A DNA stretch of 64,000 nt, taken from contig NC_135263.1 in NCBI RefSeq assembly GCF_964204865.1, forward strand, positions 994,501 through 1,058,500, written 5' to 3'. Each line of letters opens with the position of its first letter. The first letter of the stretch is position 1. The notes under the pieces are model-generated. The model ran no database searches. It was not told the DNA's origin and saw nothing but the letters and a program-made list of their open reading frames with translations. The translations under genes and the position numbers were made by a program. The DNA is from Styela clava (lineage: Eukaryota; Chordata; Ascidiacea; Stolidobranchia; Styelidae). This document shows positions 1-64,000 of this stretch, one piece after another.

Positions 1-240
1 GTCAGAAGTCTTGTTTGAGGTTTGAAACGACATCTGGTGACCTGTGACCCCGGAGACAAGTTTTCAGCGTCAAATGCGACACTAAACTAATTTTCGCAAT
101 TTGATCATGTGGTAATATTATTAAAACAAGCGAAAATATTCAATCCAGGTGTCAGTGATTCATCGCCAAGTGCTTTAGTTAGAATACAAAACACATCCTT
201 CTTCAGCACTTCCGTAAGCAATCCCGTACTTAACAAGGAA
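1..240. other. No recognised feature
   Basis: AT-rich non-coding sequence at the left edge. I see no coding potential, RNA gene or terminal repeat here. Confidence 0.5.
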
Positions 241-915
241 TAATGGGTGGTTTGCAGCTAGGCGGTAGGCTACAGCGTGCTCAGCGTTAGGAATACACTC
301 GACATCGCACCTTCGATCCCTCTGCGTGGGTTTGCAGGTCCGTATCACATTCGGAGGTTAATTTTATGCGAGAGGGTTGCTGTACTCCTCGACACTATTC
401 ACGTTACCGCTGGTCGGTTACGGATTTCTTCACCATCAAGTCCATACCTCTAAAAACAAATACCGTATATGCTCGTTTAACCGCCCGGTCTTGATTGAGC
501 GCCCGTTTGAATAGCCGCCCGGTGTGAAAGCTGATTTTTCAGTGGTAGAGAACAATAGGAAATAAGAAGCGTATTATGAGGAATTACTCTTAAGACGTGA
601 ATAATTTGCGTTTGACATGGAAAAAGGATTAATGTCGTCAAATATTTGTCTTCAAAGATACCGGTATCGTAATTTTTGTGTATAATTTCACTTTAAAAAT
701 AACAAGCGCTCCTGCTTGAATAAGCGCCGGTTTGAATGAGGGCCAGGTTAGTGAGTTTGTTTAAAAAAAATAAGCGCCCGGGCTATTAAACGAGCAAATA
801 CGGTAACTGGCTAACTAACCCACACCTGACATGGATGGTAACCGGACGAGAGGTCGTGGTTAGCCCTAGGATCAAGCCGTCTTTTGTACTTTACTCTCCC
901 CGGGGATAAATATGT
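241..915 (+). repeat. tRNA-derived SINE-like repeat, split by a MITE
   Basis: The left part has a tRNA-like head with an A-box-like stretch near 255-270 and a B-box-like CTTCGATCCC near 312. A tail follows with blocks such as CTGGTCGGTTACGG and, after the inserted element, GGCTAACTAACCC and a GGGATAAAT-type end. Related tails occur near 13.15 kb and 21.7 kb, so this is a dispersed family. The body is interrupted at 463-803 by a Tc1-like MITE; the other copies read straight through that point. The tRNA origin is inferred from the box-like motifs only. Confidence 0.45.
463..803. mobile_element. Tc1/mariner-like MITE (341 bp)
   Basis: The ends are inverted repeats: CCGTATATGCTCGTTTAA on the left and the complement of CCGTATTTGCTCGTTTAA on the right. 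TA dinucleotides flank both sides (461-462 and 804-805). It has no coding capacity. It sits inside a SINE-like repeat whose other copies lack it, which gives an empty site. TA target use suggests Tc1/mariner; the exact family is not fixed. The interior has repeated GCGCCCGG-type motifs. Confidence 0.8.
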
Positions 916-1067
916 AAACCTGTCAAACAACTGAAAACGAACTGTCTTTACTAGTGTGCACACGAATATTCAGATCTGCAAATGGACTGCAAGCAATCTA
1001 TCGTGAACATCCGATGCCACAATAAGCCGCATTATAATACAATAGTATGTTAAATAGTAGGCTTAAG

Positions 1068-1432
1068 CAGGGGTCGGCAACCTTTTATCGCTCGCGGGCC
1101 AAAATTAAAGCTTGCAAGTCATTAGCGGGCCGCACATATTTAAAAAAAAAGTTAAAAACCGAATGGATGGCCAATGAATCACCTTTTTCACACAGATCCG
1201 ACGTTAAATTTCAAACAGCGCGCGAAGACTGATCATTTGAATATTTTCTGCGCCATTAAACCATTTGGACTCGGCATCAACTACGTTTTGTTGCCATTTG
1301 TCTAATTATAATAAAATTATAGGCTCATTAAACGAGATTTATATACTTGTTAGATTATAATATAATTTAGTCTAAATCAGTGAAGCGTCGCGGGCCGGAT
1401 ACGTCCCGCGGGCCGTAGGTTGCCTACCCCTG
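1068..1432. mobile_element. hAT-type MITE (about 365 bp)
   Basis: It begins CAGGGGTCGGCAACC and ends GGTTGCCTACCCCTG, the usual hAT-type terminal inverted repeat. The flanking 8-mers GCTTAAGC (1061-1068) and GCCTAAGC (1433-1440) are a target duplication with one mismatch; one terminal base can be assigned to either side. GC-rich GCGGGCCG subterminal motifs sit at both ends. No transposase is encoded. Confidence 0.82.
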
Positions 1433-1440
1433 GCCTAAGC

Positions 1441-1859
1441 TATAGACAGGATCGAATCTAGACGATGAGAAATAAACAGGCTACGACATTTGTGGCCCCT
1501 CTTCAACAATGAGATCTTCATAGAATATATTATGACGCGATGAATTGATTTTGAAAATTGCTTGAAAATGAATTATAGTTCAAAAATTAAATGTTGAGAC
1601 GAACACGCGGCGGTGAGGGGCGGATCTGGTCGGAGAACACCGTCATAACGAAATCGCCTCTAGTTTTCGGAATCATAAGAACTATACCTGTCCCTGTGCT
1701 ATTTCGAAAATTCGCATTGGCGATAACGATGTGATATGTGATGATATCATCAATCACGACAAAAGTTACCGCACTCAAATCATCTCGTTTTTATTAAGGG
1801 TGCATTATACTGCACGTCACTATATTTCGAATATGCACATTTGTAATTGTGACGCAATT
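1441..1859. other. Non-coding, with a diverged relative of the 123-bp repeat
   Basis: There is no gene. From about 1640 the sequence weakly resembles the 123-bp tandem unit that follows (ATCACGAC and ACCGCACTCAAATCATCTCG-like blocks). Confidence 0.4.
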
Positions 1860-2125
1860 TGTAATGACGTCACCAATTATGACACGAATAACCGTAATGA
1901 AACCACCTAATCTTTCTGAAACGTTTGACGCGTTGCTCGAGGGGCTATCTCCAAAATTTGCAATATCAATTATGACGTAATCAGCAATGACGTCACCAAT
2001 CACGCCAAGAATAACCGTAATGAAACCGCCTCATCTTTCTGAAACGTTTGATGTATTGCTCGAGAGGCTATCTCCAAAATTCGCATCATCGATTATGACG
2101 TAATCAGTGATGACGTCACGAATCT
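1860..2125 (+). repeat. 123-bp tandem repeat with TGACGTCA palindromes
   Basis: Two units and the start of a third are spaced 123 bp apart, with AATGACGTCACC at 1863 and 1986 and the equivalent at 2109. Each carries the 8-bp palindrome TGACGTCA, the consensus CREB/ATF site, plus a second TATGACGTAA-type half-site. Whether any factor binds is unknown. The block directly precedes the minisatellite and the 5S array. Confidence 0.75.
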
Positions 2126-2148
2126 TATGCCTCCCGCGCCATTGTCGA

Positions 2149-2429
2149 GTTGTATTCAGTGGTGTTCAGTTGTATTCGTTGCGTGTATTCAGTTGTTTTC
2201 AGTTCTGTTCAGTCGTATTCAGTTTTGTTCAGTTGTTTTCAGTTGTATTCAGCTGTGTTCAGTTATATTCAGTTGTATTCATTTTCAAACTTATGTCACG
2301 TGCCACGAGCCGTGTATTCAGTTGTGTGCGGTAGTATTCAGTTGTGTTCAGTTTTTGTATTCAGTTGTATTCAGTTGTTTTCAGTTGTGTTCAGTTGTAT
2401 TCAGTTGTATTCAGTTATATTCAGTTTTT
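2149..2429 (+). repeat. TTCAGTTGT minisatellite
   Basis: Short units of about 10-11 bp (TGTATTCAGT, TGTGTTCAGT, TGTTTTCAGT) are repeated, with one interruption around 2283-2325. All three forward frames stay open because of the repeat, which yields spurious CFQLCS-like peptides. It runs directly into the truncated left end of the first 5S unit. Confidence 0.9.
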
Positions 2430-2437
2430 GACAACAC

Positions 2438-2551
2438 CCGACACTCGGTATTCCCAGCCGGTCACCCATGCAAGTACTAACCGAGCCCGACATTGCTTAA
2501 CTTCCGAGATCAAACGAGATCGGGTGCATTCAACGTGGTATGGTTGTAGGC
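2438..2551 (-). rRNA. 5S rRNA unit 1, 3' end altered
   Basis: First unit. The last few bases of the RNA (left side) are replaced at the junction with the minisatellite, so the acceptor-like stem I cannot close. The loop C region is full length with one substitution (AAACG on the plus strand). Confidence 0.85.
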
Positions 2552-2633
2552 GATGAAGTAGTAGTCTATTCGGCTATTTGTATTTCGCAGTTGTTAGAAA
2601 ACAGAGCAAAATCGAATGAAACGGCGACGAAAA
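2552..2633 (-). promoter_or_regulatory. Representative 5S spacer: TATA-like element and terminator
   Basis: Read on the RNA strand, the spacer upstream of each gene has AAATA at about -28 to -24, the place where many animal 5S genes have a TATA-like element. The base run directly after the previous gene's end is TTTT, a Pol III stop. In ten units (5, 6, 8, 9, 15, 16, 22, 26, 27, 33) that run is TTGT, and the next TTTT lies roughly 27 nt further on. Confidence 0.6.
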
Positions 2634-2741
2634 GCCTACGACACTCGGTATTCCCAGCCGGTCACCCATGCAAGTACTAACCAAGCCTGACATTGCTTAA
2701 CTTCCGAGATCGGGTGCATTCAACGTGGTATGGTTGTAGGC
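2634..2741 (-). pseudogene. 5S rRNA unit 2, 10-nt deletion
   Basis: 108 nt. The 10-nt loop C/helix III deletion is present. TTTT directly follows the RNA end. Confidence 0.9.
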
Positions 2742-2823
2742 GATAAAGTAGTAGTCTATTCGACTATTTGTATTTCGCAGTTGTTAGAAAACAGAGTAAA
2801 ATCGAATGAAACGGCGACGAAAA

Positions 2824-2940
2824 GCTTACGACATTCGGTATTCCCAGCCGGTCACCCATGCAAGTACTAACCGAACCCGACATTGCTTAACTTCCGAGAT
2901 CGACGAGATCGGGTGCATTCAACGTTGTATTGTTGTAGGC
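2824..2940 (-). rRNA. 5S rRNA unit 3, 117 nt
   Basis: Near full length but lacks one base in the GATCTCG spacer, and has two changes near the RNA 5' end. A copy of it recurs as unit 13. Confidence 0.85.
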
Positions 2941-3022
2941 GATAAAGTAGTAGTCTATTCGGCTATTTTTATTTCGCAATTGTTAGAAAACAGAGCAAAA
3001 TCGAATGAAACGGCGATGAAAA

Positions 3023-3130
3023 GCTTACGACACTCGGTATTCCCAGCCGGTCACCCATGCAAGTACTAACCGAGCCCGACATTGCTTAACTTCCGAGATC
3101 GGGTGCATTCAACGTGGTATGGTTGAAGGC
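3023..3130 (-). pseudogene. 5S rRNA unit 4, 10-nt deletion
   Basis: 108 nt. It also carries a change in the 5' stem (GAAGGC on the plus strand). Confidence 0.9.
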
Positions 3131-3212
3131 GATAAAGTAGTAGTCTATTTGGCTATTTGTATTTCGCAGTTGTTAGAAAACAGAGCAAAATCGAATGAAA
3201 CGGCGACGACAA

Positions 3213-3330
3213 GCCTACGACACTCGGTATTCCCAGCCGGTCACCCATGCAAGTACTAACCAAGCCCGACATTGCTTAACTTCCTAGATCGAACGAGATC
3301 GGGTGCATTCAACGTGGTATGGTTGTAGGC
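3213..3330 (-). rRNA. 5S rRNA unit 5, full length
   Basis: 118 nt with a CCTAGATC variant. The downstream T-run is changed to TTGT. Confidence 0.93.
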
Positions 3331-3412
3331 GATAAAGTAGTAGTCTATTCGGCTATTTGTATTTCGCAGTTATTAGAAAACAGAGCAAAATCGAATGAAA
3401 CGGCGACGACAA

Positions 3413-3520
3413 GCCTACGACACTCGTTATTCCCAGCCGGTCACCCATGCAAGTACTAACCGAGCCCGACATTGCTTAACTTCCGAGATCGGGTGCATTC
3501 AACGTGGTATGGTTGTAGGC
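3413..3520 (-). pseudogene. 5S rRNA unit 6, 10-nt deletion
   Basis: 108 nt. It is the only 10-nt-deletion unit that also has the TTGT terminator variant. Confidence 0.9.
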
Positions 3521-3602
3521 GATAAAGTAGTAGTCTATTTGGCCATTTGTATTTCGCAATTGTTAGAAAACAGAGCAAAATCGAATGAAACGGCGATGAA
3601 AA

Positions 3603-3710
3603 GCTTACGACACTCGGTATTCCCAGCCGGTCACCCATGTAAGTACTAACCGAGCCCGACATTGCTTAACTTCCGAGATCGGGTGCATTCAACGTGGTAT
3701 GGTTGTAGGC
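3603..3710 (-). pseudogene. 5S rRNA unit 7, 10-nt deletion
   Basis: 108 nt, with one substitution in the CATGCAAG block (CATGTAAG). Confidence 0.9.
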
Positions 3711-3792
3711 GATAAAGTAGTAGTCTATTTGGCTATTTGTATTTCGCAGTTGTTAGAAAACAGAGTAAAATCGAATGAAACGGCGACGACAA

Positions 3793-3910
3793 GCCTACGA
3801 CACTCGGTATTCCCAGCCGGTCAGCCATGCAAGTACTAACCAAGCCCGATATTGCTTAACTTCCTAGATCGAACGAGATCGGGTGCATTCAACGTGGTAT
3901 GGTTGTAGGC
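3793..3910 (-). rRNA. 5S rRNA unit 8, full length
   Basis: 118 nt, related to unit 5, with extra changes (CAGCCATGC, CCCGAT) in the C-box region. TTGT downstream. Confidence 0.9.
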
Positions 3911-3992
3911 GATAAAGTAGTAGTCTATTCGGCTATTTGTATTTCGCAGTTATTAGAAAACAGAGCAAAATCGAATGAAACGGCGACGACAA

Positions 3993-4110
3993 GCCTACGA
4001 CACTCGTTATTCCCAGCCGGTCACCCATGCAAGTACTAACCGAGCCCGACATTGCTTAACTTCCGAGATCGAACGAGATCGGGTGCATTCAACGTGGTAT
4101 GGTTGTAGGC
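3993..4110 (-). rRNA. 5S rRNA unit 9, full length
   Basis: 118 nt, close to consensus apart from CTCGTTAT near the RNA 3' end. TTGT downstream. Confidence 0.93.
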
Positions 4111-4192
4111 GGTAAAGTAGTAGTCTATTCGGCTATTTGTATTTCGCAGTTGTTAGAAAACAGAGCAAAATCGAATGAAACGGCGACGAAAA

Positions 4193-4300
4193 GCCTACGG
4201 CACTCGGTATTCCCAGCCGGTCACCCATGCAAGTACTAACCAAGCCTGACATTGCTTAACTTCCGAGATCGGGTGCATTCAACGTGGTATGGTTGTAGGC
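4193..4300 (-). pseudogene. 5S rRNA unit 10, 10-nt deletion
   Basis: 108 nt, with one change in the terminal stem (TACGG). Confidence 0.9.
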
Positions 4301-4382
4301 GATAAAGTAGTAGTCTATTCGGCTATTTGTATTTCGCAGTTGTTGGAAAACAGAGCAAAATCGAATGAAACGGCGACGAAAA

Positions 4383-4500
4383 GCCTTCGACACTCGGTAT
4401 TCCCAGCCGGTCACCCATGCAAGTACTAACCGAGCCCGACATTGCTTAACTTCCGAGATCAAACGAGATCGGGTGCATTCAACGTGGTATGGTTGTAGGC
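4383..4500 (-). rRNA. 5S rRNA unit 11, full length
   Basis: 118 nt with the AAACG variant and CCTTCG in the terminal stem. TTTT downstream. Confidence 0.92.
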
Positions 4501-4582
4501 GATGAAGTAGTAGTCTATTCGGCTATTTGTATTTCGCAGTTGTTCAAAAACAGAGCAAAATCGAATGAAACGGCGACGAAAA

Positions 4583-4690
4583 GCCTACGACACTCGGTAT
4601 TCCCAGCCGGTCACCCATGCAAGTACTAACCAAGCCTGACATTGCTTAACTTCCGAGATTGGGTGCATTCAACGTGGTATGGTTGTAGGC
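4583..4690 (-). pseudogene. 5S rRNA unit 12, 10-nt deletion
   Basis: 108 nt, with a GATTGGG change at the deletion joint. Confidence 0.9.
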
Positions 4691-4772
4691 GATAAAGTAG
4701 TAGTCTATTCGACTATTTGTATTTCGCAGTTGTTAGAAAACAGAGTAAAATCGAATGAAACGGCGACGAAAA

Positions 4773-4889
4773 GCTTACGACATTCGGTATTCCCAGCCGG
4801 TCACCCATGCAAGTACTAACCGAACCCGACATTGCTTAACTTCCGAGATCGACGAGATCGGGTGCATTCAACGTTGTATTGTTGTAGGC
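4773..4889 (-). rRNA. 5S rRNA unit 13, 117 nt
   Basis: Same one-base loss and 5' changes as unit 3, lying 1,949 bp further on. Confidence 0.85.
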
Positions 4890-4971
4890 GATAAAGTAGT
4901 AGTCTATTCGGCTATTTTTATTTCGCAATTGTTAGAAAACAGAGCAAAATCGAATGAAACGGCGATGAAAA

Positions 4972-5079
4972 GCTTACGACACTCGGTATTCCCAGCCGGT
5001 CACCCATGCAAGTACTAACCGAGCCCGACATTGCTTAACTTCCGAGATCGGGTGCATTCAACGTGGTATGGTTGAAGGC
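4972..5079 (-). pseudogene. 5S rRNA unit 14, 10-nt deletion
   Basis: 108 nt, GAAGGC variant. It starts the first 2,160-bp higher-order repeat. Confidence 0.9.
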
Positions 5080-5161
5080 GATAAAGTAGTAATCTATTTG
5101 GGTATTTGTATTTTGCAGTTGTTAGAAAACAGAGCAAAATCGAATGAAACGGCGACGACAA

Positions 5162-5279
5162 GCCTACGACACTCGGTATTCCCAGCCGGTCACCCATGCA
5201 AGTACTAACCAAGCCCGACATTGCTTAACTTCCTAGATCGAACGAGATCGGGTGCATTCAACGTGGTATGGTTGTAGGC
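5162..5279 (-). rRNA. 5S rRNA unit 15, full length
   Basis: 118 nt, CCTAGATC variant, TTGT downstream. Its twin is unit 26. Confidence 0.93.
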
Positions 5280-5361
5280 GATAAAGTAGTAGTCTATTCG
5301 GCTATTTGTATTTCGCAGTTATTAGAAAACAGAGCAAAATCGAATGAAACGGCGACGACAA

Positions 5362-5479
5362 GCCTACGACACTCGTTATTCCCAGCCGGTCACCCATGCA
5401 AGCACTAACCGAGCCCGACATTGCTTAACTTCCGAGATCGAACGAGATCGGGTGCATTCAACGTGGTATGGTTGTATGC
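5362..5479 (-). rRNA. 5S rRNA unit 16, full length
   Basis: 118 nt with AGCACTAACC, and TATGC at the RNA 5' end that would disrupt stem I. TTGT downstream. Confidence 0.9.
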
Positions 5480-5561
5480 GGTAAAGTAGTAGTCTATTCG
5501 GCTATTTGTATTTCGCAGTTGTTAGAAAACAGAGCAAAATCGAATGAAACGGCGACGAAAA

Positions 5562-5669
5562 GCCTACGACACTCGGTATTCCCAGCCGGTCACCCATGCA
5601 AGTACTAACCAAGCCTGACATTGCTTAACTTTCGAGATCGGGTGCATTCAACGTGGTATGGTTGTAGGC
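5562..5669 (-). pseudogene. 5S rRNA unit 17, 10-nt deletion
   Basis: 108 nt with a TTTCGAG change. Confidence 0.9.
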
Positions 5670-5751
5670 GATAAAGTAGTAGTCTATTCGGCTATTTGTA
5701 TTTCGCAGTTGTTGGAAAACAGAGCAAAATCGAATGAAACGGCGACGAAAA

Positions 5752-5869
5752 GCCTACGACACTCGTTATTCCCAGCCGGTCACCCATGCAAGTACTAACC
5801 GAGCCCGACATTGCTTAACTTCCGAGATCAAACGAGATCGGGTGCATTCAACGTGGTATGGTTGTAGGC
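5752..5869 (-). rRNA. 5S rRNA unit 18, full length
   Basis: 118 nt, AAACG and CTCGTTAT variants. TTTT downstream. Confidence 0.93.
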
Positions 5870-5951
5870 GATGAAGTAGTAGTCTATTCGGCTATTCGTA
5901 TTTCGCAGTTGTTGGAAAACAGAGCAAAATCGAATGAAACGGCGACGAAAA

Positions 5952-6069
5952 GCCTACGACACTCGGTATTCCCAGCCGGTCACCCATGCAAGTACTAACC
6001 AAGCCCGACATTGCTTAACTTCCGAGATCGAACGAGATCGGGTGCACTCAACGTGGTATGGTTGTAGGC
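5952..6069 (-). rRNA. 5S rRNA unit 19, full length
   Basis: 118 nt with GCACTCAACG near the RNA 5' side. TTTT downstream. Confidence 0.93.
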
Positions 6070-6151
6070 GGTAAAGTAGTAGTCTATTCGGCTATTTGTA
6101 TTTCGCAGTTGTTAGAAAACAGAGCAAAATCGAATGAAACGGCGACGAAAA

Positions 6152-6259
6152 GCCTACGACACTCGGTATTCCCAGCCGGTCACCCATGCAAGTACTAACC
6201 AAGCCTGACATTGCTTAACTTCCGAGATCGGGTGCATTCAACGTGGTATGGTTGTAGGC
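6152..6259 (-). pseudogene. 5S rRNA unit 20, 10-nt deletion
   Basis: 108 nt, otherwise close to consensus. Confidence 0.9.
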
Positions 6260-6341
6260 GATAAAGTAGTAGTCTATTCGACTATTTGTATTTCGCAGTT
6301 GTTGGAAAACAGAGCAAAATCGAATGAAACGGCGACGAAAA

Positions 6342-6459
6342 GCCTACGACACTCGGTATTCCCAGCCGGTCACCCATGCAAGTACTAACCGAGCCCGACA
6401 TTGCTTAACTTCCGAGATCAAACGAGATCGGGTGCATTCAACGTGGTATGGTTGTAGGC
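6342..6459 (-). rRNA. 5S rRNA unit 21, full length
   Basis: 118 nt, AAACG variant, TTTT downstream. Confidence 0.93.
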
Positions 6460-6541
6460 GATAAAGTAGTAGTCTATTCGGCTATTTGTATTTCGCAGTT
6501 ATTAGAAAACAGAGCAAAATCGAATGAAACGGCGACGACAA

Positions 6542-6659
6542 GCCTACGACACTCGTTATTCCCAGCCGGTCACCCATGCAAGTACTAACCGAGCCCGACA
6601 TTGCTTAACTTCCGAGATCGAACGAGATCGGGTGCATTCAACGTGGTATGGTTGTATGC
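6542..6659 (-). rRNA. 5S rRNA unit 22, full length
   Basis: 118 nt, CTCGTTAT and TATGC variants, TTGT downstream. Confidence 0.92.
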
Positions 6660-6741
6660 GGTAAAGTAGTAGTCTATTCGGCTATTTGTATTTCGCAGTT
6701 GTTAGAAAACAGAGCAAAATCGAATGAAACGGCGACGAAAA

Positions 6742-6849
6742 GCCTACGACACTCGGTATTCCCAGCCGGTCACCCATGCAAGTACTAACCAAGCCTGACA
6801 TTGCTTAACTTTCGAGATCGGGTGCATTCAACGTGGTATGGTTGTAGGC
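6742..6849 (-). pseudogene. 5S rRNA unit 23, 10-nt deletion
   Basis: 108 nt with the TTTCGAG change of unit 17, lying 1,180 bp from it. Confidence 0.9.
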
Positions 6850-6931
6850 GATAAAGTAGTAGTCTATTCGGCTATTTGTATTTCGCAGTTGTTGGAAAAC
6901 AGAGCAAAATCGAATGAAACGGCGACGAAAA

Positions 6932-7049
6932 GCCTACGACACTCGTTATTCCCAGCCGGTCACCCATGCAAGTACTAACCGAGCCCGACATTGCTTAACT
7001 TCCGAGATCAAACGAGATCGGGTGCATTCAACGTGGTATGGTTGTAGGC
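6932..7049 (-). rRNA. 5S rRNA unit 24, full length
   Basis: 118 nt, AAACG and CTCGTTAT variants; twin of unit 18 at 1,180 bp. Confidence 0.93.
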
Positions 7050-7131
7050 GATGAAGTAGTAGTCTATTCGGCTATTCGTATTTCGCAGTTGTTGGAAAAC
7101 AGAGCAAAATCGAATGAAACGGCGACGAAAA

Positions 7132-7239
7132 GCCTACGACACTCGGTATTCCCAGCCGGTCACCCATGCAAGTACTAACCGAGCCCGACATTGCTTAACT
7201 TCCGAGATCGGGTGCATTCAACGTGGTATGGTTGAAGGC
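7132..7239 (-). pseudogene. 5S rRNA unit 25, 10-nt deletion
   Basis: 108 nt, GAAGGC variant. It starts the second 2,160-bp higher-order repeat. Confidence 0.9.
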
Positions 7240-7321
7240 GATAAAGTAGTAATCTATTTGGGTATTTGTATTTTGCAGTTGTTAGAAAACAGAGCAAAAT
7301 CGAATGAAACGGCGACGACAA

Positions 7322-7439
7322 GCCTACGACACTCGGTATTCCCAGCCGGTCACCCATGCAAGTACTAACCAAGCCCGACATTGCTTAACTTCCTAGATCG
7401 AACGAGATCGGGTGCATTCAACGTGGTATGGTTGTAGGC
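7322..7439 (-). rRNA. 5S rRNA unit 26, full length
   Basis: 118 nt, matches unit 15. TTGT downstream. Confidence 0.93.
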
Positions 7440-7521
7440 GATAAAGTAGTAGTCTATTCGGCTATTTGTATTTCGCAGTTATTAGAAAACAGAGCAAAAT
7501 CGAATGAAACGGCGACGACAA

Positions 7522-7639
7522 GCCTACGACACTCGTTATTCCCAGCCGGTCACCCATGCAAGCACTAACCGAGCCCGACATTGCTTAACTTCCGAGATCG
7601 AACGAGATCGGGTGCATTCAACGTGGTATGGTTGTATGC
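7522..7639 (-). rRNA. 5S rRNA unit 27, full length
   Basis: 118 nt, matches unit 16 including TATGC. TTGT downstream. Confidence 0.9.
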
Positions 7640-7721
7640 GGTAAAGTAGTAGTCTATTCGGCTATTTGTATTTCGCAGTTGTTAGAAAACAGAGCAAAAT
7701 CGAATGAAACGGCGACGAAAA

Positions 7722-7829
7722 GCCTACGACACTCGGTATTCCCAGCCGGTCACCCATGCAAGTACTAACCAAGCCTGACATTGCTTAACTTTCGAGATCG
7801 GGTGCATTCAACGTGGTATGGTTGTAGGC
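7722..7829 (-). pseudogene. 5S rRNA unit 28, 10-nt deletion
   Basis: 108 nt, matches unit 17. Confidence 0.9.
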
Positions 7830-7911
7830 GATAAAGTAGTAGTCTATTCGGCTATTTGTATTTCGCAGTTGTTGGAAAACAGAGCAAAATCGAATGAAAC
7901 GGCGACGAAAA

Positions 7912-8029
7912 GCCTACGACACTCGTTATTCCCAGCCGGTCACCCATGCAAGTACTAACCGAGCCCGACATTGCTTAACTTCCGAGATCAAACGAGATCG
8001 GGTGCATTCAACGTGGTATGGTTGTAGGC
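7912..8029 (-). rRNA. 5S rRNA unit 29, full length
   Basis: 118 nt, matches unit 18. Confidence 0.93.
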
Positions 8030-8111
8030 GATGAAGTAGTAGTCTATTCGGCTATTCGTATTTCGCAGTTGTTGGAAAACAGAGCAAAATCGAATGAAAC
8101 GGCGACGAAAA

Positions 8112-8229
8112 GCCTACGACACTCGGTATTCCCAGCCGGTCACCCATGCAAGTACTAACCAAGCCCGACATTGCTTAACTTCCGAGATCGAACGAGATCG
8201 GGTGCACTCAACGTGGTATGGTTGTAGGC
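8112..8229 (-). rRNA. 5S rRNA unit 30, full length
   Basis: 118 nt, matches unit 19. Confidence 0.93.
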
Positions 8230-8311
8230 GGTAAAGTAGTAGTCTATTCGGCTATTTGTATTTCGCAGTTGTTAGAAAACAGAGCAAAATCGAATGAAAC
8301 GGCGACGAAAA

Positions 8312-8419
8312 GCCTACGACACTCGGTATTCCCAGCCGGTCACCCATGCAAGTACTAACCAAGCCTGACATTGCTTAACTTCCGAGATCGGGTGCATTCA
8401 ACGTGGTATGGTTGTAGGC
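8312..8419 (-). pseudogene. 5S rRNA unit 31, 10-nt deletion
   Basis: 108 nt, matches unit 20. The spacer to its right holds the one difference I noticed between the two higher-order repeats (A at 6281, G at 8441). Confidence 0.9.
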
Positions 8420-8501
8420 GATAAAGTAGTAGTCTATTCGGCTATTTGTATTTCGCAGTTGTTGGAAAACAGAGCAAAATCGAATGAAACGGCGACGAAA
8501 A

Positions 8502-8619
8502 GCCTACGACACTCGGTATTCCCAGCCGGTCACCCATGCAAGTACTAACCGAGCCCGACATTGCTTAACTTCCGAGATCAAACGAGATCGGGTGCATTCA
8601 ACGTGGTATGGTTGTAGGC
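8502..8619 (-). rRNA. 5S rRNA unit 32, full length
   Basis: 118 nt, matches unit 21. Confidence 0.93.
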
Positions 8620-8701
8620 GATAAAGTAGTAGTCTATTCGGCTATTTGTATTTCGCAGTTATTAGAAAACAGAGCAAAATCGAATGAAACGGCGACGACA
8701 A

Positions 8702-8819
8702 GCCTACGACACTCGTTATTCCCAGCCGGTCACCCATGCAAGTACTAACCGAGCCCGACATTGCTTAACTTCCGAGATCGAACGAGATCGGGTGCATTCA
8801 ACGTGGTATGGTTGTATGC
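8702..8819 (-). rRNA. 5S rRNA unit 33, full length
   Basis: 118 nt, matches unit 22; TTGT downstream. Confidence 0.92.
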
Positions 8820-8901
8820 GGTAAAGTAGTAGTCTATTCGGCTATTTGTATTTCGCAGTTGTTAGAAAACAGAGCAAAATCGAATGAAACGGCGACGAAA
8901 A

Positions 8902-9009
8902 GCCTACGACACTCGGTATTCCCAGCCGGTCACCCATGCAAGTACTAACCAAGCCTGACATTGCTTAACTTTCGAGATCGGGTGCATTCAACGTGGTATG
9001 GTTGTAGGC
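8902..9009 (-). pseudogene. 5S rRNA unit 34, 10-nt deletion
   Basis: 108 nt, matches unit 23. Confidence 0.9.
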
Positions 9010-9091
9010 GATAAAGTAGTAGTCTATTCGGCTATTTGTATTTCGCAGTTGTTGGAAAACAGAGCAAAATCGAATGAAACGGCGACGAAAA

Positions 9092-9190
9092 GCCTACGAC
9101 ACTCGTTATTCCCAGCCGGTCACCCATGCAAGTACTAACCGAGCCCGACATTGCTTAACTTCCGAGATCCAACGTGGTATGGTTGTAGGC
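9092..9190 (-). pseudogene. 5S rRNA unit 35, 19-nt deletion
   Basis: 99 nt. The loss extends further towards the RNA 5' side and removes the GCACCC block. The higher-order repeat match ends inside it at about 9169. Confidence 0.9.
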
Positions 9191-9272
9191 GATGAAGTAG
9201 TAGTCTATTCGGCTATTTGTATTTCGCAGTTGTTAGAAAACAGAGCAAAATCGAATGAAACGGCGACGAAAA

Positions 9273-9380
9273 GCCTACGACACTCGGTATTCCCAGCCGG
9301 TCACCCATGCAAGTACTAACCAAGCCTGACATTGCTTAACTTCCGAGATCGGGTGCATTCAACGTGGTATGGTTGTAGGC
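9273..9380 (-). pseudogene. 5S rRNA unit 36, 10-nt deletion
   Basis: 108 nt, otherwise close to consensus. Confidence 0.9.
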
Positions 9381-9462
9381 GATGAAGTAGTAGTCTATTC
9401 GGCTATTTGTATTTCGCAGTTGTTAGAAAACAGAGCAAAATCGAATGAAACGGCGACGAAAA

Positions 9463-9580
9463 GCCTACGACACTCGGTATTCCCAGCCGGTCACCCATGC
9501 AAGTACTAACCAAGCCTGACATTGCTTAACTTCCGAGATCCAACGTGATCGGGTGCATTCAACGTGGTATTGTTGTAGGC
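9463..9580 (-). rRNA. 5S rRNA unit 37, full length
   Basis: 118 nt with CAACGTGATC in the loop C region and one change near the RNA 5' end. TTTT downstream. Confidence 0.9.
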
Positions 9581-9662
9581 GATAAAGTAGTAGTCTATTC
9601 GGCTATTTGTATTTTGCAGTTGTTAAAAAACAGAGCAAAATCGAATGAAACGGCGACGAAAA

Positions 9663-9770
9663 GCCTACGACACTCGGTATTCCCAGCCGGTCACCCATGC
9701 AAGTACTAACCGAGCCCGACATTGCTTAACTTACGAGATCGGGTGCCTTCAACGTGTTATGGTTGTAGGC
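9663..9770 (-). pseudogene. 5S rRNA unit 38, 10-nt deletion
   Basis: 108 nt with further changes (TTACGAG, GCCTTC, GTTATGG), so it is more decayed than the central units. Confidence 0.9.
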
Positions 9771-9852
9771 GATAAAGTAGTAATCTATTCGGCCATTTGT
9801 ATTTTGCAGTTGTTAGAAAACAGAGCAAAATCGAATGAAACGGCGACGAAAA

Positions 9853-9970
9853 GCATACGACACTCGATATTCCCAGCCGGTCACCCATGCAAGTACTATC
9901 CGAGCCCGACATTGCTTAACTTCCGAGATCGAACGAGATCGGGTGCATTCAACGTGGTATGGTTGTAGGC
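9853..9970 (-). rRNA. 5S rRNA unit 39, full length
   Basis: 118 nt. Changes include GCATACG in the terminal stem and ACTATCCG in the box region. Confidence 0.88.
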
Positions 9971-10052
9971 GACAAAGTAGTAGTCTATTCGGCTATTTGT
10001 ATTTCGCAGTTGTTAGAAAACAGGGCAAAATCCAATGAAACGGCGACGAAAA

Positions 10053-10170
10053 GCCTACGACACTCGGTATTCCCAGCCAGTCACCCATGCAAGTACTAAC
10101 CGAGCCCGACATTGCTTAACTTCCGAGATCCAACGAGATCGGGTGCATTCAACGTGGTATGGTTGTAGAC
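10053..10170 (-). rRNA. 5S rRNA unit 40, full length
   Basis: 118 nt with CCAGTCACC and GTAGAC at the RNA 5' end. Near-twin of unit 43. Confidence 0.9.
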
Positions 10171-10253
10171 GATAAAGTAGTAGTCTATTCGGCTATTTGT
10201 ACTTCGCAGTTGTTAGTAAAAAAGAGCAAAATCGAATGAAACGGCGACGAAAA

Positions 10254-10371
10254 GCCTATAACACTCGGTATTCCCAGCCGGTCACCCATGCAAGTACTAA
10301 CCGAGTCCGTCATTGCTTAACTTCCGAGATCAAACGAGATCCGGTGCATTCAACGTGGTATGGTCGTAGGC
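10254..10371 (-). rRNA. 5S rRNA unit 41, full length, diverged
   Basis: 118 nt but with several scattered changes (CCTATAAC, GAGTCCGTC, GATCCGG), so probably decaying. Confidence 0.8.
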
Positions 10372-10442
10372 GATGATAGCGTGGTGTATTCAACTATTAT
10401 TATTTCGCAGTCATTAGAAAAGACGGCAAAATCAGAAAAAAT

Positions 10443-10560
10443 GCCTACGACACACGGTATTCCCAGCCGGTCACCCATGCAAGCACTAACCGAGCCCGAC
10501 ATTGCTTAACTTCCGAGATCGAACGAGATCGGGTGCATTCAACGTGGTATGGTTGTAGGC
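10443..10560 (-). rRNA. 5S rRNA unit 42, full length
   Basis: 118 nt, near consensus, with a different left spacer that ends in a T-run longer than four on the RNA strand. Confidence 0.92.
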
Positions 10561-10642
10561 GACAAAGTAGTAGTCTATTCGGCTTTTTGTATTTCGCAGT
10601 TGTTAGAAAACAGGGCAAAATCCAATGAAACGGCGACGAAAA

Positions 10643-10760
10643 GCCTACGACACTCGGTATTCCCAGCCAGTCACCCATGCAAGTACTAACCGAGCCCGAC
10701 ATTGCTTAACTTCCGAGATCCAACGAGATCGGGTGCATTCAACGTGGTATGGTTGTAGAC
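10643..10760 (-). rRNA. 5S rRNA unit 43, full length
   Basis: 118 nt, matches unit 40 at a 590-bp distance, which indicates a three-unit duplication. Confidence 0.9.
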
Positions 10761-10843
10761 GATAAAGTAGTAGTCTATTCGGCTATTTGTACTTCGCAGT
10801 TGTTAGTAAAAAAGAGCAAAATCGAATGAAACGGCGACGAAAC

Positions 10844-10951
10844 GCTTACGACATACGGTATTCCCAGCCGGTCACCCATGCAAGTACTAATCGAGCCCGA
10901 CATTGCTCAACTTACGAGATCGGGTGCATTCAACGTAGTATGGTCTCAGGC
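10844..10951 (-). pseudogene. 5S rRNA unit 44, 10-nt deletion, diverged
   Basis: 108 nt with several added changes (TAATCGAGC, GCTCAAC, GTAGTATGG, GTCTCAGG). Confidence 0.88.
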
Positions 10952-11022
10952 GATGATAGCTTGGTGTATTCAGCTATTTGTATTTCGCAGTCATTAGAAA
11001 AGCCAGCAAAATCAGATAAAAT

Positions 11023-11060
11023 GCCTACGACACTCGGTATTCCCAGCCGGTCACCCATGC
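11023..11060 (-). pseudogene. 5S rRNA unit 45, truncated by LINE junction
   Basis: Only the 3'-terminal 38 nt of the RNA remain. The sequence leaves 5S after TCACCCATGC and enters LINE-derived DNA. Confidence 0.93.
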
Positions 11061-12430
11061 ATATACTTGCTTAATAAACTACTTCTCCTAAACGTACTCA
11101 TTGTAATAATTTGTAATTGCTGATAAATTATTTTGGATAGGCTATCAAGCGTTTTGTCAAGTATATCACCAACTGTTATTATTTTTGCTTTGACCCAACT
11201 TAATTTTGCAGTGAGTTCAATTTTATTCCTATCTAAGATTGATGGATTGTGCCAATCAATTTCCTGTGATATTTCCCATAGTTTTGTGGTTGATTCCATT
11301 CTAAGCTAACTTGTTTGAATGAATTAATAATACTGGTATAAAATTTTGGAATATTGATATTAGTTTCCAATTTAAAATTCAAATGTAAACATTCTGAATT
11401 ACCTTTTGACAACACTTTAAAATACCTATTCACATAAAATTTTGCTCTTTTAGCCCAAGAACTCATATCCGGCAGAAGCAATTTGCGATGCCTTAATTTG
11501 CTTCCTAACGTTTATCATTTTTATACCCCCTTCATTTTGTTCACTACAACCGATATTCCTACTGATCATTTGCGCTTTTTCATTCTAAATAAATTTCCAA
11601 ATATTTACTTCCAATTTCTGAATATATTTTTCTGTCTTAAATTTAAAACTGACCATGTACCATAATTTTGATTGTAGCAGGGGTTTTAGCTATAAGAACT
11701 CTTCCAACAATAGTTAGATTCCGCCCTTTCAAAAGATTTACAACTTTTTGTATTTTTGCCAATTAATGTAATTTAATGTCCTCACGTTTTACAGTTATAC
11801 CATTCTACGGCCAACTTCGAGCAGTTCCACATATAAGCATTGTACATTTGTTTTTATTTATTTTAAGACCAGTGCCACGTTGAAATAATCCGAATAATTT
11901 TAACACTGAATCTACAGATGACAATGATTCAAGGGTCAGTGTTATGTCATCTGCAAATCCTTTATAAACTTCTCTCTGATTTATGCAGTTCTTAAATCCA
12001 GTTATTTCTTTGTCGCTTTTGATATTTGATGATATCAATTCTGAAATGAATTAATATAACAATGGAGAACGGGGCCGCCCTGCCTCACACCTCTGCATCC
12101 AAATTTTTTCTGTCAAATATCCATTCACATTTATTTTTGAAGAAGCATTTTTATATGAAGTAATTATCCAATTTATGAGGTTTTTCCCAATCCAGATTTT
12201 TTTATTAATACTAGTATATTTCTGTCTGTCATATCATATGTTTTTGTTGATCTATTGATAAAACAATTAATGGTGAATTTTCCTTGTTTGCCCAAAATAT
12301 GTTGTCTCTAATAGAGATAAGATTTTCGTGAATTGATCTCCCTGGAACAAAGGCAGTTTGGTTAATGTCGATTATGTCTGGTAATATACTTTATATTCTG
12401 TTTGCAATTATTGGACACGTTTAGTGGACA
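11061..12430 (-). pseudogene. Decayed L1/Tx1-like LINE reverse transcriptase
   Basis: Read right to left, conceptual translation gives the order expected of a non-LTR reverse transcriptase: DINQTAFVPGRSIHENL with a following IRDNI near 12.3-12.4 kb, an RCEAGRPRSPLLY-like block near 12.08 kb, and the catalytic-site region GFADDITLTL near 11.94 kb (FADD in place of YADD). LKINKNKC follows, then an FYTSIINSF-type thumb/connection block near 11.33 kb. Several frameshifts and stops separate these blocks, so it is dead. The 5' part is missing. The 3' side directly joins the truncated 5S unit 45, without a visible poly(A) tail. Confidence 0.88.
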
Positions 12431-13144
12431 TAACGATCGTTTTGTTGTTATGTTGTTCTTGTTCATTGACACGTTTTGAAGAAATTGTTTTCTCTTCAAT
12501 TTCTGGAATATTTGCTTTGAAATTTTCAATGGTTGAAGATGGAATTTTTCTCCAGAAGGCTATTACTTTTACTTCTGCTATGACGTCATCAAAATTATGT
12601 GGCGCTACGTGTCCATATATTTGAGCATAGCTATCTTGTTTTAGCTATCAACCATTAATCAAAATTAAGGAGAGTGATGGTTCGCCAATTTTTTATATCT
12701 TTTTTTCTTCATTCTTATATATTAGCGATATGACTCCTGTTATTGTATCTTGGGGCATTTCTTCCATTCTGTGGTAGCTTTTACATAACAGTAGTAAAAT
12801 TGTGAATGTGACATTGCGAAACATATCACCGATCTAATCGACTCTCAGAGTTAAAATTTTGCATATTGTTGCTTTTTTGTATCTATGTATATTGTTTTTT
12901 GTGTGTATTGATGTGTCTCAATATACTAAATCTAATGTTGTAATAAATTCATTCAATTTTTTTACACTATTATCCTCTTTGTATCTTTTATTTGGGTATT
13001 TATCGATTTTGTTCAAAACGCAGTTGAAATCTCCTCCAACATATATCCTATATTGTGAATTTGTGAATTAACCCAGGGTTAACAATAATGAGACCCCGAC
13101 GAAACAACTTTCCCAAAGCTTTGTTAAAAATACTGGGAATTGGA
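12431..13144. other. AT-rich, no recognised feature
   Basis: There is no convincing gene. The short open frames are low-complexity and match nothing I know. Part may be further LINE remains. Confidence 0.4.
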
Positions 13145-13262
13145 CACGTAACAGCTGGTCGATTACGGCTTTCTCATTAAGTCCATGCAACTGAAAGGAA
13201 ATAAATGGCTAACTAATCTCATCCAGATATGGACTGATAACTGTGAGATTGGCCTTGGTACG
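13145..13262 (+). repeat. Diverged SINE-like tail
   Basis: It contains CAGCTGGTCGATTACGG, then AAATAAATGGCTAACTAA, matching the flanks of the MITE at 463-803 read without interruption. It serves as an empty-site comparison for that MITE. Confidence 0.5.
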
Positions 13263-13818
13263 CAATATTATCGACTTTCCACTCCCGCCCAGAACAATAC
13301 GAAATTTCTTGTCCTGTCAAAGAGAGAAAAGTTATTATTTTGTTAAACGCAAAACACATAATCTATTCTATAATATAATAATAATAACAATATAATTGAA
13401 ACAAAAGTTTCCGGTATGACTGGGAGTAAACGATACGACCATTTACGGTCATCTGAGTCAGTTACTACCCAATACAACAGAGCCAATTACCTTGACTAAC
13501 CGATGAGCGTTGGCATACCATGATAAAAAAAAAGCATATAACTGGTACGAGGCAAACGATGGAAGGAAAGGAATTGCAATGAATACACAACTGCCCAAAA
13601 CTATATAAAAATATCTTACACCCAAAGTTAAAAATCCTTTGCATACGGCCAAATTTTAAATTTTATTAAAAATTTATTTAATTTTATTTTATTCCCGCGT
13701 GGGATGGATTTTGAATAGCTGATAAGATTATGATATTTTGGTATTATTGTTTTCGTTTACGGTCGCCTATTCTGTAATTCTGACGCATTCATGCGTGACC
13801 AACAGTTACCAGGCGACG
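13263..13818. other. No recognised feature
   Basis: AT-rich sequence between the SINE-like tail and the candidate Harbinger end. No coding or RNA signal seen. Confidence 0.4.
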
Positions 13819-16348
13819 AAAACTGCAGGTATACGCGCTAACCGGGACTGCAGGTTTGTTACATTATTTTTGTCTACTTCTTGACGTACCGGTGCAAGAT
13901 ACCTATATAGTGTATCGCTTTTGGATGCAGGAACAAAGCGAATATCAATAAGGATATTTCAGGTTCCCGAATAGGAAGTGAACCGCGACAAAAATGTGCA
14001 GCGTGTAAATAACAGCGATGGAACGAATACTAAATGAATATTCGACTATATAACATGTGTAAATAGTTTGCAGAGTAACTTACTATGACCATATCAATAC
14101 TCAACGTTTTTAAACATTCATTTAATGGCATATTTTTGTTTTGCTCTCTCTGTGTGTATACTGCAATGCTGGCCACGTCAATATATCAATTATAGGCTAC
14201 AGACCTGTTCACATGTGATTAGTGTTTTTCTTGATAATTGTTTTTATGAGTGTCCGCACACAGAATTTGCCGTCATGGTTTTGCGTTTGTTTGTATATTA
14301 AACCACATATCACCTTTTCCGCAATGCCCCATCTAGCAATCAGTGTAGTTTTTTTTTCATGGCTTGGTTCTTCTTAAAGCTTTCATGAGCATGACTATCT
14401 TTGCCAATTTATTACATTCCACTCCCAACAATATCTTTGCATGAGATTATATTGGTTTTGCTTGCTCTCCAGAATTCTCTACTTTAATTTATGTCTGTTA
14501 TGGAGTTTTCAAAATAAACTATCTATCTAACGCGTGGAATCAAACGGGCCCAAATTTCTACATTTGCGGTAAGCACTTTATCAGTGGTAAATATCCATAT
14601 GTTTGCCAATAGTTTTATTTATTTCTGGAATTGCTCTATTTTTTTTTATATGTATGTAAACTCTTGTAATGCTCTCTATTGTGTTTTTTTCCTGACTTAC
14701 ACTTATGCACTGTACCACTGCACTTCTTCATTGGTGAAATAAACTGAAATATTGAATTTCTGAAAGTATCTGAGTTGTTGTCATGTCAAAAAAATTGCAA
14801 GAAATTTATTTTCAGGCAAACCAGTTAGAGATCCCTGCCATCCAGACTATATTCTATCAATTTTTGTATATTCGGCCGCCTAGAGTAAATCCAATTTAAA
14901 AAGACTTTCCAGATACAGCAGTACAAAAGATAGAAGTGTGCATATCAATCAATCGTATATTTGTCATCACAAAAACAAGTTCAAATAAAAACGGATACAA
15001 TGAATAAATATACAGTACAGTTTGCATAAAAAAGCGAAAAGTCATAAAATAGAACTATTCAATAGAGATACAGAACCAGTCGATACTTCAGCTTCATCTC
15101 ATAGTGAGTCAAATACAACCGCCAAAGAAAATCAATTGAAGTTACTCGAGGAGTAAAATTTACGAATAAGAAAAGAGAAAGATGAAGCTTTAGACAAATT
15201 AGTTAATTTAGAAAACTTTGAGGCAGAACTTTTGCAGCTCAGAATGGAGAGAAAAACTAGAAAATTTGAACATTTTTAGTTACAAGAACTTGAGCAAATA
15301 GCCAAAAAAATTCATTTACTATACTGGTTTACCAGTAGAAACATTTGATGTTATGTTCAATTTCCTCTGCCCCTGTTTGCCAGATCTGTGCTATTATAAA
15401 ATGCTCATGATCCTCATGAAACTACGCTTAAACAAACATTTTGATACGTTAGCAGACATATTCAATTTGTCTAAATCAAATCTCGACAACGCATTCTGGC
15501 GCTGGATTGATTTAATCGAAAACAAAATGTCGTTTCTGATTTGTTGGACTGTGAAGCAAATATTAAAACTCTACCACCACTTTTTCGACAATACTTCCCA
15601 AGATTGGCATCATAGACTGCTGTGAAATATTTATCAATAGACCGAAACGATTACTTGCCTGAGCCCAAGTATACTCTAGTTACAAAAAACATTCCACTGT
15701 CAAATTTTTAATAGCTTGTACACCGAACGCTGGAACGGTTCAATTTTATATGCTTCCAAACTTTTCCTGTTTTTCATGGCCTCTTTTGTGTATATTCTAG
15801 GTGTATTGATGAGATATTAATATATACGTCAGGGTATTCAACCTTTGGCCATAGAGATGTTTCATCCACTCATGCATCCTGTGGTGACATATAGCCTAGG
15901 TTCATCCTTCCAAGTGACACATCTTAAGTTTTTCAAAGTCGGCTAGCGTTTTTTTTGTATTGAAATCCGGGTGGTGAATGCTATATACAGAAGCTGACGA
16001 CGCCATTATATGGATTAATGCACAACAATAAAAAGGAGATTATTTATAGTCTATATACGCGTTACGTACAGTACCATATGCTGGTAAAAATTTGGAAATG
16101 ACAGACAAAAAAACTGTTACAGATCCAGGCAAACCCAAAATACTGCAGTGCTAACACCCTGTCTCATCGTAACATATTATCATAAAGCCTTGTACTATTA
16201 AGCTACATGAACAAACAAATGCCGTGCAAACATAGGCTATACCAACTAACGCTACAAAATAGATATACTTTCAAACACAACTGCAGGAAACGAACGCGCA
16301 AAACAGTTCACGGCAGACGACAGTCCAGCGAGATATACCTGCAGTTTT
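13819..16348 (+). mobile_element. Candidate PIF/Harbinger-like element
   Basis: A 15-bp inverted match (AAAACTGCAGGTATA at 13819-13833 and its complement at 16334-16348) brackets the transposase remains. Extra ACTGCAG motifs lie just inside both ends (near 13.85, 16.14 and 16.28 kb). The inverted pair is short and I could not fix a 3-bp target duplication, so the borders are tentative. Confidence 0.45.
13911..15760 (+). pseudogene. THAP-type DDE_4 (PIF/Harbinger) transposase pseudogene
   Basis: Three separated pieces fit one known architecture. At 13911-14000, CIAFGCRNK (C-x4-C) starts a THAP zinc finger. At 14529-14591, WNQTGPNFYICGKHFISGK provides its C-x2-H end. At about 15300-15760 comes the helix-turn-helix and catalytic region: GLPVETFDVMFNFLCP, PDLCYYK, LMKLRLN, then after a frameshift IDCCEIFINRP, SSYKKHSTVKFL and TPNAGTVQFY. 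A charged coiled-coil-like stretch lies at 15130-15300. Stops and frameshifts (for example after MFNF...HHRLL at 15625) make it non-functional. Some gaps may once have been introns. Confidence 0.8.
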
Positions 16349-16594
16349 GGTCGAGCGACTTTGTCACGTGTTATGACGTCACGCGAAATTTGAGAATTGC
16401 AGATCTTGGAGATTAGTCGTCGTTGTTACCACTGTGAAGTGACTCACATGCCTTCTTCTATTCCTGTGTAGTGGTGCGATGAATCTCTCGTCTGTGTTCA
16501 GTGAAGGGTGGTGGTATGAAACATGGGCGAGTCCAAAATTCAACACGGAGAAAATTCTCTCGAATTTGGGATATGAACTGAATACATCCCGAAA
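16349..16594. other. No recognised feature
   Basis: A short intergenic stretch with a TGACGTCA palindrome near 16375. Nothing else was seen. Confidence 0.4.
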
Positions 16595-17435
16595 CAGTGG
16601 TTCTTAAACTTGTTCGAGCGCGACCCAAATCTGAATTTTATGAATACTCGCGACCCAATCCTAAATAACGCAAAATGTGTTTTTAATGTTCGTACAAATA
16701 CAGACAACTATTTATTAGAAACAGTCCATTGACTCAGTGAGATTGATGAAACTGAAATTTCCTTTTCATTATATCTTCAATACACAGCTTTATTTTACTG
16801 AGCGCAATACGCAAGTTGTCATGGGAATCGAGGCGATTGCGAGCTTAGTTTTAATATCATTCAGTGCCAAATATCCTCGCTCGCACAAGTGCCTTGTCGC
16901 GAATTGTAGCAGAAACCTCGTCCGCTGTCTGTCGCAAACACGACATTCTAGCTGGACTTAAGTATCTCTCGCAATATACAACTTTTTACTCATCAAATGT
17001 GCACACACTGATTCGTTCGCGGTAAATGGTGCCTCGAGATGAAGTCACATTTTCTCTAGATATTGAATAATTTAATGTTGAGAAGCGAGATTTTTCATTG
17101 CATCGTCTATTACAATTTACATTACCAAAAAGACACCCATTTTTGGTTATTTTAATCCACTAAGACGACATTCCGCGATGTCAACACAACGAAAAGCGAC
17201 GTGCATGGTTACCGATTCCATAAAATAATACACGTGACTGGCATATCAGAATTGTAATGTAACAATGAGCTCAAGACAGTTCTTTCCGTGAATGAAACTT
17301 TATGTTTCATTATTTTTAAATACCAGAGTTTAGAAGCTAAATTGAATCATTGGGAAAGCTGAAAATTCGTCCTTCTCCTCTTAGATTGCCCTTGCATTGA
17401 CGACCTTGTCGCGACCCATACTTTAAGTACCACTG
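16595..17435 (-). mobile_element. hAT element remnant (841 bp), no insertion
   Basis: The ends CAGTGGTTCTTAAAC and GTACCACTG, with GGGTCGCGACC-type subterminal motifs, match the element at 22233-25320 in reverse orientation. It includes the reverse-strand remains of the hAT transposase C-terminus (around 16780-16960). It lacks the 2.2-kb nested insertion of the other copy, so it shows the uninterrupted state. No clear target duplication is visible. Confidence 0.85.
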
Positions 17436-18044
17436 CGATAAGCGGTAAATTCAAGTACATTTTACGGTAAGTTAGGGATAAGAATTTCAAGGAATATACT
17501 GTATTTTCCAAATATCTTATCAAAAAAGTATTCACCCGACTAACAAAATAAGATCTGAGCAAGTCAGTTAATAAGATTCGTAATCAAAGGAGTTTACTCT
17601 CAGAGAATATACCATTAATGATGCCAGTGCTACTATAACGTGAGAACCACGTATCCATATACGACTTTGAAAATGTTTTGAAACCGGGACAATTACAGGC
17701 CTAAGTCCTATAGCCAGGTGCCATCGATATTAACCCCACAATAAGGACAACAGGGAAACATAATCATAAGATAACAAAGAACGAAATGTAATGAACCAAA
17801 ATGTATTCATGCCAGAGCGACCAGGGTCCAATCATACTTTTCATTAGCAAAGATTTGCTACATGAGTTCTTTAGTCCTAAAAACTATTAGTTCCATCTCA
17901 CTTCTAAGTTGTATTTTGCTTCTAGATAAAAGAACTGATCTTGGCTATTGTGGCAATAATTTGCTGTTGTTGTTGCCACTAATGCGCCTAGCAATCAATA
18001 AGATTCTAATATAATTTCTGTGAAATCAATCATTTCAATTGCCC
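17436..18044. other. No recognised feature
   Basis: Non-coding sequence between the hAT remnant and the satellite block. No gene or repeat end recognised. Confidence 0.4.
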
Positions 18045-19785
18045 AACCCGAGCGCCCGGAATAAGAACCTCTACCCTTGAAATAAAACAGAAATAAGGAC
18101 ACATGTAAAAAGAGGATTTTATTGATTGATATAAAAAAGATTTATACACTCTACACAATACAATTTGATTCGATGGGTACAAAATTTTAAAATTATGTGT
18201 AATCCATTGCTGAAAAAAGCCTATTTCGCCTATATCGTCATAGGTGAAAAATCGTAAATTTATGCACTTTTCAAACATTACTCACATGTCTTTCCGCCCA
18301 GGAGGGGCGAGATTTTATTGATTGATATAAAAAAAATTTATACACTCTACACAATACAATTTGAGTCGATGGGTACAAAATTTTAAAATTATGTGTAATC
18401 CATTGCTGAAAAAAGCCTATTTCGCCTATATCGTCATAGGTGAAAAATCGTAAATTTATGCACTTTTCAAACATTACTCACATGTCTTTCCGCCCAAGAG
18501 GGGCGAGATTTTATTGATTGATATAAAAAAGATTCATACACTCTACACAATACAATTTGAGTCGATGGGTACAAAATTTTAAAATTATGTGTAATCCATT
18601 GCTGAAAAAAGCCTATTTCGCCTATATCGTCATAGGTGAAAAATCGTAAATTTATGCACTTTTCAAACATTACTCACATGTCTTTCCGCCCAAGAGGGGC
18701 GAGATTTTATTGATTGATATAAAAAAGATTCATACACTCTACACAATACAATTTGAGTCGATGGGCACAAAAATTTAAAATTATGTGTAATCCATTGCTG
18801 AAAAAAGCCTATTTCGCCTATATCGTCATAGGGGAAAAATCGTAAATTCATGCACTTTTCAAACATTACTCACATGTCTTTCCGCCCAAGAGGGGCGAGA
18901 TTTTATTGATTGATATAAAAAAGATTCATACACTCTACACAATACAATTTGAGTCGATGGGTACAAAATTTTAAAATTATGTGTAATCCATTGCTGAAAA
19001 AAACCTATTTCGCCTATATCGTCATAGGTGAAAAATCGTAAATTTATGCACTTTTCAAACATTACTCACATGTCTTTCCGCCCAAGAGGGGCGAGATTTT
19101 ATTGATTGATATAAAACAGATTTATACACTCTACACAATACAATTTGAGTCGATGGGTACAAAATTTTAAAATTATGTGTAATCCATTGCTGAAAAAAGC
19201 CTATTTCGCCTATATCGTCATAGGTGAAAAATCGTAAATTTATGCACTTTTCAAACATTACTCACATGTCTTTCCGCCCAAGAGGGGCGAGATTTTATTG
19301 ATTGATATAAAAAAGATTCATACACTCTACACAATACAATTTGAGTCGATGGGTACAAAATTTTAAAATTATGTGTAATCCATTGCTGAAAAAAGCCTAT
19401 TTCGCCTATATCGTCATAGGTGAAAAATCGTAAATTTATGCACTTTTCAAACATTACTCACATGTCTTTCCGCCCAAGAGGGGCGAGATTTTATTGATTG
19501 ATATAAAAAAGATTCATACACTCTACACATGACAATTTGAGTCGATGTGTACAAAATTTTAAAATTATGTGTAATCCATTGCTGAAAAAAACCTATTTCG
19601 CCTATATCGGCATAGGTGAAAAATCGTAAATTTATGCACTTTTCAAACATTACTCACATGTCTTTCCGCCCAAGTGGCACGAGATTTTATTGATTGATAT
19701 TGAAAAGATTCAAAAACTCTGCACAATACGATTTAAGTCGACGGTTACAAAATTTTAAAATCATTTATCATATATTGGAGGGTAA
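18045..19785 (-). repeat. 196-bp satellite block, about 9 units, minus orientation
   Basis: The unit repeats every 196 bp and is the reverse complement of that in the 26.35-32.25 kb block. Central units are nearly identical. The rightmost unit (about 19675-19785) and the left edge are diverged, as expected for satellite borders. Each unit has a 67-codon open frame on the minus strand that is a by-product of the repeat. Confidence 0.95.
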
Positions 19786-20220
19786 AATGTTCCACCTGGT
19801 AGACATATAATCCTTGCGCTCAGTACGAACGACATCGATGGCCCTTGTTCAACGTATGGAAAGCGAATCGAGAAAGACTTGAACCCACTTTTGGATGCCG
19901 TGTCGCTCGTGTATCTGGTTACAAAGGGAGATACATCTTTTCGTTTATAGTTTTGCTGCTTTTTCGTTACATTTGACAACAATAGGGAATAAGAATTATC
20001 AAACTCTGTAAGCCAAGCTATTATATTCACATTGTAACTTGAAATGCTGCGTCAAATACCATCTCCATTTCATTAATAGATCAAGTTTATTTATTTATTT
20101 TAGATTGTTTTGGCATTGGTGCTTCCCCAACCAGGCCGACATGCTCACTGCGTGCCAGAGGTCAATGATGCTATTTGTCGATTGGCAATAACTAAAAGAT
20201 AGAGCATTCTAAACTTAGAA
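19786..20220. other. No recognised feature
   Basis: Non-coding stretch next to the satellite. An 89-codon frame on the minus strand (19761-20030) has no recognisable family and starts in decayed satellite. Confidence 0.4.
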
Positions 20221-20228
20221 GCATTAGG

Positions 20229-20765
20229 GGAGGGGTGGGCAATTACTTTACTGAGTGGGCCGGATTCGGATAATAGACCTGGTTACTGGGCCAGATGATC
20301 CAAACTCAAAATGATCAAAAACGGTTATTTGTGAATACGTAGACATAACGATTATTAATGGGACGTTATAGCAGAGGATGGCAAATTACGGCAGCTGCAC
20401 GAATAAAGTTTATAGAAAAAGAAGTTTGCAAGTGTTTTGGAGAGTTGACACGTACAAACTGATTTACATCTCACCGAAAGACATAGTGACAATTCAAACA
20501 GTTCATTTACAACTAGTTTATCGAAATACAACTAAAAATCGACAAATTGACGCAAAATCGCTAAAACTAGGCAATGTTTACATCTATGCTTGAATATCTT
20601 TAATTGTTAGCTACGTCATCGTAAACTTTTTGCTGATTGGTCATTGTTACGGATATAACCAGGGGGAAACATCCATACGTAGGGATTACGGTATTTACTT
20701 TAGCCGACGATCACGGGGGGGGGGGGGGGCGGATCCGGCCCGCGGGCCGTAATTTGCCCACCCCT
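20229..20765. mobile_element. hAT-type MITE (537 bp) with perfect 8-bp target duplication
   Basis: The left end GGAGGGGTGGGCAATTA and the right end TAATTTGCCCACCCCT are inverted repeats. Flanking GCATTAGG occurs at 20221-20228 and 20766-20773. A run of 15 G lies at 20715-20729 near the right end, beside GGCCCGCGGGCC. Non-coding. Confidence 0.88.
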
Positions 20766-20773
20766 GCATTAGG

Positions 20774-21639
20774 TGAATACTGGGGGAACTGGGCTGGTTC
20801 GTCGTAATCCTGCAACAAAATGTTGATGCAATTTTTAAAAAAGGTTTGTTTGTCTTAATTAATGACCTACATTTTATGATGTTTTTGTGCTCATATTGGC
20901 ATACTTGAATAGTTGTTTGGAATATTTGGTGGGATTGTATGATAGTATATATTCATATTTATCTCGAGGCAGATACAGAAAACTGCATAGCGGGATACGG
21001 TCTTCATATCAGATATGGGATTAGCAATCAGATAGGTCAAATATCTCATGGTTTGGTGTTGGGGATCATAGGTTGACTTCTTTCTTCAGTAGCATGAGCG
21101 CAACCGTTTTCAATATAAAATGACTTTTTCGCCGTTCAGAAGTTGCAAGAAATAGATTTTTAGTTCACGCGATGTTATTGATGCATGGGCTTTCTTATCA
21201 GTCAAAGATGACAAACGAGTACACGAGAAATTATGAAACGGCTTGGTCAAATAATATAGGTTTTGGCTCTTTTAATTTTCTCGACCGTATAATCCGATCA
21301 CCACATTCAAATACATGTCACAATTTCGAAACCTTTTTTAAAAACTTGTTTACATACTCGCTGAAATTATGGATTTTGTGCGATGTTGACGTTGGATGGT
21401 TGGATATGATGGGTGACGTAGGGTGACTAAGAGTTATGAACGACTTTTCATATCACCGCGGATGTGATTCCTTTTTCTGCACCTCTTCAACTTGAAAAGA
21501 ATAGGAATATTGATGACATTATAGCATCCGCACACCATAACAACGGACAATGTCTTGTTATAAAACGGTTGGTGCTTCGGTTTTTGCATGGTGCAAACGT
21601 TTTAAATTAGTTTACCACCGCATCTCCGAATGCGATGGG
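20774..21639. other. No recognised feature
   Basis: Non-coding. Short frames such as 21172-21426 show no family signature. Confidence 0.4.
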
Positions 21640-21870
21640 CAGGTTCAAAGATTCAAATCCTTTGGGATAATCATATGCAAGAGGACTGCTGGTCTCTAGA
21701 AAGTGGTTCATGTAATCCCCGGTCGATTACAACTTCCTCCGACGTCCAGTCCGCGCACCGGAATTAAATACCTGGTTGGCTATTTTTATGGACTCGTAAC
21801 CCTGTCCTAAGGCCGTGTCGCGCCGTATGAATAAACCATTCTATCGGCCTTCCCTCTCCCCGGAATAAAT
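21640..21870 (+). repeat. SINE-like repeat, second copy
   Basis: GGTTCAAAGATTCAAATCC resembles a B-box region. It is followed by CGGTCGATTACAACTTCC, CTGGTTGGCTA and GGCCTTCCCTCTCCCCGG, then AATAAAT, in the same order as the split copy at 241-915. Confidence 0.5.
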
Positions 21871-22224
21871 AGGACAATTCTATCCAATATGACATAATTC
21901 GAATCTTTGCATTAAAATGGTTTATTGAACTCTATATTGAAATGTGTCTCGTCAAGAAAAAAAAGGCTTTAATTGATCAGGTGCAGTATCACCATATTCT
22001 GTACCGGTATTTTCCTTATCACTTTGTTGACTATATATTTGTTTCCGGCCCATGACACGGTGCCATAATACAAGACTAATTCCCTTTTGATGCTTGTTCT
22101 CGTACCACAATAACGATGAGTGTTGTTATTCCACCAACCACGTTCAACTGATGTAAGTTGAAGATGTCAAGTTTGTTCAATTAGGGAAAGATTTTTAAAC
22201 CTGAAAACTAAAGTTGTTCTGATG
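21871..22224. other. No recognised feature
   Basis: AT-rich sequence up to the target duplication of the large hAT element. Confidence 0.4.
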
Positions 22225-22701
22225 TCTTACTACAGTGGTTCTTAAAGTATGGGTCGCGACCCAAACATGGGTCGCGGAAGGTTTAAAAATGGGTCGCGAC
22301 AAGGTCGTCAATGCAAGGGCAATCTAAGAGGAAAGGACGAATTTTCAGCTTTCCCAATGTTTCAATTTAGCTTTTAAACTCTGGGGTATTTGCAAATAAT
22401 GAAATATAAAATTTCATTCACAGAAAGAACTGTCTTGAGCTCATTGTTACATCACAATTCTGATATGCCAGTCACGTGTATTATTTTTATGGTATCGGTA
22501 ACCATGCACGTCGCTTGTCGTTGTGTTGACCGCGTGGAATGTCGTCTTAGTGGATTAAAATAACCAAAAATGGGTGTCTTTTTGGTAATGTAAATTGTAA
22601 TAGACGACGCAATAAAAAAGCTCGCTTCTCGACATTAGATTATTCAATATCTAGAGAGAATGTGACTTCATCTCGAGGCACCATTTACCGCGAACGAAGC
22701 A

Positions 22702-22936
22702 GTGTGTGCACATTTGATGAGTAAAAAGTTGTATATTGCGAGAGATACCGAAGGCCAGCTAGGATGTCGTGTTTGCGACGGACAGCGGACGCCTATTCTG
22801 CTACAATTCCCGACAAGGCACTTGTGCGAGCGAGGATATTTGGCACTGACGGTTATCAAAACTAAGCTCGCAATCGCCTCGATACCCGTGACAACTTGCG
22901 TATTGCGTTAAGTAAAACAGAGCTGTGTATTGAAGA
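22702..22936 (+). pseudogene. hAT transposase C-terminal (hATC) remnant
   Basis: The translation gives LLQFPTRHLCERGYLALTV and then IKTK. After one frameshift it continues RNRLDTRDNLRIALSKTELC. This is the conserved C-terminal dimerisation region of ZBED-like hAT transposases (FPTxYLCExGFSALTxIKTKxRNRL...LRIALS). The BED finger and most of the catalytic core are absent. The nested element starts directly after it. Confidence 0.82.
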
Positions 22937-25148
22937 CAGGGTTGTCCAAAACGAATCGAATATTCGAATGTATTCGAATACCTTTTCGGCTGATTTTCGA
23001 ATAATTCCGAATAGTAGCCACTTTTTGCCGTAAACGTGGTGTTTCGATTTACGGGAATCTTTAAAGGACTTTTTACGCTGTCTCACGTAATGACGATGAA
23101 ATAGAATCGGCACATTGATTGTTTATATTCTGTGCGACCGTACGTCGCATAGTGTTGCGACACATTTGCACGTTTGCGTGGGTGGACATTGCCGACATTC
23201 GTGTACGAGGCTGTTAATTTACAAATTCATTTCCATTATGTCGAAAAATTGAGAAAGTATGTTTATTTTATTTCTATGTGGCCAGCTTATTATTCGCATG
23301 AGTCTTCTCAAGCATGATTTGTGTAACCTTATATTTGGGTCTTAGGGTCTGCCAATCATGCTATTTAATCGCAGGCTGGTTATCGTTACTTTAAAGAGAA
23401 ACACGGCCACCAAGATAAAGTGATTTGTGATCCTTTCGTTTTGCCGATTCAGCAAAACACGACAGGGACAGGAAACACAGCTGTGAAATAACCCGTGGAC
23501 GTACAGTGTAGTACTATCACATTCGAAAATTATTTCAACATTCGGGTAATAAATTGTCCAAAATGATTGCCGCTTTACAACTTAAATTTACCGCTCAATT
23601 ATTAAAAATAGTTAATTCTGTGAGTATGATTCTACCAAACTAACATGATCTGGTTCTAAACATATAACATTATTAGCGAATTTTTCTACCCGTCTTATTG
23701 GAGGCCTATATGTAAAAATCCCTTTTTTGAGTGCTAAAAATAGACATCGTCCTATTTGCCATGTGGACTTATTAGCCGAGAAATACAGTATTTATAGCCG
23801 TCATTGTTACGATATCCAATAAATTGTCACAAGTTGGAAAAACAAGTCGATTTATTAGAAAATAATTTCTGGCAAATAAATATGATAACGATAGTTAAAA
23901 GTATCGATCCTTTATCAGGATGATTTTTTGTTGCACAAAATAATCCAATCCATGACTGGTACCAGCATTTAAAATGTCATGCGGTATTAATTTAATTCTG
24001 TTCAACGTAACTTATGGTTGTATCGACAATCTGTGGACATAAAATGTGTAGTAAACTGACCGATATTATTAAATATTGATTCCTATTTTTATATTGATAA
24101 AATAATGAAAGTATTAATGCCAAATACAACGGGTATTTGTGGACATGAAATATGTGGTAAACTGCCCAATTATAATTAATTTCGGATTCGTGTTTACAAA
24201 ATAATAAAACTAATAATTCTAAAATGCAACGGCGATCTGTGGCCTTCAAATGTGTGGTAAACTGCCCGATTTACAAACATTTGAGTTATGATAATAGAAT
24301 TAAATTAACGCGGTAAGGCATTTCAAGTAGTGGTATCGGTCATGGATTCGAATATTTTGCGCAGAACAAAATCATCCTCGTAAAAAGTCCATACTTTTAA
24401 ATACAAAGCACTGGCAACCATTATTCAAATTAGTTCCCAAGAGCGGGATAAAATATAAATTCTTTTTCCGACATAAATTGTGTGGCAAACTCGCGATTAA
24501 TATTAACTTTTGATTCCTATTTTCGTATTTACAAAATACAACGGCGATCTGTGGACTTACAATGTGTGGTAAACTACCCGATTATAAATAGTTTTTGATT
24601 CCTATTTTCATATTGATGAAATAATAAAAGTATTATTACTCAAACATACAACGGCGATCTGCGGACTTAAAATGTGTGGTAAAGTTCCCGAATATAATTA
24701 ATTTTTGATTCGTATTTTTGTACTCACAAAAAAATTGTCACAAGTCGGAAAAATACCTCATACTTTATCCCGCTTTTCGACAAATAATTTGGATAATGGT
24801 TGGTATTTAAAAGTATGGGCGTTTTACTAGGATGATTTTGTGTTGCGCAAGTATTCAAATCCATCATCGATACCACTATTGTCGTATTAATTTAATTCTG
24901 TTAACATGACTGATGGTATATAAAATATATACTGCAATAATTTGCAAATATGAAATGCCTGGTAATATAGCTAGGTTGTAACTTGTAGATAGCAGTTATT
25001 CCATTGCTTATTGTATGGAAATTCCTACATACATTTAGATAAGCTTCAATTAGTGGATTTTATTTTCGAAGTATTCGAAATTTCATATTCGAAAAAAATA
25101 ATTTCGAATGTATTCGAAATAGTGAACTATTCGGTATTGGCCATCCCT
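22937..25148. mobile_element. Nested element with GAATCGAATATTCG-type ends
   Basis: The left end is CAGGGTTGTCCAAAACGAAT. The right end, reverse-complemented, reads AGGGATGGCCAATACCGAAT, so the termini are imperfect inverted repeats, and both sides continue into runs of TTCGAAT-type motifs. The 16.6-kb hAT copy lacks it. About 17 bp of the host hAT seem lost at the right joint and no 8-bp duplication is visible. Related left ends occur at about 45.69 and 51.29 kb, and a related right-hand part at about 53.45-53.64 kb. No coding capacity seen. Confidence 0.7.
23828..24915. repeat. Internal repeats of the nested element
   Basis: A segment of about 190 bp starting GTCACAAGT appears in direct orientation at about 23828 and 24730 and inverted around 24290-24470. 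Between them lies a unit of about 110 bp with the core AAATGTGTGGTAAACTGCCC, seen near 24040, 24150, 24250, 24480, 24560 and 24670. Confidence 0.7.
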
Positions 25149-25328
25149 TTCAGTTTCATCAATCTCACTGAGTCAATGGACTGTTTCTAATAAATAGTTG
25201 TCTGTATCTGAGTCAAACTGTACTAACATTAAAAACACATTTTGCGTTATTTAGGATTGGGTCGCGAGTATTCATAAAACTCAGATTTGGGTCGCGCTCG
25301 AAAAAGTTTAAGAACCACTGTCTTACTA

Positions 25329-26349
25329 ATTATCAATGTAAAACTTGTATTTACTGCTTTGTTGACGTATAAGATTAATGTTTTCATAAAAAGAGGTAAA
25401 AATTGATACTAAACCAGAAGTGTTTAAATTCTGAACAGTAAAATGCGCAGCCAATCTTTCAAAGGGATAACGGGCAAACCACGAACATGCTGACAATCAA
25501 ACCACGGGCATACTGTCCACATTTTATTGGTCTCGTGTCCGTGTAGAATTATATTAAATATTAATTAGTTAGCATATCCAATATTTTTTTCAGAAGTTTA
25601 GTCAACACGAAGGATGGATGCTCGTGGCTTTACTGTTGCCTGTTGGTGCCAGTAGAGAATGGAGCCTTAAGGCAGCTACATCGCTCCACTAGTCTGGGGG
25701 CTCACCCAGAAGTGACAGCACCCCCTAAACCTCCCTTACTGGCGTAACAGGTAAATTTTGTTCAGATAATTTTATCAATTTCTTTTTTAATCGGACATTT
25801 TGGATTTTGGACAGATAATTTTATCAATTTCTTTTTTAATCGGACATTTTGGATTTTCATTAGTATAAATGCATCAAATGTGTTTTATTTATCATTAGAC
25901 CATTAAATATGCTAAACGACATGCACAGATATAAAATTATCAGTTACTGATTACATATATATATATATACGCAATGTATGTTTTTGAGATGTATGTATAG
26001 TGTATGTACCTTATTAATTAAATATAGCTCATTTGTATAAAATGATAAAATCTCACCCTGTTTGCGTGGATACATGAACTTCTAAAATTTTTGCATCCTA
26101 AATATGTGTATTTTAATTGCAAAACATTTTGAATTCGAAAGACTTATAACATGTATATATTGTATGTATTTTTGTATGTTTTATATTCATTGATTAAACC
26201 TGGCTTTTTCTAGTTGAATTCTCTACGATTTGGCTTTCAAATTTTGTCTGTATAATATTAGGTCTGTTTATTATGTATCAAATATGCATTTGGGACTTTG
26301 AATAAATATGAATAAATCTCAAACTTTAAGAATATTTTGTTTCCTTTGT
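25329..26349. other. Intergenic, short duplication and AT microsatellite
   Basis: A 49-bp direct duplication (AGATAATTTTATCAATTTC at 25764 and 25813) and a short (AT)n run near 25957 are visible. No gene. Confidence 0.55.
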
Positions 26350-29300
26350 ACGTCGATCGAATGATATATGATATACGATTTTTCACCTATGCCGATATAT
26401 GCGAAACAGGCTTTTTCAGCAATGGATTACGCAAAATTTTAAAATTTTGTACCCATCGACTCAAGTTGTTTTGTGTAGACTTTTAGAACCTTATTAATAT
26501 CAAATAATAAAATCTCTTCCCACTTGGGCGGAAAGCGATGTGACTAACGTTTGAAAAGTGTATATATTTACGATTTTTGACCTAAGCCGATATTTGAGAA
26601 ATAGGCACTTTTCAGCAATGAATTACGCATAATTTTAATATTTTGTACTCATCGACTCAATTTGTTTTGTGTAGACTTTTAAAACCTTATTAATATCAAA
26701 TAATAAAATCTATCCCCACTTGGGCGGAAAGCGATGTGACTAACGTTTGAAAAGTGTATATAATTACGATTTTTGACCTATGCCGATATTTGAGAAATAG
26801 GCACTTTTCAGCAATGGATTACGCATAATTTTAAAACTTTGTACCCATCGACTCCAATTGTATTGTGTGGAGTGTATGAATCTTTTTTATATCAATCAAT
26901 AAAATCTCGCCCCTCTTGGGCGGAAAGACATGTGAGTAATGTTTGAAAAGTGCATAAATTTACGATTTTTCACCTATGACGATATAGGCGAAATAGGCTT
27001 TTTTCAGCAATGGATTACACATAATTTTAAAATTTTGTACCCATCGACTCAAATTGTATTGTGTAGAGTGTATGAATCTTTTTTATATCAATCAATAAAA
27101 TCTCGCCCCTCTTGGGCGGAAAGACATTTGAGTAATGTTTGAAAAGTGCATAAATTTACGATTTTTCACCTATGACGATATAGGCGAAATAGGCTTTTTT
27201 CAGCAATGGATTACACATAATTTTAAAATTTTGTACCCATCGACTCAAATTGTATTGTGTAGAGTGTATGAATCTTTTTTATATCAATCAATAAAATCTC
27301 GCCCCTCTTGGGCGGAAAGACATGTGAGTAATGTTTGAAAAGTGCATAAATTTACGATTTTTCACCTATGACGATATAGGCGAAATAGGCTTTTTTCAGC
27401 AATGGATTACACATAATTTTAAAATTTTGTACCCATCGACTCAAATTGTATTGTGTAGAGTGTATGAATCTTTTTTATATCAATCAATAAAATCTCGCCC
27501 CTCTTGGGCGGAAAGACATGTGAGTAACGTTTGAAAATTGCATAAATTTACGATTTTTCACCTATGACGATATAGGCGAAATAGGCTTTTTTCAGCAATG
27601 GATTACACATAATTTTAAAATTTTGTACCCATCGACTCAAATTGTATTGTGTAGAGTGTATGAATCTTTTTTATATCAATCAATAAAATCTCGCCCCTCT
27701 TGGGCGGAAAGACATGTGAGTAATGTTTGAAAAGTGCATAAATTTACGATTTTTCACCTATGACGATATAGGCGAAATAGGCTTTTTTCAGCAATGGATT
27801 ACACATAATTTTAAAATTTTGTACCCATCGACTCAAATTGTATTGTGTAGAGTGTATGAATTTTTTTTATATCAATCAATAAAATCTCGCCCCTCTTGGG
27901 CGGAAAGACATGTGAGTAATGTTTGAAAAGTGCATAAATTTACGATTTTTCACCTATGACGATATAGGCGAAATAGGCTTTTTTCAGCAATGGATTACAC
28001 ATAATTTTAAAATTTTGTACCCATCGACTCAAATTGTATTGTGTAGAGTGTATGAATCTTTTTTATATCAATCAATAAAATCTCGCCCCTCTTGGGCGGA
28101 AAGACATTTGAGTAATGTTTGAAAAAGGCATAAATTTACGATTTTCCACCTATGACGATTTAGGCGAAATAGGCTTTTTTCAGCAATGGATTACACATAA
28201 TTTTAAAATTTTGTACCCATCGACTCAAATTGTATTGTGTAGAGTGTATGAATCTTTTTTATATCAATCAATAAAATCTCGCCCCTCTTGGGCGGAAAGA
28301 CATGTGAGTAATGTTTGAAAAGTGCATAAATTTACGATTTTTCACCTATGACGATATAGGCGAAATAGGCTTTTTTCAGCAATGGATTACACATAATTTT
28401 AAAATTTTGTACCCATCGACTCAAATTGTATTGTGTAGAGTGTAGGAATCTTTTTTATATCAATCAATAAAATCTCGCCCCTCTTGGGCGGAAAGACATG
28501 TGAGTAATGTTTGAAAAGTGCATAAATTTACGATTTTTCACCTATGACGATATAGGCGAAATAGGCTTTTTTCAGCAATGGATTACACATAATTTTAAAA
28601 TTTTGTACCCATCGACTCATATTGTATTGTGTAGAGTGTATGAATCTTTTTTATATCAATCAATAAAATCTCGCCCCTCTTGGGCGGAAAGACATGTGAG
28701 TAATGTTTGAAAAGTGCATAAATTTACGATTTTTCACCTATGACGATATAGGCGAAATAGGCTTTTTTCAGCAATGGATTACACATAATTTAAAAATTTT
28801 GTATCCATCGACTCAAATTGTATTGTGTAGAGTGTATGAATCTTTTTTATATCAATCAATAAAATCTCGCCCCTCTTGGGCGGAAAGACATGTGAGTAAT
28901 GTTTGAAAAGTGCATAAATTTACGATTTCTCACCTATGACGATATAGGCGAAATAGGCTTTTTTCAGCAATGGATTACACATAATTTTAAAATTTTGTAC
29001 CCATCGACTCAAATCGTATTGCGTAGAGTGTATGAATCTTTTTTATATCAATCAATAAAATCTCGCCCCTCTTGGGCGGAAAGACATGTGAGTAATGTTT
29101 GAAAAGTGCATAAATTTACGATTTTTCCCTATGACGATATAGGCGAAATAGGCTTTTTTCAGCAATGGATTACACATAATTTTAAAATTTTGTACCCATC
29201 GACTCAAATTGTATTGTGTAGAGTGTATGAATCTTTTTTATATCAATCAATGAAATCTCGCCCCTCTTGGGCGGAAAGACATGTGAGTAATGTTTGAAAA

Positions 29301-32245
29301 GTGCATAAATTTACGATTTTTCACCTATGACGATATAGGCGAAATAGGCTTTTTTCAGCAATGGATTACACATAATTTTAAAATTTTGTACCCATCGACT
29401 CAAATTGTATTGTGTAGAGTGTATGAATCTTTTTTATATCATTCAATAAAATCTCGCCCCTCTTGGGCGGAAAGACATGTGAGTAATGTTTGAAAAGTGC
29501 ATAAATTTATGATTTTTCACCTATGACGATATAGGCGAAATAGGCTTTTTTCAGCAATGGATTACACATAATTTTAAAATTTTGTACCCATCGACTCAAT
29601 TTGTATTGTGTAGAGTGTATGAATCTTTTTTATATCAATCAATAAAATCTCGCCCCTCTTGGGCGGAAAGACATGTGAGTAATGTTTGAAAAGTGCATAA
29701 ATTTACGATTTTTCACCTATGACGATATAGGCGAAATAGGCTTTTTTCAGCAATGGATTACACATAATTTTAAAATTTTGTACCCATCGACTCAAATTGT
29801 ATTGTGTAGAGTGTATGAATCTTTTTTATATCAATCAATAAAATCTCGCCCCTCTTGGGCGGAAAGACATGTGAGTAATGTTAGAAAAGTGCATAAATTT
29901 ACGATTTTCCACCTATGACGATATAGGCGAAATAGGCTTTTTTCAGCAATGGATTACACATAATTTTAAAATTTTGTACCCATCGACTCAAATTGTATTG
30001 TGTAGAGTGTATGAATCTTTTTTATATCAATCAATAAAATCTCGCCCCTCTTGGGCGGAAAGACATGTGAGTAACGTTTGAAAATTGCATAAATTTACGA
30101 TTTTTCACCTATGACGATATAGGCGAAGTAGGCTTTTTTCAGCAATGGATTACACATAATTTTAAAATTTTGTACCCATCGACTCAAATTGTATTGTGTA
30201 GAGTGTATGAATCTTTTTTATATCAATCAATAAAATCTCGCCCCTCTTGGGCGGAAAGACATGTGAGTAATGTTTGAAAAGTGCATAAATTTACGATTTT
30301 TCACCTATGACGATATAGGCGAAATAGGCTTTTTTCAGCAATGGGTTACACATAATTTTAAAATTTTGTACCCATCGACTCAAATTGTATTGTGTAGAGT
30401 GTATAAATCTTTTTTATATCAATAAATAAAATCTCGCCCCTCTTGGGCGGAAAGACATGTGAGTAATGTTTGAAAAGTGCATAAATTTACGATTTTTCAC
30501 CTATGACGATATAGGCGAAATAGGCTTTTTTCAGCAATGGATTACACATAATTTTAAAGTTTTGTACCCATCGACTCAATTTGTATTGTGTAGAGTGTAT
30601 GAATCTTTTTTATATCAATCAATAAAATCTCGCCCCTCTTGGGCGGAAAGACATGTGAGTAATGTTTGAAAAGTGCATAAATTTACGATTTTTCACCTAT
30701 GACGATATAGGCGAAATAGGCTTTTTTCAGCAATGGATTACACATAATTTTAAAATTTTGTACCCATCGACTCAAATTGTATTGTGTAGAGTGTATGAAT
30801 CTTTTTTATATCAATCAATAAAATCTCGCCCCTCTTGGGCGGAAAGACATGTGAGTAATGTTTGAAAAGTGCATAAATTTACGATTTTCCACCTATGACG
30901 ATATAGGCGAAATAGGCTTTTTTCAGCAATGGATTACACATAATTTTAAAATTTTGTACCCATCGACTCAAATTGTATTGTGTAGAGTGTATGAATCTTT
31001 TTTATATCAATCAATAAAATCTCGCCCCTCTTGGGCGGAAAGACATGTGAGTAACGTTTGAAAATTGCATAAATTTACGATTTTTCACCTATGACGATAT
31101 AGGCGAAGTAGGCTTTTTTCAGCAATGGATTACACATAATTTTAAAATTTTGTACCCATCGACTCAAATTGTATTGTGTAGAGTGTATGAATCTTTTTTA
31201 TATCAATCAATAAAATCTCGCCCCTCTTGGGCGGAAAGACATGTGAGTAACGTTTGAAAATTGCATAAATTTACGATTTTCCACCTATGACGATATAGGC
31301 GAAATAGGCTTTTTTCAGCAATGGATTACACATAATTTTAAAATTTTGTACCCATCGACTCAAATTGTATTGTGTAGAGTGTATGAATCTTTTTTATATC
31401 AATCAATAAAATCTCGCCCCTCTTGGGCGGAAAGACATGTGAGTAATGTTTGAAAAGTGCATAAATTTACGATTTTTCACCTATGACGATATAGGCGAAA
31501 TAGGCTTTTTTCAGCAATGGGTTACACATAATTTTAAAATTTTGTACCCATCGACTCAAATTGTATTGTGTAGAGTGTATGAATCTTTTTTATATCAATC
31601 AATAAAATCTCGCCCCTCTTGGGCGGAAAGACATGTGAGTAATGTTTGAAAAGTGCATAAATTTACGATTTTTCACCTATGACGATATAGGCGAAATAGG
31701 CTTTTTTCAGCAATGGATTACACATAATTTTAAAATTTTGTACCCATCGACTCAAATTGTATTGTGTAGAGTGTATGAATCTTTTTTATATCAATCAATA
31801 AAATCTCGCCCCTCTTGGGCGGAAAGACATGTGAGTAACGTTTGAAAAGTGCATAAATTTACGATTTTTCACCTATGACGATATAGGCGAAATAGGCTTT
31901 TTTTAGCAATGGGTTACACATAATTTTAAAATTTTGTACCCATCGACTCAAATTGTATTGTGTAGAGTGTATGAATCTTTTTTATATCAATCAATAAAAT
32001 CTCGCCCCTCTTGGGCGGAAAGACATGTGAGTAATGTTTGAAAAGTGCATAAATTTACGATTTTTCACCTATGACGATATAGGCGAAATAGGCTTTTTTC
32101 AGCAATGGATTACACATAATTTTAAAATTTTGTACCCATCGACTCAAATTGTATTGTGTAGAGTGTATGAATTTTTTTTTATATCAATCAATAAAATCTC
32201 GCCCCTCTTGGGCGGAAAGACATGTGACTAATGTTTGAAAAGTGT
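26350..32245 (+). repeat. 196-bp satellite block, about 30 units, plus orientation
   Basis: Units repeat at 196 bp with few differences; one unit is 195 bp. The first two to three units (26350-26930) are clearly diverged and central ones nearly identical. Each unit has an AT-rich body, a CCTAT-N6-ATAGG inverted repeat, a short AATTTTAAAATT palindrome, an AATAAA and a GC hairpin CGCCCCTCTTGGGCG. A 67-codon open frame spans each unit and overlaps the next by 8 nt (ATGTTTGA). I do not recognise the family. Confidence 0.95.
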
Positions 32246-32575
32246 ATGGTTTACGATATTTACTTTCAAAGTAATTAGTCGTGCTGCATTTTTTTGTTTA
32301 AAACTCATATTTATAAGCTGTTGTTTGATGATTCGCACTTTACATTTTTCTGGCACGCACTATTGTTCCAATTTACAGAAATAACGTATATAACTTTATT
32401 TTTGTATTTTTATATTCATTCGCTTCCTAATTGCGTATGGGAATTTAGTCCCGCCTCCGATTCTGATATGATATTTGAACTTTTCGCTTGGTTGCATACA
32501 AAGGTCACCGTGAGAGTCACTTCACAGTGGTGTCGTTGTTGTGTTGCATTGTTAATTAAATTTAGGCTGCGTACC
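32246..32575. other. No recognised feature
   Basis: Unique-looking sequence between the satellite and the LINE. The open frames across it (for example 32294-32602) match nothing known. Confidence 0.4.
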
Positions 32576-32591
32576 GGTATTAACTTTGGTC

Positions 32592-33186
32592 GAAAGACTT
32601 GACCACTAATCAAATTTATAGGATTTTACAAAGTAAGAAAAATGATACATATTTGAAAAACCATAAGGAATACATATTTAATAAATTTCACCTAACTAAG
32701 GCAATTAATTGGAATAAAATATGGAAAATAAATATTGGAAACAAGTATAAAGAGTTATGCTGGAAGTTAATTCATAATGGGTTGCCCACTGGAGACAAAA
32801 TAAAACACTGGTTCATTGATGAACCAGGAATGTGTGTCTTATGTGAAAATAATGTTGAAGAAACTGTGTGTCATTTATTTTTAGAATGTGACTGGTCTAG
32901 TGATTTTTGGCAATGGTGTTGCATAGATATTAGTCAAAATACTATTATAGCAAACGATTCGGAATGCAAATCAAAATTAATCACAATATTATGCGGAAAA
33001 TCAACAATTTGGGAATATCGAAATTCAGTAAAATATGATGAAATAGATAAAATGAAAAGTAGTATGCGTTCAATTTTCAAGTGTAAACTGGTAGGGATTT
33101 TAAATTTACTAAAAGCAAGCGAAAGAAATGAATTATTGTTATATGAGCACATGGATGATCTTTTACATAGGTCAATCATGATGTAA
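32592..33186 (+). pseudogene. LINE ORF2 C-terminus with zinc-binding motif, copy 1
   Basis: The open frame of about 197 codons ends at 33186. Its middle reads CWKLIHNGLPTGDKI, MCVLCENN, ETVCHLFLECDWSSDFWQW, which is the zf-RVT zinc-binding module (CxxC ... HxxxxC) found at the end of many non-LTR reverse transcriptases. The endonuclease and reverse transcriptase domains are lost to 5' truncation, so the frame is a remnant although still open. Confidence 0.85.
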
Positions 33187-33747
33187 GTTTATATGCAACA
33201 CCATACTCTGAAAATTATTGAAAGTATGTTATCTGTACATCATTTTCATAAGAGGAAGATGTATCGACTATGAAACATAGATGGCGAATGGGAAAAACCC
33301 AATATGAAAGCGTGGATTTTTCCATATTCTCTGTCTAATTTTTGTATTCTTGTATTTTTCATGCTAACTAAAAAATTAAAATAAAAACTGATTACCTGTA
33401 AATTAAAATTATATTCAACTAACTGCTGAGTGGATTACATGTGGATTAACTCAACTTTTTATATTGGATGTATATCCAATATTTGGACATATATTGGATT
33501 ATATTAAATTAATGACATCATGGTAATGGTATGAATTTTGTCTTTATTTTGATTTTTACTATTCATATGTATTGGGGGGAATGGGATTAAATTAAAAAAT
33601 GATAAACAAAAACATGGAAACAAAAAAAAAATATCTATTTATATATTTATAATAAAATGATTTGATACCAAAATATTAATACGAAAATTCCGTTTGGCAT
33701 TGGAATTTATTTGGCACAAAAAAAATGAAAAAAATAAAAAAAAAAAA
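32592..33747 (+). mobile_element. 5'-truncated LINE with 16-bp target duplication, copy 1
   Basis: Flanked by GGTATTAACTTTGGTC at 32576-32591 and 33748-33763. It ends in an A-rich tail (AAAAAATGAAAAAAATAAAA type), the signature of target-primed reverse transcription, and is heavily truncated at its 5' end. Confidence 0.92.
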
Positions 33748-33904
33748 GGTATTAACTTTGGTCTCCTCTAGCAGGCATGCAATTTTTCAATTTTCAGGAT
33801 TGAATAGGTACCGGTACCGGTATGCTTACGTATGCAGATAATACGGTCAGACGGTAGTTTATTGGGTATAGTTTAGTACCGGTCCAGTCTGGATTTCATG
33901 GCCT

Positions 33905-34500
33905 TTTTGAACGAGAAATCGGGCGTGCAATCAGAAATTCCCGCGTGCAAATAAGAATTCCTGGCGTGCAATTATAGCTCACGACGTGCAAAACAACTGT
34001 GCAAGAATTCCTGGCGTGCAATTATAGCTCACGACGTGCAAAACAACTGTGCACTCGCGTGCAACTGACTTTGACATCAGATACCTCTCAATACATCCGC
34101 GTAAAATTACCGGTATCGGATAAAAAATACGTTGAATCAGAGAAAAAATGGATGTTTGACCTTTGACCCCAAACATTATTTCTACAGTTTGTCGCTACCT
34201 TTGAGAGTGTTTGTGCGACTTTGGATACCGGTACTGTTCAGTACATCCGCGTAAAATTATTGGATAAAAAATACGTTGAACCAGAGCAAAATAGACATAC
34301 TTTGTCATTAATTTTGGTAGTGTTTTTACGTAGAATTAATGGATAAAAAATACGTCAAATTAGAGCAAAATGGACGTTTGACCTTTGACCCCAAACATTA
34401 TTTTCATACTTTGTCACTAATTTTGGGAGTGTTTGAGCAACTTTAGATACCGGTACTGTTCAGTACATTCGTGTAAAATTATTGTATGAAAAATACGCTG
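33905..34500 (+). repeat. Short tandem repeats after the LINE
   Basis: A 48-bp unit beginning GAATTCCTGGCGTGCAATTA occurs in tandem near 33955 and 34004. It is followed by three to four looser copies of a unit of about 125 bp with ATCCGCGTAAAATTA, AAAAATACGTTGAA and TTTGACCTTTGACC. An identical set lies at 36839-37434. Confidence 0.7.
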
Positions 34501-34509
34501 AATCAGAGC

Positions 34510-34873
34510 CGTACTTGGCCATTGGTGCGGAGGCGATCTTTTCGTCCATAACTATTCTCACGGGATTCCTATTTCCTATCATTCAACACGATATGGACCT
34601 TTCCCCGAGCATCGAATTCCTTGTTTACTTCGTGACATTGGCCAATCAGCAAGATGCAAAAAAGGACGTAACAATGGAGGAATTTTTCGCGGGTCAAAGG
34701 TTGGGGAAAGGTCCATGGTCTTTTTGCTTCGCAATATTTCGATCAGACCAAATCTTGCAGGCTGGTATTTGTCGACAATTGTGGAGTTATAATATTTTGG
34801 CATCTTTATATTACTGGATTATTGATTTTAAAACCATTTAAACCGATTTACATTGGTGAGCAATTGCAAATTT
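34510..34873. other. Unique 364-bp spacer between the two segment copies
   Basis: It is not present elsewhere in the window. An open frame on the plus strand (34482-34841, 119 codons) includes ANQQDAKKDVTMEEFFAGQR and GKGPWSF. I do not recognise a family with confidence. A distant likeness to the first loop of solute:sodium symporters (EEFxxGGRxxG) is the only hint and may be chance. Confidence 0.35.
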
Positions 34874-35525
34874 CCATCGACTCAAATTGTATTGTGTAGA
34901 GTGTATGAATCTTTTTTATATCAATCAATAAAATCTCGCCCCTCTTGGGCGGAAAGACATGTGAGTAATGTTTGAAAAGTGCATAAATTTACGATTTTTC
35001 ACCTATGACGATATAGGCGAAATAGGCTTTTTTCAGCAATGGATTACACATAATTTTAAAATTTTGTACCCATCGACTCAAATTGTATTGTGTAGAGTGT
35101 ATGAATTTTTTTTTATATCAATCAATAAAATCTCGCCCCTCTTGGGCGGAAAGACATGTGACTAATGTTTGAAAAGTGTATGGTTTACGATATTTACTTT
35201 CAAAGTAATTAGTCGTGCTGCATTTTTTTGTTTAAAACTCATATTTATAAGCTGTTGTTTGATGATTCGCACTTTACATTTTTCTGGCACGCACTATTGT
35301 TCCAATTTACAGAAATAACGTATATAACTTTATTTTTGTATTTTTATATTCATTCGCTTCCTAATTGCGTATGGGAATTTAGTCCCGCCTCCGATTCTGA
35401 TATGATATTTGAACTTTTCGCTTGGTTGCATACAAAGGTCACCGTGAGAGTCACTTCACAGTGGTGTCGTTGTTGTGTTGCATTGTTAATTAAATTTAGG
35501 CTGCGTACCGGTATTAACTTTGGTC

Positions 35526-36120
35526 GAAAGACTTGACCACTAATCAAATTTATAGGATTTTACAAAGTAAGAAAAATGATACATATTTGAAAAACCATAA
35601 GGAATACATATTTAATAAATTTCACCTAACTAAGGCAATTAATTGGAATAAAATATGGAAAATAAATATTGGAAACAAGTATAAAGAGTTATGCTGGAAG
35701 TTAATTCATAATGGGTTGCCCACTGGAGACAAAATAAAACACTGGTTCATTGATGAACCAGGAATGTGTGTCTTATGTGAAAATAATGTTGAAGAAACTG
35801 TGTGTCATTTATTTTTAGAATGTGACTGGTCTAGTGATTTTTGGCAATGGTGTTGCATAGATATTAGTCAAAATACTATTATAGCAAACGATTCGGAATG
35901 CAAATCAAAATTAATCACAATATTATGCGGAAAATCAACAATTTGGGAATATCGAAATTCAGTAAAATATGATGAAATAGATAAAATGAAAAGTAGTATG
36001 CGTTCAATTTTCAAGTGTAAACTGGTAGGGATTTTAAATTTACTAAAAGCAAGCGAAAGAAATGAATTATTGTTATATGAGCACATGGATGATCTTTTAC
36101 ATAGGTCAATCATGATGTAA
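35526..36120 (+). pseudogene. LINE ORF2 C-terminus, copy 2
   Basis: The predicted peptide is identical to that of copy 1, with the same zf-RVT zinc-binding module. Confidence 0.85.
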
Positions 36121-36681
36121 GTTTATATGCAACACCATACTCTGAAAATTATTGAAAGTATGTTATCTGTACATCATTTTCATAAGAGGAAGATGTATCG
36201 ACTATGAAACATAGATGGCGAATGGGAAAAACCCAATATGAAAGCGTGGATTTTTCCATATTCTCTGTCTAATTTTTGTATTCTTGTATTTTTCATGCTA
36301 ACTAAAAAATTAAAATAAAAACTGATTACCTGTAAATTAAAATTATATTCAACTAACTGCTGAGTGGATTACATGTGGATTAACTCAACTTTTTATATTG
36401 GATGTATATCCAATATTTGGACATATATTGGATTATATTAAATTAATGACATCATGGTAATGGTATGAATTTTGTCTTTATTTTGATTTTTACTATTCAT
36501 ATGTATTGGGGGGAATGGGATTAAATTAAAAAATGATAAACAAAAACATGGAAACAAAAAAAAAATATCTATTTATATATTTATAATAAAATGATTTGAT
36601 ACCAAAATATTAATACGAAAATTCCGTTTGGCATTGGAATTTATTTGGCACAAAAAAAATGAAAAAAATAAAAAAAAAAAA
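35526..36681 (+). mobile_element. 5'-truncated LINE, copy 2 (by segmental duplication)
   Basis: Same insertion as copy 1, not an independent event: both its 16-bp target repeats (35510-35525 and 36682-36697) and its flanks are duplicated with it. Confidence 0.92.
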
Positions 36682-37443
36682 GGTATTAACTTTGGTCTCC
36701 TCTAGCAGGCATGCAATTTTTCAATTTTCAGGATTGAATAGGTACCGGTACCGGTATGCTTACGTATGCAGATAATACGGTCAGACGGTAGTTTATTGGG
36801 TATAGTTTAGTACCGGTCCAGTCTGGATTTCATGGCCTTTTTGAACGAGAAATCGGGCGTGCAATCAGAAATTCCCGCGTGCAAATAAGAATTCCTGGCG
36901 TGCAATTATAGCTCACGACGTGCAAAACAACTGTGCAAGAATTCCTGGCGTGCAATTATAGCTCACGACGTGCAAAACAACTGTGCACTCGCGTGCAACT
37001 GACTTTGACATCAGATACCTCTCAATACATCCGCGTAAAATTACCGGTATCGGATAAAAAATACGTTGAATCAGAGAAAAAATGGATGTTTGACCTTTGA
37101 CCCCAAACATTATTTCTACAGTTTGTCGCTACCTTTGAGAGTGTTTGTGCGACTTTGGATACCGGTACTGTTCAGTACATCCGCGTAAAATTATTGGATA
37201 AAAAATACGTTGAACCAGAGCAAAATAGACATACTTTGTCATTAATTTTGGTAGTGTTTTTACGTAGAATTAATGGATAAAAAATACGTCAAATTAGAGC
37301 AAAATGGACGTTTGACCTTTGACCCCAAACATTATTTTCATACTTTGTCACTAATTTTGGGAGTGTTTGAGCAACTTTAGATACCGGTACTGTTCAGTAC
37401 ATTCGTGTAAAATTATTGTATGAAAAATACGCTGAATCAGAGC

Positions 37444-37729
37444 TATTCATATGTATTGGGGGGAATGGGATTAAATTAAAAAATGATAAACAAAAACATG
37501 GAAACAAAAAAAAAATATCTATTTATATATTTATAATAAAATGATTTGATACCAAAATATTAATACGAAAATTCCGTTTGGCATTGGAATTTATTTGGCA
37601 CAAAAAAAATGAAAAAAATAAAAAAAAAAAAGGTATTAACTTTGGTCTCCTCTAGCAGGCATGCAATTTTTCAATTTTCAGGATTGAATAGGTACCGGTA
37701 CCGGTATGCTTACGTATGCAGATAATACG
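37444..37729 (+). repeat. Partial third copy (286 bp) of the duplicated segment
   Basis: Matches 33560-33845 and 36494-36779: the LINE tail, its right target repeat and the ACCGGTACCGGTA stretch. It is fused head-to-tail to copy 2 after AATCAGAGC. Confidence 0.9.
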
Positions 37730-37736
37730 TTCTATA

Positions 37737-38558
37737 CCGGTCTTACTACTTACTGAATACAGCGCGAAACACCGCAAAGAGCGCAAAACAGCGCGAAACA
37801 GCGCAAAACAGCGAGAAACAGCGCAAAACAGAGGGAAACAGCGCAAAACAGTGGGGAAACAGCGCAAAAGAGCGCAAAACAGAGGGAAACAGTGTGAAGC
37901 AGAAAAAAATTTTGCAATGAGTTCGGGGCACCTTGTTTTGAGTTGGAGTACCACGGCAGCAAATTAAAAACACAAACCAAGGTATGTAGCCAGTAATGCT
38001 GTAATGGCAGGTCTACCCCTGCTGGTGACACATTTTGGGTACCATAATTTAGAACATTTCCCATTTGGATATGGTTGGCTTTAGGGTTAGGGTTAGGTAA
38101 AAGGGATCTCCAGAAGTATGTGCGCCAAGATGGCGCACAACCAGAAAATAGCATGTGTGTGTGTGTGTGTGTGTGTAGCGGATTCAGGTTGTGCGACATA
38201 TTGCTGCACATACTTCTGGAGCACCAAAAAGGTAGATAAAATTTCGCATGATGACCTATAGTCGGTACATAACCTTGTAAATATACCGGAAATAGCGCCA
38301 TAAAACCATGGCGAGAGGCGCCATGATTCTTTCGTGGCAGGAGGTGGTAATGACTGCGTCTCCTGTTTTGCGCTGTTTCCCTCTGTTTTGCGCTGTTTCC
38401 CTCTGTTTTGCGCTGGTTTCCTTCTGTTTCGCGCTGTTTTCCTCTGTTTTGCGGTGTTTCGCGCTATTTTGCGCTGTTTCGCGCTATTTTGCGCTGTTTC
38501 GCGCGGTTTTGCGCTCTTTGCGGTGTTTCGCGCTGTATTCAGTAAGTAGTAAGACCCG
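37737..38558. mobile_element. Foldback transposon with repeat-built arms
   Basis: The ends CCGGTCTTACTACTTACTG and the complement of CCGGGTCTTACTACTTACTG are inverted. Each arm continues into tandem units of about 10 bp of the AAACAGCGCA/TGCGCTGTTT type (37760-37900 and 38360-38540). The core holds TTAGGGTTAGGGTTAGG, (GT)n, and an inner inverted pair around CCAGAAGTATGTGCGCC. The target duplication is GTTCTATA at 37729-37736 and 38559-38566 (7 or 8 bp, one base ambiguous). No transposase. Confidence 0.87.
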
Positions 38559-38559
38559 G

Positions 38560-41311
38560 TTCTATACTGAGTCCTTATATATCTAAATCTGTTATCATAA
38601 TCAATTGCGCAGTTTTATTTATTTTTTGATTGAAAAATCACGTTTAGCAAAAAATTGACACTCCGTTTTCGAGCGGCTTAAATCGTGACTTCTAACTACG
38701 CTAACTTCGTCAAAACACCGTCATTCGATAGAGGGCGTTACCAATGTATATAGGTACAAAATTAGACTGATCGCGAGATGTCGCAGGAGACTCGAGAAAC
38801 AATTAAAATTTAAATATTTTTTTTACATCAAAATAATAGAATTGACGCACACATTGAACCGACGTCACCCTGACGTCGCTCGCTTCGAAGACGACGTCAT
38901 GTTGCGTCGTCGTTACAGATTTGACGCCAAACATTCGGGCGCCGAAGAGTTGGCGTATATTTGGAAATGACAGCGATATTTTGTTCGATTGGATCAATAT
39001 CGGCCAAAATATACACATCAACAGTTTCCTGTGGATCTTAAATTCATGCCGTCAAATGTTGGAAATGTAATTTAATTAAATTTATTGAAATGGCAATTAA
39101 CGAAGAATATTTTCGTTCGATTTGTCGATTCAAATTCCACCATTTGGAACGGCAGCATGGTTTAAAATAGAAAAATTGTAAGCAGTCAAGAAATGTTGCG
39201 TAAATATAAAAATATATAATCAGCGATAAATAACAAGAATCATTGTTGCAACACTTGCAAGTGAGTTTCGTTTAATGAATTTAACTAAAGTAATTTTTGC
39301 CAAATCTGTGTTTTGTCGTGATTTATGCACGGCGTACATTTTAATAGATCAATTTAGTAAAGTATCCGGTCATATACATGCTCAATAATATTTATCGTGC
39401 GACTATACGATGTGGAATATGTGAACGCTATCCAAACATTATCGGCTATGATCGGTGAATATTCGGATCTAAAGTTACGATAAGAGAAAATAAAACGAGA
39501 CATTTTAGTATAAAAACAACTTGAAAGTGCCGCACCAGAAATCCAACGGTCATCATTATCACCGCCACTCGCGACGTGGATTGAACATCTGGCATTTTCG
39601 CAACGACGTAAAGCGTAACGCAATTTTCGCTCGAGTTGCGGTAACGCATGGAGGTGATTCCCCATCCGAAGTTAGATATTTAGTGGTGTAATGAAAAATG
39701 AGACAATTAAGATAGAAAAAATGATCTGATTGACGAGAAAAGTAAATGCACGTGCAGAGAATTGCATCAATGTAATATATTCCAAATTTGACGCGAATTG
39801 GACAACAAACGGCAGAGATATTGATTGAAGTATAGTGAAACCATCCAAAGTTAGCCGGTTTTACGGTACCGATTAACAGACAGATTAAAGTTTTGAATCT
39901 GTTTCAGTTTGATTCTAACTCAGCCAATTATTGAGGCATGGCTGGTCAGAATATTCTCATCGTAATTTAAAGGTGATTGTGCTGCTAGCTTTCTTGAATT
40001 TTTCATGTTAGGTTAAAGTCAAAATCTAATCATAGTAAAACTAGCTTGGACTGAACAAGTCCATAACCAGAGGAATTATTACCGTAAAAGCAGCTAACTT
40101 CGGATGATTTCACTATATTTTAATCAATAACTCTGCCGTTTGTTGCGCATATTGCGCCAAACTTATATTACATTGATTACAATATATTACATTGATCCAA
40201 TTCTCTGCATCTGCATATAATTGTCTCGACGATCGGATCATTTTTCTGTCGTAATTGTCTCATTTTCTGCGATCTGTAAAGACGCAAATAAATATCTAAC
40301 TTCGGATGGGTGTATCCCCGCCCTGCGTCACCGCAACTAGAGCGAAAAGTGCATGTGTGAAGACAAAACACACTTTACGTCGTACGCGAGTGACTATGAT
40401 AATGTCGACCGTGGATTTCCGCCGCAGCACTTTCAAGTTGTCTCATTTCATTTTTTCTCATCGTAACTTTAGATCCGAATATTCACCGATCATAGTCGAT
40501 TTTGTTATAGCCGATAATGTTTTGATAGCGTTTTTTACACTCGTCGTATTTAAATGTCGGTCGTGCATAAATCATGACAAAACACCGATTTGGCAATTGG
40601 CAACTTTATTAAAATTACTTTCATTAAATTCACGAAACAGAACTCATTTGCAACAATGATTGTTGTTATTTATCGCTGGTTATATACTTTTATATTTACT
40701 CAATATTTCTCGACTGCTCACAATTTTTCTGTATTGAACCATGTTGCCGTACCAAATGGAGAAATTTGAAATCGTCAAATAAATTTGATTGTATTAAATT
40801 TCCAGCATTTGACGCCTTGAATTTACGATTCACAAAAAACTGTTGTTGCGTATATTTTAGCCGATATTGATCAATCAAACAAAATATCGTTGTTATTTTC
40901 AAATATACGTCTACTCGTCGGCGCCCGAATGTCTGGCATCAAATCTGTAACGGCGACGCAACATGTCGTCGTCTTCGAAGTGAGCGACGCCAGGGTGACG
41001 TCAAGTTCAACGTGTGCGTCAGATGCTATTATTGTGATAAAAAAGATTATTCAAATTTTAATTTTTATCGAGTCTCCTACGACATCTCGCGATCAGTCTA
41101 ATTTTCTCTATACATTGATAATGCCCTCTATCAAATGACGCTATTTTGACGAAGTTAGCATCAGTAGAAGTCACGATTTGAGCCGCTCGAAAACAGAGTG
41201 TCAATTTTATGCTAAAACGTGATTTTTTTAATCAAAAAATAAATTAAACTGCGCGATTGAATATGATAACAGATTTAGATACAAAAGTCCTCACTATAGA
41301 AACTGCCAGAA
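38560..41311. repeat. 2.7-kb imperfect palindrome
   Basis: The left arm (about 38560-39870) and the right arm (about 40080-41311) are inverted copies with many substitutions and small indels. The outer ends pair as ATCTAAATCTGTTATCAT with its complement near 41260-41280. The TGACGTC-rich blocks near 38865 and 40990 pair, and ATCCGAAGTTAGATATTTAG pairs with the stretch near 40290. The foldback element was inserted at its left edge. Non-coding; possibly a large foldback element of its own. Confidence 0.8.
39838..40030 (+). repeat. Direct repeat in palindrome centre
   Basis: About 190 bp (CATCCAAAGTTAGCCGGTTT, then TTTTTCATGTTAGGTTAA) that recurs diverged at 41366-41592, just outside the right arm, in the same orientation. 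Confidence 0.65.
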
Positions 41312-41365
41312 GCACAATATGACGCAATTTAGTCGAGATATAAACGATTAGAAATTTCATCCGAA

Positions 41366-41592
41366 GTTACAAACCATCCGAAGTTACCTGCTTTTACGGT
41401 ACCAGTTTATAGACTGATTTAAGTTTTGATTTCGGTTTAGTGTGATTACAACTCCTTACAGCTTTAACTTTATGATAGTTATCTGGCATGACTGGCCAGA
41501 ATATTCTAATCTTAATTTATAAGTAATTGTGCTGCTACCGGTACCTCTACAGTTCTAGCTTTTTGGTTTTTCATGTTAGGTTAAGGTCAAAT
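41366..41592 (+). repeat. Direct repeat outside the palindrome
   Basis: Partner of 39838-40030, sharing CATCCGAAGTTAC, TTTTACGGTACC, GGCATGACTGGCCAGAATAT and TTTTTCATGTTAGGTTAAGG. Confidence 0.65.
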
Positions 41593-41653
41593 CATGCCCC
41601 AAAATCTGTTCTCACATAAACATCCACCTCAGCGCAAAACTTTTGTCTTTCGT

Positions 41654-42098
41654 CAACCTATGGGTCGCGACCCAAAACTGGGTCACCTGGAAATCATCTC
41701 GGGTCGCTCGTTATTTCAACAAATACTTAGTAAAAGTTGCCGATTTCATTGACTAGTAAATTTTATTCTTCATTGTATATTAAGTATTAAAGTGTTGCTC
41801 ATTAGTAATTGTATATGTGGTAAGTATCACGGAATAGAAACTTGGCAGTATTGACTTTGTTTGAGTGAACCCACGCAACAATTTCAAAAACTCCCTGATT
41901 ACAAACAAGTGTGGATTTCTTATTTTGAGGTAATTTCAAGGCAAAAAAGGCCATTTGAAAATGATTGTTTTATATTAGTCATTCAAATTTTTTTATGTCC
42001 ATAAGGTAGGAAAGCATATCCTTGTGTCACAAGATATTACAAAATTGATTTTTTTTTTTCAAAATGAGGTCGCCTGAAAAAAAAGTTGGGAACCACTG
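41654..42098. mobile_element. hAT MITE remnant (GGGTCGCGACCC family)
   Basis: It begins CAACCTATGGGTCGCGACCC, lacking the outermost bases, and ends AAAGTTGGGAACCACTG, the other end of the same class of hAT element. No target duplication can be set because the left tip is gone. Confidence 0.75.
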
Positions 42099-42530
42099 TA
42101 TAAGAGCTTGCATGCATACAATATATCGTTTTCCGCATGTAATTGCAGGTAGAAACTCTGTACGTTCCACTGAAAATGAGATAAGTTGATTTGGGCATCC
42201 GGCATGAAAAATGCGGACCCTGATTTAACACAAGATGGGAGGTTTCATGTCTTGGTGTAAACACCACTCATATTTATCCATTCTACTGTTGTTTATGAAA
42301 TCTTTTATTATGACTTGGACTCGAACTTGTGACTCTTGACATTAATGACTTGTGAGTTGACATGTGACTTGGTAATGCAGTGATTTGACTCGGACTCAAA
42401 GAGTTTAAAATTTGCTGCAAATCAGACTTGACTTGTGACAGCATTTAGGGACTTCTACCCATCATAATACTAATGACAAAGTGCTGCTGTTCCTACTTTC
42501 CAGCTTCTAGCTTGTTGGCTTTAGGTCAAC
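42099..42530. other. Upstream region of TMEM220, no defined promoter
   Basis: Non-coding. The gene's first, untranslated exon may lie here or further left. GACTTGTGACT-type repetition occurs near 42310-42440. I could not locate a promoter. Confidence 0.4.
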
Positions 42531-42668
42531 TTGTATGAAGTGGAAAAGACTAAAAGTTTTATGGTTATCAGTCATCACGGTAAAATACCTGTTATAGGTT
42601 CCATAAGATGCAAATTTAACCTAAAGATTGTTTTCTATTTTTCAGAATCTAATCTTAAAAATGTAATA

Positions 42669-43190
42669 ATGCTAGCTTTGGTGATATTTCGTATTCTCAA
42701 TTTCATTGCTGCAAGTTTCTTTATTTTGTCAGCATTTGTACAATACAATGATCCAGATCCTGAGCTATGGATACCAGTATATCTGGCTCCTGCTATCATT
42801 TCTGGATTAATTGGTTTCAAGCCCTCATTATCTGAATCAAAATTCATAAAAGTATTTGACTTTGGATATATTTTCTTTGGAACTATTTTATCTGCGTATT
42901 TGTTGCATCAAAACTATCAGGATAATTTCATCCACTGGGTGGTGCATGATGAAGTGGGGAGGGAGTTTGGTGGACTTGTGATCGTTATATTTTGGATTAT
43001 TTTTATGCACGAAACATCACATTTATCTGTGAAGAATTGGTTATCGTCGGTTTTTATTTGGACTCCGATTGCAATGTGGATCTATGTTTATAACAATCAG
43101 GAATATCGTGAACTTTGGCCTCAACATTGCCAGACTGCTCTTTATCCAGAAAAGACAGATAATAGTTATTCACAGGAAAAGCAAAGATGA
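42669..43190 (+). CDS. TMEM220: TMEM220-like membrane protein
   Basis: The product of 173 residues resembles vertebrate transmembrane protein 220 (about 160 aa). Shared signatures are VQYNDPDPELW after the first membrane segment, HDEVGREFGGLVIV before the fourth, and YNNQEYRELWPQHC near the C-terminus. Five hydrophobic stretches are visible at about residues 4-25, 33-50, 62-80, 99-115 and 125-145. I chose the ATG at 42669 because it is followed directly by the conserved first segment, and because TTTTTCTATTTTTCAG at about 42630-42645 looks like a splice acceptor. The longer frame from 42531 would translate intron. An ATGTAA mini-frame at 42661 precedes the start. The whole coding region lies in one exon, whereas the human gene has several, so intron loss or an old retrocopy is possible. 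The molecular function is not well established. Confidence 0.88.
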   Translation: MLALVIFRILNFIAASFFILSAFVQYNDPDPELWIPVYLAPAIISGLIGFKPSLSESKFIKVFDFGYIFFGTILSAYLLHQNYQDNFIHWVVHDEVGREFGGLVIVIFWIIFMHETSHLSVKNWLSSVFIWTPIAMWIYVYNNQEYRELWPQHCQTALYPEKTDNSYSQEKQR

Positions 43191-44298
43191 TAAGACAACT
43201 TGACCATATTTTGTTATAAGTAAATTTTTTCTAAGCAAGATCATGCACACCAAGTCTAAAGCAAAAAAAGTGGTCTCTAAATAAGTTACGGGCGGCCACT
43301 GAAGGGTCAAGAGCTGTTGACATAGTAATGAATTATATTGATTAAATTATGTTTTAGTAAATACCGAATGGCATAAGGCCTGAAGAAGCTCAGGTCAATA
43401 TGACTAGGAAAACAGCTAATAATTGGAGTGTACTGATGCCGACAGGTTACCATGAATCTGTCATTACTACCGGTATGTCAGTATGTCCCTAACCTGCATG
43501 GGTCCGAAATGCCTGTTCTTAAATGTCAGTAAACCTTTCTGAAGCATTTTTTTCGAATTTTTCACTGCTTGATTGTCAATGTTCCCTCTGTTTATGATAA
43601 AAAGTAAGGTTTGAGTTTGGGAGTAATCAGGTTTTTACATTTTATTCTGAATACCTATGTCAAATTCTATATGGCTATTTATAACTGTTTTATTCCTGTT
43701 ATATTTAGCTTTGAATTACAGAGTGATTAGTTATTAATATACGGTATGTAAAATGCCTCTTCAAATTAAAGTGAAGACTAATGGACATGCAATTAGGATT
43801 TTACAAGACCTGAATAGGTGAGTGTGAAGCAGGGATTTCCAAAACTATGTATTCGATATATCAAGTTTTAATTCCAGGAATAAATTATTCAGAATTGTCA
43901 TTTACTTGATTTGATATATGATGGTAAAACCTATTATTATTGCAAAAATAGGGTTTATTTGTAAAATGTTTCATGAGGTATTTTAATTGTCATATTTAAT
44001 AATAAAAAGCCAAGAAACGAGAGCAAAATAAATGCATCACAGCCAAAGAATTAAACAAATTACAGTCACTTTATTTTATGAGGACTTTGCTTGTGGCACC
44101 TGACCCTTTCGAAGGAAGCGAGGTCTCAGTTTAGGACCAGTTCTAAACCATTCTGCATTACCGCCTAACGTTTACTAAATTCAATTTCTATAAATCAATC
44201 ATATATGAAAATTTCTCTGCCTAATGGACTGCCATGCATAATTTTGTTCATTTGATTTACATTTTTATGAATTTTTCTACTTATTCTTCGCAAACAAG
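43191..44298. other. Downstream of TMEM220, non-coding
   Basis: 3' flank of the gene, matched at 49162-50352 in copy 2. No further gene seen. Confidence 0.5.
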
Positions 44299-44306
44299 GT
44301 CTTGAC

Positions 44307-44747
44307 CAGGGGTCTGTCAAACTCACGGCCCTCTAATGCAATAATTGTAATATTTTGTAAGTTTTTTTTTGTTATCTAAATGTAATACATTTTTCAAACC
44401 TTTTAAAGTGAAATTTATTATTCACACAGAAATTGACAATTTACAGAAAGTAGTTTTGTATTTTTGTAAATTTTAAGTCTATATATTAAAAATTTACGAT
44501 TTTTTGTAATGAATACAGTAAAATGCAAGAAATTAATGTTTAAATGGCATTTGAAATTTAAGGAAATAATAAAACTTCATTCGGCTGTTCAATTATATTA
44601 CAATATGTGTCACAAACGACACCTATCTAAAAATATTCTTGAAGAACATTTTATCAAAATATAGCAAAAACTGTTTGCGGCCCTTGGCACAATTCCCAAA
44701 ATGCAATGCGGCCCTTGACGCAAAACCCAAGAGTTTGACACCCCTTG
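44307..44747. mobile_element. hAT MITE (CAGGGGTCTGTCAAACTC family), copy 1
   Basis: It begins CAGGGGTCTGTCAAACTC and ends GAGTTTGACACCCCTTG. Flanking GTCTTGAC (44299-44306) and GTCTAGAC (44747-44754) match at 7 of 8 bases, with one base shared with the end. Non-coding, with short A/T-rich frames. Confidence 0.85.
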
Positions 44748-45690
44748 TCTAGACAGCAGCCACTGATACACAAGGAGCTATTATGTTTTTGTCAAGCTTA
44801 CTCTAGTTTGGAATATGTATTATCTTGTATAGACTAACACATCCTGGGTCAAGTGGTGGGTGTGAGGTTTTATCTGAATCCAGTGTTCACTATAAGAATA
44901 TTATGACTGTATGCATTCCTCACAAGCTAAAAAACAAACTGCAAAAATTTAAAAAAAACTCTGGTTTCTGGTGTTCACTCTAAGAAAATTATGAGTGTGT
45001 TTGTTCCTCAGAAGCCAGGAAATAAACTTTGAAATTTCAAGAAAGCTCTGGTTTGTAGTGTTCACTCTAAGAAAATTATAATTACTTCCATGCCTCGCAA
45101 GCTGAAAAATAAACTTAAAATTCTGGTTCATTTAAGAAAACTCTGATTTCTGGTGTTCACGAGTATATACCAGGGTTTTCCAAACAAATGGAATCGAATA
45201 TAGCAAAAACTGTTTCAAAATGCAATGCGTCCCTTGGTGCAAATCCCACGAGTTTGACACCCCTTGTTTAGATAGCGGCCACTGATACACAAGGAGCTAT
45301 TATGTTTTTGTCAAACTCACTTTAGTTTGGAATATGTATTATCTTATATAGACTAACACATCCTGGGTTAAGTGGCGGGTGTGAGGTTTTATCTGAATCC
45401 AGTGTTCACTATAAGAATATTATGACTGTATGCATTCCTCACAAGCTAAAAAACAAACTGCAAAAATTTAAAAAAAACTCTGGTTTCTGGTGTTCACTCT
45501 AAGAAAATTATGAGTGTGTTTGTTCCTCAGAAGCCAGGAAATAAACTTTGAAATTTCAAGAAAGCTCTGGTTTGTAGTGTTCACTCTAAGAAAATTATAA
45601 TTACTTCCATGCCTCGCAAGCTGAAAAATAAACTCCAAATTCTGGTTCATTTAAGAAAACTCTGATTTCTGGTGTTCACGAGTATATACC
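44660..45690. repeat. 519-bp internal tandem repeat with sub-repeats of about 85 bp
   Basis: The block around GTGTTCACTCTAAGAAAATT repeats at an offset of 519 bp (44949 versus 45468). Inside it, units of about 85 bp share TTCACT, AAGAAAATTAT, CCTC and AATAAACT blocks. Copy 2 of the large duplication has only one block (50880-51293). Similar sub-repeats occur near 55640-55710. Confidence 0.8.
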
Positions 45691-45856
45691 AGGGTTGTCC
45701 AAAATGAATCGAATATCAAAGCGCTGCGACTAAGTTATTGTACGCCCTGGCATGATTGGATAAAGAATCAGCTACCGATGTCTAGATAATATTTAATTTT
45801 GATTGAAATTTAATTTAAACTTCGTTCAGAATGCAATATTTCGCGTACATTTCAAG

Positions 45857-47368
45857 TAGGAATGGGCAATGTAGAATAATTTACTATTCTAGAATAGTTT
45901 CATCGAATCCAGAATACCGAATCCTATTCTATTTTTATATTTATTCAAATAGTGGGAGTTTTCCACATTGCTAGATTTAGATGTTCAAAAATTGTAAATG
46001 TATTACCATAAATGTGTTATTTATTTGGAAATATCCTTAACATTGGATTTTATTTGATACTAAACAGGCATTTCCCAGGACATTAAAATCTAAGAATATT
46101 TTAATATTTTTGCTTGTATGTCATCTCTAAATACTGATATGAAAATGCTAAATTAAGATGCGCGTTACACACTTTGATAGTAAGCGGTTAAATATAAAAA
46201 TAGATAAGAAACGGCATTAAATCATTATTAATGTTGCCGAGTGTACTAAAACACACCCGCTGAGAATTAATTAGATGCAGGTCCAGCGTATGTCCACTGC
46301 AACCTATGCAGCCATGGTAAAGTTACCGTAAACGCCGATTTCTTAGTTAGTCATAAGGTAATAACATCTGAAGACTAATTCATTTTCTATTATTGTCGTT
46401 AAATATCATTATCTACCCAGACTTGGCCCTACTCACACTCAATACTCAACTATCTTCGCCAGATGCGGCATCATTTTTTAAATTTATCCGCGACTAAAAT
46501 ATTACAGACACTCGATCAAACGTGCGTCTATCTTGAACGATAGAAACGGACCGAAAGATATGTAATATTTTGAGGGTGAAATTTAAATGCGACAGATTGT
46601 CGTGTTTTGCGATATAACTTTGTATTTCGGAAACTGGAGTAATAAAAGTAAATTAATCGCAAGTGATGTCATAACATTTCACGCCTGGCTTTTGGTTTAC
46701 ATGCATCATTTTTTGGGGAAAACTCGCTGGTCGCCGAAAATCATTTACAGTAATGTAAAATGAAGCAAGGCACGCCTGTAAACAATTGAAGATTGTTGCA
46801 ATCAGATTATGGGAATATCGCCAATAAGTTGGCACAAATATAAACCCTAGCTAGATAGCAAAGCAGGAAAACGCAAAAATGGTGCGATAACGAGTCTTCG
46901 CCGTAAGGTGTACTTCACGACTTCTTGTCCAGAATACGCCGATTGAGATTACAGTGTTTGATGTTTACCGATTTTACGGGTTCTTTGCGATTCGGCAAGT
47001 TTAATTAGCCGAGAGAAATTTCCGCGCGAGAAAGAACTTTAAGAAGCTTGTCTTTAATTGATAATTAGAAACCCGAAATACAAAAATTGACCCACGGCGA
47101 AAACGCAAAAAAAAAACGCAAAAATGGTGCAATGACAAGTCTTCGCCGTGAGGTGTACTTCACCGACTTCTTGTCCAGAATACACCGATTGAGATTACAG
47201 TGTTTGAAGTTTACCGATTATACAGGTTCCTTCCGAGCAGACGCAAGTCTAATTAAACGAGAGAGATTTCCACGCGAGAAAAAACGCTCGTCTTCAATTG
47301 ATAATTAGAAACCCGAAATGCAAAAATTGATGCATGGTGCTGGAGAGGCGGAAACTGAATCCTGTTAT
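45857..47368. mobile_element. TIR element cut by the duplication joint
   Basis: Same element as 51458-52986 but lacking its last 40 or so bases, because TMEM220 copy 2 begins here. It includes a tandem pair of about 235 bp (AAAATGGTGC, TCTTCGCCGTAAGGTGTAC) at 46877 and 47121. Confidence 0.8.
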
Positions 47369-47879
47369 GGTGATATTTCGTATTCTCAATTTCAATGCTG
47401 CAAGTTTCTTTATTTTGTCAGCATTTGTACAATACAATGACCCAGATCCTGAGCTATGGATACCAGTATATCTGGCTCCTGCTATCATTTCTGTATTAAT
47501 TGGTTTCAAGCCCTCATTGTCTGAATCAAAATTCATAAAAGTATTTGACTATGGATATATTTTCTTTGGAACTATTTTATCTGCGTATTTGTTGCATCAA
47601 AACTACCATGATAATTTCATCCACTGGGTAGTGCATGATGAAGTGGGGAGGGAGTTTGGTGGACTTGTAATCGTTATATTTTGGATTATTTTTATGCACG
47701 AAACATCACATTTATCTGTGAAGAATTGGTTATTGTCGGTTTTTATAAGGATTCCGATTGCAATGTGGATCTATGTTTATAACAATCAGGAATATCGTGA
47801 ACTTTGGCCTCAACATTGCCAGACTGCTCTTTATCCAGAAAAGACAGATAATAGTTATTCACAGGAAAAGCAAAGATGA
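47334..47879 (+). CDS. Truncated TMEM220 duplicate with a transposon-derived start
   Basis: From codon 5 onward this is TMEM220 copy 1 with about seven amino-acid changes, among them I/N in segment 1, ISG/ISV, DFG/DYG, YQD/YHD, LSS/LLS and WTP/RIP. The first three codons and everything upstream are replaced by the end of a TIR element. At the joint, AT from the element and G from the gene make an ATG (47367-47369) exactly in place of codon 4, giving 170 residues. An in-frame ATG at 47334 would add 11 residues encoded by transposon sequence. The original promoter and 5' exon are absent, so expression is uncertain. It may be a pseudogene that happens to remain open. Confidence 0.7.
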   Translation: MVLERRKLNPVMVIFRILNFNAASFFILSAFVQYNDPDPELWIPVYLAPAIISVLIGFKPSLSESKFIKVFDYGYIFFGTILSAYLLHQNYHDNFIHWVVHDEVGREFGGLVIVIFWIIFMHETSHLSVKNWLLSVFIRIPIAMWIYVYNNQEYRELWPQHCQTALYPEKTDNSYSQEKQR

Positions 47880-47907
47880 TAAGACAACTTGACCATATTT
47901 TGTTATA

Positions 47908-49159
47908 CCGTATATGATCGCGTATAGGCCGAGTTTAAAACTCAAAAAAAAAGTTGCCCAACTAAGGGACCGTCTTATGCGCGCATAACTCAGATAGCAC
48001 CAAAAAATCGGCTCCTTCGCGCATCGAGACTTTGATCACGCAACGAAATGATATAATGCTGACTTGCGGGTAATTGCAACAGCTACAGACCATGCTTAAT
48101 TCTCACGATAAAGAGCGTGCACGCACACACCACACACGCGATCGCTTGTCTAGGTGTGATTGTCTGATCATTAACGTGACCGCTTGTATTTGATTAAATT
48201 TAATTGTATCTTTTGCATAAGAGCAACAGCATTGATCTACCAGCCGTCTCGTGGTCAAAACGTTATCATTTGTGCACAAGTAAGAATCAGATAGAAGTTT
48301 CAGGTAGAATAATACTCACAGCATTAATTCTTAACAATAAAACTGTAATTTCAATCATTATGAACAACCATTTACGGTAACTGAAGAGTTGAAATAACAT
48401 ATGAATATGATGTGATAAATACTGTGCTGTACGTCCATGGGTTAGGCAACAGCTGTGTTTTCGGTTTTTTCCTGAATCAGCAAAACGGAAGGGTCATAAA
48501 TCAATCACTTTATTTCGTGGTAGCCGTTTTCTTTCTGAAGTGCCGTTATCGGGCAGGGAGTGCTTCATTGCACCGGCCACGTTTTTGTTTTTAGGATTAA
48601 AACAAATAACAGCTGGTATACAAAGTCAATTAAATAATCGGCAGACACTTTGGCATACATTATAAAATATATCAGCCCATATATGAAGCTCACACAAATC
48701 ATGTTTGAGAATACTTGCGAAAAATAACCAAATTTATTGCCGTGTCCGCTCAGGATATCTCGACTACCTTAATATAAATAATGATTGTAAAATATTTTCA
48801 ATCAAAAATGTCCTCATGTTATACGTTTGGTACTTCAAGTCGGCGCTGATTTGATTCCTTTCATGTTGGCAGTAATTTAGTTGTGCCGCAAAGTGCTGTC
48901 TTCCATTACGATAAAACAGAAAATATAATCGAAAATTGTTTTAATCAAAATGTGGACAGCAGCGCTATACAAGAAGGTAGCGAATCGCGATATTTGAATA
49001 TTAAATTTGAATTGAACATCATTGACTGTAATAGATGCGTGCGCGTGTTACGATTTGTGGAAACGGCGTATATGCGAATTTTTATAAATTCACTATTTCG
49101 AAGCTGTTATTAGGGAGTCGGCTTATCCGCGTGATAGGCGTATATTCGAGAAAATACGG
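47908..49159. mobile_element. Tc1/mariner-like element (1,252 bp)
   Basis: The left end is CCGTATATGATCGCGTATAG and the right end is the complement of CCGTATTTTCTCGAATATAC. The flanking TA is duplicated (47906-47907 and 49160-49161). Copy 1 at 43216-43218 has a single TA with no insertion, a direct empty site. No transposase frame is seen. The termini resemble those of the 341-bp MITE at 463-803. Confidence 0.9.
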
Positions 49160-50360
49160 TAAGTAAATTTTTTCTAAGCAAGATCATGCACACCAAGTCT
49201 AAAGCAAAAAAAGTGGTCTCTAAATAAGTTACGGGCGGCCACTGAAGGGTCAAGAGCTGTTGACATAGTAATGAATTATATTGATTAAATTATGTTTTAG
49301 TAAATACCGAATGGCATAAGGCCTGAAGAAGCTCAGGTCAATATGACTAGGAAAACAGCTAATAATTGGAGTGTACTGATGCCGACAGGTTACCATGAAT
49401 CTGTCATTACTACCGGTATGTCAGTATGTCCCTAACCTGCATGGGTCCGAAATGCCTGTTCTTAAATGTCAGTGAAGCATTTTTTTCGAATTTTTCACTG
49501 CTTGATTGTCAATGTTCCCTCTGTTTATGATAAAAAGTAAGATTTGAGTTTGAGAGAAATCAGGTTTTTACATTTTATTCTGAATACCTATGTCAAATTC
49601 TATATGGCTATTTATAACTGTTTTATTCCTGTTATATTTAGCTTTGAATTACAGAGTGATTAGTTATTAATATACGGTATGTAAAATGCCTCTTCAAATT
49701 AAAGTGAAGACTAATGGACATGCAATTAGGATTTTACAAGACCTGAATAGGTGAGTGTGAAGCAGGGATTTCCAAAACTATGCGGTTAAAGCGTTAGAAT
49801 TAACTAGGAATGGAATGGAGTCATAGTTTTTAGATACCAGAGGGGGCGGCTGCATGTGGAAAAAGGTATAAATAAGCGTCTCATAAAGAATATACCTTCA
49901 TTGTATTCGATATATCAAGTTTTAATTTCAGGAATAAATTATTCAGAATTGTCATTTACTTGATTTGATATATGATGGTAAAACCTATTATTATTGCAAA
50001 AATAGGGTTTATTTGTAAAATGTTTCATGAGTTATTTTAATTGTCATATTTAATAATAAAAAGCCAAGAAACGAGAGCAAAATAAATGCATCACAGCCAA
50101 AGAATTAAACAAATTACAGTCACTTTATTTTATGAGGACTTTGCTTGTGGCACCTGGCCCTTTCGAAGGAAGCGAGGTCTCAGTTTAGGACCAGTTCTAA
50201 ACCATTCTGCATTTCCGCCTAACGTTTACTAAATTCAATTTCTATAAATCAATCATATATGAAAATTTCTCTGCCTAATGGACTGCCATGCATAATTTTG
50301 TTCATTTGATTTACATTTTTATGAATTTTTCTACTTATTCTTCGCAAACAAGGTCTTGAC

Positions 50361-50866
50361 CAGGGGTCTGTCAAACTCACGGCCCTCTAATGCAATAATT
50401 GTAATATTTTGTAAGTTTTTTTTTGTTATCTAAATGTAATACATTTTTCAAACCTTTTAAAGTGAAATTTATTATTCACACAGAAATTGACAATTTACAG
50501 AAAGTAGTTTTGTATTTTCGTAAATTTTAAGTCTATATATTAAGGTTGAGTCAATTTTAGTATGTATTATTCTTTTCCTTTGTTTTGAAAAGTTGTATAT
50601 ATAAAAATTTACGATTTTTTGTAACGAATACAGTAAAATGCAAGAAATTAATGTTTAAATGGCATTTGAAATTTAAGAAAATAATAAAACTTCATTCGGC
50701 TGTTCAATTATATTACAATATGTGTCACAAACTACACCTATCTAAAAATATTCTTGAAGAACATTTTATCAAAGTATAGCTGTATAAAAACTGGTTGCGG
50801 CCCTTGGCACAATTCCCAAAATGCAATGCATCCCTTGGCGCAAAACCCACGAGTTTGACGCCCCTG
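50361..50866. mobile_element. hAT MITE (CAGGGGTCTGTCAAACTC family), copy 2
   Basis: Duplicated counterpart of 44307-44747, with a 60-bp extra stretch near 50545-50604. Flanks are GTCTTGAC and GTCTAGAT. Confidence 0.82.
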
Positions 50867-51457
50867 GTCTAGATAGCAGCCACTGATACACAAGGAGCTA
50901 TTATGTTTTTGTCAAGCTTACTTTAGTTTGGAATATGTATTATCTTATATAGACTAACACATCCTGGGTTCAGTGGCGGGTGTGAGGTTTTATCTGAATC
51001 CAGTGTTCACTATAAGAAAATTATGACTGTATGCATTCCTCACAAGCTAAAAAACAAGCTGCAAAAATTTAAAAAAAACTCTGGTTTCTGGTGTTCACTC
51101 TAAGAAAATTATGAGTGTGTTTGTTCCTCAGAAGCCAGGAAATAAACTTTGAAATTTCAAGAAAGCTCTGGTTTGTAGTGTTCACTCTAAGAAAATTATA
51201 ATTACTTCCATGCCTCGCAAGCTGAAAAATAAACTTAAAATTCTGGTTCATTTAAGAAAACTCTGATTTCTGGTGTTCACGAGTATATACCAGGGTTGTC
51301 CAAAATGAATCGAATATCAAAGCGCTGCGACTAAGTTATTGTACGCCCTGGCATGATTGGATAAAGAATCAGCTACCGATGTCTAGATAATATTTAATTT
51401 TGATTGAAATTTAATTTAAACTTTGTTCAGAATGCAATATTTCGCGTACATTTCAAG

Positions 51458-52986
51458 TAGGAATGGGCAATGTAGAATAATTTACTATTCTAGAATAGTT
51501 TCATCGAATCCAGAATACCGAATCCTATTCTATTTTTATATTTATTCAAATAGTGGGAGTTTTCCACATTGCTAGATTTAGATGTTCAAAAATTGTAAAT
51601 GTATTACCATAAATGTGTTATATATTTGGAAATATCCTTAACATTGGATTTTATTTGATACTAAACAGGCATTTCCCAGGACATTAAAATATTATTTTTG
51701 CTTGTATGTCATCTCTAAATACTGATATGAAAATGCTAAATTAAGATGCGCGTTACACACTTTGATAGTAAGCGGTTAAATATAAAAATAGATAAGAAAC
51801 GGCATTAAATCATTATTAATGTTGCCGAGTGTACTAAAACACACCCGCTGAGAATTAATTAGATGCAGGTCCAGCGTATGTCCACTGCAACCTATGCAGC
51901 CATGGTAAAGTTACCGTAAACGCCGATTTCTTAGTTAGTCATTAGGTAATAACATCTGAAGACTAATTCATTTTCTATTATTGTCGTTAAATATCATTAT
52001 CTACCCAGACTTGGCCCTACTCACACTCAATACTCAACTATCTTCGCCAGATGCGGCATCATTTTTTAAATTTATCCGCGACTAAAATATTACAGACACT
52101 CGATCAAACGTGCGTCTATCTTGAACGATAGAAACGGACCGAAAGATATGTAATATTTTGAGGGTGAAATTTAAATGCGACAGATCGTCTTGTTTTGCGA
52201 TATAACTTTGTATTTCGGAAACTGGAGTAATAAAAGAAAATTAATCGCAAGTGATGTCATAACATTTCACGCCTGGCTTTTGGTTTACATGCATCATTTT
52301 TTGGGGAAAACTCGCTGGTCGCCGAAAATCATTTACAGTAATGTAAAATGAAGCAAGGCACGCCTGTAAACAATTGAAGATTGTTGCAATCAGATTATCG
52401 GAATATCGCCAGTAAGTCGGCACAAATAATTATTATTATTAAAACCCTAGCTAGATAGCAAAGTAGGAAAACGAAAAAATGGTGCAATAACGAGTCTTTG
52501 CCGTAAGGTGTACTTCACGACTTCTTGTCCAGAATACGCCGATTGAGATTACAGTGTTTGATATTTACCGATTTTACGGGTTCTTTGCGATTCGGCAAGT
52601 TTAATTAGCCGAGAGAAATTTCCGCGCGAGAAAGAACGCTTGTCTTTAATGGATAATTAGAAACCCGAAATACAAAAATTGACCCACGGCGAAAACGCAA
52701 AAATGGTGCAATAACAAGTCTTCGCCGTGAGGTGTACTCCACCGACTTCTTGTCCAGAATACGCCGATTGAGATTGCAGTGTTTGAAGTTTACCGATTAT
52801 ACAGGTTCCTTCCGAGCAGACGCAAGTCTAATTAAACGAGAGAGATTTTCACGCGAGAAAAAACGCTCGTCTTTAATTGAAAATTAGAAACCCGAAATGC
52901 AAAAATTGATGCATGGTGCTGGAGAGGCGGAAACCGAATCCTGTTATCGAATCCTCTGGATTCGGTATTCTTTATTGCCCATCTCT
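51458..52986. mobile_element. TIR element with TAGGAATGGGCAAT ends (about 1.5 kb)
   Basis: The left end TAGGAATGGGCAATGTAGAAT pairs with the complement of TAGAGATGGGCAATAAAGAAT on the right, and ACCGAATCC motifs follow in both ends. It is probably hAT-like by its ends but I saw no target duplication. It includes the tandem pair of about 235 bp (around 52480 and 52700). No coding potential. Confidence 0.7.
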
Positions 52987-53119
52987 AGTCATAAATTATT
53001 TGAAGCGCTATCGCGGTAACGCCACTCGACTTTTAATAATCATCTTTACAGATATGTTATCTTTTTAGTGCCACTGATAAAGACTCTTATCTCTGTAAAG
53101 ATCTAAATATTCACATTAC

Positions 53120-53325
53120 CTATAATAACTTTTAGGTCATGATCATACATGAAATGGCTTATTACGTTCTACGGACAGAGATACAACTCGAAATAACTAG
53201 CGTTTTCTCCTGTGTAAACATTAAAAAGCACACTTTAAATGTTGTTACCGATAATATCTTTTTAGTCATGACCTGACATGAAATGGCCTATTACATTCTA
53301 CGGACAGAGATACAACTTTTAATAA
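53120..53325. repeat. Imperfect direct repeat, about 80 bp, two copies
   Basis: The block TACGGACAGAGATACAACT with preceding ACATGAAATGGC appears near 53150-53190 and 53275-53318. Confidence 0.65.
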
Positions 53326-53730
53326 TAATATAATTTCCCTTTTTTGCACGTAATGGAAATAATTTAAATAAATGTAAAATAAAAAGCCTTGGAATGAAAT
53401 GGCGGCAATTTCCACCACGCAACCATGCAAATGTGTCTCAACAATATGAGGTGCAAGGTCGCACAGAAGTTAAACACAATCAAAGTGCCGATTTTATTTA
53501 TCGTTGTCATTACAATACGTGGCAAAGTGCTAAAATTCGTTTAAATATTTCTCTTGACAACGAAACACCGTGATGAGGACGAAAAGTTGCTATTATTCAA
53601 AAATCAGCCAAAAAGTATTCGAATATTTTGATATCCTTGACTGTGATAGGTTCGTACGGCGTGTTACGAATCGTAGAGTCGGCTTATATGCGAATATTTA
53701 TAACATCGTCGTTTCATGGCCGTTTTTTGG

Positions 53731-55480
53731 TAGGGATGCGACGAATCCAAAAAGGTTCGGCTCGGCCGAATCCCGAGTATTTGCGCTGGACTCGTGTCCG
53801 AGTCCCGAGTCCAATACTTTTACATAGCTCCGAAATAAATACCCAAATTGATGCTGTTGTTCGCGTATATTCATTCTGTATGATAAGACTATGTAATTAA
53901 AAACGTTGCACATAAACACTATTGCTTTCGAGGCAATCATTCGCTGAGCGGCTAGTTTAAATTAATATAAATAGGTCCTATTCCCCGTCGAAGGAATAAA
54001 TACTTTGTTACGTAACTCTGATCTACCGCCGCGTCGACTGCTGACGACGCCGCGCTCGTGTCCTGTCACGATAAATATGGGCCATAATCCACACGTTTGG
54101 AACAAATTTTTTATGGGAAATTTTCACTTATATGTTATCTTTTTTAGTCGGCGCTGATACAGACGCCCATCTCCGTGATAAAGAATTGCCAACTGTGGAA
54201 GCATCGAATAAATGTATCTTATAAATATATCGTAACAAAATAGCTAGCTATTCTTCGTTTGAAAACCATCAATAGCGATTGTCGGATCCGCGGAATTTAG
54301 GAATGTGTAATTGTTGAATAAGAGAGACGCAAAAGGCGAAATGTGTTATATGCTAAGTTACGGCTGTCTGTTCAAACTCATGATCATGACGCAATCATTT
54401 TCATTAATACAAATAACGGCGCTTTGAAAAGCAAAATCGAATTTATTAGCATTAATTCAGAAGTGAGAGTTACGAGTAAGATTTAAGCCACGATAGGTAT
54501 TGTTCGCTTAAAATAGGGACCGTAATTTACAAACTGTGATATGGAAGATCAAATCCAGAAGATGAGACCAGAATAAAATTAATATGTTTATGAATTCACA
54601 AAAAAACAATTCGCGATTGTGATAAAATTACAGATAAGAAGTAAAGGCGCCGCTTTTTTATCGAGTCTCCAGTCTTCTAGTAATTTTCTACTATTGGTAA
54701 ATAAAAAGAAATAGTCGAATTGTTCTATCAGGAAAAATTCGATTTTGCTCGTCACTAATCGCGGTGTATACTTATTGAATAAAAATAAAAAGTCGGCCCG
54801 ATTAACATTCAATTACCACGAGTACCGGTAATAGTTTCCAAATTTATGCACATTTAATCGATGCGACTTGTGAGATTGTTTTTGTACATATATACGATTG
54901 TAATGCCACTGACATCTGCGAGTTGTACTTTTCTCTCAAAAGTACCGTAATTTTCACTATTTTATCGTTTTATTTCTAACATTTCTCACATTTGTTTCTC
55001 TCCGGAAATGGCTAGATCATTTGTGGAACGATAAGAGGCGAACAGTGCGACATGGTTACCGCTGATTACAGATTAATCACTGTTCGAGGATTATCAAGTA
55101 TATGCTTGAAATAGGACGTGGTAAACATTCACTAAACGACAACGTCTGGCAATGGAAGGCAAGCTACACGCAACACTGGAATTTATTCAGCTGACTTTCG
55201 CTGACATATTTTTGTTCTTACGGCGTCGTGAATTTGTAGTTTTGGCGCCTAGTTTTAATTTCACCGTAGAGAAAATAGGCTGGACAGTCTCGTGGCAAAA
55301 CAGAACGAAAAAGTTCAATTTCTCGTCTAATCCGCCACCAGTCTGCGCTTGACTATCGCGTGACGTATGATATCCCGGACTCGAGTGAAATCATCAAAGG
55401 CTCGGGCCGAATCCGAGTATCAAATTACCAGAGATTCGGCCACGAATCCGAGCACGAGTCCGAATCTTGTCGCATCCCTA
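53731..55480. mobile_element. hAT element (1,750 bp) with perfect 8-bp target duplication
   Basis: Ends TAGGGATGCGACGAATCC and the complement of TAGGGATGCGACAAGATTCG, each followed by CCGAGT/GGATTCGG-type subterminal motifs. Target duplication TTTTTTGG at 53723-53730 and 55481-55488. No intact transposase; the frames inside are short and unrecognised. It lies inside older repeat sequence resembling the right part of the Tc1-like element near 49.1 kb. Confidence 0.92.
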
Positions 55481-55488
55481 TTTTTTGG

Positions 55489-56901
55489 CTTATGTGCGCA
55501 GTCCACGTATATGCGGGGATATACGGTATTCGATTTCAGACAGCCCTATTTGTAGATAACAGTTATTCCATTATTTATTGTATGCAAAGTCCTTCATACA
55601 CTGAGACAAGCTTCCTTTACTTGATTTTATTTACCTGCCTCGCAAGCCAAAAATAAACTGAAATTCTGGTTTCTGCCATTCACTCAAAGTAACTTATGAG
55701 TGTACGGTATTCAAAGTTGGCACTGATTTAAATTCTTTCATGTCGGCAGTAATTAATTGCTGCATAAGCAAAAAATATATCTACATATATATATTGCATG
55801 ATTGAAAACTCTTCATTATGGAAAAAAATGCTTTCGCAAATGTACGTGCTTTCGAACATCTATAGATTTTCAATGCAAAATCTTAACTTGGAAAATGCTT
55901 ATTGCTTTCAAGATTCTAAAATGTCGTTTGAAATTCAATTGTTTTTTCACCTACACAACTTGCAGACATATCGCGAAAGAATTGTGGTATTTTCCCTCCC
56001 ACATCCAGTTAAAAATTTGTTTGAATTCGTCAGGTTTCATTCTCAAACTCATGTTTACAAAATAACTTAACTTAATATATAACTACAGTTAGCCACTACA
56101 GGTGGCTATAACTATTTTGACTAGGCCTGTCACCGAAAAAAGTTGCCGACCACTGGTTTGGGTGACGTCATCTCACTCGACAGGACACTCTATTGTTCGA
56201 GCACCGAATTTCCCTTAATCGCTGCAGCTATTTTAACTAGAAATTCTGGTCGCCTACCGAGTTGTTTGAGTATTGAGTCGTTTGACTACCAGAAGAATGG
56301 TATCCCTCTAGTTGTATAGTCAAAATTGGCGACGGTTAGATATCACTTGTTCTAAATCTATGATCATGTACACATAATCATACCCCGACAATCGGGACTG
56401 GAAAGCTAACCACAGTTTTGTTGTGGGTTGAGGTGAGAAATGGAGCTGGAATCTGAGCTACCAGAATATTAGTGACTCCAGCCACTAACCACCTTCTTAT
56501 ACCTTATAAAAATAATCAAATCTATCCTTATTCATCACATATTTTTGTCAATATTTAATTTCTTACATGGAATCAAAAGTTTCTATTCAGTATGTATAGT
56601 TAAAACAGTTTACTTTACAATCGGTATACCTGCATCTGAGTTGATTTGTCATAGTAGTAGTCAAACCAAAAAAAAATCAATGACTTTGAAGCCCAAAAAT
56701 GAAGTGAAAAATGAAGCGCACGAGCTGGAGTCACAGTTTGAATATACTGTAGCTCCAAAAATACACCTAGGTCCTAGAACCATAGCAATTTCAAATCAGC
56801 TTCCCAGACTAGTAATAAAACATGCAAATTCACACAAGGATTTTCTGTGCAGAATAGCTAACACATTTAGCACTATTATGATTTGAAATATAATTTTCCA
56901 G
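55489..56901. other. Intergenic or 5' region of the kelch gene
   Basis: The left part (to about 55760) is repeat-like, with sub-repeats of the 45-kb type and a TGTCGGCAGTAATTA block shared with 48.87 kb. The rest must hold the first coding exon of the kelch gene or lie within its first intron. The open frame at 56545-56886 has no BTB-like features and I could not assign a start exon. Confidence 0.4.
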
Positions 56902-57025
56902 AAGCAGAAAGGAGACTCGAGATCATTGTGATTTCATGATCATAGCTGGCTCTGAAGAAATCCCAGTTCATAAGAATATTATATCTGTAGGATCTGATTA
57001 TTTCAGAGCAATGCTGGCTCATAAT
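56902..57025 (+). CDS. Kelch gene exon A: BTB domain, first half
   Basis: Follows TTTTCCAG and ends before GTAAGT, phase 0 at the end. Encodes SRKETRDHCDFMIIAGSEEI and the helix ending FRAMLAHN. Confidence 0.9.
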
Positions 57026-60000
57026 GTAAGTTGTGTATATTCATGTTTATGTGATATCTCAGCCATAAACTGTTTGAGTTAACTCTCTCTCACAGTTAGT
57101 ACTGTTACCCTTGTTAATGTATTTTAATCGTTGGTATTATCACACTTCAGAATGCTGAGACAGCGTCTGGTAAAGTGGAAATGAGAGAAGTTGATCCATT
57201 ATCCCTGCAACAATGTATAGAATATATTTACACTGGTGAATTGTCTACTACTGATGAAAATGCTGAATCTTTGATGTACGTGGCTGAATTACTACAGTTG
57301 AAAGGTGATGATATAAAAATAGATCTCTCTTTTAGATTGCACCGAGGTTTACTCAATCCTCTTTGATTCAAATTAACTAGACAAAATCTCTACAAATGAG
57401 CTATTCGGTTTGCAAGGGCCTGCATTTCTACAGTTATCCCGGCCAGTTTCTTACTGAATAGAAAACCTGTTGGTTTCTGATTTTATTAATCTTGTTAATT
57501 AAGGACGCATTGCTCAAAAGTTATGTTTTCTCAAAAATATCTTCCAAATGACAAGTTTTTGTCTGGGGGGCGGAAATTTTGTTAGGAACGAATCAAAATG
57601 AATGTTTTTTTATTCATAAATAAATGTATAAATACACACAAAACGCCATGTTTGTTTTGTAACAGATGTCTGTGAAGGCAACGTTGATTCACTTGGAAAA
57701 AATCTTGAATCATCTGCAGAATCATTCTTTGTGACAAAAAGAATCGCGAACATGTACAATTGTGAAGGATTAATGGGAAAATGCGAGAAGTTCATGCTGG
57801 ATAAATTTGAAGAAATTACTGTTCTTGATGAGTTCAAGGAAATGAAGGAAAAGGATTTTGTCAGATTGATCAAATCACATGAAAACAAGGTATTCGTAGT
57901 GTTTTGTTAGGTTTGTTTCACTCCTTCGTTCCGAACAAGACTTTAGTAGTCACTCATACAACGGATCAAGGTTTTAGGTTTATGCCGGTCAAAGTTAATT
58001 TCTCATGGTACAAGTTGCTCAGTTCATTGGGGTAAGGCTTTAAGTTCAGGCTGCCCGAAATAAACTCTCCATGGAACAGCCGTGAAGTAGTCATTCAATC
58101 GTAAGGAACCACCTGGCTTGAAAGGGCGCACTGTTTTACTGTATTTTTTTAACCTACCTTATTTCTCACTTACGTAAGATAACAGGATTGGACTGAACAA
58201 ATATGTCCTCACTCTTAAATGTCTGGTTTAGCCCGCTAACCACTTGCTTTTATTCAATTATTATTTAATCATCTTAGTTTAGAGCGTTTTTCTATAAATG
58301 TATGTATACAACTGAGTATTCTATATTGAATATTTGCATGTTCTGTACACCTATTGAAATATTACCTTTTATTCACATATTCTTTCCAGGCGCCAGAGAG
58401 TGTTAAGCTAAAGGCGTTGATATCTTGGATAAAACATGAGCAAAGAAATCGCACAGAACTTCTGAAGAAATTGAACAACTACATTGATTTGCATAACGTA
58501 CCAGTGACTTATAGAAGATTGCTTGTTGAAAACGAGGTCGGTTATTTTGAATTGATGATAATGAGCCATTCATTTTTGCAACATGCTAATGGTTTTGAAT
58601 ATGTAATTCGGATTTTTACTGACTAATGAACATGGCTGTGGGATCGAAGTTTGCAATATTGCACCCGGTATTTTCAAACTCGGAGCTGAGTCAACTTTCA
58701 ATTTCATTGGAGTCGGAATTTCAGCCAAAAGGCTCTTGTGTGCCAACGATTTGTGGTCTAAATGTGGTTTTCTCGAGGTTCGGAGCTTAAGGCTACAAAT
58801 TTCTTTGAATCCGTAGGTCTGAGTAATTTTTTGTTCAGACTCCGCATTCCTGCTATTCCCGTAAGATCAATTTCCTTTTCTTTCATCATTCTACGTTCTT
58901 TGAAATAACATACCGCACATTGGTTGTTTCAGCCTATGGTAAAGTCATGTTCTGAATGCTATCAAGCCCTCTGCATCTCTGTGATGGATAGCTTAAACGT
59001 TGGTACTTCAGATGCTAAGAATATAAAACAAGAAGGAAGGGAAGCAAGTAAGTTGAATTAAGATGAAGAGATATAGAACAGTGCTCTTGAACCGGGTATA
59101 CTGTATACCTAAGTGCATTCCGGACCATAAGTTGGGTATACAACTGATAACGGGTATACGAAGGGTGTACAGCCTAATTCAACTATAATATAATAACTCT
59201 AATATAATAAATTATAAAATATTCAAGCGGAGACAACAATGCGAATGCGGCGCACATGAAATATAAACGACGTGAGCACATTGTTACATCACAAACTATA
59301 TAGATAATGCGGTCACTTGTCCGGGTGGGTGATTTCGGCTGCCATGCACTTCGTTTGATTGAAGTTGAACATCATTCCCGTTGACGCTGAGGCCGCCAGT
59401 CAAATTTATCTCTTGCGGACACTACTAGCCTATTAGATTCCATGATGATATTGCAGTACAATATGTGCTAAAAATTTAATGTTTATTTGGGGCTCCAATA
59501 AACATTGATATTTGTAAGGTATATAAAGTTCTTGAAAAATTGTAAAAGGTATACAACGATAAAAAAGAGGTCGAAGAACACTGATATATAATACCATTAA
59601 ACATCTTAAAAATTGAGAAACTCACGCAATTGTGGATTGGTTCTAACTCGAACGATTCTATAATTTGTTGTCTTTGCTTTTCCTTTCTGATACAAGGTTT
59701 ATTTCTTACAGTTGCAGTGTTCGATAAAAACTCAATGAGTCTTCAATGCTTCGACCCTCTGAATAATACTTTGACAAAAATGCAGGTTGGTGCGTTATAT
59801 AAGCACTGCACCTATTTATTGTTGGCTCACTGTGCTGGTTCGCCCGAAAATTTTCTTGGGCGCTTGTTAATTCCTCTAAAACTTAAATTTTATTATTTCT
59901 TTTATATTTTTTGCATTGAAGTTTTACTCAATAGCAATTGTATACATGTGGAGTATCACAGTGTGAATACTTGCTCAAAAATACTATCTCAAAAACTCGT

Positions 60001-63000
60001 TGATGGCAAACCGGCGCAGCTTTCTCAACTTGATGAGTTTTGTTGTGTAATGATGATAGTAATATACAGTAATATTACGGCCATAAAAGCACTGCTTGTC
60101 GTTTAGTATGTGAGCATATTCTTTGGTCGCTAGACTTAAGAACAAAATTTATTTATTTTTTAAAATTTGGATCGCTTGGGAAAAGGTTGGGAACCACTGC
60201 CAAAGCTTCGATGTGGTTTCACGACGTGGATGTGGTAGTTATTATATTGTTCCCACTCCTGTGAAAGTGCAATGTAGTTGGTCAGCCATTTCCATGGTCA
60301 TGGCTGATTTTCCTATTGTATTTTCGCTCCCTGGATGAACATAAAAACAGTATGTATCCTTCTGTGGACGATGTGAATGCACTTTTACACTGGTAACATA
60401 AAAACCCGTAAGAATTAATACTAATGAAAAAAGAGAGTGGGCAATAATATAGTTAAGCAATATGAGGATGCCAGCAGCCGAAACAATCGTGATGACAAAA
60501 ACCGTCAGTGATTATAATGAAATTACCCAGTAGAAAATCGCTTTGTTACCAACTTGTCAATATTTCAATTAATTTCCAAAAGGATTGAAAATATCAACCT
60601 CCGACGTTATGTTGTTGTGTATCGAAAATATTTGGTATTTGACTATTCGGTATTCTATTGTGTCCTAATCAGCTATTAATTTAATTTGCAAAAGATCATT
60701 AACATATACACAAGCCAGGCTTCATAATACCTTTTTTGAGTAGACCTCGTATCATTGAGGCATTCCCAGCAAACAACCGGCACCTTCATTTGAGAAACAA
60801 ATTTGGTCATTTTATTCTTGTTTATCGCTATTTTGCAGAACATGCCTGGATTAGTAGCTGGCTTTTCTGCTGTGCCTGTCGATGACTACATTTATGTTCT
60901 CGTGCATGATCAATCTGTTCATCGGCTAAAATATCAATATCAAGCTATTTGGGAGAGAATGAATGATATGATGTATGACCACGGGTTTTGTCCTCGCGTT
61001 GCTGTTTTGTCTGGTAAGAATTTGATTCAAAGACCACTTAGTACTGTTCTGTTTAAAATTTAATGAATTTTTTTTTTTTTAAGAATAAGAAGTTGGTATC
61101 TAAATTAAGTTCAGCTGTAATTTTATTTTGTAATATTTTAGCTGTAATTGATATTTTATTGTAACTATATCATTTTAGTGCCGATGATTACAGTGACCCA
61201 AAATTCTGCTCGCAAAATACTGATATTTTTTATGCCTGTTCGGCGCCAAGTGTTAATTTTGTTCTTCGGGTTTTTATTCAAAACGAGCGTTTTCTCTCGC
61301 TTCAAAATCTTCATTTTACATCCATTAAAATAATTTTCGCGACCCGCGATTTCATTCGAAAAAAATGATGTAAACCAAAAGTCGGTATGAAATGTTATAA
61401 AATTATTTGCGCATAATTTGAATACTTTCATGATGCGCGATCTCCGAAAATACAAAGTTATTTCGCAAAACAAGGCACTTCGTTACATTTGTTTTTGGGA
61501 TCCAAGCGGACGATCCTATCTTCCTAGAATCTATATCGACACACGTTTGGTCGAGTGTCTGTGGTTTTTTAGTCGACGATATAATCATGTGATAGAAGAA
61601 GACTCTTTAGAAGTATAAAATCATGGTTACAGCAACTGTATTTTACGAGTCTTGATAACACACAATAAACACGCTGTGCCATACTTAAATATAAATTATA
61701 GTAGTTAAATTTAATAATAATGATTGAGCCTTACAAAGTGCATTACCCGCTGACCCCCGAACAGGTATATTTTTAGTGCTTCCGGCACTGTCAGGTTAAC
61801 AATTATTTAATGTTGTTCCATACCTATTTTTTTGTATTTCATCTATTTACTATTATTAAGTGTATAAGGCAAGACCTAATTCAGCATATCAGTATTCATG
61901 GATCACATGAATTTTGAACAGTTCAAAGCAAAAAAAAATATTTTCTAAATTCTCAAATTTCATTGTTTAGAAAGGATGCTTGTTCGATGTCAAATCAAAT
62001 TCAATGTTCGGGACATTTCGAAGTTTGCTTAAATTTTTAATTCAGCAATGTAGTGGGGAATTTCCACTATTCAATTAACTGTAAAAATACTTTGCTTATT
62101 TCTAGAAGGGACTTTAGTTTATGATAGATTACACTAATACTCCTGTTTTAAGATTAGTAGTTTCGTGTTTGTATATATCTCATGGAGAATTATTTTGTAA
62201 GTTATGTCATCCAGTGCTATTTTGTTATCTAGTAATATTACATGATTTATATTGGAATAAATACCATAAGAACTGTTTGCTTTCTGCCATTGGTCTGAAA
62301 TATATATTGTTTACAGGAAACATCTATGTTGTTGGTGCTCTCAATAGTTTCGCAAAATCAGTTGAAAAGTTCGATCCATCAAGCAACAAATGGGAAAAAG
62401 TAAAAAACAAAAATCTCAACAATACTAATTCAACAGCACTGGGTGCTCGAGGTTAGAAAGAGTTTTCTAATAAATAAACTTCATTTAAGTAGAACTCACT
62501 TGATCAAAACAGGAAGGTGCACAAGCGGGTGATAAATGGAATGGTTTAAACTAGAGGTACTAGACTCAGGGGTTCTCAACCTTTTTTCTGTCAAGTACCC
62601 CCCGAGTCACGAAGCAAGCAACGCGAACCCCCGTAATCAGGCAACGAACAAAGTTGTGATAAATTCAATAACAATTTGTTGCAACGACAATTTATTAACC
62701 ATATGCAACTAAATTAAATCTCTTCGTTGATAATATTGCCCTTGTTGTCTGCCTAACTAATGAATTCTGAAAATCGTTCCAAGTTTTAAAAGGCAAAATC
62801 ACTTTCTCTAATGCTCGTTGCACGCTGTCTTAGAGATTTCAGTTTGCCTGCAAAGCCGTGAATTCCACATTGTTGCGTCACAATCACAATAACGCAAGAT
62901 CAATGAAAATCTACGTTTCAATTGACATGCTTTTCCCTCTGGTAGTAATAAAGGATAATAAAAACAACAACACACAAAAACTAGGCTGCCTTCCAAGTGC

Positions 63001-64000
63001 CCCCGGAAATCTTCTCGAGAACCCCAGGTTGAGAACCTCTGTACTAGAGGTATACAACATTTTTTTATCGAAGGGCCATATAACCAACTTCACACAAACT
63101 TGTAAGCGAGTAATAAATGGAATCTAAACCAAGGGTAATATACTCAAAGACCACCAGATATTGGCAGCAACAGATATTGACTTGATAAGTTGTTCAAATA
63201 TTTATTAAATATTAGAATGCAGCAAACACTTGAAAATAATAATCCTTGTATAATTCCAGGTTGTATATACAGCATTGGTGGAGTAGTATCACGTCGTTCG
63301 ACCAACCGAGTAGAAAGATTTGACCCAACATCATCAACTTGGTCATTTGTTGCATCCATGAATGAAGCAAAGTACTATGCCGCAGCAGTTGAAAATGATG
63401 AGAAAATATATGTTCTAGGTATGTGCTTGTTGATAAAAATGAGGACTCAAGAGTGACATAGCTCAATTTTTTGCTAAAGATATGTTTTAAGTAATATAGT
63501 TTTAATCATTTTTACACAAAATTACAATTATCCAAAATATTTCAATGATTTCTTGATATCAAATGCAATGTCAACATATTTAAGCTTTTCACCCGATTGT
63601 TATTGACTATCAATATTCCATTCATGCTTTCCTGTAGGAATACGGAATTGTATTTTTATGCAAGGAATCATGATTGTACACCTATATGTTCACACAATTG
63701 CAAAGGTCACTAGAATTACTGTGCAAGTTTGTAAAAATACATTTGCGCCCTTCTAACTAGAAATTGCTGTAAAGACGTATGTGATATTCAGAGATACCAG
63801 ATAGAGTTTCAAAATTCTCGGTCTGGGGGTTTGTATTTTACGCAATAAATGTATTGCCTTGTATTTGATACCTGCCATGTTAGTCCACCATCCCTTTTTT
63901 AGTCATTTATTTCCTTATGGTTTACTTGAGTGAAGTTATAAATTAATTCACAAATATTGTTTTGTGTCGTTAGGCAAAATTGCAAGCAGATTCCAACAAA
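56902..64000 (+). CDS. Kelch-like gene (BTB-BACK-kelch), partial, 10 exons seen
   Basis: Ten exons with AG/GT borders and consistent phases encode, in order, a BTB domain (CDFMIIAGSEEIPVHKNIIS, then QQCIEYIYTGEL), a BACK domain (ESFFVTKRIANMYNCEGLMG onward), and at least four kelch-type blades (FDPLNNTLTKM; NIYVVGALNSF with FDPSSNKWEKV; CIYSIGGVVSRRSTNRVERF with FDPTSSTW; IYVLGGKI). This is the KLHL layout. Most such proteins are substrate adaptors of cullin-3 ubiquitin ligases, with BTB-BACK binding cullin-3 and the propeller binding the target. The start exon is not identified and the gene runs past the right edge. The gene is on the plus strand and its introns host several MITEs. I cannot say which KLHL it is. 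One kelch blade (exon 7) lacks the usual paired glycines. Confidence 0.9.
57151..57304 (+). CDS. Kelch gene exon B: BTB domain, second half
   Basis: Follows CACACTTCAG. Encodes VEMREVDPLSLQQCIEYIYT and ESLMYVAELLQLK. The donor is GGTGATG, giving phase 1; reading on would add residues that do not fit the family. Confidence 0.88.
57666..57889 (+). CDS. Kelch gene exon C: BTB/BACK junction
   Basis: Follows TTTTGTAACAG and ends before GTATTC. It completes the split codon as Asp and encodes the start of BACK, with ANMYNCEGLMGKCEKFML. Confidence 0.9.
58390..58536 (+). CDS. Kelch gene exon D: BACK domain
   Basis: Follows TCTTTCCAG. Encodes APESVKLKALISWIKHEQRN and LLVENE. The donor GTCGGT is weak but keeps the frame (147 nt). 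Confidence 0.85.
58933..59047 (+). CDS. Kelch gene exon E: end of BACK / linker
   Basis: Follows GTTGTTTCAG and ends before GTAAGT, phase 1. Encodes PMVKSCSECYQALCISVMDS and a charged linker. Confidence 0.85.
59079..59583. mobile_element. hAT MITE in the kelch gene intron (505 bp)
   Basis: Begins CAGTGCTCTTGAACC and ends GGTCGAAGAACACTG. Flanking 8-mers ATATAGAA (59071-59078) and ATATATAA (59584-59591) match at 7 of 8. GGTATAC motifs are repeated inside. It starts only 31 bp after the exon E donor. Confidence 0.82.
59712..59785 (+). CDS. Kelch gene exon F: first kelch strand
   Basis: Follows TTTCTTACAG and ends before GTTGGT, 74 nt. Encodes AVFDKNSMSLQCFDPLNNTL and TKMQ, with the FDPxxN motif of a kelch blade. 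Confidence 0.85.
60139..60198. mobile_element. hAT end remnant
   Basis: AAAAGGTTGGGAACCACTG resembles the terminal sequence of the GGGTCGCGACC hAT family. Only this end is recognisable. Confidence 0.5.
60839..61013 (+). CDS. Kelch gene exon G: kelch blade
   Basis: Follows CTATTTTGCAG and ends before GTAAGA, phase 1. Encodes GLVAGFSAVPVDDYIYVLVH, a blade with Tyr and Trp positions kept (YQAIWERM) and ending CPRVAVLSG. The usual GG pair is replaced by LVH. Confidence 0.88.
61440..61580 (-). repeat. Fragment of the TAGGAATGGGCAAT element
   Basis: The reverse complement matches the interior of the TIR element around 46500-46640 and its duplicate (CAGACACTCGATCAAACGTG type block and CGATATAACTTTGTATTTCG type block). 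It lies in the kelch gene intron. Confidence 0.65.
62317..62451 (+). CDS. Kelch gene exon H: kelch blade
   Basis: Follows TTGTTTACAG and ends before GTTAGA, phase 1 at both ends. Encodes NIYVVGALNSFAKSVEKFDP and SSNKWEKV. Confidence 0.92.
62566..63041. mobile_element. hAT MITE in the kelch gene intron (476 bp)
   Basis: Begins TCAGGGGTTCTCAACC and ends GGTTGAGAACCTCTG. Flanks are TACTAGAC (62558-62565) and TACTAGAG (63042-63049). CCCCCGAGTCACG and CCCCCGGAAATC subterminal motifs lie near the ends. Confidence 0.83.
63260..63418 (+). CDS. Kelch gene exon I: canonical kelch blade
   Basis: Follows TAATTCCAG and ends before GTATGT, phase 1. Encodes CIYSIGGVVSRRSTNRVERF, FDPTSSTWSFVASM and YAAAVENDEKIYVLG. 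It has the GG pair and the Tyr/Trp spacing of the family. Confidence 0.94.
63974..64000 (+). CDS. Kelch gene exon J: start of next blade, cut by window edge
   Basis: Follows GTGTCGTTAG. Completes the split glycine and encodes KIASRFQQ, continuing past the window. Confidence 0.7.

Follow-up and report, generated by a model that had tools for sequence, protein, structure and literature searches.

The second of two tandem TMEM220 copies in the genome of Styela clava is probably a young partial duplicate that lost its 5' end and recruited transposon DNA in its place; it is most likely non-functional, with its reading frame still unbroken. The copies lie in a stretch of 64,000 nucleotides, referred to here as the window (contig positions 994501-1058500 of a 376.6-Mb genome). 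The tandem structure, its joint, the intact frame, a transposon insertion in unit 2 alone and the polarised substitutions were observed directly. In the history that we propose, a tandem duplication broke a hAT-like element internally, 40-72 bp short of its terminus, and fused it to TMEM220 codon 4, probably through end joining or through template switching at a 1-bp microhomology. The downstream copy lost codons 1-3, an acceptor-like site and all upstream sequence, and gained element sequence instead. That element happens to give two in-frame ATGs, one native and one formed at the joint. A transposon later inserted 28 bases past the stop of copy 2. The features concerned are listed in Table 1.

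Table 1. Positions of the TMEM220 copies, the tandem units and the associated elements (window coordinates unless the contig is named)
Feature	Position	Strand	Remarks
Splice-acceptor-like TTTTCTATTTTTCAG	42631..42645	+	Putative acceptor function
TMEM220 copy 1	42669..43190	+	173 aa, single open exon; Pfam PF15071 79.7 bits
Tandem unit 1	42679..47367	+	First base ambiguous through 1-bp microhomology
hAT-like non-autonomous element, unit 1	45857..47367	+	Right terminal repeat removed by joint
TMEM220 copy 2 reading frame	47334..47879	+	181 aa from element ATG, 170 aa from joint ATG
Element's own in-frame ATG	47334..47336	+	11 codons upstream of joint codon
Joint codon ATG	47367..47369	+	A from element, T ambiguous, G from gene codon 4
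Tandem unit 2	47368..52947	+	
Second transposon in unit 2	47908..49159	+	TA target duplication, CCGTAT...ATACGG ends
hAT-like element, unit 2	51458..52987	+	Both ends present; shows end missing from unit 1
TMEM220 copy 3	contig 1089654-1090233	-	L003, L006, L008; about 48 kb beyond copy 2

A segment of about 4.7 kb (unit 1) occurs a second time directly downstream (unit 2) as a direct tandem repeat, and at the joint between them a transposon fragment is fused to TMEM220 codon 4 with the reading frame kept. The joint reads GTTA-T-GGTG, in which the T can be assigned to either side as a 1-bp microhomology. The joint codon is ATG in copy 2, compared with TTG (codon 4) in copies 1 and 3. Because the element in unit 2 extends beyond the corresponding point, 47367/47368 can be recognised as the junction that the duplication produced. 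The preliminary description of this DNA had a tandem duplication joining the end of a transposon to codon 4, with the A and T of the new ATG coming from the element and the G from the gene. The tandem structure, codon 4 and the ATG with its A and G were borne out. However, the T may come from either side, and a joint at the transposon's end was ruled out, as the joint lies inside the element and the terminus of the family is 40-72 bp further on. A retrocopy origin of copy 2 was likewise ruled out, since the duplicated unit carries 3' flank and noncoding sequence at the DNA level.

The position of the joint within the element was judged from a repeat family, of which 40 of 367 first-look candidates were scored and 18 other loci (L015-L032) were aligned. 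Past the joint position, all 18 loci run on to a common terminus, at a distance of 72 bp in 16 of them, 40 bp in L022 and 41 bp in L028; the distance in unit 2 is 40 bp. Both ends, TAGGGATGGGCAAT...ATTGCCCATCCCTA, are present in 15 of the 18 loci with a spacing of 1.64-1.70 kb, and a perfect 8-bp target duplication flanks 14 of these 15, L024 and L025 sharing their flanks. The target duplication of L028 matches at six of eight positions. The family thus has terminal inverted repeats and 8-bp target duplications, and we take the element to be hAT-like from its repeat ends and duplication length as compared with the features of hAT elements, rather than from a transposase match. The element in unit 2 lacks a matching 8-bp target duplication (ATTTCAAG at 51450-51457 and GTCATAAA at 52988-52995), and its two ends may therefore come from different insertions.

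A TMEM220 profile search of the genome returned three matching stretches, all on the contig of the window. Copy 2 matches PF15071 with 78.2 bits over profile positions 1-99 of 100, nearly equal to the score of copy 1 and above the gathering cut-off of 27 bits, placing it in the family. Unlike the family, it has its first three residues replaced and carries changes of its own, including I13N and W131R. It has lost codons 1-3 entirely, together with one or two leading bases of codon 4. As had been described, this second copy lacks the first three codons, is open from 47334 (or 47367) to 47879, and shows several amino-acid changes without a stop; we counted seven differences from copy 1 beyond the joint codon. 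It contains neither a disabling stop nor a frameshift. The site TTTTCTATTTTTCAG ends at 42645, 23 bases ahead of the copy 1 ATG, and its counterpart is kept in copy 3 and absent from copy 2. What copy 2 is seen to have lost is thus this acceptor-like site, whereas the 5' exon and promoter that the preliminary description counted as lost are presumed features. The site would putatively be joined either to a 5' exon or to a trans-spliced leader, the two candidate partners.

Copy 3 is a pseudogene, with a frame shifted by a one-base insertion that rules it out as the functional parent. Its coding part shows 30 differences from that of copy 1 over 513 positions, and the blocks of the 3' flank are 81-83% identical. 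This older paralogue retains the arrangement of copy 1, and the direction of change was judged by it and not by an outgroup species.

The joint had been said to create an in-frame start codon. An ATG is indeed formed there, but one native to the element at 47334 already lies in frame upstream, and an ATG occurs at the equivalent place in 16 of 18 other family loci. The frame of copy 2 is open from 47331, so that its first ATG lies inside the element and the joint ATG, 11 codons later, is the second in frame. The joint ATG is therefore dispensable for a start. Two out-of-frame ATGs, at 47318 (40-codon frame) and 47330 (36-codon frame), overlap both in-frame ATGs, and ribosomes scanning from farther upstream would reach them first. 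G at both -3 and +4 makes a favourable start context. The joint ATG has this context; the element ATG shares the G at +4 but carries T at -3.

To estimate the chance of such a start, the same gene breakpoint was fused in turn to 127,200 upstream ends drawn from both strands of the window. The joint codon became ATG in 10.1% of these random joins, and an in-frame ATG ahead of any stop was present in 31.7%, indicating that the joint ATG is no more than chance readily yields. For 501 breakpoints within the element, 33 gave a joint ATG and 128 some in-frame ATG. At this breakpoint, roughly one joint in ten would thus make a start codon by accident, a rate that is a useful baseline for similar claims. 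An upstream ATG is no rarity, but it matters to copy 2, because without one the next methionine would be residue 113.

The 3' side of copy 2 has also been altered. An insertion of 1,252 bp begins 28 bases past its stop and comes between the coding sequence and the 3' flank seen in unit 1, where the empty site TTATAAGT is kept. Among the 43 other genome matches listed to this transposon, 34 are near full length (40 of 1,165 candidates were scored). The inserted transposon contains AATAAA/ATTAAA polyadenylation-like hexamers, and 3'-end formation in copy 2 need therefore not be lost.

Beyond the joint codon, 13 positions distinguish copy 1 from copy 2. With copy 3 as the outgroup, five replacements (I13N, G46V, F65Y, Q84H, and W131R) and five silent changes were assigned to copy 2, and two replacements and one silent change to copy 1. 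S126 and T132 are derived states of copy 1, at which copy 2 keeps the older residues. The share of replacements on copy 2 (5 of 10) is below the neutral expectation (P = 0.035 with uniform mutation and 0.044 with the observed mutation types), and the two copies together give 7 of 13 (P = 0.032). With the joint codon counted as a replacement, the share becomes 6 of 11 (P = 0.054). If all ten changes on copy 2 were neutral and postdated the duplication, the probability of finding no stop among them would be 0.37, and that of finding neither a stop nor an indel, given the indel-to-substitution ratio of the units, about 0.10. The replacement share and the intact-frame figures point mildly to constraint on copy 2. 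NG86 dN/dS was 0.29 between copies 1 and 2; between copies 1 and 3 it was 0.21 in the part preceding the frameshift and 0.37 when the full length was taken. These values indicate that the TMEM220 family was under constraint. The comparison of dN/dS between the copies that the preliminary description had proposed is thus available, with replacements marginally few (P of about 0.04), although possible pre-duplication differences confound it.

The individual replacements were compared with bacterial homologues, which were matched in 40 of 296 genomes; of 30 loci taken, 3 had no aligned frame, leaving 27 rows, 1 of which (L058, E 0.28) is in the wrong frame. A scan of prokaryote contigs for relatives led to one locus. 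Position 13 holds a hydrophobic or small residue (V, I, L, F, A, or G) in all 27 rows, the wrong-frame row included. At position 46, V is found in 3 of the 27 rows, and position 65 is variable. The bacterial homologues stop short of positions 126-132, so W131R lies outside this comparison. I13N lowers the Kyte-Doolittle peak of the first hydrophobic segment from 2.38 to 1.74, which is still above 1.5, and W131 lies outside every segment above 1.5 in both copies. Damage to the copy 2 protein by I13N is suggested. At 47747-47748, two adjacent bases are changed from TT to AA in copy 2, giving a silent change at I130 together with W131R, perhaps as one multi-nucleotide mutation.

The divergence between the units is uneven. 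By block, we found 13 differences in 540 positions of the coding sequence (CDS) and then 3 in 619, 5 in 642, 22 in 707, and 25 in 1610, corresponding to 2.4%, 0.5%, 0.8%, 3.1%, and 1.6% (chi-square P = 6e-4), in a comparison that omits the unit 1 repeat copy at about 45202-45716 and whose last block ends about 8 bases before the joint. That repeat copy belongs to a tandem repeat of about 515 bp in unit 1 (44697-45201 and 45216-45716), which is apparently single in unit 2. The CDS block stands apart from the two that follow it (8/1261 for these; P = 0.003), and the coding block can be seen to be more divergent than the following 1.26 kb when 42679-44489 is compared with 47368-50543. In the columns polarised with copy 3, the changes derived in copy 2 number 10 of 507 in the CDS versus 0 of 693 in noncoding sequence (P = 1.7e-4), and five changes in these 693 noncoding columns were assigned to unit 1. 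This unevenness could stem from allelic differences of older date, from gene conversion, or from a true acceleration, and the dN/dS between copies 1 and 2 is therefore no clean measure of selection after the duplication. There is a serious possibility, somewhat short of even, that the units come from different haplotypes through unequal exchange or were later affected by gene conversion, so that their differences include old allelic ones. The heterogeneity among blocks and the concentration of copy-2-derived changes in the CDS both agree with such an origin. However, the counts are small, the CDS block is ordinary when compared with all others pooled (13/540 versus 55/3578; P = 0.15), and the polarisation depends on one old paralogue that may itself have been subject to exchange. 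This explanation concerns the age of the changes and is compatible with a young truncated duplicate, about whose selection since the duplication dN/dS would then say little. Divergence of 0.5-3.1% by block is also allele-like, as expected if the assembly had placed two haplotypes end to end, but we consider such an artefact very unlikely. The break is clean inside the gene and inside the element, the window contains no N, and the two units carry different insertions. A false duplicate would also not be expected to start in the middle of codon 4.

As for function, the preliminary description had offered two possibilities: that copy 2 is a gene regaining expression by way of transposon DNA, or that it is a pseudogene too young to have been broken. 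The tandem duplication, the 5' truncation and the transposon-derived start that it invoked are all present, but recapture now has to contend with the lost acceptor-like site and the upstream ATGs. It is unlikely that copy 2 is an expressed gene to which the element gives a promoter or cryptic acceptor together with a start codon. Its product would be a TMEM220 protein with the N-terminus MVLERRKLNPV or one beginning at the joint methionine. The open frame, the low share of replacements (P of about 0.04), the retained PF15071 score and the favourable context of the joint ATG are what such a gene would show, yet the acceptor-like site is lost, overlapping out-of-frame ATGs stand directly upstream, a transposon follows 28 bases after the stop, and I13N goes beyond the residues found at position 13 in the bacterial rows. 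A new expressed gene for which the element supplied both the transcription start and the start codon, with the contrast of 10/507 and 0/693 reflecting rapid post-duplication divergence and an altered N-terminus, is highly improbable. We favour a non-functional partial duplicate because of the loss of the acceptor-like site, the out-of-frame ATGs, the 3' transposon, the assignment of 10 of 13 substitutions to copy 2, the replacements I13N and W131R, the chance of about 10% for the ATG, and the probability of 0.37 for the lack of a stop, and we infer that copy 2 lacks both expression and function. This reading is weakened by the intact frame, the few replacements, the dN/dS of 0.29 and the PF15071 score, as well as by the moderate effect of I13N, the occurrence of V at position 46, the variability of position 65, the context of the joint ATG, and the hexamers supplied by the transposon.

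The fusion of a duplicate with a transposon is an ordinary kind of accident, and partial duplicates with recruitment are already a recognised class. In the parts of the published account used here, this class was applied to duplicates of Caenorhabditis elegans, in which the chimeric duplicates have novel exons from sources that include repetitive elements (PMC3449122). Copy 2 is like that class in missing part of the ancestral frame (codons 1-3 and part of codon 4) and in gaining unrelated sequence, which is in frame as 11 element codons if translation begins at 47334. It is unlike the class, as presented in those parts, in that the recruited piece is hAT-like and one candidate start, recognised at the sequence level only, is assembled at the joint. 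A study of Drosophila yakuba, in the portion consulted, gives a tally of putative recruitment events in which no start codon was inherited (PMC5460883). As in those cases, a gene fragment was joined to other sequence through tandem duplication in S. clava; however, the Drosophila cases described there kept the 5' part of the transcript and were tested by RNA-seq, whereas copy 2 keeps the 3' part and is known from DNA alone. Among the papers found in a search on transposon-supplied start codons, none looked pertinent from its title and the beginning of its abstract. As found, copy 2 is a well-resolved case of a known type of event. Should it prove to be expressed, it would illustrate cleanly how a piece of a gene can obtain a new start from transposon sequence in the very event that duplicated it.

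Elsewhere in the window, two directly repeated stretches, 31940-34509 and 34874-37443, are 100% identical over their 2,570 bp and include a 200-codon open frame that appears LINE-like by eye. The pair arose either by duplication in the very recent past or through an assembly error. Satellite arrays that repeat about every 195 bp occupy 2439-11067, 26371-32261, and 18115-19777, the last of which is an inverted relative of the array at 26371-32261.
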